In this document: piece by piece, positions 1 through 64,000 of the stretch | Position numbering within the stretch: position 1 is the first letter of the stretch | Layout: the number at the start of each line of letters is the position of its first letter | DNA from: Psychroflexus longus | Lineage (GTDB): Bacteria; Bacteroidota; Bacteroidia; Flavobacteriales; Flavobacteriaceae | Direction of reading: 5' to 3' | NCBI RefSeq assembly: GCF_020164595.1 | Contig: NZ_JAIQZE010000001.1 | Coordinates: 372,001 to 436,000 of the forward strand | DNA: 64,000 nucleotides | The notes under the pieces: model-generated | What the model was told of the DNA's origin: nothing | The model's input: only the letters and a program-made list of their open reading frames with translations | Databases searched by the model: none | Program-made: the position numbers and the translations under genes

Positions 1-272
1 GACAGTTAAAAAAATTTGAAATGGCTAGTCAGCTTCTTAAAAGTGGTACCTCAATAGGAGCAAACATATGAGAAGCTCAAAATGCTAAAAGCAAAGCTGA
101 TTTTATTCATAAATTTAAAATCGCTGCAAAAGAAGTTGATGAAACTGAATACTGGATTGAACTATGTAAGGGCTCGGACTATTATCCTAATCCTGAAAAG
201 TAATTATTTGAGGATCTTAAAGTAATTAGTAAAGTCGTTAGTAAAATTATATCTTCTACAAAGAAATCATAA
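1..272 (+). pseudogene. Four-helix-bundle (S23/TIGR02436-type) protein, broken, 5' end outside the window
   Basis: Reading the frame from base 3 gives a peptide typical of the small four-helix-bundle family often found as insertions in or near rRNA and other operons. The landmarks LLKSGTSIGAN, EAQNAKSKADFIHK, AAKEVDETEYWIEL and a K/S-rich tail are all in order. Two in-frame stops interrupt it: TGA at 69-71, where relatives usually have Arg or another residue just before EAQ, and TAA at 201-203. The frame ends at TAA 270-272. The gene therefore appears dead unless the stops are sequence errors. It lies 42 bp upstream of scoB on the same strand. Recoding of TGA is unlikely because other genes here stop at TGA and the second lesion is TAA. 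Confidence 0.75.
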
Positions 273-314
273 TTTCCAAATTAAAAAAATTTTAAAACCA
301 TCAAATTAATTAAA

Positions 315-968
315 ATGTTAGATAAAAAAGGAATTGCAAAACGAATTGCACAAGAAGTACAAGATGGCTTTTATGTCAATCTTGGTATCGGTATTCCTAC
401 TTTAGTAGCCAATTACGTTCGCGACGATATAGAGTTGGAGTTCCAGAGTGAAAATGGAATTCTAGGAATGGGACCCTTCCCTAAAGAAGAAGAGGTAGAC
501 GCAGACCTTATTAATGCAGGTAAACAAACCATAACCGCTCTCCCTGGCGCTAGTTTCTTTGACTCGTCAATGAGTTTTGGAATGATACGAGGACAGCATG
601 TGGATCTCACTATTTTAGGAGCAATGGAAGTTGCCCAAAATGGAAATATCGCTAACTGGAAGATTCCAGGCAAAATGGTGAAAGGTATGGGTGGAGCAAT
701 GGATCTTGTAGGTTCAGCTAAAAATATCATCGTGGCCATGATGCATACGAATAAAGCGGGTGAATCCAAGTTACTAAAAACCTGTTCGCTACCACTCACT
801 GGAGTGGAATGTGTAACTAAAATCGTCACCAATATGGCGGTTCTGGATATTGTAGATAAAAAGTTCAGGCTATTAGAACGTGCTCCAGGAGTCAGTGTTG
901 AGGAGATTCAAAAAGCAACAGAGGGAGATTTGATCGTAGAAGGTGACATTCCTGAAATTTCAATCTAG
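315..968 (+). CDS. scoB: 3-oxoacid CoA-transferase subunit B (succinyl-CoA:3-ketoacid type)
   Basis: This is the beta subunit of the heterodimeric cytoplasmic CoA-transferase that moves CoA from succinyl-CoA to acetoacetate, a step in ketone-body or branched-chain catabolism. The 217-residue length is normal for the family. The glycine-rich start NLGIGIPT and the SENG motif are present; Glu46 of SENG is the expected catalytic glutamate that forms the enzyme-CoA thioester. The C-terminal half keeps GGAMDLV and LLERAPGVS. The partner subunit A is normally the gene just upstream. Here only a broken four-helix-bundle gene is visible, so subunit A probably lies beyond the left edge. The gene ends at a hairpin shared with the convergent atpC. 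Confidence 0.93.
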   Translation: MLDKKGIAKRIAQEVQDGFYVNLGIGIPTLVANYVRDDIELEFQSENGILGMGPFPKEEEVDADLINAGKQTITALPGASFFDSSMSFGMIRGQHVDLTILGAMEVAQNGNIANWKIPGKMVKGMGGAMDLVGSAKNIIVAMMHTNKAGESKLLKTCSLPLTGVECVTKIVTNMAVLDIVDKKFRLLERAPGVSVEEIQKATEGDLIVEGDIPEISI

Positions 969-983
969 AAAATTTCTAAAATC

Positions 984-1027
984 AAAAAAAAAGGAGCTAA
1001 TCTGTAGATTAGCTCCTTTTTAAATTT
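984..1027. terminator. Bidirectional rho-independent terminator between scoB and atpC
   Basis: The arms GGAGCTAATC (993-1002) and GATTAGCTCC (1007-1016) pair perfectly around a 4-base loop. An A-run (984-992) stands on the left and a T-run (1017-1027, one A in it) on the right. Each strand therefore ends its transcript in a U-tract, which fits convergent scoB and atpC. Confidence 0.9.
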
Positions 1028-1041
1028 TTTACCGATACTGA

Positions 1042-1317
1042 TTAATCGATAAGTATAACAACTTTATTGTCTTGTAATTCGATTACACCTCCAGAAATAT
1101 CGAAGTTATATTTTGATTCTTTCTCATAAAACTTATCCTTAGATTTCTTTGGCAGGGTAACAGACGAATCTAATTTGATTGTGCCTTTTTGAAGCACTGA
1201 AACTACAGGGGCGTGATTATCCAAAATCTGGAATTCTCCGCTCATCCCTGGAACACTCACAGATTTGACTTCTTCACTAAGTATGATATCTTCCGGACTT
1301 ACTATTTCTAGATGCAT
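1042..1317 (-). CDS. atpC: ATP synthase F1 subunit epsilon, short form
   Basis: This is the epsilon subunit of the F1 sector on the cytoplasmic face, part of the rotor stalk. The N-terminal beta-sandwich is recognisable from LEIVSPEDIILSEEV, SVPGMSGEFQILDNHAPV and a closing ISGGVIELQDNKVVIL. At 91 residues it stops after the beta-sandwich and lacks the C-terminal two-helix domain that inhibits ATP hydrolysis in E. coli. Short epsilon proteins are common in Bacteroidetes, so I read this as normal rather than truncated. It follows atpD by 15 bp. The other ATP synthase subunits are not in the window, as expected for flavobacteria, where atpD-atpC is a separate unit. Confidence 0.93.
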   Translation of the reverse strand: MHLEIVSPEDIILSEEVKSVSVPGMSGEFQILDNHAPVVSVLQKGTIKLDSSVTLPKKSKDKFYEKESKYNFDISGGVIELQDNKVVILID

Positions 1318-1332
1318 TGAGTATATTTTTTA

Positions 1333-2844
<1,512 letters not shown>

Positions 2845-2898
2845 CTAAGGATTTTATTTAGTGGACTTTCTGGGAAAACCCGTATTTAAAATTTTTTG

Positions 2899-2906
2899 CA
2901 AATATA
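2899..2906 (-). promoter_or_regulatory. Candidate Bacteroidetes -7 box for atpD-atpC
   Basis: On the minus strand these bases read TATATTTG, an exact match to the Bacteroidetes -7 consensus TAnnTTTG, about 58 bp before the atpD start. No TTG is seen at the usual -33 spacing, and such a box arises often by chance in AT-rich spacers. Confidence 0.35.
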
Positions 2907-2962
2907 TAGTATTTAAATAAATCTTTTATTGCAATATGCTTTTTTGTAAATAATTCATTTAT

Positions 2963-4810
2963 CTATTCTACCGTTACGGATTTTGCAAGGTTTCTAGGTT
3001 GATCAACATTCTTACCTAACATCACCGCGATGTGATAAGAGAAGAGCTGTAAAGGAATTGTTGTGAGAAGCGGTGTTAGTGCTTCAAAGGTTTCCGGAAC
3101 TTCTATGACATGGTCTGCCATATTCTTTACAGAAGTATCTCCTTCAGTTACAATAGCGATTATTTTACCTTTTCTGGACTTTATTTCCTGAATATTACTG
3201 ACGACTTTTTCGTAATGTCCTTTTTTGGTTGCGATTACAACGACAGGCATTTGTTCATCAATAAGGGCGATTGGACCATGCTTCATTTCTGCTGCAGGGT
3301 ATCCTTCCGCATGTATGTATGAGATCTCTTTCAGTTTAAGTGCACCTTCCAAAGCAACAGGGAAGTTATATCCTCTACCTAGATAAAGACAATTTTTAGC
3401 GTTTTTATAAACTTTAGCGACTTCAATAATGTGCTTGTTAGATTCTAAAGCTTTTTCAATTTTGGATGGAATCAATTCCATCTCATTCAAATACATGTGG
3501 TAATCTGTATTTGAAATTGACCCTTTAGCTTTTCCAAGTTTGAGAGCTATTAAACTAAGAATTGTAATCTGTGTTGTAAAAGCTTTGGTAGATGCGACTC
3601 CAATTTCCGGACCAGCATGTGTATATGCACCCGCATGAGTTTCTCTCGAAATCGATGAGCCTACTACATTACATACTCCAAACACAAATGCCCCGTTTTC
3701 CTTGGCTAATTTTATGGCTGCCATAGTATCTGCAGTCTCCCCGCTTTGAGAGATCGCGATAACTACATCATCTTTATTGATGACCGGATTTCTATATCTA
3801 AATTCTGAAGCATATTCAACTTCTACAGGAATTCTGGCCAGGTCTTCAAAAATATATTCTGACACTAAACCAGCATGCCATGAAGTTCCACAAGCCACAA
3901 CTATAATTCGTTTGGCATTTAGAAATCTCTCCAAGTTATCATCAACTCCAGCCATTCTAATAATTCCTTGGTCGGCTAGCATCCTACCTCTGTAAGTGTC
4001 CTTGATTGCACTTGGTTGCTCATAGATTTCTTTGAGCATAAAATGTTCGTAACCAGCCTTTTCAATTTGGTCAAGATTTAGCTGAAGTTTTTGCACGTAA
4101 GGATCCACAAGCTTGTCATCCTTTATTTTTCTGACTTTTACGTGCTTTCCTAATCTTACGACAGCCATTTCACCATCTTCAAGATAAATGGCTTTTTTGG
4201 TATATTCAATGAACGGTGAGGCATCTGAAGCAATAAAGTACTCATTGTCACCAACACCTATTGCTAAAGGGCTACCAAGTCTGGCTACTACTATTTCGTT
4301 AGGTTTAGTTTTATCAAACACAGCAATAGCGTAAGCACCTACGGTTTGGTTTAAAGCAATCTGAACTGCTTTACCTAATTTGACCTCTTCATTGGTCATG
4401 ATATCCTCGATTAAATTTACTAGAACTTCAGTATCTGTATCGGAAGCAAACTTATAGCCTCTGTTCTGAAGCTCAGTTTTTAAAGATTCGTAGTTCTCTA
4501 TGATTCCATTATGAATAATCGCTAAGTCGCCAGAATTGGAATAATGGGGATGAGAATTAACATCGTTAGGCTCTCCGTGAGTAGCCCATCGTGTATGGCC
4601 AATACCTACTGTACCTTTAAGAGCAATTTCAGATTCGCATTTTTTTTGCAGATCAGCAACTTTCCCTTTTGTTTTACAAATATTTAAATCTTTGCCATCG
4701 TAAATGGCTATACCAGCACTATCATAACCTCTATACTCAAGACGCTTTAGTCCTTTTAGTACAATAGGATAAGCTTGTTCTTTGCCTATATATCCAACAA
4801 TTCCACACAT
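2963..4810 (-). CDS. glmS: Glutamine--fructose-6-phosphate aminotransferase (isomerizing)
   Basis: GlmS makes glucosamine-6-phosphate from fructose-6-phosphate and glutamine, the entry step to peptidoglycan and LPS amino sugars, in the cytoplasm. The N-terminal class II glutaminase domain starts MCGIVGY, where Cys2 becomes the nucleophile after Met removal. It also shows HTRWATHGEP and the DTEVL segment. Two SIS sugar-isomerase domains follow, with SQSGETADT and ASTKAFTTQ in the first. The chain ends with the conserved NLAKSVTVE tail. At 615 residues it is full length. It is the last gene of a minus-strand set with DUF4270 and a short glycogen-synthase-like gene; the gap upstream is only 9 bp. 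No glmS ribozyme is visible in that gap. Confidence 0.97.
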   Translation of the reverse strand: MCGIVGYIGKEQAYPIVLKGLKRLEYRGYDSAGIAIYDGKDLNICKTKGKVADLQKKCESEIALKGTVGIGHTRWATHGEPNDVNSHPHYSNSGDLAIIHNGIIENYESLKTELQNRGYKFASDTDTEVLVNLIEDIMTNEEVKLGKAVQIALNQTVGAYAIAVFDKTKPNEIVVARLGSPLAIGVGDNEYFIASDASPFIEYTKKAIYLEDGEMAVVRLGKHVKVRKIKDDKLVDPYVQKLQLNLDQIEKAGYEHFMLKEIYEQPSAIKDTYRGRMLADQGIIRMAGVDDNLERFLNAKRIIVVACGTSWHAGLVSEYIFEDLARIPVEVEYASEFRYRNPVINKDDVVIAISQSGETADTMAAIKLAKENGAFVFGVCNVVGSSISRETHAGAYTHAGPEIGVASTKAFTTQITILSLIALKLGKAKGSISNTDYHMYLNEMELIPSKIEKALESNKHIIEVAKVYKNAKNCLYLGRGYNFPVALEGALKLKEISYIHAEGYPAAEMKHGPIALIDEQMPVVVIATKKGHYEKVVSNIQEIKSRKGKIIAIVTEGDTSVKNMADHVIEVPETFEALTPLLTTIPLQLFSYHIAVMLGKNVDQPRNLAKSVTVE

Positions 4811-4819
4811 AATATCTTA

Positions 4820-6382
4820 TTAGTTAGTTTCAGTATAAATGATTCTCAACTTCATTTTTTTGGATTCAGTAGCAGATTGATTTCCGTGAATAACGATACC
4901 TCTGGGGGTTTCCATCATACTGCTAGGAACATTTTCTGAAATTCCAAGTTGAGAATTTTGAGTTTTTAAAAAATTTTGTTGATTCACATTTGGCGCAACA
5001 TAAACGCCCAACTTCACATTGGTTGAGTCGCTATTGATCACGTTATTGATATGTGATGTGAGCCTGATTCTATAGAACAAGTCCCCATTATCATCTTCAT
5101 CTAAAGGCGCTAAGTGAATAAATCGAGAAGTAGTAGGGTTTTCTGAAGCAGTAGGGTCTCGCAAATAATCTTCCAGGACTTCCTCATCATCCAGATTAAA
5201 CAGAAAGATTCTGTTTAATCTATTTTTTGAATTTGGGGCTACTTCTTCATTGATGTAAAGATCTAGATTCGCTTCATTAATAAGCCAACCATTGGATCTT
5301 AATTCTTCCAATTCATCAGAAATTCCATCACCATCCGAGTCTGGTCCAGCAAAAAGTTTGATTATACCAGACGATCCTTCACCACCTTTAAGATATATAT
5401 TTTCTTCACCCTGTATAGTATCTTGACTAGTCAAGTCTACGTTAAAATTATTGTTGTAAAGGTTAAGTTTTATTCCATTAAAATTCAAAACAAACTGATT
5501 GTACCGTGTTTCAACAGTAGTCGCGCCCTCATCATTTTCTACTTCCACCTCATTTCTGTAATAAATAGTGATGTTGGCATCTGCATTTTGAAAATCAAAC
5601 ATTGACATGCTCATTACAGGCTGCTGCTGCTCAGCTTCTATTAAAAATCCTCTTAAATAGTTTCTGAAGGCGGCATTACTTGCTAAGACTTCGGGATTGG
5701 GAGCATTAATGATTTTTTCATTGAAATACTCGTTTGGCATCTTAATCCGAATTCTTGGAGATAGGTTGAGAGTATCCAAACTTCCATTAAAAGTAGTTTC
5801 AACTAAGACAACTGGATCCGTAAGATCGGTGGGTTTTATGATATCTGAAGTGACCACCGGTTCTGTTTCAATGTTTGAATTGAATTGGTCAAGTTGATTT
5901 GTATAATATAGTTGTCTGTCCTGAAAATCTCCATTCTGTCCCGGATCAAGATCCCTTAAAAACTGATTGGACTGGTATACATTAAGCTTAAAGCTTCCAT
6001 TTCCATAGACAGAATCCAACTCAAATTCATTCTCTTCGATCTGCCTGCTGTAGAAAGGAAGCGTCATAACAACTGAATCTATAACCGGGTTTGTACCAAA
6101 ATTTGGATTGGTCTCGGCCAAACCTAATTGGGTAAGCAATTTGGTTTCAGACATACCATAAACTGGATCTGAATAGTGACCTATAAAATAATTTCTTAAA
6201 CCATTGGCTTGTATTGCGTTATGCTTTTCGCTAAAAGCTACTATATTTTCACTTTCGTATGGAGGTTGTACTTGTATGCTATTGATATAATCTGTACCAA
6301 CTTCTGAATACTCATTCTCACAGGAAAACAATAAAGTTAATACTAGAATTGAAGCTAAACTTCTAATTGCAATTTTCGACAT
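4820..6382 (-). CDS. DUF4270 family lipoprotein
   Basis: This is a 520-residue surface or periplasmic lipoprotein of the DUF4270 family, known almost only from Bacteroidetes and without an assigned function. The signal peptide ends in a lipobox, LLFSC, with Cys21 as the lipid site. The family's opening landmarks follow: SEVGTDYINS, a long beta-rich body with FIGHYSDPVYGMSETKLLTQ, and a C-terminal strand-rich tail. One stretch has calcium-binding-like Asp spacing (GPDSDGDGISDE). It lies between glmS and the short glycogen-synthase-like gene with 4-9 bp gaps, an order I know from other flavobacteria. Function in the cluster is unknown. Confidence 0.85.
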   Translation of the reverse strand: MSKIAIRSLASILVLTLLFSCENEYSEVGTDYINSIQVQPPYESENIVAFSEKHNAIQANGLRNYFIGHYSDPVYGMSETKLLTQLGLAETNPNFGTNPVIDSVVMTLPFYSRQIEENEFELDSVYGNGSFKLNVYQSNQFLRDLDPGQNGDFQDRQLYYTNQLDQFNSNIETEPVVTSDIIKPTDLTDPVVLVETTFNGSLDTLNLSPRIRIKMPNEYFNEKIINAPNPEVLASNAAFRNYLRGFLIEAEQQQPVMSMSMFDFQNADANITIYYRNEVEVENDEGATTVETRYNQFVLNFNGIKLNLYNNNFNVDLTSQDTIQGEENIYLKGGEGSSGIIKLFAGPDSDGDGISDELEELRSNGWLINEANLDLYINEEVAPNSKNRLNRIFLFNLDDEEVLEDYLRDPTASENPTTSRFIHLAPLDEDDNGDLFYRIRLTSHINNVINSDSTNVKLGVYVAPNVNQQNFLKTQNSQLGISENVPSSMMETPRGIVIHGNQSATESKKMKLRIIYTETN

Positions 6383-6386
6383 AAAA

Positions 6387-7208
6387 TTAATCTTCTTCTT
6401 CGTTTAATATATCTTTTAGGTAGTAAGTCTGGTAGGCATTTGCCATTTCTTCTCGCTTCACGTATGGCAAAATTGGTAATTCAGAATTTTCAATATAAGA
6501 CCTAAGCTCCTCAGAAATATTTTCGCTCCCGATCACTAAACCGTCAGAGTTATCAATAGCAACTTTTAATAGATTGTCATGAGTTGGGCTGTCCAAATGA
6601 GCTACTGCATCGTCTTCTATACCATCAAACAAAACTTTCTTTTTCATCTCTTCATCTAACGTTCCCTTAAAGTTTTGATTGTATAGAGAAGTCACAATTT
6701 TAGCGTCAGAAAATAAAGGTTCATTCCCGTAATAATGTCTTAGATACATCGGCAACAAGGATGACATCCATCCATGAACGTGAATGATATCTGGAGACCA
6801 GTTCAATTTTTTTACAGTTTCAATAACTCCTTTTGCAAAAAAGATCGCACGTTCATCGTTATCATCAAATAATTCACCGTCTTCGTCAGAAAAAGTTGCT
6901 TTCCTTTTGAAATAATCTTCATTATCTATAAAGTAAACTTGCATCCTTTCTTTTGGAATTGAAGCTACCTTGATAATCAGTGGCATATCCAAATCGTTAA
7001 TGACCAAATTCATTCCTGAAAGTCGAATAACCTCGTGTAATTGATGCCTACGCTCATTTATATTTCCAAACCTTGGCATAAAAATACGAGTTTGACCACC
7101 CGAGGCATTTATAAGTTTTGGAGCTTCAAAAGCTGTTGAAGAAATATCATTTTCGGGCAAATAAGGAACAACCTCAGATGAAACGTAAAGTATGCGTTTA
7201 TCTTTCAT
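6387..7208 (-). CDS. Short glycogen/starch-synthase-like protein (N-terminal GT5 domain only)
   Basis: The 273 residues match the N-terminal Rossmann-like half of GT5 glycogen synthase: a start KRILYVSSEVVPYLPEN, an RIFMPRFGNINERRHQLHE block and DIIHVHGWMSSLLPMYLRH. A full GlgA is close to 470-500 residues. The whole C-terminal GT-B half, with its nucleotide-sugar site, is absent, and the usual KTGGLGD substrate loop is replaced by LINASGGQTR. Catalysis as a glycogen synthase is therefore doubtful. The short form is regular in flavobacteria beside DUF4270 and glmS, so it is probably a retained protein of unknown role rather than a fragment. It is divergent from panC. Confidence 0.8.
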   Translation of the reverse strand: MKDKRILYVSSEVVPYLPENDISSTAFEAPKLINASGGQTRIFMPRFGNINERRHQLHEVIRLSGMNLVINDLDMPLIIKVASIPKERMQVYFIDNEDYFKRKATFSDEDGELFDDNDERAIFFAKGVIETVKKLNWSPDIIHVHGWMSSLLPMYLRHYYGNEPLFSDAKIVTSLYNQNFKGTLDEEMKKKVLFDGIEDDAVAHLDSPTHDNLLKVAIDNSDGLVIGSENISEELRSYIENSELPILPYVKREEMANAYQTYYLKDILNEEED

Positions 7209-7245
7209 AGAATTTTTACATTAAAGATTAATGACAAAAAGTTTG

Positions 7246-7253
7246 CAAATTTA
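7246..7253 (-). promoter_or_regulatory. Candidate -7 box for the glycogen-synthase-like/DUF4270/glmS set
   Basis: On the minus strand the bases read TAAATTTG, an exact TAnnTTTG match 38 bp before the start of the short synthase gene. It lies in the 109-bp divergent spacer with panC. No clear -33 TTG is seen at the preferred distance. Confidence 0.4.
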
Positions 7254-7317
7254 CAAAAATTTATGTGGATTCCCGTGAAAATATTAATATTGCAAACTCA
7301 ATACATATACACAGCTT

Positions 7318-8166
7318 GTGGTTATTAACTCAAAAACGTCTCTCCAAGAAGTTTTAGAAATTATTAAAAAAGAAGGCAAAACGGTTGGGCTTGTTCCTAC
7401 CATGGGTGCCTTACATGATGGGCATTTATCTTTAATAAATTTTGCTTACTCGCATTGCGATACGATTGTAGTAAGTATTTTTGTGAATCCTACTCAGTTT
7501 AACAACGCATCAGACCTAGAAAAATACCCTCGTAACGTAAGTAATGATACCGAATTTCTAAAACAACATAATCCTAAAACAATTGTTTTTACTCCAGATG
7601 TGAGCGATATATATAACGATAAAGTTGAGGCAGAATCTTTTGATTTTGGAAGTTATGTCGACTTTATGGAAGGTGAATTTAGAGTAGGCCATTTTGATGG
7701 AGTGGGAAGTGTTTTAAAGCGGCTTTTTGATATCGTCAAACCAGACAAGGCCTTTTTTGGTGAAAAGGACTTTCAGCAACTCATGGTTGTGAAAAAATTG
7801 GTCAAAATCACTGACCAGGATGTGGAAATTATAGGCTGTCCAACCAGCAGAAATGAATTTGGTCTAGCTCAAAGCTCTAGAAATTTTCGCCTTACTGATT
7901 CAGAATTGAAAGTGGCAGAACTTATTTATAGAGCTCTATCCAAAGCCAAAAAAATGTTTGACAACAATTCCATTAAAGAAATTGAAACCGAGGTAGAAAA
8001 TATGTTTGAAGATGAGCCCGCTTTCCAACTCGAATATTTTTCTATTGTAAAAGAAGATGATCTTATTCCAACAAAAACTAAAGAACCTAAACAAAACTAC
8101 AGAGCGTTTATAGCTGCCTTTCTTGGAGAAGTTAGGTTGATCGATAATATGGCGCTGAATTATTAA
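7318..8166 (+). CDS. panC: Pantoate--beta-alanine ligase (pantothenate synthetase)
   Basis: PanC joins pantoate and beta-alanine with ATP to form pantothenate, the precursor of CoA, in the cytoplasm. The ATP-binding HIGH-like motif is seen in PTMGALHDGHLSL, followed by VSIFVNPTQF, AFFGEKDFQQL and the KMSKS-like region around SSRNFRLT. The 282-residue length is normal. The start is a GTG at 7318: the next in-frame ATG lies inside the conserved PTMGALH motif, so a start upstream of it is required. panD follows after 3 bp, which gives the beta-alanine needed for this reaction. Confidence 0.95.
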   Translation: MVINSKTSLQEVLEIIKKEGKTVGLVPTMGALHDGHLSLINFAYSHCDTIVVSIFVNPTQFNNASDLEKYPRNVSNDTEFLKQHNPKTIVFTPDVSDIYNDKVEAESFDFGSYVDFMEGEFRVGHFDGVGSVLKRLFDIVKPDKAFFGEKDFQQLMVVKKLVKITDQDVEIIGCPTSRNEFGLAQSSRNFRLTDSELKVAELIYRALSKAKKMFDNNSIKEIETEVENMFEDEPAFQLEYFSIVKEDDLIPTKTKEPKQNYRAFIAAFLGEVRLIDNMALNY

Positions 8167-8169
8167 ATT

Positions 8170-8517
8170 ATGCAAATACATTTAGTCAAGTCAAAAATTC
8201 ATCGCGTCACCGTTACTGGTGCCGATCTTAATTACATTGGTAGCATCACCATAGATGAAGATCTTATGGATGCCGCAAACATCTTTGAAGGTGAAAAAAT
8301 ACAAGTGGTCAACAACTCCAATGGGGAACGTTTAGAAACTTATGCCATTCCCGGTGCAAGAGGCAGTGGAGAAATCACGCTAAATGGCGCTGCAGCAAGA
8401 AAAGTCTCTCCTGGAGATATTCTTATTTTAATGGCTTACGCCATTATGACTCCGGAAGAAGCAAAAAATTTTAAACCTAAACTTGTCTTTCCAAACGAAA
8501 GAAATCTCCTGAATTAA
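8170..8517 (+). CDS. panD: Aspartate 1-decarboxylase
   Basis: PanD decarboxylates aspartate to beta-alanine, the substrate of PanC next door. The 115-residue proenzyme carries the self-cleavage site at Gly24-Ser25 within [10 protein letters not shown]; Ser25 becomes the pyruvoyl group. The conserved [17 protein letters not shown] stretch is present. It sits 3 bp after panC and 5 bp before the next gene, so the three are almost surely co-transcribed. Confidence 0.96.
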
Positions 8518-8522
8518 CCTGT

Positions 8523-9485
8523 ATGAAAAAAGCCATTAAAAAATGGGGGAAGACTCTTGGTCCAATGGCTTTAGGTATTTTCTTTATTTGGTATTCTTTA
8601 TCAAAGTTTACTTCAGAAGAACTTGACCAACTTTGGTTCAATATCAAAAACGTTGATATCATCTGGGTCATACTATCTTTTACGATGGGAATCTTATCTC
8701 ATTTGTCTAGGTCTTACAGGTGGAAATATTTACTTGAACCCGTTCAAATTGTTCCAAAATTTTATAACTGCTTTCTATCGCTTATGCTTGGGTATCTGGC
8801 TAATCTTGGCATCCCAAGATCTGGAGAAGTATTAAGAGGTGCGACTTTAGCATCCTATGAAAATGTAAAATTTGAAAAGACTTTTGGCACTATCATTACT
8901 GAGCGTCTTGTAGACTTAGTTATGCTTCTTTCAATAGTTGGAATTACCTCTATTTCTCAGAGTGACAAAATATTTGAATTCTTTAAAAACCAAAACATCA
9001 ATCCTTTTTTTGGAGGATTGCTAATTGTTACTATGATTTTACTACTGCTTATTGGTTTTAGAATAATAAAATACAGCAAACTTCCTTTGTTTCAAAAATT
9101 AAAAAATTTCATAGAAGAACTTTTCAATGGGATGAAAAGCGTATTTTCAATGAAAAATAAAGTCTATTTCTTATTTCACACTTTTGCGATTTGGGGGCTT
9201 TATGTAGGTATGTTTTATGTTTTGAAACATGCATTTCCAGAAACTCAGGATCTTGGCCTGCAAGCTACTCTTGTAGCATTTATATTTGGCGCATTCGCGA
9301 TGACAGTCACCAATGGAGGGATTGGTCTTTACCCTATAGCCATAGGCATCGCCTTTAACGCCTTTGGAGTTCCAACAGAAACAGGAGAAGCATTTGGCTG
9401 GGTAATGTGGGGAACGCAAACAGGTCTTGTTATAGTTTTAGGCGGACTTTCCTTCCTGCTTTTACCACTTCTCAACAGAAGATAA
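8523..9485 (+). CDS. YbhN/AglD-type integral membrane protein (lysylphosphatidylglycerol synthase TM-region family)
   Basis: This is a 320-residue inner-membrane protein with about eight hydrophobic helices, of the family that includes the flippase-like N-terminal domain of MprF. The family landmarks are LSHLSRSYRWKYLLEP near residue 60, the RSGEVLRGATLASYE block near 100, a TERLVDLVML helix and the late NGGIGLYPIAIG segment. No catalytic domain is attached. Members are thought to move or help attach lipid-linked material, but the substrate here is unknown. The gene lies 5 bp after panD in a tight run that continues to radA; the link to pantothenate synthesis is by position only, an arrangement seen in other flavobacteria. 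Confidence 0.85.
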   Translation: MKKAIKKWGKTLGPMALGIFFIWYSLSKFTSEELDQLWFNIKNVDIIWVILSFTMGILSHLSRSYRWKYLLEPVQIVPKFYNCFLSLMLGYLANLGIPRSGEVLRGATLASYENVKFEKTFGTIITERLVDLVMLLSIVGITSISQSDKIFEFFKNQNINPFFGGLLIVTMILLLLIGFRIIKYSKLPLFQKLKNFIEELFNGMKSVFSMKNKVYFLFHTFAIWGLYVGMFYVLKHAFPETQDLGLQATLVAFIFGAFAMTVTNGGIGLYPIAIGIAFNAFGVPTETGEAFGWVMWGTQTGLVIVLGGLSFLLLPLLNRR

Positions 9486-9517
9486 TTTTAGTACATTAGC
9501 AATCTAAACCAAAGCTT

Positions 9518-10663
9518 ATGAAGCTAATCCTAATTTCATTTTTATGTTTTATCACTTTCTCCAAATCCTGTTTTTCTCAAACTGAATATATTGAAGTAAC
9601 TTCTTCAATTTTGAAAGAAACCAGACAAATCAAACTTCAACTCCCAAGAAATTATTCCTCCAGCAACAAAGAATATCCTGTCATCATTGTCCTCGACGGC
9701 GATTATTTGTTTGAGCCCTTTGCCGGCAACGCAGATTACCTTAGCTATTGGGAGATCATACCAGAATCTATTGTGATAGGCATCAATCAGTCTGGACATA
9801 GGATGAAAGACGGGAACATAGATCCCGAAAGCGGATTACCAAGTACAACTGGGGCAGATTTCTTCGAGTTTATAGGGTTTGAAGTGCTGAAGTATGTTGA
9901 TGAAAATTACAGAACAACTCCATTTACAATAGTTGCTGGCTTAGATTATATGGCTAATCTCTCTAATTTTTATCTTTTGAAAGAAAATCCACTTTTCAAT
10001 GGCTATATCAATTTTAGTCCAGATACAGACCCAAAGCTTCCTGAACGCCTTAAAAAGAAACTCGACAAAATAGATTCTAAAATCTGGTATTACCTTGCCA
10101 CGTCAGAATATGACATCCCTGAACTAAAAAATAAAGCCAAAGAGCTGGATTCTTATTTATCAATATGTAATAATCCGAATTTCAATTACCAGTATGAAAT
10201 TATAGAAGATGCAGATCATTTTAGCTTTGTAGCCGATGCAATACCTAAATCTTTGATTTCAATATTTTCTACCTATGGCCCGATTTCAGATTTCGAGTAC
10301 GAGACAAAATTTCTCGAAGCTAAATCTCCAGCCAACACACTCGAAGATAAATACCTTACAATTCAGGAACTTTATGCTATTGAAATTCCCATAAGAACTG
10401 TAGATTTCCTAAAAACAGCAGATGCTATAGAAGAAAAGAAATTATGGGAGGATTATCGCGAGCTTAGTAAACTCGCCAAAAAACAAAGTCCAAATACAGT
10501 TTTGTACAATTATTTTCAAGGACGGTATTATGAAAAAATAGGCGAACCCAACAGAGCCATAAAAGAGTACCAGGCAGCCTACGGACTAGAAAAGGCAGGC
10601 TATCTCAATAGCGAGGTTCTTCTTGCCAAAGCAGACGAACTCAAAAGAATTTATGGAAACTAA
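9518..10663 (+). CDS. Secreted esterase-D-like alpha/beta-hydrolase with C-terminal helical repeats, probably catalytically dead
   Basis: The protein has 381 residues with an N-terminal signal peptide ending near residue 20 (FSKSCFSQ). The first 260 residues follow the putative esterase (esterase D/enterochelin esterase-like) fold: YPVIIVLDGDYLFEP, a SIVIGINQSGHR strand-turn and a late DADHFS with the expected His. The nucleophile elbow, normally GxSxGG, reads VAGLDYMANL here, with Asp143 where Ser is expected. Serine hydrolase activity is therefore unlikely. Residues 290-381 form helical, TPR-like repeats (YFQGRYYEKIGEPNRAIKEY). It lies 32 bp after the membrane protein and 3 bp before radA. 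A binding or scaffolding role in the periplasm is possible; that is inference. Confidence 0.78.
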   Translation: MKLILISFLCFITFSKSCFSQTEYIEVTSSILKETRQIKLQLPRNYSSSNKEYPVIIVLDGDYLFEPFAGNADYLSYWEIIPESIVIGINQSGHRMKDGNIDPESGLPSTTGADFFEFIGFEVLKYVDENYRTTPFTIVAGLDYMANLSNFYLLKENPLFNGYINFSPDTDPKLPERLKKKLDKIDSKIWYYLATSEYDIPELKNKAKELDSYLSICNNPNFNYQYEIIEDADHFSFVADAIPKSLISIFSTYGPISDFEYETKFLEAKSPANTLEDKYLTIQELYAIEIPIRTVDFLKTADAIEEKKLWEDYRELSKLAKKQSPNTVLYNYFQGRYYEKIGEPNRAIKEYQAAYGLEKAGYLNSEVLLAKADELKRIYGN

Positions 10664-10666
10664 ACT

Positions 10667-12028
10667 ATGGCTAAAACCAAAACAACATTTTTCTGTCAGA
10701 ATTGTGGCGCACAACACGCCAAATGGCAAGGCCAGTGCAATGCCTGCAAAGAATGGAACACTTTAGTAGAAGAAGTCGTTGATTCCAAACCCGAAAAAAC
10801 CTGGAAACCAGCGACCTCAAATTCACCCAAACGGATTTCCAAACCACAGCGCATCAATGACATTAAGATTGGTAAAGAAATAAGAATCCCCACCTCCAAT
10901 CAAGAATTCAATCGTGTGTTAGGAGGCGGCATTGTTCCTGGCAGCATTACTTTGCTTGGTGGTGAACCCGGCGTCGGCAAAAGCACACTCCTGCTTCAGT
11001 TGTCTTTAAGTTTTAAGCAGAAAGTATTATATGTTTCTGGGGAGGAAAGTCAGCAGCAAATCAAAATGAGAGCCGAGCGTATTCAGAAGGAAGAGTCTAA
11101 TTGTTATGTCCTTTCAGAAACGAAAACCCAACTCATTTTCACACAAATTGAAGCCATGGAACCTGAAATCTTAATTATAGATTCCATCCAAACGCTTCAT
11201 ACCGATTACGTAGAAAGTTCACCTGGCAGTGTTTCTCAAATTAGAGAATGCACCTCAGAACTCATTAAATATGCTAAAGAAACCAACGTGCCCATCATTT
11301 TGATTGGTCACATTAATAAAGAAGGCAGCATCGCCGGACCCAAAGTATTGGAACACATGGTAGATACGGTACTTCAATTTGAAGGCGATAAAAATTACGC
11401 CTACAGAATCTTAAGAGCTCACAAAAACAGATTTGGTTCTACCCATGAGCTCGGCATTTATGAGATGCAGGCAGGCGGATTGGTAGAAGTCTCCAATCCC
11501 TCAGACATCCTTATTTCCAAAACGGACACCCACTTGAGTGGAACTGCCATTGCTGCCACTTTAGAAGGCATGCGGCCGATGATGATTGAAATTCAAGCTT
11601 TGGTAAGTTCTGCCGTTTACGGCACGCCACAGCGGTCTGCGACCGGCTACAACCTGAAGCGACTCAACATGATTCTGGCTGTTTTAGAAAAGCGGGCAGG
11701 CTTTCACCTAGGTGCCAAAGACGTGTTTCTCAACATCACAGGAGGCATCAGCATAGACGATCCAGCCATAGATTTGGCCGTGGTTGCCGCCATATTATCC
11801 TCCAGTGAAGACGTGTCCATCCCCAAAGATATTTGCTTTGCCGCCGAGGTTGGCTTGGCAGGAGAAATCAGACCCGTCACCCGTGTGGAGCAGCGAGTTA
11901 TGGAAGCCGAAAAGCTTGGTTTTGCCAGCATTCTCATCTCCAAACAAAGTAAATTACCGAAAGAAACTTATAAAATTAATGTGACCCGCGTTGCCAAAAT
12001 TGAAGATGTCGTGGATGCTCTATTTTGA
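10667..12028 (+). CDS. radA: DNA repair protein RadA
   Basis: RadA is a RecA-like ATPase that helps branch migration of recombination intermediates. The N-terminal C4 zinc finger uses Cys10, Cys13, Cys24 and Cys27. Walker A is GGEPGVGKS at residues 98-106. The RadA signature KNRFG lies at 253-257. The C-terminal Lon-protease-like domain follows (ATGYNLKRLNMILAVLEKRAG). The 453-residue length is normal. The gene is the last of the panC run and is followed by a 500-bp spacer. Confidence 0.97.
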   Translation: MAKTKTTFFCQNCGAQHAKWQGQCNACKEWNTLVEEVVDSKPEKTWKPATSNSPKRISKPQRINDIKIGKEIRIPTSNQEFNRVLGGGIVPGSITLLGGEPGVGKSTLLLQLSLSFKQKVLYVSGEESQQQIKMRAERIQKEESNCYVLSETKTQLIFTQIEAMEPEILIIDSIQTLHTDYVESSPGSVSQIRECTSELIKYAKETNVPIILIGHINKEGSIAGPKVLEHMVDTVLQFEGDKNYAYRILRAHKNRFGSTHELGIYEMQAGGLVEVSNPSDILISKTDTHLSGTAIAATLEGMRPMMIEIQALVSSAVYGTPQRSATGYNLKRLNMILAVLEKRAGFHLGAKDVFLNITGGISIDDPAIDLAVVAAILSSSEDVSIPKDICFAAEVGLAGEIRPVTRVEQRVMEAEKLGFASILISKQSKLPKETYKINVTRVAKIEDVVDALF

Positions 12029-12528
12029 GAATGATAATTTTTTTTTAAGCTGAATTTGCCTCTGTTAACTTTAAAACTCATCGATACATTGCTTGTTGCT
12101 GAAAGTTAACTTTATGCGAAGGGCTTGGTTTTCGTTGGAAAAACTGAAAGCTATGAAGAAGATTGATTTTTTATTTCAAATCTAAAGTTTCAAAATTGTA
12201 TTTTAAAACTAAACACTCCTAATACCTAACTCCTTAAACCTACTAACTACTTCTCGAACTCTCCGCTCAAAGTCCTCATCACTTAGCAAATCAAAGGCTC
12301 ACAAACTAATTAACCCACAATTCAAAATATCGAATACCAATCATCAAATTCTAAATACTTATGTGTCTTTTAATTTCTTATTCCTTTCTCCTGACTAAAA
12401 CCTACCAATTACTAACTAAAACAACCCCTCTTAGATTTAACGATAACTTCATTCTCAGATTTTCAAAAGACTGAGGGTCAATTTGGAATAAATCCTTATT
12501 TTCGCAAATCATTAGAAAAATAGCAAAA
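12029..12528 (+). other. Long non-coding spacer with a C-rich, G-poor tract
   Basis: No coding frame with recognisable content was found. A 12-bp perfect palindrome AAAGTTAACTTT lies at 12102-12113. From about 12203 to 12428 the plus strand is strongly skewed: my hand count is about 66 C against 10 G. Short words such as CCTA, CTAAC and ACTAACTA recur irregularly, giving degenerate repeats without a clear unit. The ileS promoter must lie here; TTATTTTCG at about 12497 resembles a -7 box but is not exact. No T-box-like fold was recognised. Confidence 0.5.
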
Positions 12529-15500
12529 ATGAGCAAGAAATTTCCTGAGTATAAAGGACTTGACCTCCCAAAAGTAGCAGAAGACATCATGAGTTTTTGG
12601 GATGAAAATGCCATTTTCGACAAAAGTATGGATGAGCGCGAAGGCGCTGAGCCTTTCATCTTTTTCGAAGGGCCTCCGTCTGCCAATGGCATGCCGGGTA
12701 TTCACCACGTCATGGCCCGAAGCATCAAGGATATTTTTTGCCGTTATAAAACTCAGAAGGGATTTCAAGTTAAACGTAAGGCTGGCTGGGACACTCACGG
12801 TTTACCTGTGGAGCTAAAGGTCGAAAAGGAACTTGGAATTTCTAAAGAAGACATAGGTACCAAAATTTCAGTAGAAGATTACAACAACGCCTGTAAGGAG
12901 GCTGTCATGCGCTACACCGATGTATGGAACGACCTCACCAAGAAAATTGGCTATTGGGTCGATATGGATGATCCTTATATCACCTACAAATCCAAATACA
13001 TGGAAACTGTGTGGTGGTTGCTGTCAGAAATCTATAAAAAAGGATTGATTTATAAAGGATATACCATTCAGCCGTATTCTCCAAAAGCTGGTACGGGCTT
13101 GAGCTCTCACGAACTGAATCAGCCTGGAACCTATCAAGATGTGTCGGACACCACAGTGACAGCACAGTTTAAAGCTAAAAAAGATACTTTACCTCAACAG
13201 CTTCAAAAGGTTAATGGCGATGTGTTCTTACTAGCCTGGACGACAACTCCCTGGACTTTACCGAGTAACACAGCTTTAACGGTTGGTAAAAAGATTGACT
13301 ATGCATTGGTCAAATCTTATAACCAGTATACTTTTGAACCTTCAAATGTGATTGCCGCCAAAGAGTTGATTCCAAAGCTTTTTAAAAAGAAGTTTGTAAA
13401 GGTCGAATCTGAAGAGGAGCTTAAAAACTACAAGGAAGGCGACAAAAAAATACCTTATTTCATTACCGAAGCATTTAAAGGTGAAAGCTTGATTGAAGCT
13501 CAATATGAGCAATTGATGCCTTTTGCTAAGCCTTACCACAATCCAGAAAATGCCTTCCGTGTGATTGCCGGAGATTTTGTAACCACAGAAGATGGAACAG
13601 GAATCGTGCACACTGCCCCTACGTTTGGTGCAGACGATGCCATGGTTTGTAAGCAAGCTCAACCCGAAGTTCCAGGACTTTTGGTAAAAGATGAAAATGA
13701 TAATTTGGTTCCGCTTGTCGACTTGAAAGGCCGCTTCCGAAAAGAAGTTGGACCTTACGCAGGCAAATACGTCAAAAACGAATATTACGAAGACGGCGAA
13801 ACTCCAGAGAAATCTGTAGATGTGGAAATCGCTATTCAGCTGAAAGAAGAAAACAGAGCCTTTTTGGTCGAAAAATATGTTCACTCCTATCCTAACTGCT
13901 GGAGAACTGATAAGCCTATCCTCTACTATCCGTTGGATTCCTGGTTCATTAAAGTAACTGATTTCAAAGACAGAATGCATGAACTCAACAAGACCATCAA
14001 CTGGAAACCTGCGGCAACTGGTGAAGGTCGATTTGGCAACTGGTTGGCCAATGCTAACGACTGGAACTTATCCAGATCGCGGTATTGGGGAATTCCTCTG
14101 CCCATCTGGAGAACGGAAGATGGCAAACAAGAAAAAATAATAGGTTCTGTAAAAGAACTTAAAGAAGAAATTGCAAAAGCAGTAAAAGCTGGTGTCATGG
14201 ACAAAGATCCATTTGAAGGCTTTGAAGTCGACAATTTCAGTGAAGAAAATTACGAGAAAGTTGATTTACATAAAAATACCGTTGATCAGATCACTTTAGT
14301 GTCTGATTCTGGCCAGGCCATGAAACGCGAAGCCGACTTGATCGATGTTTGGTTTGATTCAGGGTCCATGCCTTATTCCCAATGGCATTATCCTTTTGAA
14401 AATAAAGAGAAAGTAGAAAACACCTGGAGGTCTGCCGATTTCATCGCTGAAGGAGTTGACCAAACCAGAGGTTGGTTTTACACATTGCATGCTATCGCAA
14501 CGATGATCTTTGACGATGTGGCCTACAAAAATGTGGTCTCAAACGGTTTAGTTTTAGACAAGAACGGACAGAAAATGTCCAAACGTTTGGGCAATGCTGC
14601 AGATCCTTTCGAGACTTTAAAAACCTATGGTCCCGATGCTACGCGTTGGTATATGATTTCAAACGCCAATCCATGGGATAATTTGAAATTCGATCTGGAA
14701 GGTATTGGAGAAATTCAACGTAAATTCTTTGGAACGCTTTACAACACCTACTCGTTCTTTTCTATGTACGCAAACCTGGACAACTTTCAGTATGAAGAAA
14801 AAGACATCGACAGAAAAGACAGACCTGAAATTGATCGCTGGATTTTATCAGAATTGAATACACTCATCCAAACTGTGGATGACTTTTATGCCAACTACGA
14901 GCCGACTAAGGCGACGCGAGCGATTTCAGAATTCGTTCAGGAAAATATGAGTAACTGGTACGTGCGATTGAGCAGGAGACGTTTCTGGAAAGGAGACTAC
15001 AAAACTGATAAAGTTTCAGCTTATCAAACTCTGTTTACGTGTTTGAAAACTATCGCTCAACTTTCTGCTCCAGTGGCTCCATTTTTCTCGGATAGGCTCT
15101 ACAAAGATTTAACATCAACGTGTATTGGAGATCACAAAGAGAGCGTACATTTGGCTAATTTCCCAAAGCAAAATCCAGAGTTGATTGATAAAAGTTTGGA
15201 ACATAAAATGCAGATGGCACAAAGCATATCGTCTTTAGCTTTATCCTTGAGAAAAAAGGAAATGATCAAAGTAAGACAACCTTTGGAACGCATTATGATT
15301 CCGGCTTTGGATCCGACAATCAAAGAACAAATTGCAGAAGTTTCAGACTTGATAAAATCAGAAATTAATGTCAGAACTATTGAATTTATTGATGACACCT
15401 CTGGAATTTTGGTTAAAGATATCAAGCCCAACTTTAAAGTCCTAGGACCGCGATTTGGGAAAGACATGAAGCATGTAGCTCATGCCATACAGAAGATGGA

Positions 15501-15936
15501 AGCTAAAGACATTACTGATTTAGAAAAAAACAAGTCTATCGAACTAGAAGTGAATGGTAAAAAGACTTCAATAAGCATTGATGAAGTTGAAATACTTTCT
15601 CAAGACATTGAAGGCTGGCTGGTAGCTAGTGGAAATGGCTTGACGGTCGCGCTTGATGTGACGCTCAACGAAGAATTGGTAAATGAAGGCATCGCCAGAG
15701 AATTGGTAAACAGAATTCAAAATTTAAGAAAAGACTCCGGACTAGAAGTGACGGACAGAATAAATATTGAACTTCAAGAGGATGAAAAAATATCTAAAGC
15801 TGTTCACCAAAATCTTGACTATATTAAAACTGAAACACTAACTAACGCTATTAATTTAACTACAAACGTGAAAAATGGTCTAGAGATAGAATTTGACGAT
15901 GTCAAGACCGTTTTAGCAATTGAAAAACAGAATTAA
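12529..15936 (+). CDS. ileS: Isoleucine--tRNA ligase
   Basis: IleRS charges tRNA-Ile in the cytoplasm. The 1135 residues hold the class I signatures: the HIGH motif reads GIHH at 57-60 within PPSANGMPGIHHVMARS, and KMSKR is at 682-686. The CP1 editing domain sits between them, with the TWTTTPWTLPSN-like block as WTTTPWTLPSNTAL. The ENMSNWYVRLSRRRFW block marks the anticodon-binding domain. The length and C-terminal extension, and the lack of a C-terminal zinc finger, match the long eukaryote-like type that is regular in Bacteroidetes. The TraR/DksA gene starts 1 bp after its stop. Confidence 0.97.
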   Translation: MSKKFPEYKGLDLPKVAEDIMSFWDENAIFDKSMDEREGAEPFIFFEGPPSANGMPGIHHVMARSIKDIFCRYKTQKGFQVKRKAGWDTHGLPVELKVEKELGISKEDIGTKISVEDYNNACKEAVMRYTDVWNDLTKKIGYWVDMDDPYITYKSKYMETVWWLLSEIYKKGLIYKGYTIQPYSPKAGTGLSSHELNQPGTYQDVSDTTVTAQFKAKKDTLPQQLQKVNGDVFLLAWTTTPWTLPSNTALTVGKKIDYALVKSYNQYTFEPSNVIAAKELIPKLFKKKFVKVESEEELKNYKEGDKKIPYFITEAFKGESLIEAQYEQLMPFAKPYHNPENAFRVIAGDFVTTEDGTGIVHTAPTFGADDAMVCKQAQPEVPGLLVKDENDNLVPLVDLKGRFRKEVGPYAGKYVKNEYYEDGETPEKSVDVEIAIQLKEENRAFLVEKYVHSYPNCWRTDKPILYYPLDSWFIKVTDFKDRMHELNKTINWKPAATGEGRFGNWLANANDWNLSRSRYWGIPLPIWRTEDGKQEKIIGSVKELKEEIAKAVKAGVMDKDPFEGFEVDNFSEENYEKVDLHKNTVDQITLVSDSGQAMKREADLIDVWFDSGSMPYSQWHYPFENKEKVENTWRSADFIAEGVDQTRGWFYTLHAIATMIFDDVAYKNVVSNGLVLDKNGQKMSKRLGNAADPFETLKTYGPDATRWYMISNANPWDNLKFDLEGIGEIQRKFFGTLYNTYSFFSMYANLDNFQYEEKDIDRKDRPEIDRWILSELNTLIQTVDDFYANYEPTKATRAISEFVQENMSNWYVRLSRRRFWKGDYKTDKVSAYQTLFTCLKTIAQLSAPVAPFFSDRLYKDLTSTCIGDHKESVHLANFPKQNPELIDKSLEHKMQMAQSISSLALSLRKKEMIKVRQPLERIMIPALDPTIKEQIAEVSDLIKSEINVRTIEFIDDTSGILVKDIKPNFKVLGPRFGKDMKHVAHAIQKMEAKDITDLEKNKSIELEVNGKKTSISIDEVEILSQDIEGWLVASGNGLTVALDVTLNEELVNEGIARELVNRIQNLRKDSGLEVTDRINIELQEDEKISKAVHQNLDYIKTETLTNAINLTTNVKNGLEIEFDDVKTVLAIEKQN

Positions 15937-15937
15937 A

Positions 15938-16321
15938 ATGAGTGAACAAAACAATAAAGAGCGCTATTCTGACGAAGAATTGGCAGAGTTTAAAAAGTTG
16001 ATTTTAGAAAAAATTGAAAAAGCTAAAAATCAACTCAATCTTTACGAAGACGCATATAAAAACGGCAGCAGTAACGATACTGAAGATACTGCTCCTACTT
16101 TCAAATCTTTTGACGAAGGCAGCAACACTTTGAGCAAGGAAGCAAATTCTCAATTGGCCATAAGACAAGGAAAATTTATCCGTGATCTTCAAAATGCTTT
16201 GATTCGTATCGAAAATAAAACTTTTGGTATTTGTCGTGAAACAGGAAAATTGATTCGTAAAGAGCGTTTGATTTTAGTACCTCATGCAACACTTAGCATA
16301 GAAGCAAAAAATAAGCAGTAA
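15938..16321 (+). CDS. TraR/DksA family protein with degenerate zinc finger
   Basis: This is a 127-residue coiled-coil protein of the DksA/TraR family, which bind the secondary channel of RNA polymerase. The helical hairpin (residues 10-90) is followed by the end block FGICRETGKLIRKERLILVPHA. Only one cysteine of the usual four-cysteine finger remains, so zinc is probably not bound; this loss is common in Bacteroidetes members. I chose ATG 15938, directly after the ileS stop (TAA-A-ATG). An upstream in-frame ATG at 15920 would overlap ileS and add six residues. In many flavobacteria this gene is followed by lspA; here a terminator follows instead. Confidence 0.88.
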   Translation: MSEQNNKERYSDEELAEFKKLILEKIEKAKNQLNLYEDAYKNGSSNDTEDTAPTFKSFDEGSNTLSKEANSQLAIRQGKFIRDLQNALIRIENKTFGICRETGKLIRKERLILVPHATLSIEAKNKQ

Positions 16322-16338
16322 AATAAACCGTACATTTT

Positions 16339-16382
16339 TTAAACGATCAAAGCACGGAATTCTCTGTGCTTTGATCGTTTAA
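16339..16382 (+). terminator. Strong hairpin terminator after ileS-TraR/DksA
   Basis: A 17-bp perfect stem (16339-16355 with 16366-16382) closes a 10-base loop. The arms contain ACGATCAAAGCAC and its complement. It begins 17 bp past the stop. A run of six T lies at the 5' foot; the 3' U-tract is short, TTT then AAAC. Confidence 0.75.
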
Positions 16383-16525
16383 ACACTAATTGAATTTCAG
16401 TTATTAATTATACATCTAGTTCTAATAGCTTTGAGTTTACCTTTCAAAATGTAATTTAAAATTTAAACAACGATATTTGTATATTAAAATAAAATAATTG
16501 AATTTGTACTCAGTTTTTACTATTA

Positions 16526-17527
16526 ATGAAAATAAAAATAGAAAAAAATAATGCCCTAGGTTTACATACCGCATTAAATCAAAACCTTCATACTATTGAC
16601 TCTAAAAGAGGTTTTGAGCTTAAGACCCGAATTGCAAATGGAATAGGAGATCTCAATCTTATTAGCTATGAATTTGACAAAGGTTTTAATTTTAATATTT
16701 TAAAAGGAGATATCAGCTCTTTACTAGAACTTGATTTTGAAGAAGATAAAAATAATTATTTGAGATTTTTCTTTGTAAGGAAAGGAGAGCTAATTCATAA
16801 TGTATCTCCAAATATTCGTTATAGGCTTACAGACAACTTTTCTTGTATGGTCGCAGCAAAAGGTGGCGAAAATCAACTATTTACATTCCCTGTCCAGAAT
16901 GACATTGAGCTCTTGTTTCTGCAGGTTGAAACTCAAAGCTTTTCTATTGATTTGAAATCAGATTTTTTTAGCTTACCTAAACAAATAGGTAATGTATTGA
17001 TGAATAAGAAAATGGATGATCATTTTATTTATCACAGCCTTTACACTTTAGACATCAGCGAAACTATTTCAGAAATAGTAAACACTGAAAAAGAAGGGAT
17101 GGTGAAGCGATTCTTTTTGGAGTCCAAAGCTCTTGAATTACTTTGGCTTCAATCCGAACAGTTTGACAAAGAAACCTCTGAAGGTTACAGTAAAAAAGTC
17201 CTAAGAAAGCAAGACGTGCCTGTAATCAAAAAAGCAAAAGAATACATTCATAACAATCTTGAGAAAAAACTGACATTGTCTTTAATTTCTCGAGAAATAG
17301 GTACAAATGAAACAAAGCTTAAAACTGGATTTAGAAAATTATATGGCAAAACGTTCACTGACATTATAAGACTGGAGCGATTGAATAAAGCAAAAGCTCT
17401 CATAGATGATGGCGATCTAAGCATAAAAGAAATTGCTAATTTTTGTGGCTATAAAAGCACATCAATGTTCAGCACTAGGTTCAAACAACGCTTCGGAACT
17501 ACCCCTGGCAAGTATAAAAACTCTTAA
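16526..17527 (+). CDS. AraC family transcriptional regulator
   Basis: The protein has 333 residues. The C-terminal ~100 carry the double helix-turn-helix of AraC/XylS regulators: KEYIHNNLEKKLTLSLISRE, then the second motif around LSIKEIANFCGYKSTSMFS and TRFKQRFGTTPGKYK. The N-terminal 220 residues form a cupin-like or unknown sensor region, with no membrane segment. It is followed by an AAAAAGCTTTTT palindrome (17526-17537) overlapping the stop, a weak terminator at best. It lies at the head of the plus-strand envelope island but 199 bp from the next gene. Control of that island is possible, not shown. Confidence 0.9.
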   Translation: MKIKIEKNNALGLHTALNQNLHTIDSKRGFELKTRIANGIGDLNLISYEFDKGFNFNILKGDISSLLELDFEEDKNNYLRFFFVRKGELIHNVSPNIRYRLTDNFSCMVAAKGGENQLFTFPVQNDIELLFLQVETQSFSIDLKSDFFSLPKQIGNVLMNKKMDDHFIYHSLYTLDISETISEIVNTEKEGMVKRFFLESKALELLWLQSEQFDKETSEGYSKKVLRKQDVPVIKKAKEYIHNNLEKKLTLSLISREIGTNETKLKTGFRKLYGKTFTDIIRLERLNKAKALIDDGDLSIKEIANFCGYKSTSMFSTRFKQRFGTTPGKYKNS

Positions 17528-17726
17528 AAAGCTTTTTTTTTATCTCAATCGGGTGAACTTTTCAAAAAAGAAAGATTTAAATGTATTTCTATTATACATT
17601 TACTAGAAATTTAAGTGCATGCCAATCAAGAACTTGAGTTCTACCGTTCTACTCTTCTACCATTGATTAAATACTGAAACTTATATTTTAAAATAGAAAT
17701 AAATTACCCCTAATAATCGACCCCTA

Positions 17727-17948
17727 ATGCGCACTCTTAAATCCATTTTATTACTGATAATCATAATAGCAGCTACTATTTTCATGTTCCAAAATATGGA
17801 AACCGTTAGCTTAAAATTTATCAAATGGCAGCTAGAAATACCCCTATCTGCTGCAAGTATACTGTTGTATGTTTTAGGTGCGGTTTCCGGAGGTTTGATT
17901 TTTTCAATGCTAAAGAAACTTGCTATCGAAAATAAAAGCAGAAATTAG
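17727..17948 (+). CDS. LapA/DUF1049-type small membrane protein
   Basis: This is a 73-residue protein with two hydrophobic helices: LLLIIIIAATIFMFQN and ILLYVLGAVSGGLIFSML, joined by VSLKFIKWQLEIPLS. This is the pattern of the lipopolysaccharide-assembly LapA domain, with NMETVSLKFIKWQ matching its core. The C-terminal tail is short and charged and lacks the long cytoplasmic coiled coil of E. coli LapA. It opens a run of envelope genes on the same strand. Confidence 0.75.
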   Translation: MRTLKSILLLIIIIAATIFMFQNMETVSLKFIKWQLEIPLSAASILLYVLGAVSGGLIFSMLKKLAIENKSRN

Positions 17949-18033
17949 ACATTCACAATTAAAAAAATAAATTAATTCTGAAGCTCATACTAAAGCTTTA
18001 TAATTTACAAACCCTTTATATAAACTATTAAAC

Positions 18034-19200
18034 ATGAATAAAACATTACTTACGACTCTTTTACTTCTTTGTTCCCTAACTGTATCTTATTCACAAGAAA
18101 GAAGCGTTAAAATTGATTTTGAATCTGGAACATTTTATAACACTCCAAGAATACCATTTGATGAAACCCTCTCAATAGTAGGCGAAGCTGGAAAGGATAT
18201 AGAGATGGTAAAAGTCAATATCTCTTACGAAGAGAAAGATTACACCCTGCATTCTTATCTATGGAATAGAATAGAAAGGAACTCTTCTGAAACCTTCAAC
18301 ATCATCGTTCCACCAGTTTTAAGATCGAATACAAAATATGATTTTGAAATCATCACCTACAAGCTGTTATCTAATTCGCAAAAGTCAAAATTGCTTGAAA
18401 ATCTTGAAAGCAGAATACGTTTTCTCTTGATGAATAACATGTATTACGATGGAAAAAATGTAAATGTAAACAAGCCCAAAAACGTTTACGAAGAGCTAGA
18501 AAAACTAGTAAAAGAATCATTAAAATACCATGAATCTAAAAACATGATTTCTGTAGAATCTCCTTCGTCTTTGGTACTACAGGAATTAGAAAAACAAAAT
18601 GATTTTAAATTCAGTAGATTTTTTAAGAAAACGACCAGAGATGAGAAAAGCGAAAAAGCGAACGAATTGATCCAAGAAAAAGTAGATCACCTTGTGAAAT
18701 TAATAAGCACTGAACTTGCTCCTTTTATCAATAGTGATATTGTACAGCATTATAAGCTGGTAAATATAAAATCAGTAAAGACAGATAAAGAACGCTTCAC
18801 TTTACCAGTAAATGTTGGCATGTACGCCTGGAGCAAATCTGTGGATATCAACAGTTCATCTGTTGAAAATATTGATTTCACCCCTGGAGTTGGCATTACC
18901 ATTCCTTTCAACAACAAAAGTAAGCTAGCAATGAAATCTCGTATTTTCGATTCGTTTGGATTCTCTCTAGGAGTTTTACTCGAACCTATTGAAGACGCAG
19001 AGGGAACAGAGTATGTAACTCCTGGAGTAGATCTTCCAATCTACACTGGCTTAGGCTTTAGAATGTTTAAAGTGGTACGTTTTAACGCAGGCATCCTCAT
19101 ACTTGGAGAAAAAGGAACCGAAAATCTTGAAAAATTATCTATCATACCAACGGCTGGATTAGCCTTAGAACTTGACCTATGGATGGGAATAAGAAAATAA
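18034..19200 (+). CDS. Secreted protein of unknown family, probably envelope-associated
   Basis: I do not recognise the family. The 388 residues start with a clear signal peptide (LLTTLLLLCSLTVSYS, cut after the SQ near residue 21). Residues 20-120 look like a beta-sandwich. Residues 125-240 are charged and helical. From residue 250 on there are alternating short strands with aromatic and glycine pairs (NVGMYAWSKSV, FGFSLGVLLEP, YTGLGFRMFKVVRF), suggestive of a small outer-membrane or periplasmic beta domain ending in DLWMGIRK. It overlaps the next gene (OmpA-type lipoprotein) by 22 bp, so the two are translated together and may work as a pair. Confidence 0.6.
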   Translation: MNKTLLTTLLLLCSLTVSYSQERSVKIDFESGTFYNTPRIPFDETLSIVGEAGKDIEMVKVNISYEEKDYTLHSYLWNRIERNSSETFNIIVPPVLRSNTKYDFEIITYKLLSNSQKSKLLENLESRIRFLLMNNMYYDGKNVNVNKPKNVYEELEKLVKESLKYHESKNMISVESPSSLVLQELEKQNDFKFSRFFKKTTRDEKSEKANELIQEKVDHLVKLISTELAPFINSDIVQHYKLVNIKSVKTDKERFTLPVNVGMYAWSKSVDINSSSVENIDFTPGVGITIPFNNKSKLAMKSRIFDSFGFSLGVLLEPIEDAEGTEYVTPGVDLPIYTGLGFRMFKVVRFNAGILILGEKGTENLEKLSIIPTAGLALELDLWMGIRK

Positions 19201-20627
19201 AAGCACTGGTTTATTCACTTGTTCTGGTCGTTTCAATCACTGCCTGCAGTATTCAGAGTACGAGCTACACAGGATTGTATATTGATAGTGACTCAGCACT
19301 TGAATTTCCTGTAGAAACTGAAGTAATAAAGCCAGAGAAAGTTGATTTAACTCAAGTGGATCCTACAGATTCAGTAGTAAGTCCTCATGAACAAAAAAGA
19401 GTTATGAACATCTCTTCTGATAGTGTCTATTCAAAAAAACTTATTTACGAAAATACCTCTTCGTTACTTAAGAATCATTCTCGTAAAAACAGTATGAGAG
19501 AGGATACAAAATCAACAGAAGGCAATAGCGTGTCAGGTTCTAAGACTAAAGATTCTGTAAACAAAATCAGTCTGGACGCACAGAATAAAGAGTTTAAAAA
19601 ACTACAACAGAAGATCACTGAAGATAAAAATTCAATGTACCTTAGAGACAGTTCTTTCACTTTAACCAGGGCACAGAAACTTCAAATTGTATCTGGAGAA
19701 AAAAAGACTCAGGAAGAAGCAGAAAATTATAATAAAGCGAATACCGACCGAAATCAGACACAGAGAACGGATACAGTCTTTATTGTAAAAGAAATTTACA
19801 GGAATACAAACGCTAATTTTTCAGAAAAAACCGAATCTGAAAACGACGATTTAAAAAACCGGATAGAGCGCTTAGAGTCTCAAAAATCAGAGTCTCGTAA
19901 AAAAGTTCAGCAAGATAGGGAGCCTGTTTATATAGAAAAAGAAGTTCCGTCTAGAGAAGTAGAAAAAAGCAGTGATGAAAGTTTTGAGTCTGTTTACAAA
20001 GAAGTTGTAAGGCATGAACCTGCCAGACCACAAAATAATGCAATCCAGCCTCTGATAACTATTCCACAGCAACGAGATACTGTCTACATCGAAAAAGAGG
20101 TACCTGTAAAAGAAACAATAGTTTTAGAAAACAAGAGTGATAAAGCTGTTTACGAAAAGCTAAATTCTCAGAATGATACGATTAAACAACTTAAAGAACA
20201 GCTTACTCAGAAGGCGCTTTTACAACAAAAAACGGATACCATATATAAGGTAAATGAAGTCCCTGTTTATAAAACAAAGGAGGTTGATTCTCTAAGTATT
20301 ACTGCATTTTATGATATAGGTAAAACAGCACCTTCCAACGATGTGATGAAGGAACTAAAGGAAGTACTAGAAAGTAAGCCTGTAGGAAAAATTATGCTTT
20401 CCGGCTATACCGATGCTTCGGGAAACCAAAGCATCAATAAGGCTTTGACGGATAGAAGGCTGGAATACATAAAGGAACTCATGGCCAAAGTTGTACCTGT
20501 CCATAAAATTTATGTGCAAAATTTTGGGGATACATTTGCGTCGAGTGAAGTTATTCCGACAGAGCGAAGAGTTGAGATTAAAGTGTACATCAAGCCAGAA
20601 AATGAACAAATTAAAATTGATAAATAA
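19179..20627 (+). CDS. OmpA-family lipoprotein with long charged linker
   Basis: The protein has 482 residues. The lipobox SITAC puts the lipid on Cys23. Residues 30-370 are low-complexity, charged and partly coiled coil, with the phrase DTVYIEKEVPVKE and variants (VYIEKEVPSREV, DTIYKVNEVPVYKTKEV) repeated about three times. Residues 375-480 form an OmpA C-terminal domain that binds peptidoglycan: ITAFYDIGKTAP, IMLSGYTDASGNQSINKAL and ERRVEIKVYI. The design fits a tether from outer membrane to cell wall. The start at 19179 gives the best signal peptide and overlaps the previous gene. Confidence 0.8.
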   Translation: MDGNKKIKALVYSLVLVVSITACSIQSTSYTGLYIDSDSALEFPVETEVIKPEKVDLTQVDPTDSVVSPHEQKRVMNISSDSVYSKKLIYENTSSLLKNHSRKNSMREDTKSTEGNSVSGSKTKDSVNKISLDAQNKEFKKLQQKITEDKNSMYLRDSSFTLTRAQKLQIVSGEKKTQEEAENYNKANTDRNQTQRTDTVFIVKEIYRNTNANFSEKTESENDDLKNRIERLESQKSESRKKVQQDREPVYIEKEVPSREVEKSSDESFESVYKEVVRHEPARPQNNAIQPLITIPQQRDTVYIEKEVPVKETIVLENKSDKAVYEKLNSQNDTIKQLKEQLTQKALLQQKTDTIYKVNEVPVYKTKEVDSLSITAFYDIGKTAPSNDVMKELKEVLESKPVGKIMLSGYTDASGNQSINKALTDRRLEYIKELMAKVVPVHKIYVQNFGDTFASSEVIPTERRVEIKVYIKPENEQIKIDK

Positions 20628-20630
20628 GAT

Positions 20631-21290
20631 ATGAAAGTAAAGATTTTAGAAGCCAAAACCCTAAACGAACTCGATTCTTATTGGTCAAATGAAGATTACT
20701 CAGCTTTACTAAAAGAGTTTGACTTCCCCGAAGCTGATGAGGTTAAGGATGAAAATTTGAGAGAAATGCTTTTCATGGCCATTTCAGATTTTGAGCCGAA
20801 CGAAGCTGCCAATATTATTCTAACCTACAAATTGAGCGATCAACTGAATGAAGGCCAAATTCATTCTATATCTCATGAAATGACTAACGATAAAGTGGCT
20901 GAAGAATATCCCGAACCTAGTTTGCACTACGATTTATTCAACATCAATCAGCTTTTATACAAGGCTTATAACGGTACTTTTCCTAATACTGAAGCTACAC
21001 TTCTAAAATTTGAAGTTGTGGAAGACGATGGAATTGACATTGGAGAAGACAGAGAAATCCTGGCAAAAGTAATTGCGGGAGCCCTCAACAATAGAAGCCT
21101 TGTAAAAAGACTTTTCGCGGATCAACTTGAAGCTAGTGTAAAATTTGAAGATGCTCACAAATTCATCTGGACCATAAAAAATCCTGAAAAGAATAAGTAT
21201 CATGTGTTAACATCTAAGTACTGGATAAGCAAAGAAGATATTGTAGGCTCTGACTATGATATCGAAGTCAAAAATTTTGAAGAAGAGTAA
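20631..21290 (+). CDS. Hypothetical cytoplasmic protein
   Basis: I do not recognise this family. The 219 residues are acidic and soluble with no signal peptide or membrane segment; the start MKVKILEAKTLNELDSYW and end VKNFEEE are charged. It lies 3 bp after the OmpA-type lipoprotein, so it is translated from the same message. The C-terminal part (FIWTIKNPEKNKYHVLTSKYWIS) could be a small alpha/beta fold. No function is proposed. Confidence 0.6.
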   Translation: MKVKILEAKTLNELDSYWSNEDYSALLKEFDFPEADEVKDENLREMLFMAISDFEPNEAANIILTYKLSDQLNEGQIHSISHEMTNDKVAEEYPEPSLHYDLFNINQLLYKAYNGTFPNTEATLLKFEVVEDDGIDIGEDREILAKVIAGALNNRSLVKRLFADQLEASVKFEDAHKFIWTIKNPEKNKYHVLTSKYWISKEDIVGSDYDIEVKNFEEE

Positions 21291-21367
21291 AGAAATTAAG
21301 ATTAGAATCTGAAAATTGACTATCTTAATATCTATAAATTTAAACTGAATAATTAAAATCTTACACA

Positions 21368-22069
21368 ATGAATAAAGAAGAATATAAAGCAAAGGCAGCA
21401 CAACTTATAGATGAGGCTTCTGCAAAAATCAATGAATTAAAGGCTAAAAAAGAATCTGCTAAAGAAGATTCTGAAACAAAGTACGACAAGGCAATAGCAG
21501 AATTTGAAGCTAAAAAAACTGATCTGGAATCGAAATTTGAAGAATTGAAAACTACTTCAGAAGACAAATGGGAAGAGTCTAAAGTAAAGTTTTCTTCTGC
21601 TTTTGATTCTTTTGAAGAAGGGTGGAGTAAATTAAAATCAATATTTACGATACTTATCGTTTTAACTTTATTAGTTGCCTGTAATTCATCAAATAAAGAT
21701 GAAAAGACGACTTCTGAAGATGTACAGAAAGAAATGAATGATGTCATTGAGGTGTCTAAAGAGTATAGTGCAGAAAAGTGGGAGGACTTAAGCAATAAAG
21801 TCGAAGAATTAAAAAATGATGTTGAAGACAGAACCAAAGAAGCCGAAGAGCAGTACAACAATCTAAGTGATAACCTTCAAGATAAATACAAAGAACAAAA
21901 GCAAGAGATTTCCAATCAAAAAACTGAACTGGACAAAAAGCTTGAAGCCTTTCAAAATGCATCTGGCGAGAAAAAAGAAGAGTTAAAGTCCGAAATTATT
22001 CAGCTTAAATCTGCTTTAGACAAAAGTGTTTCAACTTTCAAAAAAGAAATGGAAGAAAACCAGCAGTGA
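21368..22069 (+). CDS. Coiled-coil protein fused in frame to a lipoprotein-like half
   Basis: The protein has 233 residues. Residues 1-93 are a charged helical segment closely related to the complete 94-residue protein at 23493; my hand alignment gives about 60 identities in 93. Where that protein ends (KSLFS, stop), this one reads KSIFTILIVLTLLVACNSS: a hydrophobic stretch with a lipobox-like LVAC at Cys105. Residues 106-233 form a second, different charged coiled coil. It looks as if the stop of the small gene and the start of a lipoprotein gene were lost, joining the two. The product may be a membrane-spanning protein or be processed at the internal site. It lies 77 bp after the previous gene. 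Confidence 0.75.
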   Translation: MNKEEYKAKAAQLIDEASAKINELKAKKESAKEDSETKYDKAIAEFEAKKTDLESKFEELKTTSEDKWEESKVKFSSAFDSFEEGWSKLKSIFTILIVLTLLVACNSSNKDEKTTSEDVQKEMNDVIEVSKEYSAEKWEDLSNKVEELKNDVEDRTKEAEEQYNNLSDNLQDKYKEQKQEISNQKTELDKKLEAFQNASGEKKEELKSEIIQLKSALDKSVSTFKKEMEENQQ

Positions 22070-22104
22070 TGGATCTTGAGTCTACTTAATTTCTTTAAAA
22101 ACCT

Positions 22105-22977
22105 ATGAATAGATCTGAGGAGTTTTATGAAGATGTGATTTTTTACTTTGAGACAAATTACATCAATCTTGGCTTAACCCTGCTTTTCTTAATTGTAGGG
22201 TTTTTGATAGCCAATTTTGTAAAGCAAAGGATAAAATTACGTTTGGTTAAGAAGTCTCCAAACCGAATCACAGCTACGTTTATATCTCAAATCATCAGTT
22301 TCGTTATCAAAACTGCTGTGATATTGATTACGCTTTATTTGCTTGGACTCGATTCTTTCACAAATAAAATTCTGGCAGGTGCAGGATTGTTAACCTTCGT
22401 TATCGGTTTTGCTTTAAAAGACATTGGAGAAAACTTTTTAGCCGGTATTATTCTTGCCTTTAAAAGTCCTTTCAGGCTAGATGATCTGATAGAAGTAAAT
22501 CAAATTGTCGGTTTTGTCAAGGATATCAGCATTCGCGAAACTCTCATAAAAACACCAGATGGGAAAGATGTTTTTTTACCGAATTCTATCATTCTGAAGA
22601 GCCCACTTTTCAATTACACTATTGATGGTTTTTTAAGATATGAATTTATAGTGGGTATTGCCTATGAAAACAGTCCTACCAGAGCAACTGAAATCATTGA
22701 AAAAACTCTCAACCAGACCGAAGACGTCCTAAAAGGAGATAAAAACCCTACCATAGCTATTGACGAGTTGGCAACTAATACCATCAATCTAAAAATAAGA
22801 TTCTGGGTAGATACATTTAAATCAAAAAAGCGTTCTGTACATCAAAGTGTTCGTTCTGAGGTCATGAATAAAGTGGTTGCAGCCTTAACTTCTGAGGGCT
22901 TTAGCTTGCCAGCTTCTATCGTTGAGTTAAAAAATTATGAATCTTCAAACTCTTTAAAAATCAAATTAGACAAATAA
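22105..22977 (+). CDS. MscS-type mechanosensitive ion channel
   Basis: This is a 290-residue inner-membrane channel of the small-conductance MscS family, which opens under membrane tension to release solutes in osmotic downshock. Three membrane helices lie in residues 1-100. The pore helix region reads LAGAGLLTFVIGFALKDIGENFLAGI, with the Gly/Ala packing pattern of MscS. The beta domain follows (SPFRLDDLIEV, TPDGKDVFLPNS) and a C-terminal alpha/beta domain. The length matches the E. coli protein (286). It lies among charged coiled-coil and lipoprotein genes on the same strand. Confidence 0.93.
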   Translation: MNRSEEFYEDVIFYFETNYINLGLTLLFLIVGFLIANFVKQRIKLRLVKKSPNRITATFISQIISFVIKTAVILITLYLLGLDSFTNKILAGAGLLTFVIGFALKDIGENFLAGIILAFKSPFRLDDLIEVNQIVGFVKDISIRETLIKTPDGKDVFLPNSIILKSPLFNYTIDGFLRYEFIVGIAYENSPTRATEIIEKTLNQTEDVLKGDKNPTIAIDELATNTINLKIRFWVDTFKSKKRSVHQSVRSEVMNKVVAALTSEGFSLPASIVELKNYESSNSLKIKLDK

Positions 22978-23011
22978 ACTTTATAAATTCAGCATTTTCA
23001 ATACTAAGCAT

Positions 23012-23422
23012 ATGAAAAGCATAAAATTCACACTACTTGCAGCCTTAATATTCATTATAAATTCCTGTTCAGAAACCTACGAGTTCCCGGTATCAAAGGT
23101 AACACCTGCAGCAGATATTACTGCTGAGATAAAAGAGCAACAGGATCCTAACTATTTAGTAACTCTGGAAGCAAAAAACTTAGCTGCTCCTGAGAGATTA
23201 GAAAAGCCAAAGAAGAATTATGTCATATGGATGATGTCTAAAAAAGGAACACTTAGAAATGTAGGACATTTTAATCAGGAAAACGCAGTAAAATCCACTT
23301 ATACAGCATCCTTTCCTTACCAGCCAATGGAGATATTAATTACTGCTGAAGACGAAGAAGGAGGGTGCTTTCCGGATGGCATAGAAATTTCAAGATTAAA
23401 TCTTAGGAAAAATAAAAAATAG
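23012..23422 (+). CDS. Small lipoprotein of unknown function
   Basis: The 136 residues begin with a signal peptide and lipobox, IINSC, Cys19. The mature part is a single beta-rich domain with YLVTLEAKNLAAPERL, YVIWMMSKKGTLRNVG and FPYQPMEILITAEDEEG. This looks like a compact beta-sandwich of the kind found in Bacteroidetes lipoproteins; I do not recognise a named family. It is 34 bp after mscS. A tandem 10-bp repeat (ATAGTAAATT twice, 23419-23438) covers its stop. Confidence 0.65.
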   Translation: MKSIKFTLLAALIFIINSCSETYEFPVSKVTPAADITAEIKEQQDPNYLVTLEAKNLAAPERLEKPKKNYVIWMMSKKGTLRNVGHFNQENAVKSTYTASFPYQPMEILITAEDEEGGCFPDGIEISRLNLRKNKK

Positions 23423-23492
23423 TAAATTATAGTAAATTTAGTATCAGACTAAAAAATTCAAACACTTTTATTAATACTTAAATTTTAATATC

Positions 23493-23777
23493 ATGAACAA
23501 AGAAGAATTCAAAGCTAAAGCAAACCAAAAAATCGACGAAGTTTCTGCAAAAATCAATGAAGTAAAAGCAGAGAGAGAATCTGCAAAAGAAGATGCAAAG
23601 TCTGATTATGATGAAGCTCTTAAAGAGTTAGAGTCAAATAAATCTGACTTAGAAAATAAATACTCTGAACTAGAGAATGCTGCTGAAGACAAATGGGAGG
23701 AAGCAAAAGATGCATTTTCATCTGCGTCAGACTCATTTGAAGACGGTCTAGCTAAAATTAAATCTCTCTTTTCCTAA
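23493..23777 (+). CDS. Small charged helical coiled-coil protein
   Basis: The 94 residues are rich in Lys, Glu, Asp, Ala and Ser and predicted wholly helical: IDEVSAKINEVKAERESA, then ELESNKSDLENKYSELE and DKWEEAKDAFSSASDSFE. There is no signal peptide or membrane segment. It is a close paralogue of residues 1-93 of the fusion protein at 21368. The amphipathic repeats resemble YtxH, CsbD or apolipoprotein-like stress proteins; the role is unknown. It ends 13 bp before a clear terminator. Confidence 0.75.
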   Translation: MNKEEFKAKANQKIDEVSAKINEVKAERESAKEDAKSDYDEALKELESNKSDLENKYSELENAAEDKWEEAKDAFSSASDSFEDGLAKIKSLFS

Positions 23778-23789
23778 CAAGATTTTTGT

Positions 23790-23822
23790 CGGCTATACTT
23801 TCGTGGTATAGCCGCTTTTTTT
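23790..23822 (+). terminator. Rho-independent terminator after the coiled-coil gene
   Basis: The arms CGGCTATAC (23790-23798) and GTATAGCCG (23806-23814) pair perfectly around a 7-base loop and are followed by C and seven T. It ends only 8 bp before the ATG of the next gene (23831). Confidence 0.9.
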
Positions 23823-23830
23823 AAAAAAAA

Positions 23831-24634
23831 ATGAATAAAACTCTTATCTCCGCCTCTGTTGTACTAACTCTTTTCCTGTCAAATATTAAAGCATTTACTC
23901 AGGTTCTGCATACAGAAAACTTCAACGTTGTAATTGACACATCTAAAACCGTAAAAGGTAATTTCACGCCAAGTTTTAGGTACCGTAATCTGAAAGATGA
24001 CTTTTTAGAAATAAGCAATACTGCAGATGTATCTCTAAGAATAAATAAACATGCATTTACGATAGCCAACAGAGTTGAATACAGTTTTTTTGGTGATGAA
24101 GATATTCTAAGTGGTGGATTTTTATATTTAGAATATATGAATCTTCAAAATAAAAAAATTGCATTTGAACCTTTCTTCCAGATACATTGGAATGAAGTGA
24201 GAGGTCTCAAAGAGAAATATGCCTCAGGAATGAATTTTAGATGGAGAGCTCTTGAGAAAAAGAGTACAGGTTTATTCTTTGCTATTGGTAGCTTTTACGA
24301 GTTTGAACGGTGGGGTTATTCCGGAGTAAAGGAAGAATTATTACCTCCTAATACAGACCCGGTTGAGTCAAGTAAAATACGAGCTAATTCCTACATAAGT
24401 TTTAAGCAAAAATTTGGCTCTTTGTTCGATCTAGACATAAGTGGCTATTACCAACCGGCCTTTTCATCTTTTTTTTCAAATTACAGGCTTGCAAGTAGTT
24501 TTGAATTAACTTACAACATCACAAAATTCCTGGGCCTCAGATTGCTTTATCAAAATATATACGACCCAGATCCATTGGTGCCTATAGATAGGTTATACCA
24601 TGATATAAACTTTGGAATTACTCTTACTTTCTAG
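23831..24634 (+). CDS. Outer-membrane beta-barrel protein (DUF481/DUF2490-like)
   Basis: This is a 267-residue protein with a signal peptide ending near KAFTQ (residue 24). The body alternates short strands with aromatic girdle residues: FTPSFRYRNL, FTIANRVEYSFFG, GFLYLEYMNLQNK, FEPFFQIHWNEV, GLFFAIGSFYEFERWG and a last strand INFGITLTF ending in Phe, the usual barrel-assembly signal. This fits a small outer-membrane barrel of the DUF481 or DUF2490 type; I cannot tell which. The ATG lies 8 bp behind a terminator, so it depends on read-through or on a start inside that hairpin. Confidence 0.7.
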   Translation: MNKTLISASVVLTLFLSNIKAFTQVLHTENFNVVIDTSKTVKGNFTPSFRYRNLKDDFLEISNTADVSLRINKHAFTIANRVEYSFFGDEDILSGGFLYLEYMNLQNKKIAFEPFFQIHWNEVRGLKEKYASGMNFRWRALEKKSTGLFFAIGSFYEFERWGYSGVKEELLPPNTDPVESSKIRANSYISFKQKFGSLFDLDISGYYQPAFSSFFSNYRLASSFELTYNITKFLGLRLLYQNIYDPDPLVPIDRLYHDINFGITLTF

Positions 24635-24794
24635 GATCTGAATAATCTCTATTTAAGCCCTAAAATAACAAACTAGTCCTTTAAAAACTTTTTTTATGAG
24701 ATGTATAACATTGAACATAAAAGTAAACATTCATAAGTAGAATTTACAAACTGTTTAAATCTATAAAGAATAGTATTAGATTAAGTTTGTGCAC

Positions 24795-25724
24795 ATGAGA
24801 AAAATTGAAAACTGTCCTGTTTGCAGTTCAGAAAAAGTACACCATTTTATATCTACTTCTGCGCAAATGCATTCCGACAAGGAAGTTTTTAAGTTTGACC
24901 AATGCACAGATTGCGAATTTGTCTTTTTGAACCCAAAAGTGTCGCCGGAGCAGCTTAAAAATTACTATACAAAATATTATTTGCCTTATCGTGGAGCAGA
25001 AGCATGGGGTAAATATGGAAAATTGGTAAATAACAGTCTCAGGAAGCTTGATTTAAGAAAATTGAAATTTGTAAATAGTGTCCAAAAACTCAACTCTTCA
25101 TCTTTACTGCTGGATGTGGGCTGTGGTCAACCCAGTTTTTTGAAACTAAGTAAAGAGAAATCTAACTGTCAGACTTTAGGAATTGATTTCTCCAATGAAG
25201 GGTGGAGCAACCAAAACCATAAATACCAAAATATAGAATTACAGATCGGTGAAGTTCGGGATTTATCTGAAAAATTAAGACCGGATGTCATCACTATGTG
25301 GCACTATTTGGAACACGATTATTTTCCTTCGGAAAACCTGAGTTATCTAAAGTCCATCTCAAAATCTTCTACAAAGCTGATCATTGAAGTTCCCAATTTT
25401 GACTCGTCAAGTAGAAAAAAATTCGGAAAGCACTGGGCCGGCTGGCACACTCCCAGACATACGTCCTTATTTTCGCCAAATAATCTAGAGATAATGCTCA
25501 ACAAAAGTGGATGGAAAGTGGAACAAAGTTTCAGCTATGGAACTATGGATCCTTACCTCATAGAGTGGATGAGTAAAATGGAAGAAAAAGGCATAGCCTG
25601 GGATAAAAGCATGGAAGATGAAATCGTACCCTTTGTCGCAGATATGATCGGTTTTATGCCAAAAAAACTTTTACAAAAAAAGCTGTCTTTAGGAATTATG
25701 ACCGTTGTTGCAAGTCCGGAATAG
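24795..25724 (+). CDS. Class I SAM-dependent methyltransferase with N-terminal zinc ribbon
   Basis: The protein has about 309 residues. An N-terminal pair of CxxC knuckles (CPVC at 7-10, CTDC near 40) suggests a small zinc ribbon. The SAM-binding motif I is LLLDVGCGQPSFLKLS, followed by LGIDFSNEGW and VITMWHYLEHDYFP. The HWAGWHTPRHTSLFS block is typical of the Methyltransf_23 type linked to cell-surface sugar or lipid modification; the substrate is unknown. I prefer the ATG at 24795 to a GTG two codons upstream. It converges on the CYTH gene with only 16 bp between stops. Confidence 0.85.
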   Translation: MRKIENCPVCSSEKVHHFISTSAQMHSDKEVFKFDQCTDCEFVFLNPKVSPEQLKNYYTKYYLPYRGAEAWGKYGKLVNNSLRKLDLRKLKFVNSVQKLNSSSLLLDVGCGQPSFLKLSKEKSNCQTLGIDFSNEGWSNQNHKYQNIELQIGEVRDLSEKLRPDVITMWHYLEHDYFPSENLSYLKSISKSSTKLIIEVPNFDSSSRKKFGKHWAGWHTPRHTSLFSPNNLEIMLNKSGWKVEQSFSYGTMDPYLIEWMSKMEEKGIAWDKSMEDEIVPFVADMIGFMPKKLLQKKLSLGIMTVVASPE

Positions 25725-25740
25725 TGAGTCGAAAATCAAT

Positions 25741-26208
25741 TTACCAACTTAAATAAGGATGACTTGACAACATGGAGTTGTAATATTTTACCTCACCAGT
25801 CACTTCTTTACCCAGCCAATCTGGTTTTTCAAAAGCCTCATTTTCTTCAGATAATTCTATTTCTGCCACGACAAGACCCTGGTTATCTCCATAGAACTCA
25901 TCTACTTCAAAAACGTGTTGATCGGCATTGATGTAGTATCTCGTCTTTTCTATTTGTCCAGGTTCACAAATCTTTAGAAGGGTTTTGGCTTCTTCGAAAG
26001 GAATTTCAGTTTCCCATTCGAATCTGGAAAGTCCAGATTCTGAACTTTTCCCTTTGATGGTTAGAAAACCTTTGTCATCGATAACTCGAACTCTAACAGT
26101 TCTTTCTTTATGTGAATTCAAAAACCCCTGAGAGATTCGTTTACTTTGAGATGCCTCACTTTTAAAAGCATTAGAATTTACTAAGAATTTACGTTCAATT
26201 TCCTGCAT
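25741..26208 (-). CDS. CYTH domain protein
   Basis: This is a 155-residue member of the CYTH (triphosphate tunnel metalloenzyme) superfamily, acting on triphosphate substrates such as inorganic tripolyphosphate in the cytoplasm. The hallmark ExExK motif is EIERKFLV at residues 3-10. The tunnel strands carry the alternating charged residues: RISQGFLN, RTVRVRVIDDKGFLTIKGK and WETEIPFEEA, ending FEVDEFYGDNQGLVVAEIEL. The single-domain length fits bacterial short CYTH proteins. It overlaps no gene but abuts HIT: its start is at 26208 and the HIT stop at 26209. Confidence 0.9.
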   Translation of the reverse strand: MQEIERKFLVNSNAFKSEASQSKRISQGFLNSHKERTVRVRVIDDKGFLTIKGKSSESGLSRFEWETEIPFEEAKTLLKICEPGQIEKTRYYINADQHVFEVDEFYGDNQGLVVAEIELSEENEAFEKPDWLGKEVTGEVKYYNSMLSSHPYLSW

Positions 26209-26604
26209 TTATAACTTCACGTTTTCACTGATGGATTTTGCAATTTCTTTAAATTCTTCTTCCGAAAAAGAATCTTTCTTTTCAAAACGCATGTCATCCA
26301 TTGTATTAATAGGAATAAGGTGAACATGTACATGAGGCACTTCCAAGCCAACCACAGCCATTCCTACACGCTTACAATCGATGGTAGTATCGAGGGCCAC
26401 CGCAACTTTTCTAGAAAAGGTCATTAAGTCTAAATACGTTTTATCATCCAAGTCATATATCTTATTGATTTCTTTCTTCGGAATACAAAGCGTGTGCCCT
26501 TTAGCATTGGGATTGATATCTAAAAAAGCGAGAAACTCATCGGTTTCTGCAACTTTATACGAAGGAATTTCGCCTGAAATTATTTTTGAAAATATAGTTG
26601 ACAT
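26209..26604 (-). CDS. HIT family nucleotide-binding protein
   Basis: The 131-residue protein carries the histidine triad HVHVHLIPI, with His91, His93 and His95, the site that hydrolyses nucleotide phosphoramidates and related compounds. FSKIISGEIPSYKV at the start and NPNAKGHTLCIPK are typical of the HINT/HIT family. It lies 4 bp after the OlsF-like gene and directly before CYTH, so all three are probably one message. Confidence 0.94.
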   Translation of the reverse strand: MSTIFSKIISGEIPSYKVAETDEFLAFLDINPNAKGHTLCIPKKEINKIYDLDDKTYLDLMTFSRKVAVALDTTIDCKRVGMAVVGLEVPHVHVHLIPINTMDDMRFEKKDSFSEEEFKEIAKSISENVKL

Positions 26605-26608
26605 AATA

Positions 26609-28411
26609 TTAAATTTTATTTTGTTGTTCCAATTCAGCCTGGAATTCTTCCATAACTGGTTTTACAGTACTTTCAGGTATATCTTCAATTCTGATGTACA
26701 TCAAGCCATCTATTGCATTGTTGAATAAAGGATCGACATTGAAGGCTACCACTTTTGCATTTTGCTTAATATATTTTTTAATCAATACGGGCAACCTTAA
26801 GTTTCCGGGTTCTATTTCTTCGATAAATTTATCAAACTTATTCAAATTAGCCTGGGTAGAATCAAAAACAAAATCCTTATCGGCGTCCTTTAATTTAACT
26901 TTAAATTCCTTTTTTGGTCTGACGTATTGAGCTACGTAGGGATCATAATAATTGGATTTCATAAACTCAATCATCATGGATTTTGAAAAATTGGAAAACT
27001 TATTACTAATGCTTACTCCACCAATCAAGTATTTATGTTCTGGAAACCTCAGCGTACAATGCACAATGCCTTTCCAGAGTAAGAACAAAGGCATAGGTTT
27101 TTGTTGATATTCTGAAGTAATAAACGCACGTCCCATTTCAATAGACTGGCTCAGCATCTTATGTAATTCAGGCTCAAAGCGAAAAAGCTCATTCAAATAA
27201 AACCCATCAATACCGTGATTTTTATAGATGTCCCGACCCAAACCCATTCTGTAGGCTCCCGCTATTTTATTAGCCTGGTTGTCCCACAAGAACATATGCT
27301 GATAATAATTATCATACTTATCTAGATCCAAAGATTTATTGGTGCCCTCGCCCACTTGCCTAAAGGTGATTTCCCTCAACCGTCCCAGCTCCATAACAAT
27401 CTTGGGAATGTGTTTGCGTTCAGAAATAAAAACCTCATAATTATTACTGACCAAAAGCCGTCTGGATTCGTCTCTACAAGTTTGCACCTCTTTCTCCAGG
27501 GCTTCTGTCGCCATTTCTTCAGCGATAGATTTCGGCGGACGCTTCAAAGGAAATTTGATTTGTTTAGGGAAGTTCCCCAATAAGTTTTTCTTTTCAAAAG
27601 AATTCGCCAGGAAGTAAGTTTTACGTCTCAAAAAATTGGAGTAATCTGTAAGATCTTCAAAAACACTTTGATCCTGAACTGAAATCGAATTTCCAATTCT
27701 TACACGAATGGGTCTATGGCTTTGCTTTAGCATTTCTCCGGGTAATTTGGCAGTTCTTAAGCTATCGTTGAGCTTGGCCAGGCGATAAAAAGAAGCTGAA
27801 TTCCGGGCATGAAAATATACTGGAATTACAGGCACCTCCACTTTTTTAATCAATCTTATCGCCTCTGTAGACCAGGGTTTATCTACCACCCGACGATCTT
27901 CGAGATGCGTAGACACTTCACCCGCAGGAAAAACCCCAAAAGGACTCCCTGACTGAATATGAGACAAAGCTTGTTTTATACCCCCTACACTCGATTTGAC
28001 TTCTTTTCTGGATTCAAAAGGATTCACGGGCATAACGTATGGCCTCAAAGGCTCTAAGCGATGCAGCAGAAAATTGGCTACCACTTTATAATCTGGGCGT
28101 TGTTCCAGAAGTAATTTGAGCAAAATAAGTCCATCTATGGCTCCTAAGGGATGGTTGGAAATGGTGACAAAGGGACCCGTTTTAGGGATGCGCTTCAGGT
28201 CTTTTTCAGGGATTTCAAAGTGAACATCCAGGTGAAGTAAAACCGCATTGATAAATTCCACCCCTTCCAAATGCGCATACTGATCGTAAATTTCATTTAA
28301 TTCTGAAATCCGAGTGGTTTGCATGATAAAGCTGCCCATGACATTACCGAGTATTCCGAACTTTGATAAATTAAGTCCATTAGCAATTTCAGTAGCAGTG
28401 ATAAATCCCAT
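26609..28411 (-). CDS. olsF: Bifunctional acyltransferase, OlsF-like (ornithine lipid synthesis)
   Basis: The 600-residue protein joins two acyltransferases. Residues ~60-310 form a PlsC-type O-acyltransferase with the acceptor-site motif NHPLGAIDG near residue 90 and the FPAGEVSTH block near 160. Residues ~330-600 form a GNAT-like N-acyltransferase (hemolysin/OlsB type) with ITFRQVGEGTNKSLDLDKYD and GRAFITSEYQQKPMPL. This is the layout of OlsF, described as I recall in Serratia and Flavobacterium johnsoniae, where one protein acylates ornithine twice to make a phosphorus-free membrane lipid. It heads the minus-strand set with HIT and CYTH. The symbol is by architecture; I cannot prove the amino acid acceptor. 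Confidence 0.8.
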   Translation of the reverse strand: MGFITATEIANGLNLSKFGILGNVMGSFIMQTTRISELNEIYDQYAHLEGVEFINAVLLHLDVHFEIPEKDLKRIPKTGPFVTISNHPLGAIDGLILLKLLLEQRPDYKVVANFLLHRLEPLRPYVMPVNPFESRKEVKSSVGGIKQALSHIQSGSPFGVFPAGEVSTHLEDRRVVDKPWSTEAIRLIKKVEVPVIPVYFHARNSASFYRLAKLNDSLRTAKLPGEMLKQSHRPIRVRIGNSISVQDQSVFEDLTDYSNFLRRKTYFLANSFEKKNLLGNFPKQIKFPLKRPPKSIAEEMATEALEKEVQTCRDESRRLLVSNNYEVFISERKHIPKIVMELGRLREITFRQVGEGTNKSLDLDKYDNYYQHMFLWDNQANKIAGAYRMGLGRDIYKNHGIDGFYLNELFRFEPELHKMLSQSIEMGRAFITSEYQQKPMPLFLLWKGIVHCTLRFPEHKYLIGGVSISNKFSNFSKSMMIEFMKSNYYDPYVAQYVRPKKEFKVKLKDADKDFVFDSTQANLNKFDKFIEEIEPGNLRLPVLIKKYIKQNAKVVAFNVDPLFNNAIDGLMYIRIEDIPESTVKPVMEEFQAELEQQNKI

Positions 28412-28885
28412 ATCCTATCTATTTAAGGAGTAAATATACTAAAGTTTGGGATTTCGTTAAGGTATGTCTGGACTTCAAGATGATTATTAAACTGTGAAGA
28501 TTTGGGAGATTTATGTAACTAAAATTGAAAAACTGGATTTTGAAGGGGGGTTGAGAAATAATTTTCTACATAAAAACACTCAACAAACGTTAAGTGCGGT
28601 TTTCCCGTAACATAATTACGGTTGAACCGTAACTATAGAAGAATTGTTCATCATAACTTTATAAAAATAAGAATATAAGATAGTAAAAACCAAAAAAAGA
28701 TAATGCTTCTACAAGGTAGAAACACTCCCCAGTATTGACATTGAAAAACCATGTCTCTTAAGCATTTCAAAGATAAGTTTTTCATGAGGAACTCGAATTA
28801 CTTTTCTAATTAAATACTCAATAGAAAGTAAGTTTCAACCTGCTTATGTTGTTAAACTGAGTATCAATTTATTAAATACAAAAAA
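28412..28885 (+). other. Divergent spacer with palindrome and a possible decayed minus-strand frame
   Basis: The spacer separates the olsF-like gene (minus) from the small-peptide operon (plus). It holds the TTACGG palindromes described separately. On the minus strand about 28723-28840 one frame reads through some 38 codons (SIEYLIRKVIRVPH, EKLIFEMLKRHGFS) with no start at its head and a TAG at its end. I do not recognise it; it may be a decayed gene or chance. Confidence 0.35.
28605..28632. promoter_or_regulatory. Paired TTACGG palindromes, candidate operator
   Basis: TTACGGTT-G-AACCGTAA (28616-28632) is a perfect inverted repeat with one central base. Just before it, CCGTAA (28605-28610) faces TTACGG (28616-28621) as a second inverted pair. 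Two overlapping symmetric elements about 255 bp upstream of the small peptide gene suggest a binding site for a dimeric regulator. Function is inferred. Confidence 0.45.
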
Positions 28886-29139
28886 ATGAAAATTTATTTT
28901 TTGCATTAGCATTTTTATTCATTGGAGTAACTAGTTTCGCAGATGCAGATTTAAGCAAGAGTGATACTGAATTAGTAAGAAGCTGTATAGTTTCCGTAAC
29001 AAGTAGTTCGTATGATGAATTTTGTAATTGCTATACTACTGATACTGAATATCATTATTTAGGTGAAGTAGATAATAATGGATTTGGAAATTTAGATTGT
29101 CTATCAAGAGCTAGAAGATTTATGAACTTAAATTATTAA
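28886..29139 (+). pseudogene. Small secreted four-cysteine peptide with a frameshift after codon 2
   Basis: From ATG 28886 the frame gives MKIYFLH then TAG at 28907-28909. One base missing from the A-run after the start would restore MKNLFFALAFLFIGVTSFADA, a textbook signal peptide, joined in frame to about 63 residues ending at TAA 29137-29139. The mature part would hold four cysteines (RSCIVS, FCNCYT, LDCLS), enough for two disulfides. The stop lies 6 bp before the GLPGLI gene, so it is the first gene of that operon. It is either a real frameshift, a sequence error in a poly-A run, or a product with a non-standard start. The peptide family is unknown to me. Confidence 0.6.
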
Positions 29140-29145
29140 CCACTA

Positions 29146-29922
29146 ATGAAGCCCATTTTATATTTTTTCCTTTATACTTGTTCATCTTTGCTATTTAGCC
29201 AAAATTCTGTTATTGTGGAGTATGCACAAATATCTGAAACCACATACATAAAAAGTAATACAAAATCTATACTACATGCAAATAATGATATCGCAAAGCA
29301 ATCTCATTTTAAGCCTCAACTTAATCAAGAGTATGAACATGGAGCAAGTATAAACGAAAATGGAGAGATTTCAATCATCGAAAAGCCAGAAGAGTCAGAT
29401 ATAAATTGGTTCATTAATCAAAATAAGAATGAAATTTTAAAATCCGTTTCAAAAGGAAACGTTCAACAAATTATTTATGACTCAAATCTTAAATATGATT
29501 GGGAAATCACCAATGAAGTGGATAGCATTGGAAATTACCAAGTGGTAAAAGCGATTACTCATTTTAGAGGTAGAACTTTTATTGCTTGGTTTGCTCCAGA
29601 AATTCCTATTGGCTTTGGGCCTTGGAAATTATATGGTTTACCAGGTTTAATTTTAAGAATGTATGATGAAGATCAAAAATTTAATTGGATAGTTACCAAA
29701 ATCAATCTTAATGTTGAACTCACAGAAAGCGATCTTAATCCTGTTATACAAGATGATGCTTCAAAAATGACTTATGAGGAAGCAATAGGACTCTCTAAAG
29801 AACTAAGAAATGAAAAAACTAAAATAAGGAATACCAAGTTAGGAGGAAGAGGTAATAGCTTTAAAACCGTTCACCATAGAGAAGAAGACCTAGAAAGAAA
29901 ATATGAATGGGAGGAAAATTGA
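29146..29922 (+). CDS. GLPGLI family protein
   Basis: This is a 258-residue secreted protein of the GLPGLI family (TIGR01200), named for the motif seen here as LYGLPGLILRMYDED near residue 165. The signal peptide covers residues 1-18 (FFLYTCSSLLFSQN). The family is confined to Bacteroidetes, often sits in small paralogue groups next to TonB-receptor-like barrels, and has no assigned activity. The gene overlaps the following barrel gene by 20 bp, so the two are translated together. Confidence 0.9.
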   Translation: MKPILYFFLYTCSSLLFSQNSVIVEYAQISETTYIKSNTKSILHANNDIAKQSHFKPQLNQEYEHGASINENGEISIIEKPEESDINWFINQNKNEILKSVSKGNVQQIIYDSNLKYDWEITNEVDSIGNYQVVKAITHFRGRTFIAWFAPEIPIGFGPWKLYGLPGLILRMYDEDQKFNWIVTKINLNVELTESDLNPVIQDDASKMTYEEAIGLSKELRNEKTKIRNTKLGGRGNSFKTVHHREEDLERKYEWEEN

Positions 29923-32635
29923 ACTGCTATTGAAAAAGCAAAACCTATTGAATTATTTACTTACATTCCTATCTTTATTGGTAGGAATGTTTTGTTATTC
30001 CCAAACCCAAATTCAAGGTAAAGTTACCGATAGCCTAAACCAACCTATTGCTTACGCCAACGTGTTGCTTCAGGAAGCAGAAGGACATAAAATCTTTAAA
30101 TTTACCTCTACCAACCAAGATGGAAACTACCAACTTTCTATTGACAAAATAGGAACTTTAAAATTGGCATATATTTCTATGGGCTATGCCAAAAAGGAAA
30201 TCCAAGTCAACCTCAGCGGTGAGGAGTCGCTTGTGGTTAATGCTATGCTATTTGAAGAAGAATTTCAACTAGAAGAGGTCATTATACAAGACGAGCGACC
30301 TATTTCTGTAAAAAAAGATACTGTTATATTCAATGCTGATAGTTTTAGGCGTGGGACCGAGGTTGTTGTAGAGGATTTACTTAAAAACCTTCCTGGGGTT
30401 AGTGTAGAAAGCGACGGTACCATAAAAGTGGGGGATCGCGAAATTGAACGCTTGATGGTAGGCGGAGATGACTTGTTTGAAAAAGGCTATAAAGTCCTGA
30501 GTAAAAATATGACGTCGGATGCTGTGGATAAAATTGAAATTTATGATAAGTATTCTCACAATCGCTTACTAAAAGGCATAGAAGAAAGCGACCGCGTTGC
30601 CATGAATATTGAGCTCAAAGAGGATTACAAACAGCAATGGTTTGGGAATGCAGATTTAGGTGCAGGTGGTTTTGATGAGTTCTATCATAAAAACAGAGCG
30701 AACTTAATGTCCTTTGGACAGAAAAGTAAATACTATTTTTTGGCCAATTCCAATAACATAGGAGTAGATGCTATTGGAGACATAAGCCAGATGATTTGGC
30801 CTATGCGTTTTAATCAATCTGGAACTGTAGGCGATGGCGAAAGGGCAAATGCCTTGCTGGGTCTTAGTACTGATGTACCTCAACTTAAACGTGAGCGAAC
30901 TAATTTTAATGATGCGCGTTTAGTCTCTCTGAATGCAATTCATAATCTTTCTGAAAAGATGAAACTTAGAAGTATAGGTTTTTTCAATTGGGATGAACAG
31001 GACTTCTTTAGAAACCAGACCACACAGTTTGTTCTAGATGAACAAAACTTTACCAACACAGAGGATTTTTCTCTAAATAAAACAAAATTTCTAGGTTTTG
31101 GAAAACTCGATTATACCTATGATATTGAGGATAACATTATGCTGGAATACACAGGAAGTTTCAACAGTAGTGATGGAAATTCTGAGAGTAGTCTGGTGTT
31201 TAATGGTAATTCCACTTTAGAAAACTTACAAAGCGATAACCAGCTTATCGATCAAAAACTACTTTACACGCATAAGCTGAATGAAAAGGAAGTGGTGTTA
31301 CTAAGCGCTAGATATATCAATGAAGAAAGACCTCAATCTTATGTTAATAATCAATTTCTATTTGAAGATTTGTTTGAAAACACTCAAGATGCAGATGCAG
31401 TTGGTCAATCGAGTAAAAATCAAATGAATTTTTACGGCACCGAAGCTGAATATAAAAAACGCAAAGACAATGAACAGCTCATTGAGTTTATTACAGGTCT
31501 TACTTACCGAGAAGACCATTTGAGTTCTTCATTTCAACTACGTGATGAAGCCGAAAATGATATCATTTTGCCTCGAGATTTCCAGAATGAAACGACTTAT
31601 ACGGTATTGAATGCCTATGCAAAAACTAAATACCTTTATCCTGTTACAGAAGACTTAAAATTTATAGGAAATCTATCTGCTCATCAACTAGTGAATAGCT
31701 TATCTCAAAATGATTTACCAGAACAGAATCAAAGTTTATTCTATTTACAACCTAGTTTAGGTTTACGATGGAAACTTAATTCTAAAAACACATTCATAAG
31801 TAATTACACTTATTCAACCAATAATGCCTCCATTATAGATGTCTATGAAAATAATATTTTAACCAATTTCCGGGGATTCAATCGGGGTATTGCCGAGCCT
31901 ACTCAGCTGAATGCTTCCAATTACCTGCTGACGTATCGATTAGGCAATTTTGGAGATAAATTTTTTGCTAATGCTACGATCAATTATATGCAAAATCATG
32001 ATTTCTTTAGTAGCCGATCTACTATAGAGCAAGATTTTCAACTTTCTGAAAAACTTTTGATAGAAGACCAGGAACTCATTTCTGTAAACACGACTATAGA
32101 TAAATACATTAAGGCGTTTTCATCCAATTTAAAATTAAAACTCAATTATAGTCAAATCAATTTTGTCAACTTTGTCAATGCTTCAGGAGCAAGAGAAATA
32201 AATAACCAAAGCTTTGTGTATGGGCTTGAGTTAAGATCTGGATTTTTATCGGGGTTTAATTATCATCTGGGAACTGAATTTAGAACTTCAGAAGTTAAAA
32301 CCACTCAGAGCAATTTCAGAAACAGGTTTAGCAATACAGATAATTTTTCCTTTCTGGATTTGAGTTATGTCTTTTCAGATCGATTTAATATGACCTTAAA
32401 TACGGAGCGTTATTACTTCGGAAATCTGGATTCTGGCAATAACACGTATTACTTTTCAGACTTTTCGGCGATGTATATCACTAAAGACAAAGCATTGAAT
32501 TTTGGATTAAGTGCCAAAAACCTATTCAACACCCAAACCTTCACCAACTTCTCCATAAGTGATATTTCAACAAGCACAACCAGTTACAGGTTATTACCGC
32601 GGATTGTAATGCTCAATGTCAACTTTAAATTCTAA
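29903..32635 (+). CDS. TonB-receptor-like outer-membrane barrel with carboxypeptidase-like N-terminal domain
   Basis: The 910 residues begin with a signal peptide (LLTFLSLLVGMFCYSQ) and a carboxypeptidase-regulatory-like beta-sandwich (IQGKVTDSLNQPIAYANVLL). A plug-like domain follows: DLLKNLPGVSVESDGTIKVG and MVGGDDLFEKGYKVLSKNM, typical of the outer membrane beta-barrel family protein group. The rest is a large beta-barrel ending MLNVNFKF with terminal Phe. No SusD partner is present. It overlaps the GLPGLI gene; a role in moving or assembling a peptide or metal complex with GLPGLI is possible but unproven. Its TAA stop overlaps the stop of convergent mscL. Confidence 0.88.
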   Translation: MNGRKIELLLKKQNLLNYLLTFLSLLVGMFCYSQTQIQGKVTDSLNQPIAYANVLLQEAEGHKIFKFTSTNQDGNYQLSIDKIGTLKLAYISMGYAKKEIQVNLSGEESLVVNAMLFEEEFQLEEVIIQDERPISVKKDTVIFNADSFRRGTEVVVEDLLKNLPGVSVESDGTIKVGDREIERLMVGGDDLFEKGYKVLSKNMTSDAVDKIEIYDKYSHNRLLKGIEESDRVAMNIELKEDYKQQWFGNADLGAGGFDEFYHKNRANLMSFGQKSKYYFLANSNNIGVDAIGDISQMIWPMRFNQSGTVGDGERANALLGLSTDVPQLKRERTNFNDARLVSLNAIHNLSEKMKLRSIGFFNWDEQDFFRNQTTQFVLDEQNFTNTEDFSLNKTKFLGFGKLDYTYDIEDNIMLEYTGSFNSSDGNSESSLVFNGNSTLENLQSDNQLIDQKLLYTHKLNEKEVVLLSARYINEERPQSYVNNQFLFEDLFENTQDADAVGQSSKNQMNFYGTEAEYKKRKDNEQLIEFITGLTYREDHLSSSFQLRDEAENDIILPRDFQNETTYTVLNAYAKTKYLYPVTEDLKFIGNLSAHQLVNSLSQNDLPEQNQSLFYLQPSLGLRWKLNSKNTFISNYTYSTNNASIIDVYENNILTNFRGFNRGIAEPTQLNASNYLLTYRLGNFGDKFFANATINYMQNHDFFSSRSTIEQDFQLSEKLLIEDQELISVNTTIDKYIKAFSSNLKLKLNYSQINFVNFVNASGAREINNQSFVYGLELRSGFLSGFNYHLGTEFRTSEVKTTQSNFRNRFSNTDNFSFLDLSYVFSDRFNMTLNTERYYFGNLDSGNNTYYFSDFSAMYITKDKALNFGLSAKNLFNTQTFTNFSISDISTSTTSYRLLPRIVMLNVNFKF

Positions 32636-33057
32636 GACTCTTTTCGATCTTTCAATAAATCGCGGATTTCCGCCAAAAGTTGAATGTCTTTTGGGGTTGA
32701 AACAACAGGGTTGGTTTCGTCCTGAGCTTTAGTTCTGAGTCGGTTTAAACCTTTAATCACCAGAAAAATACAAAGTGCAATAATTAGAAAATCTATAGAT
32801 GTTTGAATAAAGTTGCCATAAGTTAGCTTTAAGGCTGGCTGTATGACGATTTCATCCTGAATGACTTCTTCTTTCAAAACTATATTCAATTCTTTAAAAT
32901 TGATGTTTCCTAATACCACACCGAGCAAAGGCATGATGAGGTCATTTACCAAAGAGGTCACTATCTTGCTAAAGGCAGCACCAATGATGATACCGATAGC
33001 CATGTCGAACATATTGCCTTTGATGGCAAATTCTTTAAATTCTTTAATGATTTTCAT
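32632..33057 (-). CDS. mscL: Large-conductance mechanosensitive channel MscL
   Basis: This is a 141-residue inner-membrane channel that opens at near-lytic tension. The N-terminal helix and first pore helix read FKEFAIKGNMFDMAIGIIIGAAFSKIV (in part), with the Gly/Ala-lined pore segment and the LVNDLIMPLLG signature after it. The second membrane helix is IDFLIIALCIFLVIKGLN. The C-terminal tail has the short helix AEIRDLLKDR. The stop codon interlocks with that of the convergent barrel gene. It follows lacI by 29 bp on the same strand. Confidence 0.96.
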   Translation of the reverse strand: MKIIKEFKEFAIKGNMFDMAIGIIIGAAFSKIVTSLVNDLIMPLLGVVLGNINFKELNIVLKEEVIQDEIVIQPALKLTYGNFIQTSIDFLIIALCIFLVIKGLNRLRTKAQDETNPVVSTPKDIQLLAEIRDLLKDRKES

Positions 33058-33086
33058 TTTAAATGAGTTTGAGCTTAAAATTCAGC

Positions 33087-34082
33087 TTAAGAAATATGAA
33101 TCTCAAATGGCATTTCAAAAGTCACCGGTTTGGCATCAATTTCTTTGGACTCAATACGCTTGATAAGCATTTCTGCAGCCTTTTCACCGATTTTCATGGC
33201 TTTCTGATCAATATAATTGATTTTAGGATAACTCAATAAGGCATTTTTTTCGTCTGAAAACCCTATCAACATGATTTTATTCATCATCTCAGGTTTTTCT
33301 GACTGGACAATGCTTTGAAACATGAGGGAAGAGGTGTTATCCGCTGAGATAACAGCATCAAAATCATGTAAGGAAAGAAAAGCTTTGATAAGACTGTGTG
33401 GCTGTGAAGATCCTGTAAGGTCCAATTCTAAATCTGGATCTGGCTCCAAACCATGATCTATAAGTGCTTTCTGGTAACCACCTTTTCTCAGCAAACCAAT
33501 AGGTAAGTTTTCAATAGAACTCACAAAGGCAATTTTGGTCTTTTGTTTTGAAATCAAAATTCTTGTGGCATCGTAGATAGACTTTTGATCATTAATAACA
33601 ACCTTATCGCAGTTGATTTCAGAAGTCGTTCTATCAAATAACACCAAATCTTTTTTATTGAGACTGATCTGATCCAAATGAAGAAAATCTTGTTTTGAAA
33701 GGGTTTCTGTTGACAGGGAAATTATAAAACCATCCACTCTCCCTTGTAGCATTAATTCTACGCTTTTTACTTCCTTTTTGAGCTGCTCGTGACTTACACA
33801 GATGATCGTATCATAACCTTTAATGGTTGCATACTCTTCTATACCATGAAGAACTTTTGCAAAAAAAGGGTTTAAGATATCTGGCACAACAACACCAATA
33901 GTGTTGGTTTTATTGACTTTGAGTGCGAGTGCAGTTTTATTGGGTCTGTAATTATAAAGCTCTGCCGCTTCCTTGATTCTTTTTTTGGTTTCCTCACCAA
34001 TATCTTTAGCATCATGGAGTGCCTTCGAGACTGTAGATACAGAAACGTTGAGCTGTTTAGCAAGTTCTTTTAATGTTATCAT
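33087..34082 (-). CDS. LacI family transcriptional regulator
   Basis: The 331-residue protein has an N-terminal LacI helix-turn-helix (LKELAKQLNVSVSTVSKAL, hinge helix NYRPNKTALALK) and a periplasmic-binding-like sensor domain (NTIGVVVPDILNPFFAKVL, GFSDEKNALLSYPKINYI). Such regulators bind sugars or sugar phosphates. It lies at the edge of the laminarin locus, separated from the T9SS-tailed protein by a hairpin, so it has its own or read-through transcription. Control of the locus in response to an intracellular sugar is plausible; I see no clear LacI operator in the locus spacers. Confidence 0.9.
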   Translation of the reverse strand: MITLKELAKQLNVSVSTVSKALHDAKDIGEETKKRIKEAAELYNYRPNKTALALKVNKTNTIGVVVPDILNPFFAKVLHGIEEYATIKGYDTIICVSHEQLKKEVKSVELMLQGRVDGFIISLSTETLSKQDFLHLDQISLNKKDLVLFDRTTSEINCDKVVINDQKSIYDATRILISKQKTKIAFVSSIENLPIGLLRKGGYQKALIDHGLEPDPDLELDLTGSSQPHSLIKAFLSLHDFDAVISADNTSSLMFQSIVQSEKPEMMNKIMLIGFSDEKNALLSYPKINYIDQKAMKIGEKAAEMLIKRIESKEIDAKPVTFEMPFEIHIS

Positions 34083-34095
34083 ATTGAAAAAAATA

Positions 34096-34134
34096 AAAAA
34101 GCGTATGCTCGATCATATCAAACATACGCTTTTT
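34096..34134 (-). terminator. Hairpin terminator after the T9SS-tailed protein
   Basis: AAAAAGCGTATG (34096-34107) and CATACGCTTTTT (34123-34134) form a 12-bp stem with a 15-base loop. On the minus strand the stem ends in a run of T. It lies 17 bp past the stop of the gene at 34151 and 14 bp before the lacI start. Confidence 0.75.
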
Positions 34135-34150
34135 GGCTAATTTATTGAAT

Positions 34151-35464
34151 TTATTCTTTTATTAATTTAATAGTTTTCGTCTGATCAAACTCATTCGAAA
34201 CCTTAGCTAAATACACTCCACTAGATAAACCATTCGTGTTTATCACAGCTTCTGAAGCATTCACATTTACCTCTCTCACTAAACGTCCTGTGATATTATA
34301 CACTTGAACACTTTTAATAGTCTCTGTCGTTCTAATATTCCAATCTCCTTTAGAAGGATTTGGATAAACTTTAAATTCAGCTTGAGTAAATTTATTGTTG
34401 CTTAAAGGAGTATCGCTTGAGAAATAGATATTATCAAAATAAACGATTTTAGAGTATAAATCAGATGTTGTTCCTAATTTATACTGGAAAAAAAGTGATT
34501 TATCAAAACCCAAGTTTTCGAAAAAAGATAGCGGTACATCAACACTGACCCATGAACCAACTTGTAAAGTACCATCACTTCCTCCTAATGTAAGTTCATA
34601 ATTATATTCGTTAGTTCCGCCATCGTTATCTATTAAAATAAAAAGCACTTGTTCACCCATAGATCCTGGATCAAATCTATCGTCAACGTAGTAATCGAAA
34701 TGAACTCTATCGTATTGACTTATATCAACAAGATTTGAAGGCTCTCTACCTTGGCCCCAACCTGCTGCAGAAAAGTCTATTTTTATTGTTTGATTGCCTG
34801 AAATATCAACAAATGAAGCTTCTCCAAAAGAATACTCAGGTACCCAAATGTTCGTATAATTGTTTGTATCATTATAAATGCTTAAAACATCTGAATTTGC
34901 TTCAGTTGGGTCTGGCGCAGAAACGGTAATATCTTCAATGGGCTCAGGAACTGGATCTCCGTTTGGTCCATCAATATCATCTATGTAATATGTACCAGTT
35001 GCGGTATTACCAACTCCAGCGTCTGCAAATAAGACCAGCGTTGGATAATCATTTGCTAATCCAGCTGGAAAATCAAGTGTAATGGTTTGCCATCCGTCAA
35101 TCGTGGTGTCGAAATAAAGCTCGGCAGCACCTGGACCATTAGTTGCACCTTCAAATTTCAATAAATGTGTTCTTGTAGTAGCATCTGGTGACCAAAACCT
35201 CAATGTAATCGTATTATTTGAATCGTCAGATAAATCTACATATGTAGCTAAATTAATGCTAGCTCCATCAAAATCATTCCCTGCACTGGTTAACTCTAAA
35301 ACTTGGTTTGTAGGATCTGTTGGATCTTCAACTACATTTGCTGTAGCATCATTAAAGCCAGAAAAAGAATCATCCTCTGCAACCTCAAAATCTAGCGGTA
35401 ATTCTTGAGCCATAATTCCAAAAGGAATTACCATCAATAAAAATAAATAAGTAATTTTTTTCAT
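34151..35464 (-). CDS. Secreted glycan-binding-like protein with T9SS type A sorting domain
   Basis: The protein has 437 residues. The signal peptide ends at MAQ (residue 20). Residues 21-165 form a CBM-like beta-sandwich (NTITLRFWSPDATTRTH, GTYYIDDID). Residues 192-349 form a second module starting SDVLSIYND and including YDRVHFDYYVDD and VYFDNIYF, the same module found in two other proteins of this locus. Residues 362-437 are a type IX secretion tail: FKVYPNPSKGDWNI, VYNITGRLV and TIKLIKE. It should be exported through the T9SS and bound to the cell surface. No glycosidase domain is present. It is the only T9SS-tailed protein in the window. It lies 96 bp after the cytoplasmic GH17 gene. Confidence 0.85.
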   Translation of the reverse strand: MKKITYLFLLMVIPFGIMAQELPLDFEVAEDDSFSGFNDATANVVEDPTDPTNQVLELTSAGNDFDGASINLATYVDLSDDSNNTITLRFWSPDATTRTHLLKFEGATNGPGAAELYFDTTIDGWQTITLDFPAGLANDYPTLVLFADAGVGNTATGTYYIDDIDGPNGDPVPEPIEDITVSAPDPTEANSDVLSIYNDTNNYTNIWVPEYSFGEASFVDISGNQTIKIDFSAAGWGQGREPSNLVDISQYDRVHFDYYVDDRFDPGSMGEQVLFILIDNDGGTNEYNYELTLGGSDGTLQVGSWVSVDVPLSFFENLGFDKSLFFQYKLGTTSDLYSKIVYFDNIYFSSDTPLSNNKFTQAEFKVYPNPSKGDWNIRTTETIKSVQVYNITGRLVREVNVNASEAVINTNGLSSGVYLAKVSNEFDQTKTIKLIKE

Positions 35465-35560
35465 AGTAAAAATTTAAAGGATTAATAATAATTTTCTTAA
35501 ATATAGTAATAACTACAACGCAACAGTGTTAAATTAACCCATACAAAAACTATACGCTTT

Positions 35561-36487
35561 CTATTTCTTTACATACTTTATTTTTTCGTTTTTATCCCAT
35601 AGACCCCAGTAGGCGCCTACGATACCCTCTGCTCCAACCTTCCAGGACTCGTCAAAAGAGGAAAAATAAAAACTTTCAATTCCTGCTTTTTTACACCATA
35701 ACTGTGTGTTAATGAAATATTTAAGCGCATTTTCATACGACGGTTCTGCACCGCCTAAACTTTCTCCTTTACTAGGCCAGCCTGTTTCGGTGATAATTAC
35801 TTTTTTACCTCTTCCAGCGTTCATGGCCTGACCAAACATTTGCTGCATATGGGTTAACGCATAGTCATGATGGCATTTCTCCCAAAACGGATAACAATTG
35901 GATAAAATAACATCACACATGTCTGTTAAATCCGGATGTACGGAGAATTCATAATAAGCATCAACATAACCTACGGGAATATGTGAAGGAATAGAATCTT
36001 TGACTTCTTGGATATGTTCTTTTAATTCCTCAAGAGGGATATCGTCTCTGTATAAAACTTCATTTCCAACAGCGGCGATATCTACAAGCCCATTATTTGC
36101 CATTTCTATAAGCGCATCCAACTCTTCTCTGTTTTTTTCCTTATCGTCACTTATCCAGGCTCCCACCAAAGTTTTAATCCCTAATTCTTTCGCAACTTTT
36201 GGAACGAACTCGTTGCCTTCAATGCATGAAAACGAACGAACCCACTTGATGTGCGGTTTTAGAATGGTCATACGACGTCGCACCTGCTCTTCTGTAATAT
36301 GGTCTCCTGGTTTCTGACCATCTTCATACATACTGAAGCAGATTCCATGAAAACCATCTTTCATGATCGAATCGAATAAATCTTGTAATTCTTCAATGGG
36401 GACTTCCGGCACAAAATCAAGATTTTGTACGGAGGCTAAAAATTGTTCTTGCTGTTTAGTTATTACCTGTTCTTTTCTGTATGACAT
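35561..36487 (-). CDS. Cytoplasmic GH17-family glycosidase
   Basis: This is a 308-residue GH17 (beta-1,3-glucanase/transglucosidase type) protein without a signal peptide, so cytoplasmic. The acid/base is Glu143 in AVGNEVLYRD and the nucleophile Glu234 in IITETGWPSKGE. Supporting blocks are WVRSFSCIEGNEF, ILSNCYPFWE and FYFSSFDESWKVG. It closely resembles the C-terminal domain of the transporter fusion next door (shared GICFS, RRM, WVRSFSC, CYPFWE, FYFSSFDESWK), so the two arose by duplication. The gap to that gene is 6 bp. It probably acts on imported beta-1,3-gluco-oligosaccharides. Confidence 0.88.
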   Translation of the reverse strand: MSYRKEQVITKQQEQFLASVQNLDFVPEVPIEELQDLFDSIMKDGFHGICFSMYEDGQKPGDHITEEQVRRRMTILKPHIKWVRSFSCIEGNEFVPKVAKELGIKTLVGAWISDDKEKNREELDALIEMANNGLVDIAAVGNEVLYRDDIPLEELKEHIQEVKDSIPSHIPVGYVDAYYEFSVHPDLTDMCDVILSNCYPFWEKCHHDYALTHMQQMFGQAMNAGRGKKVIITETGWPSKGESLGGAEPSYENALKYFINTQLWCKKAGIESFYFSSFDESWKVGAEGIVGAYWGLWDKNEKIKYVKK

Positions 36488-36493
36488 AAGTGA

Positions 36494-38989
36494 TTAATAT
36501 TTAAGTTTTTCTTTCTCGTTCCATAGACCCCAACTCTGTCCAACATCTCCTTCATGATGAATTTTCCAGGACTCATCAAAAGAAGAAAAATAAAATAGTG
36601 GAATATCCTCCTGATCGGCCCAATTCTGAATATCGATAAAATATTTCATCGCGTTAGTTTGAGATGGTTCTGCCTGCTCTGTACTTTCACCATCACTCGG
36701 CCAACCAGTTTCGGAAATAATAACGGGTTTACCTCCAGATTTTTCTTTGATAAGTTGATACATATAACGCGTATAGGCAGGTGAAATATTTATATCAGCT
36801 CCTTCCCAGAAGGGATAGCAGTTAATAGATATCATATCCAAGGCTGGAATAAGTTCAGGATGAATATCGAAAATGTAATACGAGTCTACATAGGTTACAA
36901 GAATCTCTTTGGGGATTGCTTGTCTTACTCTTGAAATATACTCTAAAACCTCATCAACACTCAGCTCCTCGCGAAGTAGAACTTCATTTCCGATAACCGC
37001 AATATCCACAAGACCATCATTGGCCAGTGAAATAAGATTTTCAATTTCCTTTTGATTTTTGGATAGATCGTTACTAATCCATGCTCCTACTGCAGTTTTA
37101 AGGCCTTTATCTTTTGCAATCTTTGGAATGTATTCGTTGCCATTGGTACAAGAAAATGATCTTACCCATTGAGTATAAGGCTGAATGATTTTCATTCTAC
37201 GAACTATTTGACTTTCGGAAAGAGTATCGCTTAAATCCTGACCCTTTGTATAGGGACTAAAACAAATACCATGAAGACCTTCGTGTAGCTTAGTGGAAAA
37301 TAAAGCTTTGATCTCTTTGTTTGATTTATTGGAAAAATCAAGATCATATTGTCTATCTGGTGTTATATTGAGTTCTGGTAACAATAGATGAGATCTCTTC
37401 AAATAGGCTGAAGAAGTTATGTTTTTAGGTTTTACTCTTCTTCGCTTTAGTTCTTCTCCTATTTTATTCACTCGTTTTTCATCAAGATTATAACCCCACA
37501 TCACCAAAAATGCAGCTGCAGCAGTACCGGCAGGAACAACGATATCTGCAATCCTTAGATTGGTCATTGTCTCCACCGTTTGATCTGTGATATTCTGGTC
37601 AAAACCAACAATTTTTAGAATGACTCCACTTAGTATAATTGCTAAAGCCTGTCCAACTTTAACCATCCACCAGTAGATCGCTCCAAAGGTGCCTTCTTTA
37701 CGAGGCAGGCCGTTTTCAAGTTCGTCCAAATCACAGACATCTGCTGTCATGGACATCATCAAGGTAAATAAACCACCCATACCAAATGCAAAAAAAGGAA
37801 TTGGCAAAAAAATTAGCCAGGGCACACCATTAGAGACATCAATTGTAAACCAAGTCGCCCCAATACTTTTCAAATGAGGATTTAAAAAATTAAACACTGT
37901 ACCCAATCCACCAGTTAAGCTTTCACCTAATAACGTTTGATTGAATTGTTCATTTAACTCAACATCAAAGCCCCACCATTTTAAAATATATCCTATGATT
38001 GATAAAAATGTAGAAATAAGAAAAGCATTTCGTTTCCCAATTTTGGTTGCCATTTTAGAAACTATAGGAATAACGATTAAGGCAGTAATTACTGCGTTAA
38101 GAGAATTAAACCAGGCAGGCCATGTCCCGGCCACTTCCCAGCTTCCCTGATACATATAAAACACAATGATAAATACTGAAAAAGCGGCTACCAATTGAAA
38201 ACCATTGAACACTAAAAAGGTTGCTCCACAAAGCTTCATAAAAGGTTTGTTCTTGGATACTTGAACTATACCCTTATATAGTTCTCTCATGTTGGATCCT
38301 AATGTTTTCAGAGAGATCCTTTCCCTATCTTCCATTTCTCCTGCATCTATCCCTTTGCAAAAAAGAGCAGGTAAAACTCCAAAAACTATACAAATTCCTC
38401 CTACGATATAGGCCATGGTTCTAACACCTTCAGCTGGATTATCAAAGGTATCCGGATCAGGTATAATAACATACAGCCAGGGCACTATAATCCAAGCTAT
38501 TTGTCCCATGGAGTTGGCAAGACTCATCAAACGAGTCCTTTCGTTATAATCTGGAGACATTTCGTAGCCTAAGCCAACCAGTGGTGTTGCAAACATGGTA
38601 TTCCCAACCAGGAATAGGATTTGCAAAATCATCACGTACCAAAAATTATAGGTCATTGATGCATTTTCATTCAATTGCCACATCAGAATGAATAGTAGCC
38701 CACTTATAATTGCACCTGAAAAAATATAAGGCCTTCGCCTTCCATATCTAGATTTTGTATTGTCAGAAATAAATCCCATGATTGGGTCCGATAGCGCATC
38801 AAAGATTCTAGGTAAGCCACCCAAAAGCCCTGCCCAGACTGGATCCATTCCAAAAGCCGTAAGGATAAATACTTGCAGATAAACACCTAAGACCCCTGGC
38901 AATAAGTTCAGAACAAAATGACCCGCACCAAAAGCCGCCTTTTGACCTACTGGAACTTTATCTTCTTCGGGAGTTTTAATTTCAGACAT
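36494..38989 (-). CDS. MFS (GPH-type) sugar transporter fused to a GH17 domain
   Basis: The protein has 831 residues. Residues 1-510 form a major-facilitator transporter of the glycoside-pentoside-hexuronide:cation type with about 12 helices. The signature is IFDALSDPIMGFISDNTKSR with YGRRRPYIF after it, and YEMSPDYNERTRLM follows. A linker of about 40 residues leads to a GH17 domain at ~552-831, with acid/base Glu669 in VIGNEVLLRE and nucleophile Glu760 in IISETGWPSDGE. With a MFS of 12 helices, both ends are cytoplasmic, so hydrolysis would occur on the exit side. Both parts read in one uninterrupted frame. It lies 11 bp after the GH30 gene and 6 bp before the paralogous GH17. Confidence 0.9.
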   Translation of the reverse strand: MSEIKTPEEDKVPVGQKAAFGAGHFVLNLLPGVLGVYLQVFILTAFGMDPVWAGLLGGLPRIFDALSDPIMGFISDNTKSRYGRRRPYIFSGAIISGLLFILMWQLNENASMTYNFWYVMILQILFLVGNTMFATPLVGLGYEMSPDYNERTRLMSLANSMGQIAWIIVPWLYVIIPDPDTFDNPAEGVRTMAYIVGGICIVFGVLPALFCKGIDAGEMEDRERISLKTLGSNMRELYKGIVQVSKNKPFMKLCGATFLVFNGFQLVAAFSVFIIVFYMYQGSWEVAGTWPAWFNSLNAVITALIVIPIVSKMATKIGKRNAFLISTFLSIIGYILKWWGFDVELNEQFNQTLLGESLTGGLGTVFNFLNPHLKSIGATWFTIDVSNGVPWLIFLPIPFFAFGMGGLFTLMMSMTADVCDLDELENGLPRKEGTFGAIYWWMVKVGQALAIILSGVILKIVGFDQNITDQTVETMTNLRIADIVVPAGTAAAAFLVMWGYNLDEKRVNKIGEELKRRRVKPKNITSSAYLKRSHLLLPELNITPDRQYDLDFSNKSNKEIKALFSTKLHEGLHGICFSPYTKGQDLSDTLSESQIVRRMKIIQPYTQWVRSFSCTNGNEYIPKIAKDKGLKTAVGAWISNDLSKNQKEIENLISLANDGLVDIAVIGNEVLLREELSVDEVLEYISRVRQAIPKEILVTYVDSYYIFDIHPELIPALDMISINCYPFWEGADINISPAYTRYMYQLIKEKSGGKPVIISETGWPSDGESTEQAEPSQTNAMKYFIDIQNWADQEDIPLFYFSSFDESWKIHHEGDVGQSWGLWNEKEKLKY

Positions 38990-39000
38990 ACAATCTCAAT

Positions 39001-40494
39001 TTAATTGGCGATAGTTATCGTTTGAATAGCTTGTGGACTTATAGATATAGTTCTGGAAACATCATTCAAAGTAAGGTCAAATACTTTCTGTTCTTCTGAA
39101 GGATTAAATACGATCACCACATGGCTACCATCTGGATTGGTTGCAGCACTGACTTGCAAATCGACATCCGTGGATTCAAAAGCGATGCGTTTTGCTCCCG
39201 GTCTTATGTATCTACTGAAGTGAGACATGGTGTAATACAAAGGTGTGAAATATACCTCATCTTGGTCTGGATCGACAATCACAGGCGCTATACACCAGTT
39301 TTCAAACCAGTTCGGCCCACCTTGACGATCCAGAACCATGTTCCAATCTATCCAGCCATCTACTTCATTGTTCATGCACCCTATAATATCGCGCGCATAC
39401 CTATACACCGGTCTGTATTTGGGGTGAAGGTATTTGTTTTCCTCACTAGCCCAGTCGTAACCCCAGTCAGTGGCTTCTTTTTGCCAGTACCAGTCATCAT
39501 CTTGCCAAACCGGAACCTGGGCGTCAATGCAACCCTCGGTTTCAATTAAGTATTTTTCTGGAGCTTTATTTTTAGCATATTGTAATTGGTCTCCAAATAT
39601 TTTATAAGTACTGGCGTACCAATGTACAGCAGTTCCATCAAAGTATTTTCTAGACGTTTCGTCTCTGTACATTTCGTCCACCCATTCATCCAGATGTTCT
39701 CTATTTTGGTCGTAACCTAAAATTGCTAAATCGCTTTTACCATCTTGTTCCAGCTGAGGACCAAGATGATTGACTACAAAGTCAGTCATTTCTTTAGGCG
39801 AGAAGTGCATACTCTCCCAGTTGCTATCATTTCCTAAAGGCTCATTTTCGACGGTAAACCCCCAAATATCTATACCTTCAGCTTTGTAGGCATCGGCATA
39901 TTTGGAGAAGAAAAGCGCCCAAGTGTCGTAGTATTCTGGCTTCAACTTCCCTCCAACCCATTTGTTGTTATCTTTCATCCAAGGCGGTGCTGTCCATGGT
40001 GAAGAAATAATTTTGAAGCCATCTTTTGAGGCGTTCATCGCCTCTTTAATCATGGGGATCAAATCATCTTTATCCTCTTCTATACTGAAATTTTTAAGGA
40101 GCGTATCTCCTTCAACAGGGGCATAAGAATATTGACTTAAAGAAAAGTCACAAGAATTCATATGAGTTCTGGTCAAAGAATAACGTGCTCCAGAATCTGC
40201 AAAATAAGCATCGATGACTTTTTGACGATTTTCTTCGCTCAATCGATTCAGTAAAGAGGCAGATGCTTCCGTAAAAGAACCCCCAAAACCAGTAAAGGTC
40301 TGAAAGGTTTGTTCAGGATTCAAGCTTATTTTTGAAGTGGATTTAGCCTTGCTAAAGGTTTCTATTTTCGATAATTGATTTCCACTTCTTGAAGTTTCAA
40401 AAACTTCAACTTCTGAAACTTCAGTCTTCTTAGCACAAGAACTAGCAATCATAAGTATAATTAAGACGATTGATGAAAATTTTAAAGACTTCAT
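39001..40494 (-). CDS. GH30-family beta-glucanase lipoprotein (probable beta-1,6-glucanase)
   Basis: The protein has 497 residues. The lipobox IASSC puts a lipid on Cys20. The GH30 (beta/alpha)8 barrel starts FTGFGGSFTEASA, with ISSPWTAPPWMKDN, acid/base Glu218 in FTVENEPLG and nucleophile Glu320 in YLIETEGCID. A C-terminal beta-sandwich ends the protein (VVIVFNPSEEQKVFDL). GH30 members in laminarin loci usually cut beta-1,6 branches, which would suit branched algal laminarin; that specificity is inferred from context. It lies 23 bp after the GH17 lipoprotein gene. Confidence 0.92.
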   Translation of the reverse strand: MKSLKFSSIVLIILMIASSCAKKTEVSEVEVFETSRSGNQLSKIETFSKAKSTSKISLNPEQTFQTFTGFGGSFTEASASLLNRLSEENRQKVIDAYFADSGARYSLTRTHMNSCDFSLSQYSYAPVEGDTLLKNFSIEEDKDDLIPMIKEAMNASKDGFKIISSPWTAPPWMKDNNKWVGGKLKPEYYDTWALFFSKYADAYKAEGIDIWGFTVENEPLGNDSNWESMHFSPKEMTDFVVNHLGPQLEQDGKSDLAILGYDQNREHLDEWVDEMYRDETSRKYFDGTAVHWYASTYKIFGDQLQYAKNKAPEKYLIETEGCIDAQVPVWQDDDWYWQKEATDWGYDWASEENKYLHPKYRPVYRYARDIIGCMNNEVDGWIDWNMVLDRQGGPNWFENWCIAPVIVDPDQDEVYFTPLYYTMSHFSRYIRPGAKRIAFESTDVDLQVSAATNPDGSHVVIVFNPSEEQKVFDLTLNDVSRTISISPQAIQTITIAN

Positions 40495-40517
40495 AATATG
40501 GATTTTTAATCATTCAA

Positions 40518-41801
40518 CTAATGGTTCACATTAATTTCTTTTTTAACCGGAGGCATACTAACATCTAAGAGTAAGTCCTCGATTTTACCATCATAGGTTT
40601 TAATAACAGGTTGGTCACCTCTTTCCAATCCTTCAAAAACACCCTTATCTACTGCATCCCAGAGCACATATTTAGCTTTACCTTCTACGGTAAATATGCC
40701 AAAATAATTCTCAGATCCGCTTGGGTTTTGCGCATCTTTCCATGGCTCATCAAAAGCCTGGAAATAAAAGCACTTTATTTTGTTTTTAGTCGCCCATTCT
40801 CGCATTTTATCATAGTACAATGCTTGTTTGTATTCATCTGTAGCTTTGGATCCTTCATGACCATAATGCCCGTTTGAGAAACTTGCCCAGCCTGTTTCTC
40901 CAATATGAATAGGCTTGTTTACCCCCAAAGTTTTCATATAGCTGGCAACACTGTCATACTGAGAAATCGCGTAACTCAAAGAGCGATTCATCGCTTTATC
41001 AATCTTTTCGGTATTGCTTAGTTGACTTTCTTTGTGTAAAGTCCCCCAAAAGATCGGATTGTAATGCGTGTCGTGCATCGGATAGGTATGAATAGAAAGG
41101 TAATCCACACTTTTAATGAGCTCTTCCAGTTCTGGAGTATGGTATTCACTTTCACCACCTCCCCAAGAAGCAAAGTTATCTGAACTTGTAATCCAGAGAT
41201 CTTTGCTAAGTTCACCTTCCTCCTTAAGAGCCTGGAGATGTTTGACCCATTTTAAAATAATGTGAGGTTGAACATAGTAGGCTTCCGCCCATTTCACCAT
41301 AGCTTCATTCCCTACAGCAATAATTTTTACAATATCCGGAAATTGATTGGCTAGTTCTACCGCTCTTTCGATTTCAGTTGCATTACGCACGCTTTCTTCG
41401 TTATGATTGAGCGGTAACTCAGTCCATGCATTTTTACAATCTATCCATGCGCCTAGCATGACATACATTTCAAAATCTGGATATTCTATTTTAAGTTCCT
41501 TAATGGCCTGAAGAACATTGGCCGCATGGGGTAAACGAACATTGTAAGTTCTCAATACCTTAATGTCCATTGCATGTAAAATCTTCAAGTCTTCCTTAAG
41601 TTCACTTATCTCAGGTTGTATACTTCGAGTATTTTCACGGTAACCCCCATAAGAAATGGCTAGATATTCTGGTTTATTGAAAATCTCTTTTGCAGTTAAA
41701 TTTCTATCTTTTTGCATTGATTCGAGCTCTTTTTGAGATTGTTGGCAAGAAGCTACTAAAACTAGACTTAAAGCTAAAAGGCTATGCATAGCTGACTTCA
41801 T
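40518..41801 (-). CDS. GH17-family beta-1,3-glucanase lipoprotein
   Basis: The protein has 427 residues, with a lipobox LVASC and lipid at Cys19. The GH17 barrel carries acid/base Glu166 in IIAVGNEAMVK and nucleophile Glu302 in IHIGETGWASFSN. Other landmarks are RTYNVRLPHA, SIHTYPMHD and CFYFQAFDEPWKD. It is only distantly like the two cytoplasmic GH17 domains of this operon. As an outer-membrane or periplasmic lipoprotein it probably cuts beta-1,3-glucan or its oligosaccharides. It lies 7 bp after the phosphorylase gene. Confidence 0.88.
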   Translation of the reverse strand: MKSAMHSLLALSLVLVASCQQSQKELESMQKDRNLTAKEIFNKPEYLAISYGGYRENTRSIQPEISELKEDLKILHAMDIKVLRTYNVRLPHAANVLQAIKELKIEYPDFEMYVMLGAWIDCKNAWTELPLNHNEESVRNATEIERAVELANQFPDIVKIIAVGNEAMVKWAEAYYVQPHIILKWVKHLQALKEEGELSKDLWITSSDNFASWGGGESEYHTPELEELIKSVDYLSIHTYPMHDTHYNPIFWGTLHKESQLSNTEKIDKAMNRSLSYAISQYDSVASYMKTLGVNKPIHIGETGWASFSNGHYGHEGSKATDEYKQALYYDKMREWATKNKIKCFYFQAFDEPWKDAQNPSGSENYFGIFTVEGKAKYVLWDAVDKGVFEGLERGDQPVIKTYDGKIEDLLLDVSMPPVKKEINVNH

Positions 41802-41808
41802 GACTTAT

Positions 41809-44800
41809 TTATTTTAAAATGGAGGTTTCTACATGAACTGTGATCAATCTTACCTGACCAGATCTCTGGAAAATATCGTGGCTAATTGTCTTAGAAAGCT
41901 CAAGACCATGAATGGTTTCAGTTGAACCATCACTCATGTCAATTTCTATTTTGCTTTCAGCAGACATAATATAAACAATTGGCACCTGACAAAATGTAAA
42001 TCCTAATGAACCGGGATGTAAGTCCATTTTATGCTTATCATTATTTAGATCTACATATCTAAAAACATGGACTTCATCCAAAAACTCAGTTTTCCTTAGC
42101 AGATAAGGTTGAAACTGAAGCCTTCCCTTTTTGACCTGAACACCCAATTCGCCAAATCGGCTAAGGATATCTTCTTTAACCTGACCTGTCATACCTGGTT
42201 GTTGTGCGCCTTTCCCGATAGGAGTATGTGAGTACGGATCTGTAGAAAAAGCACCGTAGAGTTTTGGAGATTTATGCACGCCAATACCTTCGTTGATTTC
42301 ATAGTAATGCTCCAGTAAACGACCAACCACTTCTGCCGATGCTTCGTTATTTATAGCATCTAAACAAGTTTCTAAAACCGCTAATTGCAGTTTTGAAACC
42401 ATATGCCAATAGATGGAACCTAAACCTTCATAGCCGTAAAATGTTCCCGAGCGTCCTGTAAAGGATTTATGGTTGAAAACCTCTTCGTAAATTTTCAAAA
42501 TCAAATTCAATTCTTTTTCAACTAAACTTGAGTAAGCTGCTTCACCTTTAAGAGAAAGCAATGCTTGTTTTAACTTCTTAGCATTGTTGAAATTACCATT
42601 GAAGTGATACTGATTTTTAATGTCTTTTTCAATGATTCGTCTATCGCCATCTTCTACTAATTTTTGAAGCAATTCAGAAGATTTTACTGAAGCTTCAGGA
42701 ACATGATTACGTTCCAAAAAGCCTTTTAAGTTTTTGAATGGGTAAAGTAAATAACTAAATTGGTCTGGTCTAAATAAGTCACTTTGTTTCAGGGCGTCCA
42801 ACACCTCTAAAGACTGAGTTGATTCTAAGTAACCTGAACTTAATACAGCTACCTGGCCTTCGAGCATTTCTGAAAGATAATTAATCGAGACTTCATCGTC
42901 TTCAACGGTCATTAGATTATAAGCATGGTACAAATTGTCAGTTCGCTTGTTAGCCTCAATGGAATGCTCTAAATAATCTATACTTGTTTTAATAAACCCT
43001 TGAATTTGTTCTGCAGAAAGCTCAGTTTTCTCTCCTGAGAATCCTTTGGCATACACCTGAGTTCGGTAATGACTGGCAGCCTCTCCTAATTCATCCAAAA
43101 TAACTTTACGCTGAACATCATTAAAACCAGATTTTATAAGGTCATGATGGGTAATGAAAGTATTATGCATTTTTGTAAAAAGCTGTGCCAATTCTTCTGA
43201 AATTGAGTAGTCTTCGTCGCCCTCTACATTTTCAAAAACCGTTTTGAAGAATTCTAAAAATCGTCTCAAATAAGATAACGTTACCATAGACACTCCGTTC
43301 CCTACCAAAGCATTGTTAGCATCGTTCCATTCCGGACGCTGGGTGTTCATCCAAATACCAGCTTCTGGAATAAAGTTGGATAGCTTAGCCAAAGTTGTTG
43401 CTAATATCTTTTCAACGAAATTGACGTGGATTATTTTACCCCTTTTGGTTTGAAGTAAGGCCCCATCAGCTCCTATTTTTTCACGCTTATCTCTGATTTT
43501 TGAATCCGCTTTATGGTCAAAATCGATAGTATCCTTTGGATCGCTTAAAATATCCTGGTAAGATTTAATTCTATAAGGAACATTGGCATATACAAATTCG
43601 GATTTTTTAAAGAGTTTAGCTAAACTTTGGGGCTGATAATCTTCATAAAATTCTAAAAATTTCAGCAAATAAATGATCTGATGATCTCCCCAGTAACCAA
43701 TGTAAGACCACGGGTCGTCTGGTTCTATAGTTTCCCAATCGAAGCCATCTTTGGTTACCCGATAAGGGTTATACCCATCGAATGTAGTTGCATTCAGAAA
43801 TTTATAGATCATGCTTTCGATAAACTCAGGATAGGAATGTGAAAGACTTTCCCAATTCTGAAAAATATCACGCCAATTGCCTTCGTAATTTAGAATTTTA
43901 TGGCCTTGTTCATCTTTAGTATTGATAGAGAATTGATTCCAAGGTCGACTCGGGTCTCCGTGTCTGCGACTAAATTTCAGAGGTAAATACTCTGTACAGA
44001 GCCTTGTAAAATCTTCATTATTTATAGAATGCGCAAGTGCTTTCAATTGGCTTAAAGGAAATTCCTCTGGTAAAGCTTTTAACTTGGACTCCAGTTTTTT
44101 AGATAAAGGTTTATTGGCTTTAGACAAATAATCTCTAAAGTCCCATCCTTCTATTTGGTAATTATTATCAAAGATTCCACCGCGCATGATATTGAACATG
44201 GTGTTGGCATAATGACGGATGTCTCTTAAATTATCATTAGAACGTTGAAGTCCATCAGCTGCAGCATTGAGTCGAATCAGTTTTTCGGTGCCCGCTAGAA
44301 TATCCTCTTCAATGATGTCCAAAAGATTTTCGTTGTGTAAATCTTGTTGAAGTTTAATCACTGACGCATGATTGTAATTGACATCGGCGACAATAAGCCA
44401 TGTCTTTTTCTCTTCTGGCTCTAGATGAAGGGTTTTGTGAACAAAATACGCGCCCTTTTCAGCCTTGACATCGGTTTCTTGATGAATGTCCTGTCCAGTT
44501 CTGAAGTTTTCAAGTTGCAGAGAGGATAAAAGATAACCAGGATTATCTAGTCCTAACTGCCAAACTACATTTGCTTTTAAGGCCTCACTAGGTTCAGCTT
44601 TGTCGACTGGTACGGCACTTAAGGCAAAAATACCTAAGCCCGTGTTTTGATCGAGTTCGTTACGTTTATACGCATCAACAAGATTGCTACTCTGACTTTG
44701 CAAATCACTGACTACGCCAGCAGGTAATACATTTTGAAGACCATCTAAAACTTCAATTTTGACGGAAGATGGATTATGGTTGATCACTTCAGAAGTTTTT

Positions 44801-45264
44801 ACAAAACCATATTTATCACTCGATGACCATCTGTAGGTAAAACTCAAGTTTAAACTGTGATTGATTTCTTCAAACATCAGTTTGTTTCCATAGATATTTT
44901 TGTACAAATGTCTTGTGATCTGATATTGCTCTAAAAACCTATTGGAGAAGGGCTCCCATACCTGAAAGCCAGCATCACTATGTACCTTAAATATGGTCTT
45001 ACTACCAGTATAATGTGCAGATTCAGTTATTTTATCATCTGTATAATAGGGAAAAAGTGCATAATCTGCATTACGTCGACCTGCTGTAAGTCCTCCATTG
45101 CTAGATATAAACATCCAGTGGTTGGAATCGCTGACTATACTCATAAAAAATGGGCGTTGCGCATCATTATTGGTGATTTTTAAGAACTTCTCACCATTTA
45201 TTCTCACTTGTTCCAATACACTTTCTTTGGTTGATTGTTGTGTCTTGTTGTCTTCTTGAATCAT
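41809..45264 (-). CDS. GH149-type beta-1,3-oligoglucan phosphorylase
   Basis: This is an 1151-residue protein without a signal peptide, so cytoplasmic. Size and layout match GH149 phosphorylases, described from Euglena and from bacteria, which split beta-1,3-gluco-oligosaccharides with phosphate to give glucose-1-phosphate. The N-terminal beta-sandwich reads MSIVSDSNHWMFISSNGGLT and NADYALFPYYTDD. The helical barrel follows, with DPWSYIGYWGDHQIIYLLK and RPEWNDANNALVG, where Asp648 of WND aligns with the general acid of the related GH94 enzymes. The end has YEGLGSIYWHMV and a closing beta domain. Assignment is from memory of family features; another phosphorylase of clan GH-Q is the alternative. 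Energy is saved because no ATP is needed to phosphorylate the released glucose. Confidence 0.85.
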   Translation of the reverse strand: MIQEDNKTQQSTKESVLEQVRINGEKFLKITNNDAQRPFFMSIVSDSNHWMFISSNGGLTAGRRNADYALFPYYTDDKITESAHYTGSKTIFKVHSDAGFQVWEPFSNRFLEQYQITRHLYKNIYGNKLMFEEINHSLNLSFTYRWSSSDKYGFVKTSEVINHNPSSVKIEVLDGLQNVLPAGVVSDLQSQSSNLVDAYKRNELDQNTGLGIFALSAVPVDKAEPSEALKANVVWQLGLDNPGYLLSSLQLENFRTGQDIHQETDVKAEKGAYFVHKTLHLEPEEKKTWLIVADVNYNHASVIKLQQDLHNENLLDIIEEDILAGTEKLIRLNAAADGLQRSNDNLRDIRHYANTMFNIMRGGIFDNNYQIEGWDFRDYLSKANKPLSKKLESKLKALPEEFPLSQLKALAHSINNEDFTRLCTEYLPLKFSRRHGDPSRPWNQFSINTKDEQGHKILNYEGNWRDIFQNWESLSHSYPEFIESMIYKFLNATTFDGYNPYRVTKDGFDWETIEPDDPWSYIGYWGDHQIIYLLKFLEFYEDYQPQSLAKLFKKSEFVYANVPYRIKSYQDILSDPKDTIDFDHKADSKIRDKREKIGADGALLQTKRGKIIHVNFVEKILATTLAKLSNFIPEAGIWMNTQRPEWNDANNALVGNGVSMVTLSYLRRFLEFFKTVFENVEGDEDYSISEELAQLFTKMHNTFITHHDLIKSGFNDVQRKVILDELGEAASHYRTQVYAKGFSGEKTELSAEQIQGFIKTSIDYLEHSIEANKRTDNLYHAYNLMTVEDDEVSINYLSEMLEGQVAVLSSGYLESTQSLEVLDALKQSDLFRPDQFSYLLYPFKNLKGFLERNHVPEASVKSSELLQKLVEDGDRRIIEKDIKNQYHFNGNFNNAKKLKQALLSLKGEAAYSSLVEKELNLILKIYEEVFNHKSFTGRSGTFYGYEGLGSIYWHMVSKLQLAVLETCLDAINNEASAEVVGRLLEHYYEINEGIGVHKSPKLYGAFSTDPYSHTPIGKGAQQPGMTGQVKEDILSRFGELGVQVKKGRLQFQPYLLRKTEFLDEVHVFRYVDLNNDKHKMDLHPGSLGFTFCQVPIVYIMSAESKIEIDMSDGSTETIHGLELSKTISHDIFQRSGQVRLITVHVETSILK

Positions 45265-45307
45265 TCTTTGTTAATTGGTTCTACTTATTTAAGGTTCTAT
45301 TATAAAG

Positions 45308-46066
45308 CTATTGCAAATCTAAGGATACGTTATCTATCCTAACCAGGCCAGCTTCACCGTTATTATCAAACAAAACTCTAGCATCTGGTGCACCAAACTC
45401 CTGAGAGCTTAAGGTTAACTCAAAAGTTTGTGGTGTATCCGTGAGGTTTACAGTTTGAATATCGTTGGAAAAATCACCGCCGCTTAGACCTATTCCTGCA
45501 ATTATGGTTCTGTTTCTATCAGACCAGGCATCAAAAGTCAAAACATAAGGTTCGCCTTGAGTAATTGGTAATTTTTGACTGAGATTAACGAGGAATGGTT
45601 GATCGGGGTTGGGGTTGGTGATATTGACTTCGTAAAATGAATTGCCATTTTCAGTAACTACAGGTGCAGAAGCATTATCATTAACACCCACTATCCAACC
45701 TTGAGAACCATTCTCAAAATTACCATTCACTATCAAAATCAATTCAACCTCAACATCATCCTGAAATGTATCTATATCGCCATTGTCATTGATTGCAGTG
45801 AGCGACACTGTATAAGTACCATCCTCATCATAAGTTTTGACAGGATTAATCAAAGTGGAACTCGTAGCATCTCCAAAATCCCAAACAAAACTTGTCGCTT
45901 CATTGGATAAATTATTAAAACTAACGGTTCTATTATTTACTTCACTGACAAACCTGGCTTCAAAATCTACAAAATCGATACCGCTATCATTCTCTTCACA
46001 CGAGAATTGAAACATGATCAAAACCATAAGAGGCACAACTATTAAGCTTTTATTTGATAATTTCAT
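45308..46066 (-). CDS. PKD-CBM surface glycan-binding lipoprotein
   Basis: The 252-residue lipoprotein has its lipid site at Cys23 (MFQFSC). Residues ~33-110 form a PKD domain with SFVWDFGDATSSTLINP and YDEDGTYTVSL. Residues ~113-252 form a CBM4/CBM22-like jelly roll with NGNFENGSQGWIVG, YVLTFDAWSD and RIDNVSLDL. No catalytic residues are seen. It lies 15 bp after the GH16 gene and 43 bp before the phosphorylase gene. A role in holding glucan at the surface near the GH16 enzyme is inferred. Confidence 0.83.
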   Translation of the reverse strand: MKLSNKSLIVVPLMVLIMFQFSCEENDSGIDFVDFEARFVSEVNNRTVSFNNLSNEATSFVWDFGDATSSTLINPVKTYDEDGTYTVSLTAINDNGDIDTFQDDVEVELILIVNGNFENGSQGWIVGVNDNASAPVVTENGNSFYEVNITNPNPDQPFLVNLSQKLPITQGEPYVLTFDAWSDRNRTIIAGIGLSGGDFSNDIQTVNLTDTPQTFELTLSSQEFGAPDARVLFDNNGEAGLVRIDNVSLDLQ

Positions 46067-46081
46067 TTTAGTAAATTTTAG

Positions 46082-46948
46082 TTAATTGTAAACTCTTACG
46101 TAATCCACAACCATGCTTTGTGGAAAAACAGTTTCTGAATTCGGGTTTCCTGGCAAATTACCACCTATGGCTACATTAAGAATGATGTAAAATGGTCTAT
46201 CGTTGAAAATCCAGTTTCCAGCACCATTAGTTTCTTCATCTACATCTTCTGGCGTAAGGGTATGGTACAAAACATCGTCTACATAAAAATTGATGCGATT
46301 TGGTGACCATTCCATTCCATAGACATGAAAACCTGTATCGAAACGGTCATTTTCTAAATTATATGCTTTAGAAATAGATTCAGCTCCAGAATATTGAGGT
46401 CCATGAATTGTACTAAAAACTGAAGTTGGCTCATCGCCTAAAAATTCCATAATATCAATTTCTCCACAAGCAGGCCATGGATTAACATCGCAGTCATTAC
46501 CCAATAACCAAAATGCAGGCCAGTAGCCTTTTCCGTAAGGTACTTTAATCCGCGCTTCATATCGACCATATTTTTGTTCAAACAGATTTTGAGTGGTCAA
46601 TCGCGCAGAAGTATAGTTATTGCCTTGAAAAGATTCTTGCCTGGCAGTGATGAGCAATACGCCATTTTCAACTTTCACATTTTGTGGTCTATCGGTGTAA
46701 TATTGTAATTCATTATTACCCCAACCGGGTATGCCTTGGTCTGTGCCATCACCAATTTCAAAGTTCCAATGTTCCGGATTTGGAGCACCATCAATGTCAA
46801 ACTCATCGGCCCACACCAAGTTGTCAAGCGTAACCACTTCCTGAGTTTCATCTAAATCGCAACTCAATATGCACATTAAAATTAGTAGAAAAATTGATGA
46901 ATATTTCATCATATTAAGTTTACTATCTTTATTTATTTTCATAATCAA
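46082..46948 (-). CDS. GH16-family laminarinase lipoprotein (endo-beta-1,3-glucanase)
   Basis: The 288-residue protein carries the GH16 signature GEIDIMEFLGDE: Glu163 is the nucleophile, Asp165 the helper and Glu168 the acid/base. WADEFDIDGAPNPEHW, YGRYEARIKVPYGKGYWPAFW and the DYVRVYN end are typical of bacterial laminarinases (GH16_3). The lipobox CILSC gives lipid at Cys30; an internal start at Met13 or Met14 would give a more usual signal length. As a surface lipoprotein it would make the first cuts in laminarin. The gene lies 11 bp after the glycan-binding protein gene. Confidence 0.95.
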   Translation of the reverse strand: MIMKINKDSKLNMMKYSSIFLLILMCILSCDLDETQEVVTLDNLVWADEFDIDGAPNPEHWNFEIGDGTDQGIPGWGNNELQYYTDRPQNVKVENGVLLITARQESFQGNNYTSARLTTQNLFEQKYGRYEARIKVPYGKGYWPAFWLLGNDCDVNPWPACGEIDIMEFLGDEPTSVFSTIHGPQYSGAESISKAYNLENDRFDTGFHVYGMEWSPNRINFYVDDVLYHTLTPEDVDEETNGAGNWIFNDRPFYIILNVAIGGNLPGNPNSETVFPQSMVVDYVRVYN

Positions 46949-46959
46949 TGGGTTTATAT

Positions 46960-48402
46960 TTATTCAGTGTAGAAATAAATGTTATCTAAAAATATATTAG
47001 ATATCGTAGGGTTATTAGGCCCATCTTCAGAATTAAAAAGGAGTAGACCAATCCTGTTTTTATCCCCAAGTCCCGAAAAGTCCGATAAAGGAATATCAAA
47101 ACTGACCCATTGGTCTTCGACTAATTGATTTCCAGATATTAAAAAAGAGCCCACAGTTTCTGAAGCACCATAATTTGTAAGCTGTAATAATAATCTGTCG
47201 TTGGCTTGAATAGCTTCTTGAACATTAATATCTACATGTAAGTGAGTTAAATTAGTGGCATTAACAGGTTGAACTGCTTCTGACGGGAAGGTTACATCAT
47301 TAAAAACAATGCCTACAAAATTTAGATCTGTATAACTTATTATAGACTCTGGTCCAACCGGGACAACACCGCCAAGCGTGTTTTGAAAGGGCTCAAAAAA
47401 TGAATTGTATCTTGATACTGGAATATCCTGATAAGCATCACTAAATATAGAAACAACATTTTCTGCGGGCTGTGTTGGATCGGGAGCAAAATTGAAGCCT
47501 CCTTCAACATTAAGTGACAATGAACCTTGAGCTCCAACACCATCTAAGGAAGCAGATATTGTCACTTCGCCTTCACCTATAACTGATGCCAGGCCAAATT
47601 CGTCAACTGTAGCAACTCCTGGGTTTGAAGATGAAAAATCAAAAAAAGAAGGAGCTGCATTAACACTTACATTTCTACCAGATTCGGTGTTGAATGTTTG
47701 GGTAAGTCCAGTGAGCTGAAAAGGTACATTAATAAAACCTTGCTGTGATATGTTTTCACCATTTAAAATTCTTGGTTGTGGTTGAGCAATTGTTCCTAGA
47801 TTTTCAAATCTTATTTCATCTATCCAAATTGTAAATCCAACACCATCTGTACTTGAAGTACCTGTTGAAAAGAAAAACATTCCTTTTTCCTGAATCAATT
47901 TTGAAGGATCTGGAATTGGTATGATTACTTTTCTCCAATCTGTTGATAATTGTATGTCTGTCCTTGCCACTGTGTATTTATCCAATTCAAAGTCGAACCC
48001 AAAACCAACTTCATCGAAAAGAGCGGTTCTTGAAGCCTTCACCCAAAAGGTTAAAGCATCATACTCTGTCAGATTTCTTCCTTCACCTCTATCTTTAAAA
48101 ATACCACCAATAAAACCACCATCTGGATCATTTGGTGCGGGGATATCTAGTCTTATTGAAGAAGTGCCAACATAGGCTTCATTTTGGTCAGTTCCAAAAC
48201 CTTCAGGGTTTGCCCCATCGGCAGGATTAAACGAGATGAAAAACTCATCTGTTAATCCCACAGGATTATCAGTATATACGTCTGCATTGGAAGGGAAAGT
48301 AGCCAATACCGCATCGTCGGATACGTCTCTTTCGCAACTTGTAGTCATGATCATAGAAAGGACAGCAAGTGCTATAAATTGAATATATTTTTTCTTTATC
48401 AT
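46960..48402 (-). CDS. Multidomain surface glycan-binding lipoprotein (CBM, Ig-like Big2, shared module)
   Basis: The protein has 480 residues with lipid at Cys23 (MTTSC). Residues ~40-202 form a CBM-like sandwich (TEYDALTFWVKASRT, GFTIWIDEIRFENL). Residues ~215-300 form a Big2 Ig-like domain (SSSNPGVATVDEFGLASVIG). Residues ~315-480 form the module shared with two other proteins of this locus, starting ENVVSIFSDAYQ and including LTHLHVDINVQ and IFLDNIYFYT. No catalytic residues are visible. It lies 8 bp after the GH-barrel fusion gene. It probably binds laminarin at the cell surface. Confidence 0.83.
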   Translation of the reverse strand: MIKKKYIQFIALAVLSMIMTTSCERDVSDDAVLATFPSNADVYTDNPVGLTDEFFISFNPADGANPEGFGTDQNEAYVGTSSIRLDIPAPNDPDGGFIGGIFKDRGEGRNLTEYDALTFWVKASRTALFDEVGFGFDFELDKYTVARTDIQLSTDWRKVIIPIPDPSKLIQEKGMFFFSTGTSSTDGVGFTIWIDEIRFENLGTIAQPQPRILNGENISQQGFINVPFQLTGLTQTFNTESGRNVSVNAAPSFFDFSSSNPGVATVDEFGLASVIGEGEVTISASLDGVGAQGSLSLNVEGGFNFAPDPTQPAENVVSIFSDAYQDIPVSRYNSFFEPFQNTLGGVVPVGPESIISYTDLNFVGIVFNDVTFPSEAVQPVNATNLTHLHVDINVQEAIQANDRLLLQLTNYGASETVGSFLISGNQLVEDQWVSFDIPLSDFSGLGDKNRIGLLLFNSEDGPNNPTISNIFLDNIYFYTE

Positions 48403-48410
48403 CTTGAATA

Positions 48411-51400
48411 TTATTTACCAATATTAAATCTTACATAAGTCATGATTTCCCATTCAGAACCATCTGGAAAGCCTACTGGACTAATTGCTGGATTAGTGTC
48501 GAAGGAACCAATCGGTGTTGCATTGGGTGAATATCTGGGAGAAAATTCATTTAATGACCGCCATATGCCTCTTATACCAACTTGTGTAGTGGGCAAAATA
48601 TACCACTTTGGTTTTCCTAATGTAGTTGACAAATCTATCATGGTTTGGACAGGGAAAGTTAAGTTGAAATCCCTGTGGTAATCATAAGGACCCCAGTCGT
48701 TGATTTTCACATCCCCTCTAATCCAATATTTTTTATACCTCACGTCGAGATTGGCTCCAAACCTATCGGTCACTAACCGATCAGAGTCTCCATTAGCCTG
48801 ACCGTTTCCGTAATAAAATGTACCCACGATGCTGAGATCAGGCCCTAAACTTGACACCATTCTAGCGTGAGCTTCCCATAAATCCTGAGCTGGGACTGTG
48901 TTTGCAAAAGGAAAAAATTCACGAGTGTCGAGAAAACCAATATGTGCATCCATCGTCGTTGGTAAGTGTCTGAATACAAAACCTGCACTCATTGCAAATT
49001 CAGCATCTTCAGATCTATTGTTATCCCAGTCATACATATAAGTTCCCGGAGTAGGATCGAAGGTGAAAAGAATTTCACCGGCTGTAGTTTCTCTATTAAA
49101 ACGAACAGCAAATGGATCGTCGATAAAATTTCTTAATCGACCTGGAGCGTCACCATTATCTGGCATAGCGTCTACCAAAGGCTTTTGCCATAAAAAATTT
49201 GGGGCAATTTGCCATTTCCCAATATTATAGGTGAAACCAGATAAAAAATTGGATTGGTTACCACTTCCATTATCTTTTAATTTCCATCCTGTAAAGGTTA
49301 AAGTAGGGTCGAATCCCCCATTGGCTACAAGCCCTGAGATACCTCCTTGTGCATACCAGTTAAATTTACCGCCTTCATAAGTCAGTTTGGCTTTACCTCC
49401 CCAGTTATCGGATGCTTTTACATTATCTACTACGACATTGCCGTTATCATCGATATCTTGATAAGTACTTCCGTTAAGCGGACTTCCTGCCCATATACCA
49501 CCTACCGTCAATCCAAATTTTCCAAAATCTCGTTCTAGAGCCAAAGTAGCTCTTTCCTGGGGCCACGGTGGAATCACACCACTTCGCACCTGATTCTGAT
49601 CTAATATTCGTCGTCCGTTATCATCAAACTCTAATTCGGTTTCTAAGTCTCTATGGTAAATTCCTGTTACATCCCATTTTTGAATGGTCTTGGTATATTT
49701 ATAAAGCATAGTAGGATTGGCACCCCACCACAATTGAGGACCAATGGCAGCTTTTAAACCATCAAGTTCTCCTTTGGCATCAATCTCTATTCCCGAGATT
49801 ACACCTCCGTAGATATCTAAGTTCGGACCATAATTAGCTTCTGGATACAATCCAAAAAAATCACCTTCGTAACCCCAATGGTAATGACCTGTTCTGTAGA
49901 ATCCTCTTAAGTCGAATAGATCGTTGTTCCATTCAAACTCAGCTTGGTAGACCTGCAAATTATTATTGTCTTGGATTATCGTTTCTCCGTCTGGAGTTTG
50001 GACTCGAATGGGTCTAGCTCTATTTTCATAAAAAATTTCGTTAATTGGATTTTCAGCGAGATCTCCAACGATGTTGAAGTCCACATTGAAAGTGACATTA
50101 GCTGCAGGTTTACCACCCACACCAATAAAATAGGATTGCATCTGGTCAAAACCCAATTGATTGGGATAAGAAGTGGAGTTTGGATCCGGATTGTCTGGTG
50201 TTGTAATTAAACTACCTCCAGTATAAAAGGTTGATAAATGAGCTGCTACTCTGCTAATTCCAACCTTTTGAGTTTCCCCACCACCTAAAGCGGCTTTATC
50301 TCCTCTAGCCCTTAAAACGGCATCCATCAAAGAAATATCCTCAAAATGCTTGGTCACAGTTAGACCATTAACATTTTCATCGTAAGGATTGAGTTCATGT
50401 GCTTCTTTTAGAGCGTAGTAAGCCGCCCTTGGGTATAAGTCGTACAAACCTCTTGCATTAGTTGGACCTTTGGCACACACTCCAAACCACTCTTCATTCA
50501 TGTTATTTTTACCTTCCTTATGGTCTCTGTCATAACCTCCGTTTTCCCATGAGGCATTAGAATCGTGAACATCTAAATTATCTGTCTGTCCAAATTTCCA
50601 CCAACCATCACTAAATTGGAAAGTAAAACCTCCAATAGAATTTTCAGCTCTTCCAAGTCCTGCAGCATTTGCGTAAATATCTTTCCAGTTATTCACCATG
50701 TAATAAGCCTGTGATTTCTGATCTTCTTGCATTTCGATGGCATTAAAAGCATCTGCTCCAAATTCTGTGAATAGAATTGGTTTGCCGTAGACCTCTTTTA
50801 CTTTCTGAAAAGCATCTCCAAATGAGGCCCCTCTGTACATATTGGTTCCATAAATATCTACATCAGGACATTCTTCAGCGATAATATCAAGAAAGAGAAC
50901 GTCACCGTTGCAAATTGCAACTGGAATATTGCTATTGATTTCCTTCATGTCTACAGCTGCTTCATTCATAAGGCGGTACATCGGACGACCCCTAATTTCA
51001 CCAACAGCATTGATTTGATCTTCCTCGTCAGGGAAATCTTCTGTTTCAGCACCTGCCCAAAACAACCCATAATTGTTTTCGTTACCTAACAAGAATAACA
51101 GAAGCCCTGGAGTATCTTTATAATTCTGAGCTAGTTCATTAACTTCTGAGAGAAGTAATTCTACAGTGTCTGGATCATCGTATTTAGTTACTGGTGTCCA
51201 TACTCCGTTTATCGTCAGTCCATACCGGCCAAAAGAATGGTTGAGCATGGTATAGATCCCATAATTTTCATAAATGTAAGTGATCCATTTTGGCTGAATG
51301 CCAGTGTAAAGTCTTACCGTATTAACCCCCATATTTTTCAGCAAGCCCATCTCTGCATCCAAAGCAGCCTGAATTATATCATCAGATTGTTCCCAAAGAC

Positions 51401-51581
51401 TATAACTGAAATTTGTTCCTCTGGGAAAATAATCCCAGTTCATACCATTTACCATAAAATCTTTACCATCTACTTGAAGCTTCATTCCTTGCTCGTTAGA
51501 AATGACCTTTACATCATGAGCTTGTGAAAAACTAAAGCTCGTAAGAAGTAAAAAAGCGATTGCAGTTAGAAATTTTTTCAT
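48411..51581 (-). CDS. Glycosidase (GH2/GH5-like barrel) fused to an outer-membrane beta-barrel
   Basis: The protein has 1056 residues. After a signal peptide (residues 1-20), residues ~25-400 form a (beta/alpha)8 glycosidase domain of the GH2 TIM-barrel/GH5 type. FMVNGMNWDYFPRGTN and VNTVRLYTGIQPKW open it, with a candidate acid/base Glu168 in LLGNENNYG and nucleophile Glu273 in ILFTEFGADAF. From about 440 on, the chain has many alternating amphipathic strands with aromatic ends (FDLRGFYRTGHYHWGY, RYKKYWIRGDVKINDWG, IMTYVRFNIGK), typical of an outer-membrane barrel. The enzyme would thus be fixed in the outer membrane by its own barrel. It heads the 16-kb operon; a direct-repeat element lies about 200 bp upstream. 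Substrate is inferred as beta-glucan from context. Confidence 0.8.
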   Translation of the reverse strand: MKKFLTAIAFLLLTSFSFSQAHDVKVISNEQGMKLQVDGKDFMVNGMNWDYFPRGTNFSYSLWEQSDDIIQAALDAEMGLLKNMGVNTVRLYTGIQPKWITYIYENYGIYTMLNHSFGRYGLTINGVWTPVTKYDDPDTVELLLSEVNELAQNYKDTPGLLLFLLGNENNYGLFWAGAETEDFPDEEDQINAVGEIRGRPMYRLMNEAAVDMKEINSNIPVAICNGDVLFLDIIAEECPDVDIYGTNMYRGASFGDAFQKVKEVYGKPILFTEFGADAFNAIEMQEDQKSQAYYMVNNWKDIYANAAGLGRAENSIGGFTFQFSDGWWKFGQTDNLDVHDSNASWENGGYDRDHKEGKNNMNEEWFGVCAKGPTNARGLYDLYPRAAYYALKEAHELNPYDENVNGLTVTKHFEDISLMDAVLRARGDKAALGGGETQKVGISRVAAHLSTFYTGGSLITTPDNPDPNSTSYPNQLGFDQMQSYFIGVGGKPAANVTFNVDFNIVGDLAENPINEIFYENRARPIRVQTPDGETIIQDNNNLQVYQAEFEWNNDLFDLRGFYRTGHYHWGYEGDFFGLYPEANYGPNLDIYGGVISGIEIDAKGELDGLKAAIGPQLWWGANPTMLYKYTKTIQKWDVTGIYHRDLETELEFDDNGRRILDQNQVRSGVIPPWPQERATLALERDFGKFGLTVGGIWAGSPLNGSTYQDIDDNGNVVVDNVKASDNWGGKAKLTYEGGKFNWYAQGGISGLVANGGFDPTLTFTGWKLKDNGSGNQSNFLSGFTYNIGKWQIAPNFLWQKPLVDAMPDNGDAPGRLRNFIDDPFAVRFNRETTAGEILFTFDPTPGTYMYDWDNNRSEDAEFAMSAGFVFRHLPTTMDAHIGFLDTREFFPFANTVPAQDLWEAHARMVSSLGPDLSIVGTFYYGNGQANGDSDRLVTDRFGANLDVRYKKYWIRGDVKINDWGPYDYHRDFNLTFPVQTMIDLSTTLGKPKWYILPTTQVGIRGIWRSLNEFSPRYSPNATPIGSFDTNPAISPVGFPDGSEWEIMTYVRFNIGK

Positions 51582-51653
51582 ATCAAAGAATCTAAAAAAT
51601 TCGTTATTCTCAAACTTAAAGGTTTTCGCCGTTAAACATTTGATTTAACACAC

Positions 51654-51664
51654 TACAAAAAATA
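51654..51664 (-). promoter_or_regulatory. Candidate promoter box of the 16-kb glucan operon
   Basis: The minus strand reads TATTTTTTGTA about 75 bp before the GH-barrel start. It is one T longer than the TAnnTTTG consensus. Nearly the same string, TAGTTTTTGTA, lies at a similar distance upstream of the T9SS-tailed gene (35542-35552), and TATTTTTGTA lies upstream of susC. Confidence 0.4.
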
Positions 51665-51782
51665 TACACACTCGCTATGATTTTTTTTACTCCGAAAAAT
51701 GAGTAAACCCGCTTAAGACCCTTAACTTAATATTAAGAAAGGATTTTCAGCGAGAGCTTTGATTTGGGTTGAGAGGATGTTT

Positions 51783-51800
51783 TGTATAGGAAATGTATAG
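51783..51800. promoter_or_regulatory. Direct-repeat element upstream of the 16-kb glucan operon
   Basis: The plus strand reads TGTATAGGAAATGTATAG: two copies of TGTATAG exactly 11 bp apart. It matches the element upstream of susC (61763-61780) at 17 of 18 bases. The 11-bp period puts both half-sites on one face of the helix, as for an activator that binds tandem sites. Confidence 0.65.
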
Positions 51801-52033
51801 CTGTAAACTGTTTAAAAAAAGGAAATTTCAAATTACTACACTTAAAAAGCAAAGATTTTAGTCATCACCTAATCAATACATTGATTATTCCTTATTTATT
51901 ATACAAAATATATAGCATTTGATTATTAATAGCTTATAAAATATACATAAGTAGTAATTTCAATGAAAAAGATTATCAAATCAATTTTTAAAATGAAGAT
52001 TTAATTCTTTTTTTTAACTATACATCTTTATTA

Positions 52034-54307
52034 TTATAATTCTATACGCTTCGAGTTAGTATCCTGTGAATTGTATCCTAGAAATATTTCAAATTCACCG
52101 CTCTCAAAAATCCATTCACCGTTAGGCAAATAGTATCCTAGATCTTCTTCAGTAAGTGTAAAGCTTAAGCTTTCGCTTTCACCAGCTTTGATTTTTACCT
52201 GTTGAAAGGCTTTAAGCTCCTTTACAGGTCTTGAAATTTGAGCAACCAAATCTCTGATGTAGACCTGCACAGTTTCTGTGCCGTCCATATCTCCGCTATT
52301 TTGAACATCAACAGTGACTTCGATAGTGTTTGAGGAGGTTAACGGAGTTACTTTAAAATTACTGTAGATAAAGTTTGTATAGCTTAGTCCAAAACCAAAA
52401 GGATAGAGTGGTGTATTTTGTTCATCGGTATAATGTGACCTGAAGACGTCGTTTTGATTAGGATCATTAGGGCGTCCTGTAGATAAATGATTGTAATACA
52501 AAGGTAGTTGTCCGACATGACGAGGAAAGCTCATTGGCAACTTACCACTTGGGTTGTAATCTCCGTAGAGCACCTGAGTAATTGCTGAACCACTAAAGGT
52601 ACCAAGTTGCCATGCCTCTACAATTGCTGGAATATGTTCATCTGCCCAGTTGAGTGTAAGTGGTCGCCCGTTCTGTAATACTAAAACGATGTTGGGATTC
52701 ACTTTATAAACCGCTTCTAATAATTCCTGTTGTAATCCTGGTAATCCAAGTCTTGTTCTGCTTCTTGCTTCTCCGCTTTGCAATCCATGTTCACCAAGGT
52801 TCATAATGACAACATCTGCATTTTTAGCAGTTCGTACGGCTTCATCAAAACCTGATCTATCTGTTGTATTGACATTAAGTTCTTTTACAAATTTGGTTTC
52901 TCCTATAATTAGCTGAGGACCAGCTGCGTAATTAAGTGTATTATTTGCTTCATAAGCTTGCATAGCTTCCATCAAAGACTCAGCCGTTCCATCGTCAGCA
53001 GCTATTCTCCAACTTCCTAGTGGTGAAGTTTTATCCTGAGCGAGATCGCCAATTATAGCAATCTTTTGATTTGATTTTTGAAGCGGTAAAATATCGTTAT
53101 CGTTTTTTAGTAAAACGATAGATCGTCGTGCAATATCTAAAACCTCATCTTTAAATTTAGGACTGCATACTAGTTCGTTTTCACGATCTTTAGATAAATA
53201 TTTGTAAGGATCGTCAAAAAGGCCGAGTTCAAATTTAACTTTAAGAATACGTCCCGCTGCATCATCAATTAAGTTTTCATCTACTTCACCATCTTCTACC
53301 AGGCTTGCTAATTGCTCAATGAAATGATAAGACTCCATGTCCATATCAGTTCCAGCTAGGACAGCTTTTTTAGCAGCATCCCGACCGTCTTCTGCATAAC
53401 CGTGGTTAACCATTTCACCTACAGAATCCCAGTCGGATACCACAAAGCCCTGAAAACCCCATTGATCTTTTAAAATATTCCTGAGTAAAAACTTATCACC
53501 TGTAGCAGGGATACCATTAAGAACGTTGAAAGCGTTCATTACACTTTTGACATCGGCTTCTAATGAAGCTTTAAATGGTGGAAGTATTACATTGTATAAA
53601 GTGGTAGTCCCCACGTCAACAGTGTTATAGTCACGACCAGCTTCAGCAAAACCATATCCTGCAAAGTGCTTGGCAGTTGCTGCAATAGTATGAGAAGCAG
53701 CTAAATCCTGACCTTGAAAACCATTTATTCTAGCTTTGGCAATTTGACTGCCAAGAAAAGGATCTTCTCCAGCACCTTCCATCACTCTACCCCAACGTGC
53801 ATCTCTGGAGATGTCGACCATAGGCGCAAAGGTCCAGTTAATTCCTGCGGCTGATGCTTCTTCTGCGGCAATTTTAGCAGAACGCTTTATAGCTTCTAAA
53901 TTCCAACTAGCAGCTTCTGCAAGTGGAATAGGGCTTATTGTTTTATATCCATGAATCACATCAAAACCAAAAATCAGTGGAATTCCAAGTCTCGACTCTT
54001 CAACAGCTATTTTTTGAACGGCTCTTACATTTTCAACGCCATGAACGTTGAGCATAGAACCTACCCAGCCTTTTTTGATGTAATCTAATTTTGTAGCAGC
54101 CTGACCTTTATCTGGCTCAGGACCCGTAAAATCCATAAATCCACTGTACTGGTTCATCTGGCCAATTTTTTCTTCCAAAGTCATTTTAGCTAAAAGCTCT
54201 TGAACTTGAGCGTCGATATTCTGTGAGGCATAGTTACTTTTAGGGTCTTGCTGGCAAGATAAAATGAGCATTGCAATACCCATATAAATAAAATGTTTAA
54301 AATTCAT
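52034..54307 (-). CDS. bglX: GH3-family beta-glucosidase lipoprotein (BglX type)
   Basis: The protein has 757 residues with a lipobox LILSC, lipid at Cys18. The GH3 N-terminal barrel has MTLEEKIGQMNQ, GINWTFAPMVDISRDARWGR and the nucleophile Asp292 in GFVVSDWDSVGEM. The alpha/beta sandwich follows (RRSIVLLKNDNDILPL, EHGLQSGEARSRT) and a fibronectin-like C-terminal domain (GDMDGTETVQVYI). The length is that of E. coli BglX (765). It would release glucose from beta-gluco-oligosaccharides in the periplasm. It has its own unit: a terminator separates it from the susCD operon upstream, and a TAAGTTTG box lies about 102 bp before its start (54409-54416). Confidence 0.94.
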   Translation of the reverse strand: MNFKHFIYMGIAMLILSCQQDPKSNYASQNIDAQVQELLAKMTLEEKIGQMNQYSGFMDFTGPEPDKGQAATKLDYIKKGWVGSMLNVHGVENVRAVQKIAVEESRLGIPLIFGFDVIHGYKTISPIPLAEAASWNLEAIKRSAKIAAEEASAAGINWTFAPMVDISRDARWGRVMEGAGEDPFLGSQIAKARINGFQGQDLAASHTIAATAKHFAGYGFAEAGRDYNTVDVGTTTLYNVILPPFKASLEADVKSVMNAFNVLNGIPATGDKFLLRNILKDQWGFQGFVVSDWDSVGEMVNHGYAEDGRDAAKKAVLAGTDMDMESYHFIEQLASLVEDGEVDENLIDDAAGRILKVKFELGLFDDPYKYLSKDRENELVCSPKFKDEVLDIARRSIVLLKNDNDILPLQKSNQKIAIIGDLAQDKTSPLGSWRIAADDGTAESLMEAMQAYEANNTLNYAAGPQLIIGETKFVKELNVNTTDRSGFDEAVRTAKNADVVIMNLGEHGLQSGEARSRTRLGLPGLQQELLEAVYKVNPNIVLVLQNGRPLTLNWADEHIPAIVEAWQLGTFSGSAITQVLYGDYNPSGKLPMSFPRHVGQLPLYYNHLSTGRPNDPNQNDVFRSHYTDEQNTPLYPFGFGLSYTNFIYSNFKVTPLTSSNTIEVTVDVQNSGDMDGTETVQVYIRDLVAQISRPVKELKAFQQVKIKAGESESLSFTLTEEDLGYYLPNGEWIFESGEFEIFLGYNSQDTNSKRIEL

Positions 54308-54427
54308 GTGTTGTTTATTATGCGATTTACTTTTCTAGTGACTCATTGAATTTTAATGTTACTTTTTATAGAAATAGTATTCATAAAAGAACCTTTAACA
54401 AATCAAATCAAACTTATTTTAAGCAAT

Positions 54428-54469
54428 AATATCAAAAAAGAGGATATTAAAATCCTCTTTTTTGATATT
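54428..54469 (-). terminator. Long perfect hairpin after the susCD operon
   Basis: An 18-bp perfect stem (54428-54445 with 54452-54469) closes a 6-base loop. On the minus strand the 3' arm carries six T followed by GATATT. It lies 25 bp past the last gene of the susCD operon. Confidence 0.8.
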
Positions 54470-54493
54470 GATATGGAGTTTATATTGTTGTGT

Positions 54494-55417
54494 CTATTCT
54501 GAAGTAATTATAAACCACCAGTCAAATTCAGAATTACCATCAGTTATTTTTAAAGTCATTTCATTAGGCTCAGAACGATCAAATATTTGATAACTGTGTG
54601 TTCCCGTATAGTATCCGATAAACCCTAGTCCTGATAGACTAATGGTTTCTGCACCACCAGGATTGATAAGTTGCCAAGTAGTTTGAAAATCATCCAAAGG
54701 TAAATTTTCTATATCTGCCCCATTAGGAGTTCCACCAGAACTTCCTAATTGATCAACATAAGCATCTCTACCAAAAACAGTTCCTGAAGTATCATCGTTA
54801 TTGACGTTTGTGATAAATGTAAAAGTACCGTCTGATTCAAAAATATAGCGATCATCATACATTCCTACACCAACTTTTTCTTCTGGCGCAACACCAAAAA
54901 ATTCAACAGGAATATTACCACCAACGGGACCTAAACCAAAATGACCAGGTACTGAAGATTTAATTCTCCACGTTTTTGAAGTGTCAGCGTCGGGATTATC
55001 AGGATCAAAATTATAAAGTTTAGTTTTTAATTCTACAGGTGGTTCATAGGTTGCTAAAACATCAACATCAAATGTTTCTGATGAAGAAACACCACCTTTA
55101 CCATAAGCTATCACTGAAATGGTATAAGTATTAACACCTAAAGTGGAAAATATAAAAGATGCTGATCCTGATGGGGCATTCTTTTTATTGGATTGGTAAA
55201 CGAAACCATAAGAGATTGCATTGTCTGCTTTAGCTGTAAATATAACTTCACCTGATCCATCACCATTAGGGTTTTCGCTATCAGCACCAATAATTTCTGC
55301 TGAAATATCAATATTGGATGGCGCTACGATTTCCCCAAACTGTTGATCGTCATCCTGGCAACCTACAACAAGGAGGAGAACCAGAAGACTTAAAATTATG
55401 TGATTGTATTTTTTCAT
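54494..55417 (-). CDS. Surface glycan-binding-like lipoprotein, SusE/F position
   Basis: The 307-residue lipoprotein has lipid at Cys20 (LLVVGC). Residues ~33-120 look like a PKD/Ig domain (VAPSNIDISAEIIGADSEN, YTISVIAYGKGGVSSSE). Residues ~145-307 form a separate beta-rich domain with KTWRIKSSVPGHFGLGP, DDRYIFESDGTFTFITN and ISLSGLGFIGYY, ending EFDWWFIITSE; I recall this domain from other beta-glucan loci but know no named family. It closes the susCD operon, 12 bp after the previous gene. The APSNID opening after the lipobox is shared with the neighbour at 55430. Binding of glucan is inferred. Confidence 0.78.
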   Translation of the reverse strand: MKKYNHIILSLLVLLLVVGCQDDDQQFGEIVAPSNIDISAEIIGADSENPNGDGSGEVIFTAKADNAISYGFVYQSNKKNAPSGSASFIFSTLGVNTYTISVIAYGKGGVSSSETFDVDVLATYEPPVELKTKLYNFDPDNPDADTSKTWRIKSSVPGHFGLGPVGGNIPVEFFGVAPEEKVGVGMYDDRYIFESDGTFTFITNVNNDDTSGTVFGRDAYVDQLGSSGGTPNGADIENLPLDDFQTTWQLINPGGAETISLSGLGFIGYYTGTHSYQIFDRSEPNEMTLKITDGNSEFDWWFIITSE

Positions 55418-55429
55418 TGTCTTAAAAAT

Positions 55430-57007
55430 TTAATTGTAAAAATAGAAGTTATCGATATAAACGGTATCGTCAGCATCTGCTTCAACTAGGTTATCAAAAA
55501 TTAACTGAGTAACAGCAGAAAGATCCATATCAAAATCAGCAAGTGGAATATCCACACTAACCCATTCTCCTAAAGTTAAAGCTCCAGCATTTTCTATATC
55601 TTCCTGAACTGGATCTAGTGCTGTATTAACTAGCTTAAGCCCAAGGCTTTCTGCATTAGGAGACCAATAGTCGAAATGGACATGTGTCATACTTGTTAAA
55701 TCAGTTGGATTACCATAATCTGTCACAATTCCTAAGAAATCAAAGTTTGTAAATAACATGGCATTATTTCCATCTACTGAAACCTCCTCATAGCCTGAAC
55801 CAGACCATACAGTTGGAAGCTCACTTACAGTAATTGAAGTATATGTATCACTATAAATTGAAATTACGTTTGATGCGTCTTGAGTAGGAACTGGAGCTGA
55901 TGTAGTTGGCTCTTGCGCTACTTCTTTTGAAAAATATAAGTTATCGATATAAACGGTAGCTCTGTTTCCTGCTGTGTCAAATAACAACTGAGTCACCTGA
56001 GATCTATCCATGGCATAATCTGCTAGAGGGAATTTTACACTCACCCACTGGCCTGAAGTAATAGATTCTACAAATTCCATATCTTCTTCGCCAATAACAG
56101 TATTGACTAATTTAAAACCTAGTGCAGAAGCATCGGGAGTCCAATAGTCAAAATGCACATAGTCCATATCTGTCAAATCAGTTGGATTCCCATAGTCCGT
56201 GACTATACCGGTAAAAGCAAGATTAGAATACTTAATAGTATTATCACCCTCAATTACAACTTCCTCAAAGTTAGTGTCTGACCACTCTGTTGGTAATTCA
56301 GTAACTGTAATTGGCGTGTATCTATCACTATAAATAGCTATAACATTAGGAGAAGGTTCCGATGGTCTTGGTGCAGGAACGACGGGTACTAAAATCTCTT
56401 CAACAAAAAAGTTTTCTTCTACATAAGTTGTAGTTTGTGATGCAGCACCCATAACTTCAACTGAAATCGTATACGATCCAGATTGTTGATACGTGTAAGA
56501 TAAAGTTTCCTCGATTGAACCACTAACTACAGACTCAACACCCTCTTCGCCAAAATCAACTTCAAAGCTTGTCGCAAAGTCAGCAGTGACAGAAACATTT
56601 ACAGTATTGGATTCTACGCCATCATTCTCGATAGTAACTTCAAGATTTTCGGGTGCATTAAAGGACACTTCTATAGGCTGGACTGATTCTGTTTGCCTAT
56701 CAGCCGCGTTCATAGCTACCAGGGTTAAATCAAAAGTACCTTCCGCGTAAATGTGTGAAAGTGATTCTCCAACGCTAATGGTATCTGAAAGTTCACTTCC
56801 ATCGCCAAAATCAGCATAAAAAAAGTTCACATTTTCAGCTTTAGGCAGGATAGTTACCAGTCCTGAATTATCTTGAGTAAAACTAATCTTAGCGTCAATA
56901 TTGGAAGGAGCCCCAATTGGTATATCTTGAAGACCCTCATCATCGGAACATGATACAGTAAACACTGTAATCATGAGTAGGTATAGTATTAAAAATTTCT
57001 TTTTCAT
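55430..57007 (-). CDS. Surface glycan-binding lipoprotein with two PKD-like domains and a duplicated module
   Basis: The protein has 525 residues with lipid at Cys20 (FTVSC). Residues 31-116 and 117-203 are two PKD/Ig-like domains (FYADFGDGSELSD, SGSYTISVEVMG). Residues 221-360 and 380-525 are two copies of one module: both start NVI(A/S)IYSD, share VTDYGNPTDLT and VHFDYW, and end in a (V)YIDN(L/F)YF strand. The duplication is inside one gene. Related modules occur at 34151 and 46960. It follows susD by 12 bp, the usual place for a SusE-like protein. The paired modules probably bind laminarin chains cooperatively; that is inference. Confidence 0.85.
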   Translation of the reverse strand: MKKKFLILYLLMITVFTVSCSDDEGLQDIPIGAPSNIDAKISFTQDNSGLVTILPKAENVNFFYADFGDGSELSDTISVGESLSHIYAEGTFDLTLVAMNAADRQTESVQPIEVSFNAPENLEVTIENDGVESNTVNVSVTADFATSFEVDFGEEGVESVVSGSIEETLSYTYQQSGSYTISVEVMGAASQTTTYVEENFFVEEILVPVVPAPRPSEPSPNVIAIYSDRYTPITVTELPTEWSDTNFEEVVIEGDNTIKYSNLAFTGIVTDYGNPTDLTDMDYVHFDYWTPDASALGFKLVNTVIGEEDMEFVESITSGQWVSVKFPLADYAMDRSQVTQLLFDTAGNRATVYIDNLYFSKEVAQEPTTSAPVPTQDASNVISIYSDTYTSITVSELPTVWSGSGYEEVSVDGNNAMLFTNFDFLGIVTDYGNPTDLTSMTHVHFDYWSPNAESLGLKLVNTALDPVQEDIENAGALTLGEWVSVDIPLADFDMDLSAVTQLIFDNLVEADADDTVYIDNFYFYN

Positions 57008-57019
57008 CTCTATTATGTA

Positions 57020-58537
57020 TTAGTAGTTTGCGTTTTGTTCCCAATTTCCTTGAGAAAATTGAATTTCTTCAAGTGGTACAGGGAAAACTTCATTTTTGTT
57101 TGGAGTAAATCCATCAATCACGTTAGCTGCTCTTCCAGTTCTTACTAAATCAAAGAAACGGTGTCCTTCACCTACAAGCTCTAGTCGTCTTTGAGTATAT
57201 ATCTCTTCGGTTAACTGACCTCCAGATAAGTTAACATTAGGCAAGCCTGCTCTGTTTCTAACTTGATTCACATAATTAAGAGCTAAACCATCATTGATGC
57301 CCCCTCTGTTTAGGGCTTCAGCTGCCATCAATAGAACATCTGCATATCGAATAGCTCTGTAATTGTTTGGTTGTGTCAAGTTAGCATCCCCTAAATTATC
57401 ATTTTGTCTAGGAATATACTTTCTATTGTAATAACCGGTATGACCTGTTGTAGGGTCTTGGTTTCCTATGGTGAAAGTCGCACCTGTGTCTGCAGCCCAA
57501 GCTTCAATGTTTAAGATAGAAACATCTCTTCTTAAGTCATCAGAATCAAAGGCATTATAAGTTTCTTCAGTAGGTAAATTAAAACCAAATCCAGATTCAA
57601 AGACAGGACCATTGTAGCCTCTTACGCCACTAAACCCTACCATTACATTACCTTCACTACATTGTAAACAGTCAAAACTAGCTCCTTGGGCTTGACCAGA
57701 ATATTGAATTTCAAATACAGATTCTGCACTATTTTCAGCTTCAAATTCAAAAAGGTCTTCGTATTCTTCATCACCTTCTGTTCCATACAAATGAAACTGT
57801 TGTGAACCAATAACTGCATCAAACAAAGGAGCTGCTAGATTAAACTCATCTTGGTACAAGTGTACCTTACCAAGAAGTGCCTGAGCAGAAGCTTTGGACG
57901 CTCTTCCTATTTCTAAAGCCTGAGAAGACATGTTCGGTATGGCCAGAGAAAGATCGTTCTCAATATATTCGTAAACTAAGTCAATTGATGTTCTAGGCAG
58001 AGATGTTTCTTCACCTAGTTCAAATTTACCTTCTGGCTTAATAGGAATAGCCCCAAACCATTTGACTAGTTCAAAATTGAAATAAGCTCTTAAAAAACGT
58101 GCTTCTGCAATAATCTGCTCTTTACCTTCAAATTCTATCTTATCAGCATTTTCAATGATATAAGATGCTCTGTAAACGCCAGCAAAATTGAAATCCCAAA
58201 TATCATCTAAGTTATTGTTATCCGGGGTATGAGCCATTCTATCTACCTGCTGCCATCCTACAACGTCGGTTGCACTTTCTCCTCCAGCATGTGTATTGTC
58301 TGATGCAATTTCTCCAAGAATCACATTGACATAAGTAGACTGCAAAATATCATAAGAGCCAATCAATGCATTTTGAAAGTCTTCTTCAGCCTCAAAAAAG
58401 TTTTCTGAGGTAAGTCGGTAAGGTGGTTCTAATTCCACAAAATCGTCTGAACATGACACTAAGGCTAACGCCATTAAAATCATGATCCATTGGTTATATA
58501 TTGTCTTTGCCATTTTCATTCGTTTAAAGTTTAACAT
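57020..58537 (-). CDS. susD: SusD/RagB family outer-membrane nutrient-binding lipoprotein
   Basis: SusD proteins form the lid of the SusC channel and bind the glycan. The 505 residues have a lipobox LALVSC (Cys29 from this start), the first-domain landmarks PPYRLTSENFFEAEEDFQNAL and NADKIEFEGKEQIIAEARFL-like helices, and the C-terminal block YADVLLMAAEALNRGG with RRLELVGEGHRFFDLVR. The start at 58537 overlaps susC by 14 bp; Met7 (58519) or Met9 would leave a short gap and also give good signal peptides. It is followed by two binding lipoproteins. Confidence 0.95.
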   Translation of the reverse strand: MLNFKRMKMAKTIYNQWIMILMALALVSCSDDFVELEPPYRLTSENFFEAEEDFQNALIGSYDILQSTYVNVILGEIASDNTHAGGESATDVVGWQQVDRMAHTPDNNNLDDIWDFNFAGVYRASYIIENADKIEFEGKEQIIAEARFLRAYFNFELVKWFGAIPIKPEGKFELGEETSLPRTSIDLVYEYIENDLSLAIPNMSSQALEIGRASKASAQALLGKVHLYQDEFNLAAPLFDAVIGSQQFHLYGTEGDEEYEDLFEFEAENSAESVFEIQYSGQAQGASFDCLQCSEGNVMVGFSGVRGYNGPVFESGFGFNLPTEETYNAFDSDDLRRDVSILNIEAWAADTGATFTIGNQDPTTGHTGYYNRKYIPRQNDNLGDANLTQPNNYRAIRYADVLLMAAEALNRGGINDGLALNYVNQVRNRAGLPNVNLSGGQLTEEIYTQRRLELVGEGHRFFDLVRTGRAANVIDGFTPNKNEVFPVPLEEIQFSQGNWEQNANY

Positions 58538-61500
58538 TTAGTCCAAGCGTATAGGTTCTTGGCAGCGGATAAAATCCAAGATCAATTCCTCCTCCAATTG
58601 GAGCTCCTGTAGAGGCTGTAGGATCGTATCCAGAGTATTCTGTAAAGGTAAATGCGTTATCAACTTTAGCATAAATTTTAACTCCATTGATACCAAAAGC
58701 CTTTAGGTTTTCTACAGGAACATTATAACCCAGAGAAATGGTTTGTATTCTTAAAAAAGAGCCGTCCTCAACAAAATAATCTGAAAATAACTTGTTGGCT
58801 GTAGCTGCAGTTGTTACACGAGGTTCTGTAGAAGAAGTCCCTGGACCTGTCCAGCGGTTTAATCGTCTGCTTAACATATTAACGTTGATCTGATCTCTTT
58901 CAAAATTTCTTACAATTTCATTGCCTAAGTTAGCAAATGAATAAGCGCTAAAGTCAAAGTTTTTGTAAGTAAAAGATAAATTAAGACCCATGGTTACATC
59001 TGGTATTGGGTCACCAATATATGTTCTGTCATCTTGACTTATAACCCCATCTCCGTTCGTATCGACGAACCTTAAATCACCAGGACTAGCTTCAACACCT
59101 GCAAGTTGGGATTGAGAAGGATGTGCCTCGACTTCAGCTTGAGACTGAAATATTCCATCAGTCTTAAGACCGTAAAAATATCCTAAAGGTAATCCTACTT
59201 CCATTCTGGATGGGGGTTGCTGTCCTACACTAAACTGCCCGCCTTCTAGAAACTCTGCACCGTTAATTTGAGTAACCTCGTTATTAATTGTACTTACGTT
59301 ATAATTGATAGAGAATGAGAAGTCATCACTAAAATCTTTGCTATAGCCCAATGTTGCTTCAAAACCAGTATTTTTAACTGTACCAGCATTGATAGTTGGA
59401 GCAGAACTTCCAGGAGCAGCTATACCAAATATACCTGAGGTTGGTATCCCTGGTATCAGAAGGTCCTCCCTTGTGTTATCGTAATAATCTAATGTGATAT
59501 CCAAGTCATTATTGAATAACTGAAGATCCAAACCTATATCCAATTTTTTAGCGGTTTCCCACTTTACAGCTGGATTAGCTAGGGGACCTAAAGCTTGCCC
59601 GGTAGTTAAACCTTGGTCTGGACCTAATAAATACTCTGCTTCACCACTCAGTACAGATAAAAAGAGAAAATCTCCAATCTGGTCGTTTCCAAGCTCACCA
59701 TAACTTGCTCTTAATTTTGCAAAATTTAAAAAATCACTGGTGCCAATAAAATCTTCTTCTGTTAACAACCAGCCTGCTGTCACCGATGGGAACCATGCAG
59801 TTGAATTATTAGGACCAAAATTTGACGAAGTATCTCTTCTTAATATGGCTGAAAACAAATATTTGTCTTGATAATCAAATTCAAATCTTGTGAAGTAAGA
59901 TAATCTTCTGAACTCGCTTACAAATGATCCGTTGGTTTGATTTCCTTCTCCAACACCAGTAGCAGAACCTAAGTCAGCAAAGTCATATCTGTTTCTTAAA
60001 ACACCTGTTCGAGAACCGAACAAACCTTCTCCATGAAACCTAAATACAGTTAAACCAGTTGTGTTTGTGACATCCAATTCATCGAAAAATGTTTTTTCTA
60101 TAGTATTGAACAAATCAAATGTGTAATCATAAAAATCTTGCTGATCCAAATCGACTTGATTGACAGGTCTGTTGAATACTTTCCCCGTTCCAAAATTAAA
60201 TTCAGGGAAAAATTGTCTGTTATTTAATTTGGAAGAATTAAAACCATATCGAGCAGTTAATTCAAAATCTTGAATGTACTCTAATTCAGCTACCACATTA
60301 CCACTTAAACGATTACTTTCAAAATCATTAAATGTATTATTGATTTGAGTAAGTGGATTTACTACTTCGTTTCCTAAGTCAATAGTTCCGTCTAAATTAT
60401 TTCTATTTTGATTAATGGTAGGAGCAATGTTCAAAGCATTGAACAAAACCGAGCCTAAACCAAATGAGTTAATTCCCTGGGATCTGTTATTTGTAAAAAT
60501 AACATTGGCCTGAATGTTCAAGTAATCCTTCACTTCAGTATTTATAGATAAGTTAGCCGTAGTACGTTTAAAATTTGATTTATCTGGAGCTACAATACCT
60601 TTTTGATCTAAATGGGAAGCACTAAACGAGTAATTTGTTTTTTCAGAACCACCTCTTATCGCAAAGTTATTACTAACCACTGAGCTTGTCTCTAAAACAG
60701 CATCTTGCCAATCTGTATCGTTTTCAATATTGTTAAGATTTGAAAAAGGCAAAGATTGTCCCGCATTAGCGTATTTTTCATTGATAAGCAGTGCATACTC
60801 ATTGCTGTTAAGCAAAGGAAGTTTTCTTGTTGTTTCCTGTAAACCTACATACGTGTTATATGTAATTTCTGGAGCCGTGTTTTTACTACCTTTTTTAGTT
60901 TCAATAAGAACAACACCGTTTGCACCGATAGAACCATAAATAGCAGCTTGTGCATCTTTCAATACCGTGATGGTCTCTATATCTTGTGGGTTTATGGAAT
61001 TAAGACCGCCGTCATATTGAAAACCATTAAGAATAATAAGAGGGGAACTGTTACCGTTGGTGGAGACACCTCTAATTCTAATGTTAGATTCAGCACCCGG
61101 AGATCCAGATTGTGGAGTTACATTGACACCTGCAGAAGTACCCTGTAAAGCAGTCGCTGCATTGACAGGCTCTAAATCTTGAATCGATTCAGAGTTTACT
61201 GTAGATACAGCCCCTGTCACTTTTCGCTTACTGCTTTTACCATAACCTATGACAACTACATCGTCTAGAGCCTGAGTGTCAGAAGTCAATTTAACATTAA
61301 AGTCTGAGGCTTCTGCAACCTTAATTTTCAGGGTTTTAAAACCTAAGTATGAGAAAACCAGAGTTGCATCGTTAGGGACAGACGATAAAGTGAAATTACC
61401 ATCAAAATCCGTTGTGGTTCCTGTAGAAGTTCCTTCAACTATTACGTTGACTCCTAATAAGGGCATTCCAGACTCAGCATCTGTAACACTTCCTTCAATG

Positions 61501-61568
61501 TCGTTTTCTTGTGAATATGTCCACATAGAAAGTAAACAAATTGTCGCTATCAAAAAGTTTTTAACCAT
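58524..61568 (-). CDS. susC: SusC/RagA family TonB-linked outer-membrane transporter
   Basis: This 1014-residue protein imports oligosaccharides over the outer membrane with TonB energy. A signal peptide (1-19) is followed by the carboxypeptidase-regulatory-like domain (GSVTDAESGMPLLGVNVIV, DFDGNFTLSSV). The plug carries the SusC signatures VVVIGYGKSSKRKVTGAV, RIRGVSTNGNSSPLI and ETITVLKDAQAAIYG. The rest is a 22-strand-type barrel ending PLPRTYTLGLNVKL. The length is normal. Its spacer toward the upstream regulator gene holds four half-sites, a palindrome and a -7 box. Confidence 0.97.
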   Translation of the reverse strand: MVKNFLIATICLLSMWTYSQENDIEGSVTDAESGMPLLGVNVIVEGTSTGTTTDFDGNFTLSSVPNDATLVFSYLGFKTLKIKVAEASDFNVKLTSDTQALDDVVVIGYGKSSKRKVTGAVSTVNSESIQDLEPVNAATALQGTSAGVNVTPQSGSPGAESNIRIRGVSTNGNSSPLIILNGFQYDGGLNSINPQDIETITVLKDAQAAIYGSIGANGVVLIETKKGSKNTAPEITYNTYVGLQETTRKLPLLNSNEYALLINEKYANAGQSLPFSNLNNIENDTDWQDAVLETSSVVSNNFAIRGGSEKTNYSFSASHLDQKGIVAPDKSNFKRTTANLSINTEVKDYLNIQANVIFTNNRSQGINSFGLGSVLFNALNIAPTINQNRNNLDGTIDLGNEVVNPLTQINNTFNDFESNRLSGNVVAELEYIQDFELTARYGFNSSKLNNRQFFPEFNFGTGKVFNRPVNQVDLDQQDFYDYTFDLFNTIEKTFFDELDVTNTTGLTVFRFHGEGLFGSRTGVLRNRYDFADLGSATGVGEGNQTNGSFVSEFRRLSYFTRFEFDYQDKYLFSAILRRDTSSNFGPNNSTAWFPSVTAGWLLTEEDFIGTSDFLNFAKLRASYGELGNDQIGDFLFLSVLSGEAEYLLGPDQGLTTGQALGPLANPAVKWETAKKLDIGLDLQLFNNDLDITLDYYDNTREDLLIPGIPTSGIFGIAAPGSSAPTINAGTVKNTGFEATLGYSKDFSDDFSFSINYNVSTINNEVTQINGAEFLEGGQFSVGQQPPSRMEVGLPLGYFYGLKTDGIFQSQAEVEAHPSQSQLAGVEASPGDLRFVDTNGDGVISQDDRTYIGDPIPDVTMGLNLSFTYKNFDFSAYSFANLGNEIVRNFERDQINVNMLSRRLNRWTGPGTSSTEPRVTTAATANKLFSDYFVEDGSFLRIQTISLGYNVPVENLKAFGINGVKIYAKVDNAFTFTEYSGYDPTASTGAPIGGGIDLGFYPLPRTYTLGLNVKL

Positions 61569-61728
61569 ATCATAAATTATTTAACGTAAATCTAATTTTT
61601 CATAAACTCTATAAACAGATTTGGACATTACAAAAAAACTACAGAAAGTTAAATGCATATATTTAATAGGCATTAAATACTGATAGGTGTTGATTTTATT
61701 GACACCTCAAGAGATGTTAAAATTACAA

Positions 61729-61742
61729 CTACATCGATGTAG
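61729..61742. promoter_or_regulatory. Perfect 14-bp palindrome CTACATCGATGTAG in the susC control region
   Basis: CTACATCGATGTAG is its own reverse complement and lies 7 bp downstream (in susC direction) of the TATTTTTG box. It could be an operator for a symmetric dimer such as a LacI-type repressor, or chance. Confidence 0.4.
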
Positions 61743-61748
61743 AACTTA

Positions 61749-61756
61749 CAAAAATA
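61749..61756 (-). promoter_or_regulatory. Candidate -7 box for susC
   Basis: The minus strand reads TATTTTTG, an exact TAnnTTTG match. The tandem half-sites begin 6 bp upstream, in the place where a -33 element would be, which fits an activator-dependent promoter. It would give a long leader of about 175 bp. A second T-rich string nearer the gene (61627-61644) is an alternative. Confidence 0.45.
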
Positions 61757-61762
61757 GCTTAA

Positions 61763-61801
61763 TGTATAGGTAATGTATAGAAAAATATAGCTCATGTATT
61801 G
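61763..61801. promoter_or_regulatory. Tandem half-sites upstream of susC, candidate activator binding region
   Basis: On the plus strand TGTATAG occurs at 61763 and 61774, with weaker copies AATATAG (61784) and TGTATTG (61795). Spacings are 11, 10 and 11 bp, close to one helical turn. The first pair, TGTATAGGTAATGTATAG, matches the element at 51783 at 17 of 18 bases. The last copy ends 4 bp before the stop of the regulator gene. Confidence 0.65.
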
Positions 61802-61804
61802 GTG

Positions 61805-64000
61805 CTAGATTTCTAGAATATAATCTGTCAAGCCTATTTCTCTATCTAGATCCATCTTTTTACGCAAACGATATCGTTTGACTTCTACACTTTTGGTTGA
61901 AATATTGAAAAGAGGTGCAATCTCTTTTGAAGATAAGTTGAGCCTTAGGTAGGCACATAATTTTAGATCGTTAGGAGATAAAGAAGGGTGTTTAGATTTC
62001 ATTGTCTTTAAGAAATCTTTGTCTAAATTATTAAAAGCCTCCTTAAACATTTTCCAGTCATCTGTGTTATTTATGTTTTTATTAATGATTCTAATGACAT
62101 TTTGAGATGACTTTGACAAAGGTTTTTCCTTCTGAAGCTCATCTTTAATCGATCCTAAAAATTCATTTTTCTTGATTAAGCTCATTGTAGAAACCGCTAA
62201 TTCACGGCTTTTGCTATCAATATCCTGCTGAAGCTTTTCATTCTTAATATTTATAAGTTGCTTTTGGCTTTCAAGTTCTTTTAGCTCAAGCTCTCTATTG
62301 GCTTGGAGCTTTAATTCATGTTTTTGCTTTTTATAATAACTCTTATAAGCGTTATGAGTAATGATAATAATAATTACAAGTAGTAGAACATAAAGTACGA
62401 TCATACCAGTGGAAAAGATAAAGGGCTGCTTTATAGTAAAAGAATAAGACTGGATTTCAGATTCATAAAGTTCGCCAACGCGAGCTCTTACTTGAAATTC
62501 ATAATCTCCAGCAGGAAGATTGCTAAATGAGGTTTCATGAACCTGACTCCAATCGGACCATTCGTCTAAGAATCCTTTCAACTTGTACTGGTACTCAGAA
62601 GCGAAATATTTTTGGAAGTAAGGAATACTAAAGTTGAAGTAAAGATTATTGAATTTATTCTTAAGTGTCGGAGAAACTTCAAATTCAGCAGCTTCATATG
62701 TCCCCCCATTTTTTTTGAATTGAATTGAATTTATTTTTAAGGGTTTATCGATTTTGGTTTTAAAAAATTTATCAACATCAATAACAAGATAGCCTTGTGT
62801 GGTTCCCACTAAGTATTGATTTTCATCTCTTAATTGGTAGATATTTTCATAGCCTGCCATGGTTTCCCTAAAGTCGGAAGTGATAGGGATTGAGGCAATC
62901 CTGAATTCTTTTTCGAATTTACCCTGAAGCGTAAAATCGATGCTAGTTTTATTAAAACTCCACAGACCAATTTCTCCTTCTGTATTTACCAGTTTTCCTG
63001 ATGAATACGTGAGAGGAGTATACATTTGACTTAGTAATGAGTCCCGCGCGAATTCATTTTTATCTTTTTTGTATTTCCAAACTCCAGAGCTTTGAGCATA
63101 ATAAACAGTATTCTTGAATTTAATCAGACTTGAATATAAACCTAAATCGAAACCTTTAAACTGATGAATATTTTCAACTTCTGTGTAATTAGTGTTCAAA
63201 CTGACTTTATAAACACCTTTATACTCATGATCTATTAAAATTTCAGTTGGGGATATAAATTCAATAAATTTTGATGAAACATCGAAGCCTTTAATAGGAT
63301 TCCGAAAACTCCAAGTCCCAATATCTTTTTCTAAGATGCTCATTCCTTTATAATTCCCCTGCAGAACTAAATGAGGATGATTGGGAACTGGCTTAAAGCA
63401 CCAGGTACCGGTTTGATCTGATATTTGATTAAACTGATTGTTGGTATAACTGAAGGTTCCGTTATTGTGACCACATAATAAATCACCATCGATCACATTG
63501 AGTGACCAAACCTGACCACTGGATCCCTCAACGAGAGTGAAGTTTTCTTTTGTGTCCTCTAAGGACCTGAAGAATAATCCTTGATTGGTCCCCAAAAAAA
63601 GTTTATCCTCAAAAATTGCAGAAGCGTAAACAGTACCCAAAACCCCCTTATCACCCTTGTAAACGGAAATTGGTGAGTCAAGGTTGACACAATTGATCCC
63701 ATTGTCTAAACCAAGCCATATGTTTTTATCCGAATCCTCAAAAATAGATAGAACTGTATTGTTGTATAAACCTTCTTGTTGAGAAATTTGTTTATCAATA
63801 GTTCCGTCTTTATTCAGAAAAACAACTCCTTGCGATATTGTACCTAAAACGAAGTCACCTGATTTAGTCTGAAGACTTGTGTAAACCGAGAAATCTTGAA
63901 GTTTATTGTTTGGTGAAGGCCACTGCTTTGGAGAGGGTTCTAAGGTTAAAATACCATTAATATCAGTTTGAACTAACAGTTCAGAATCCTGCTTATAAAG
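61805..64000 (-). CDS. Propeller / triple-Tyr / LuxR-HTH transmembrane regulator, 5' end outside the window
   Basis: The frame stays open from the window edge to the stop at 61805, giving 731 visible residues. A TTG at 63640 could start a shorter frame, but upstream codons continue the same pattern (EGLYNNTVLSIFEDSDKNIW, LGLDNGINCVNLD), so the gene is longer. The visible order is: beta-propeller repeats of the two-component-regulator type, a triple-Tyr domain (YQYKLKGFLDEWSDW, LPAGDYEFQVRA), one membrane helix (VLYVLLLVIIIIIT), a coiled coil, and a C-terminal LuxR helix-turn-helix (LNLSSKEIAPLFNISTKSVE). There is no histidine kinase domain. It probably senses a glycan fragment in the periplasm and activates the neighbouring susCD operon from the membrane. 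Confidence 0.88.
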   Translation of the reverse strand, partial: LYKQDSELLVQTDINGILTLEPSPKQWPSPNNKLQDFSVYTSLQTKSGDFVLGTISQGVVFLNKDGTIDKQISQQEGLYNNTVLSIFEDSDKNIWLGLDNGINCVNLDSPISVYKGDKGVLGTVYASAIFEDKLFLGTNQGLFFRSLEDTKENFTLVEGSSGQVWSLNVIDGDLLCGHNNGTFSYTNNQFNQISDQTGTWCFKPVPNHPHLVLQGNYKGMSILEKDIGTWSFRNPIKGFDVSSKFIEFISPTEILIDHEYKGVYKVSLNTNYTEVENIHQFKGFDLGLYSSLIKFKNTVYYAQSSGVWKYKKDKNEFARDSLLSQMYTPLTYSSGKLVNTEGEIGLWSFNKTSIDFTLQGKFEKEFRIASIPITSDFRETMAGYENIYQLRDENQYLVGTTQGYLVIDVDKFFKTKIDKPLKINSIQFKKNGGTYEAAEFEVSPTLKNKFNNLYFNFSIPYFQKYFASEYQYKLKGFLDEWSDWSQVHETSFSNLPAGDYEFQVRARVGELYESEIQSYSFTIKQPFIFSTGMIVLYVLLLVIIIIITHNAYKSYYKKQKHELKLQANRELELKELESQKQLINIKNEKLQQDIDSKSRELAVSTMSLIKKNEFLGSIKDELQKEKPLSKSSQNVIRIINKNINNTDDWKMFKEAFNNLDKDFLKTMKSKHPSLSPNDLKLCAYLRLNLSSKEIAPLFNISTKSVEVKRYRLRKKMDLDREIGLTDYILEI

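Follow-up and report, generated by a model that had tools for sequence, protein, structure and literature searches.

Phased, inverted operator modules predicted for the membrane-anchored regulator of a laminarin PUL in Psychroflexus longus

Laminarin ranks among the major storage glucans of algae, and Flavobacteriaceae of the kind studied here are among its degraders. The window, the whole 64 000-nucleotide stretch of the Psychroflexus longus genome analysed, contains two minus-strand operons that are parts of a laminarin PUL, and upstream of each lies a copy of an 18-bp element, TGTATAGGAAATGTATAG at 51783-51800 and TGTATAGGTAATGTATAG at 61763-61780. What protein, if any, reads these elements, and how might it act from them? 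The first-pass annotation had proposed that they are binding sites of the LuxR-type regulator encoded next to the first operon. Its description of the elements is exact in position and sequence; in both, the half-sites are 11 bp apart, and both are oriented alike with respect to their operons. The genes concerned are as follows.

61805..64000, minus strand, 3' part of the regulator gene; the frame runs past the window end (965 codons in all)
52034..61568, minus strand, first target operon (open reading frames and Pfam)
58524-61568, minus strand, SusC
57020-58537, minus strand, SusD
55430-57007, minus strand, PKD-domain protein
54494-55417, minus strand, 307-aa protein
52034-54307, minus strand, GH3
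39001..51581, minus strand, second target operon (open reading frames, Pfam and NCBIfam), probably a single transcript
48411-51581, minus strand, 1056-aa glycosidase-like protein
46960-48402, minus strand, 480-aa protein
46082-46948, minus strand, GH16
45308-46066, minus strand, 252-aa protein
41809-45264, minus strand, GH149 1,3-beta-glucan phosphorylase (NCBIfam, 1800 bits; cut-off 1150)
40518-41801, minus strand, 427-aa protein, GH17-like by eye only
39001-40494, minus strand, GH30-like protein (endo-1,6-beta-glucanase model, 235 bits, below the cut-off of 700)

Upstream of susC, on the same strand, lies the regulator gene, whose end is at 61805. Its product is laid out as a propeller/Y_Y_Y sensor, one transmembrane stretch (read by eye), a long helix and a LuxR/NarL-type HTH. 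A Pfam scan of a 731-aa part (E ≤ 0.001) returned Y_Y_Y (35.4 bits), Reg_prop (20.8 bits; cut-off 20.4) and GerE (PF00196; 19.8 bits, below the gathering cut-off of 23.5) and no kinase, receiver or AraC domain. The solved HTCS sensors 3v9f and 4a2l match the sensor part. A structure model (mean pLDDT 83) predicts the long helix followed by the HTH, and Foldseek matched the latter to the isolated DNA-binding domains of NarL, DosR, LiaR and VraR (target-normalised TM 0.70-0.78, probability ∼ 1.0, E-values only 0.05-0.35); as modelled, the domain has the four-helix GerE fold. A phmmer search of the PDB with the HTH consensus gave no match at E ≤ 0.01. The genome encodes one regulator of this kind (E ≤ 0.001), and orthologues occur in 22 of 27 genomes of the genus with E-values below 1e-200.

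The near-exact element is confined to this PUL. Within the 2.95-Mb genome TGTATAGGNAATGTATAG matches twice, at the two elements (reversed control 0), and TGTATAGNNNNTGTATAG has two exact matches, again solely there; a genome-wide search for many copies in unrelated places thus found none of the near-exact form. With up to two mismatches the genome gives 15 matches and the reversed control 14, so that no form looser than the near-exact one carries information by itself, and the element with two to three mismatches was rejected as a genome-wide probe for want of any excess over control. When up to three mismatches are allowed, the window alone gives 14 matches where 6.25 would be expected. Among 60 relatives, the element at up to one mismatch is present in nine genomes, all of the same genus, and the reversed control gave one match each in two genomes. 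The two weaker copies that had been described near susC reduce to one further half-site, CCAATACA (ACA at 61795-61797, 21 bp from the next); the other, CTATATT, is not a conserved position.

Nearer to each gene the first-pass annotation had noted a T-rich TTTGTA box at a similar distance from both elements. The box is there, and the distances are about right (117 bp core to core for the 1056-aa glycosidase gene, 122 bp for susC), but their similarity is no support by itself, because the 5-bp difference is about half a helical turn. What had been overlooked is that the box reads TGTA-N7-TGTA, the reverse complement of the repeat within the element; we therefore rejected a generic T-rich promoter box. 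Looser motif skeletons were found at four places in the genome, two of them the PUL promoters, versus three in the control, which is no enrichment. Each promoter can accordingly be described by a distal module, which includes the 18-bp element, and an inverted proximal module.

61795..61803, minus strand, susC promoter, first unit of the distal array, ACCAATACA (ACA at -21 in 134 of 181 family loci)
61761..61782, minus strand, susC promoter, distal module, two units 11 bp apart, includes element 61763-61780
61624..61645, plus strand, susC promoter, proximal module, 11-bp repeat inverted, TTACAAAAAAACTACA as read on the plus strand
61587..61594, minus strand, susC promoter, candidate -7 box TAGATTTA, at the family position +52 from the proximal module
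51781..51802, minus strand, 1056-aa glycosidase promoter, distal module, includes element 51783-51800
51649..51670, plus strand, 1056-aa glycosidase promoter, proximal module in opposite orientation
51611..51618, minus strand, 1056-aa glycosidase promoter, -7 box TAAGTTTG

The distance between module centres is 137 bp at susC and 132 bp at the 1056-aa glycosidase gene. The boxes TAGATTTA and TAAGTTTG fit the flavobacterial sigma-A -7 box (TAnnTTTG type), with the T-rich proximal box ∼ 50 bp further upstream, and predict start sites at ∼ 61582 for susC and ∼ 51606 for the second operon. Since the -7 box of F. psychrophilum spans -12 to -5 (PMC9723704, in excerpt), the proximal module would lie at about -64 to -43.

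The same design recurs across the family. Of 397 family genomes, 248 gave a match to the regulator (E ≤ 1e-60), and loci were picked by regulator homology in three sets: set 1, 60 loci, from which L140 was dropped (next gene unrelated) to leave 59; set 2, 80 further loci; and set 3, 80 named loci that were the best among 545, less 13 identical to earlier loci, leaving 67. Matrices for the two modules were built on set 1 only. Both modules reached the calling threshold of 10 bits in 56/59, 62/80 and 63/67 loci, respectively, a total of 181/206; in the other 25 one or both fell below it. In the 181 loci both modules sit just downstream of the regulator gene, and the distal pair starts 23-27 bp after its stop codon in 170. 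The next same-strand frame in 58 of the 60 set 1 loci has 987-1061 codons and is SusC-like or like the 1056-aa protein, and all 20 downstream regions examined contain a GH16 homologue together with a homologue of GH3, GH149 or the 1056-aa protein.

From the genus orthologue loci and the 59 family loci we derived the distal consensus ACCTATACATTACCACAACATT and, on the other strand, the proximal consensus ACC(a)C(a)ACAAAAAAtATACA. The two are alike, each with two ACC...ACA units 11 bp apart (11-bp unit ACCnnnACAtt); the distal module is a direct-repeat array, with a third unit (ACA at -21) in the 134 loci mentioned above, and the proximal module is a pair in the opposite orientation. At +52 from the proximal module, TAnnTTT(A/G), its last base mostly A, is found in 164/181 loci. 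Scanning 54 PUL loci (907 kb) with both matrices yielded 40 inverted pairs, none in reversed sequence and none in direct orientation; the 40 are not a genome-wide rate, because the loci were chosen for holding the regulator or the element, and the zeros serve as the control. A very strict form of the two-module pattern gave two matches in 296 genomes of the order (control 0). By these sequence comparisons, the two-module architecture follows the regulator orthologues.

The distance between the modules is quantised. In the 181 loci the centre distances are 101 bp (1 locus), 110-114 bp (14), 120-126 bp (69), 132-138 bp (61), 142-150 bp (30), 157 bp (2) and 169-172 bp (4). For sets 1 and 2 (118 loci) the period is 11.4 bp (bootstrap 11.1-11.7, R 0.73, a value reached by 0 of 2000 smoothed nulls); the best period for all 181 loci is 11.56 bp. 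Class means of 112.2, 123.5, 134.4, 146.0 and 170.8 bp give a slope of 11.4, with a scatter inside the classes of 0.9-1.7 bp and empty gaps of 4-8 bp between them. The gaps are a post hoc definition, unlike the phase test on sets 2 and 3: with the phase fitted on set 1, 115 of 125 distances fell in the favoured half of the circle, no more than a quarter period from the predicted phase (expectation 62.5). A forecast made from set 1 put at least 80% of set 2 no further than 2 bp from one of four centres; it failed (46/62), though all 62 set 2 distances lie inside the islands. Turn class has changed at least 27 times on the regulator tree of the 118 loci and at least 44 times on that of the 181, and the 93 loci below 75% identity are still periodic (R 0.66). 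Register errors of the matrices were rejected as the source of the 11-bp steps, given the fixed distal start in 170 loci and a period that is visible from the stop codon alone (offset of the proximal module, distal matrix not used: R 0.68, best period 11.84, n = 180). Excerpts of two E. coli studies give helical repeats of 10.95-11.60 bp for lac loops in vivo (PMC1762422) and loop optima near 133 and 144 bp with a repeat of ∼ 11 (PMC8501960); the family period matches the helical repeats of such repression loops.

The second-operon promoters of Psychroflexus, all outside the 181-locus set, do not follow this grid. The susC promoters of the genus are on it (134-137 bp in 12/14), although the family matrix gives low scores to their proximal modules, of which two were misassigned. 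Twelve second-operon promoters have a downstream gene matched to the 1056-aa protein; eight of these are spaced at 130-132 bp and the other four at 96, 120, 135 and 138 bp. Three more, with the downstream gene unchecked, are at 100, 131 and 131 bp. At 132 bp the window's own second promoter is ∼ 3 bp short of the grid and 5 bp short of the susC promoter. In other genera four of five second promoters, likewise outside the 181, are on the grid, the exception being Psychroserpens (locus L327) at 131 bp. The spacing of most Psychroflexus second-operon promoters counts against the reading proposed below.

We propose, with a probability of roughly 0.75, that the elements are operators of the adjacent membrane-anchored regulator, which would bind both modules on the same face and loop the DNA for activation. 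The claim that the element is the regulator's binding site has withstood every computational test made; it was incomplete in that the second, inverted copy (the TTTGTA box) and the helically phased spacing of the copies across the family had been missed. Motif, orientation, the fixed distance from proximal module to core promoter, the quantised distal-proximal distance and the linkage to the regulator are observed in the DNA itself. The regulator may sense a beta-glucan product in the periplasm and bind the distal array and the inverted proximal pair of each target promoter. Regulators so bound on one helix face could interact directly, or dock jointly at the membrane, and the 100-170 bp between the modules would be bent into a loop. 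This would position the proximal regulator (about -64 to -43) to activate a weak -33 promoter; the target promoters are without an evident -33 box. A more general form of the proposal, that a membrane one-component glycan sensor loops inverted modules at the inner membrane and that spacing in the Flavobacteriaceae is an evolutionary ruler of an in vivo repeat of ∼ 11.4 bp, we favour only slightly over its negation.

The same sites and the same regulator could also work without a loop, the modules being bound independently and kept in phase by docking of the tethered protein on one side. The transmembrane stretch and the long helix before the HTH would allow for this, quantised spacing requires merely a common face, and the 67/77-bp spacing of SusR sites has been explained, loop-free, by monomers that sit on the same side of the DNA (PMC3878776, in excerpt). 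Inverted modules and a period of ∼ 11.4 rather than 10.5 suit a supercoiled loop better, without being decisive, and we consider loop-free docking unlikely. That the modules bind another protein altogether, a global regulator or nucleoid protein, while the adjacent regulator acts elsewhere, is suggested by the A+T-richness of the motif and by the fact that we infer binding by the regulator from sequence. It is highly improbable, given that the near-exact element occurs at this PUL only in its own genome, that the array begins at a fixed distance past the regulator stop in 170/181 loci, and that a clade of paralogues has altered half-sites in both modules (see below).

The period of the array raises the question whether the 11-bp steps are simply mutational, whole repeat units being gained or lost with no selection for helical phase. 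Since the array itself has a period of 11 bp, slippage would yield 11-bp steps. Among the 170 loci in fixed register, however, ACA is found at +22 in none and at +33 in three; longer spacers contain no extra units, for which reason unit duplication was rejected, and the spacer is not repetitive. A scatter of 0.9-1.7 bp is moreover tolerated within classes while the 4-8 bp gaps stay empty, and this origin of the steps has very little left to recommend it. A chance repeat or generic promoter sequence with no regulator function is strongly disfavoured. It is true that the element at two to three mismatches is no commoner than chance and that the exact proximal box occurs three times in the genome versus three in the control, but two of these three boxes are the PUL promoters and the third lies inside a coding frame, the modules are conserved family-wide, and the control pairs number zero.

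MalT-type LuxR activators control maltose operons from asymmetric boxes of defined orientation, grouped partly near the promoter and partly further away; their protein architecture differs from that of the regulator. Similar in layout are the SusR-like regulators of Bacteroides, membrane proteins with a periplasmic sensor and a C-terminal HTH encoded next to susC/susD. For these, Ravcheev et al. (2013; PMC3878776, in excerpt) predicted directly repeated boxes that share one helix face at a spacing of 67 or 77 bp; distant, widely separated sites on one helix face are therefore not new for PUL regulators. The modules described here do not form this motif of two direct-repeat boxes, but are arrays of 11-bp repeats, inverted with respect to each other, at about seven spacings from 101 to 172 bp. 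AraC-type HTCS share a related propeller/Y_Y_Y periplasmic sensor, PUL control and direct repeats (21 bp apart; PMC3878776, in excerpt), whereas their kinase, receiver and AraC-type HTH are absent from the scanned 731-aa part of the regulator. As in the lac and ara repression loops of E. coli, two remote sites show a helical dependence, there of 10.95-11.6 bp (excerpts of PMC1762422 and PMC8501960); those systems use soluble repressors and engineered spacings, in contrast to the natural cross-species spacing and the membrane-anchored, presumed activator considered here. Many laminarin clusters have a first gene annotated LuxR, according to an excerpt of a 2026 paper (PMC13188888). In our literature search we found no report of the motif to which any flavobacterial laminarin PUL regulator binds, nor, for PUL regulators, an inverted modular design, many turn classes or a family-wide ruler.

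For such a regulator the analysis supplies a motif together with the architecture of its operators, start sites that are predicted from them, and a route to regulon prediction in many genomes. The system also allows a clean test of promoter activation by a membrane-tethered transcription factor, and its spacing data amount to a natural experiment, of an unusual kind, on the helical phasing of DNA loops.

Variation in the HTH itself bears on half-site specificity and speaks for the regulator as the protein that binds the sites. In the predicted recognition helix (residues 161-174 of the model), 9 of 206 regulators have T in place of V/I at a position that probably aligns with a DNA-contacting valine of NarL. 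CGA half-sites in both modules accompany 6/9 T regulators, 1/141 with V and 0/48 with I, and of all 62 HTH columns this one tracks CGA sites most strongly; columns 11 and 61 track them too. The V to T change has a single evolutionary origin on the tree, and a test of independent pairs left one pair only. Five regulators of the T clade (L155, L209, L214, L221 and L223) are second copies in genomes that also encode a V-type regulator with ordinary sites, an arrangement that looks like an insulation of paralogues from one another.

Between the distal and proximal modules of the susC promoter lies a perfect palindrome, CTACATCGATGTAG (61729-61742), which is also found at L057 and L059 and takes a degenerate form at other Psychroflexus loci. 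Both of its halves resemble the half-sites of the regulator.

The same two-module promoter occurs outside the Flavobacteriaceae, at L308 and L310 (titled Bacteroidales and Draconibacterium MAGs), with a distance of 142 bp between module centres; both are MAG contigs and are almost identical to one another.

A second copy of the regulator, a paralogue of the T-type (V/I to T in the predicted recognition helix) with CGA half-sites, is present at L155, L209, L214, L221 and L223, in genomes that also carry the ordinary type. A regulator paralogue of ∼ 30% identity is seen in genome G012, where the DNA upstream of another susC (L081:1980-2191) has ...CTACTTCATTACTACATC... in the distal position and GAAGTAGTAGTAGTGTAC in the proximal one. 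These two suggest a similar inverted design that differs in sequence.

The second operon opens with a gene conserved in this position:

48411-51581, minus strand, 1056-aa protein

Its sole Pfam match is a weak one to a glycosidase TIM-barrel (Glyco_hydro_2_C, 19.1 bits, below the cut-off), and the long C-terminal part has no Pfam match. In the promoters of this gene at L070, L071 and L076, ACGAAAACG(T/A)TTAAG, which is similar to a LacI-type operator, overlaps the -7 box TAAGTTTG; an additional, second regulator may act there.
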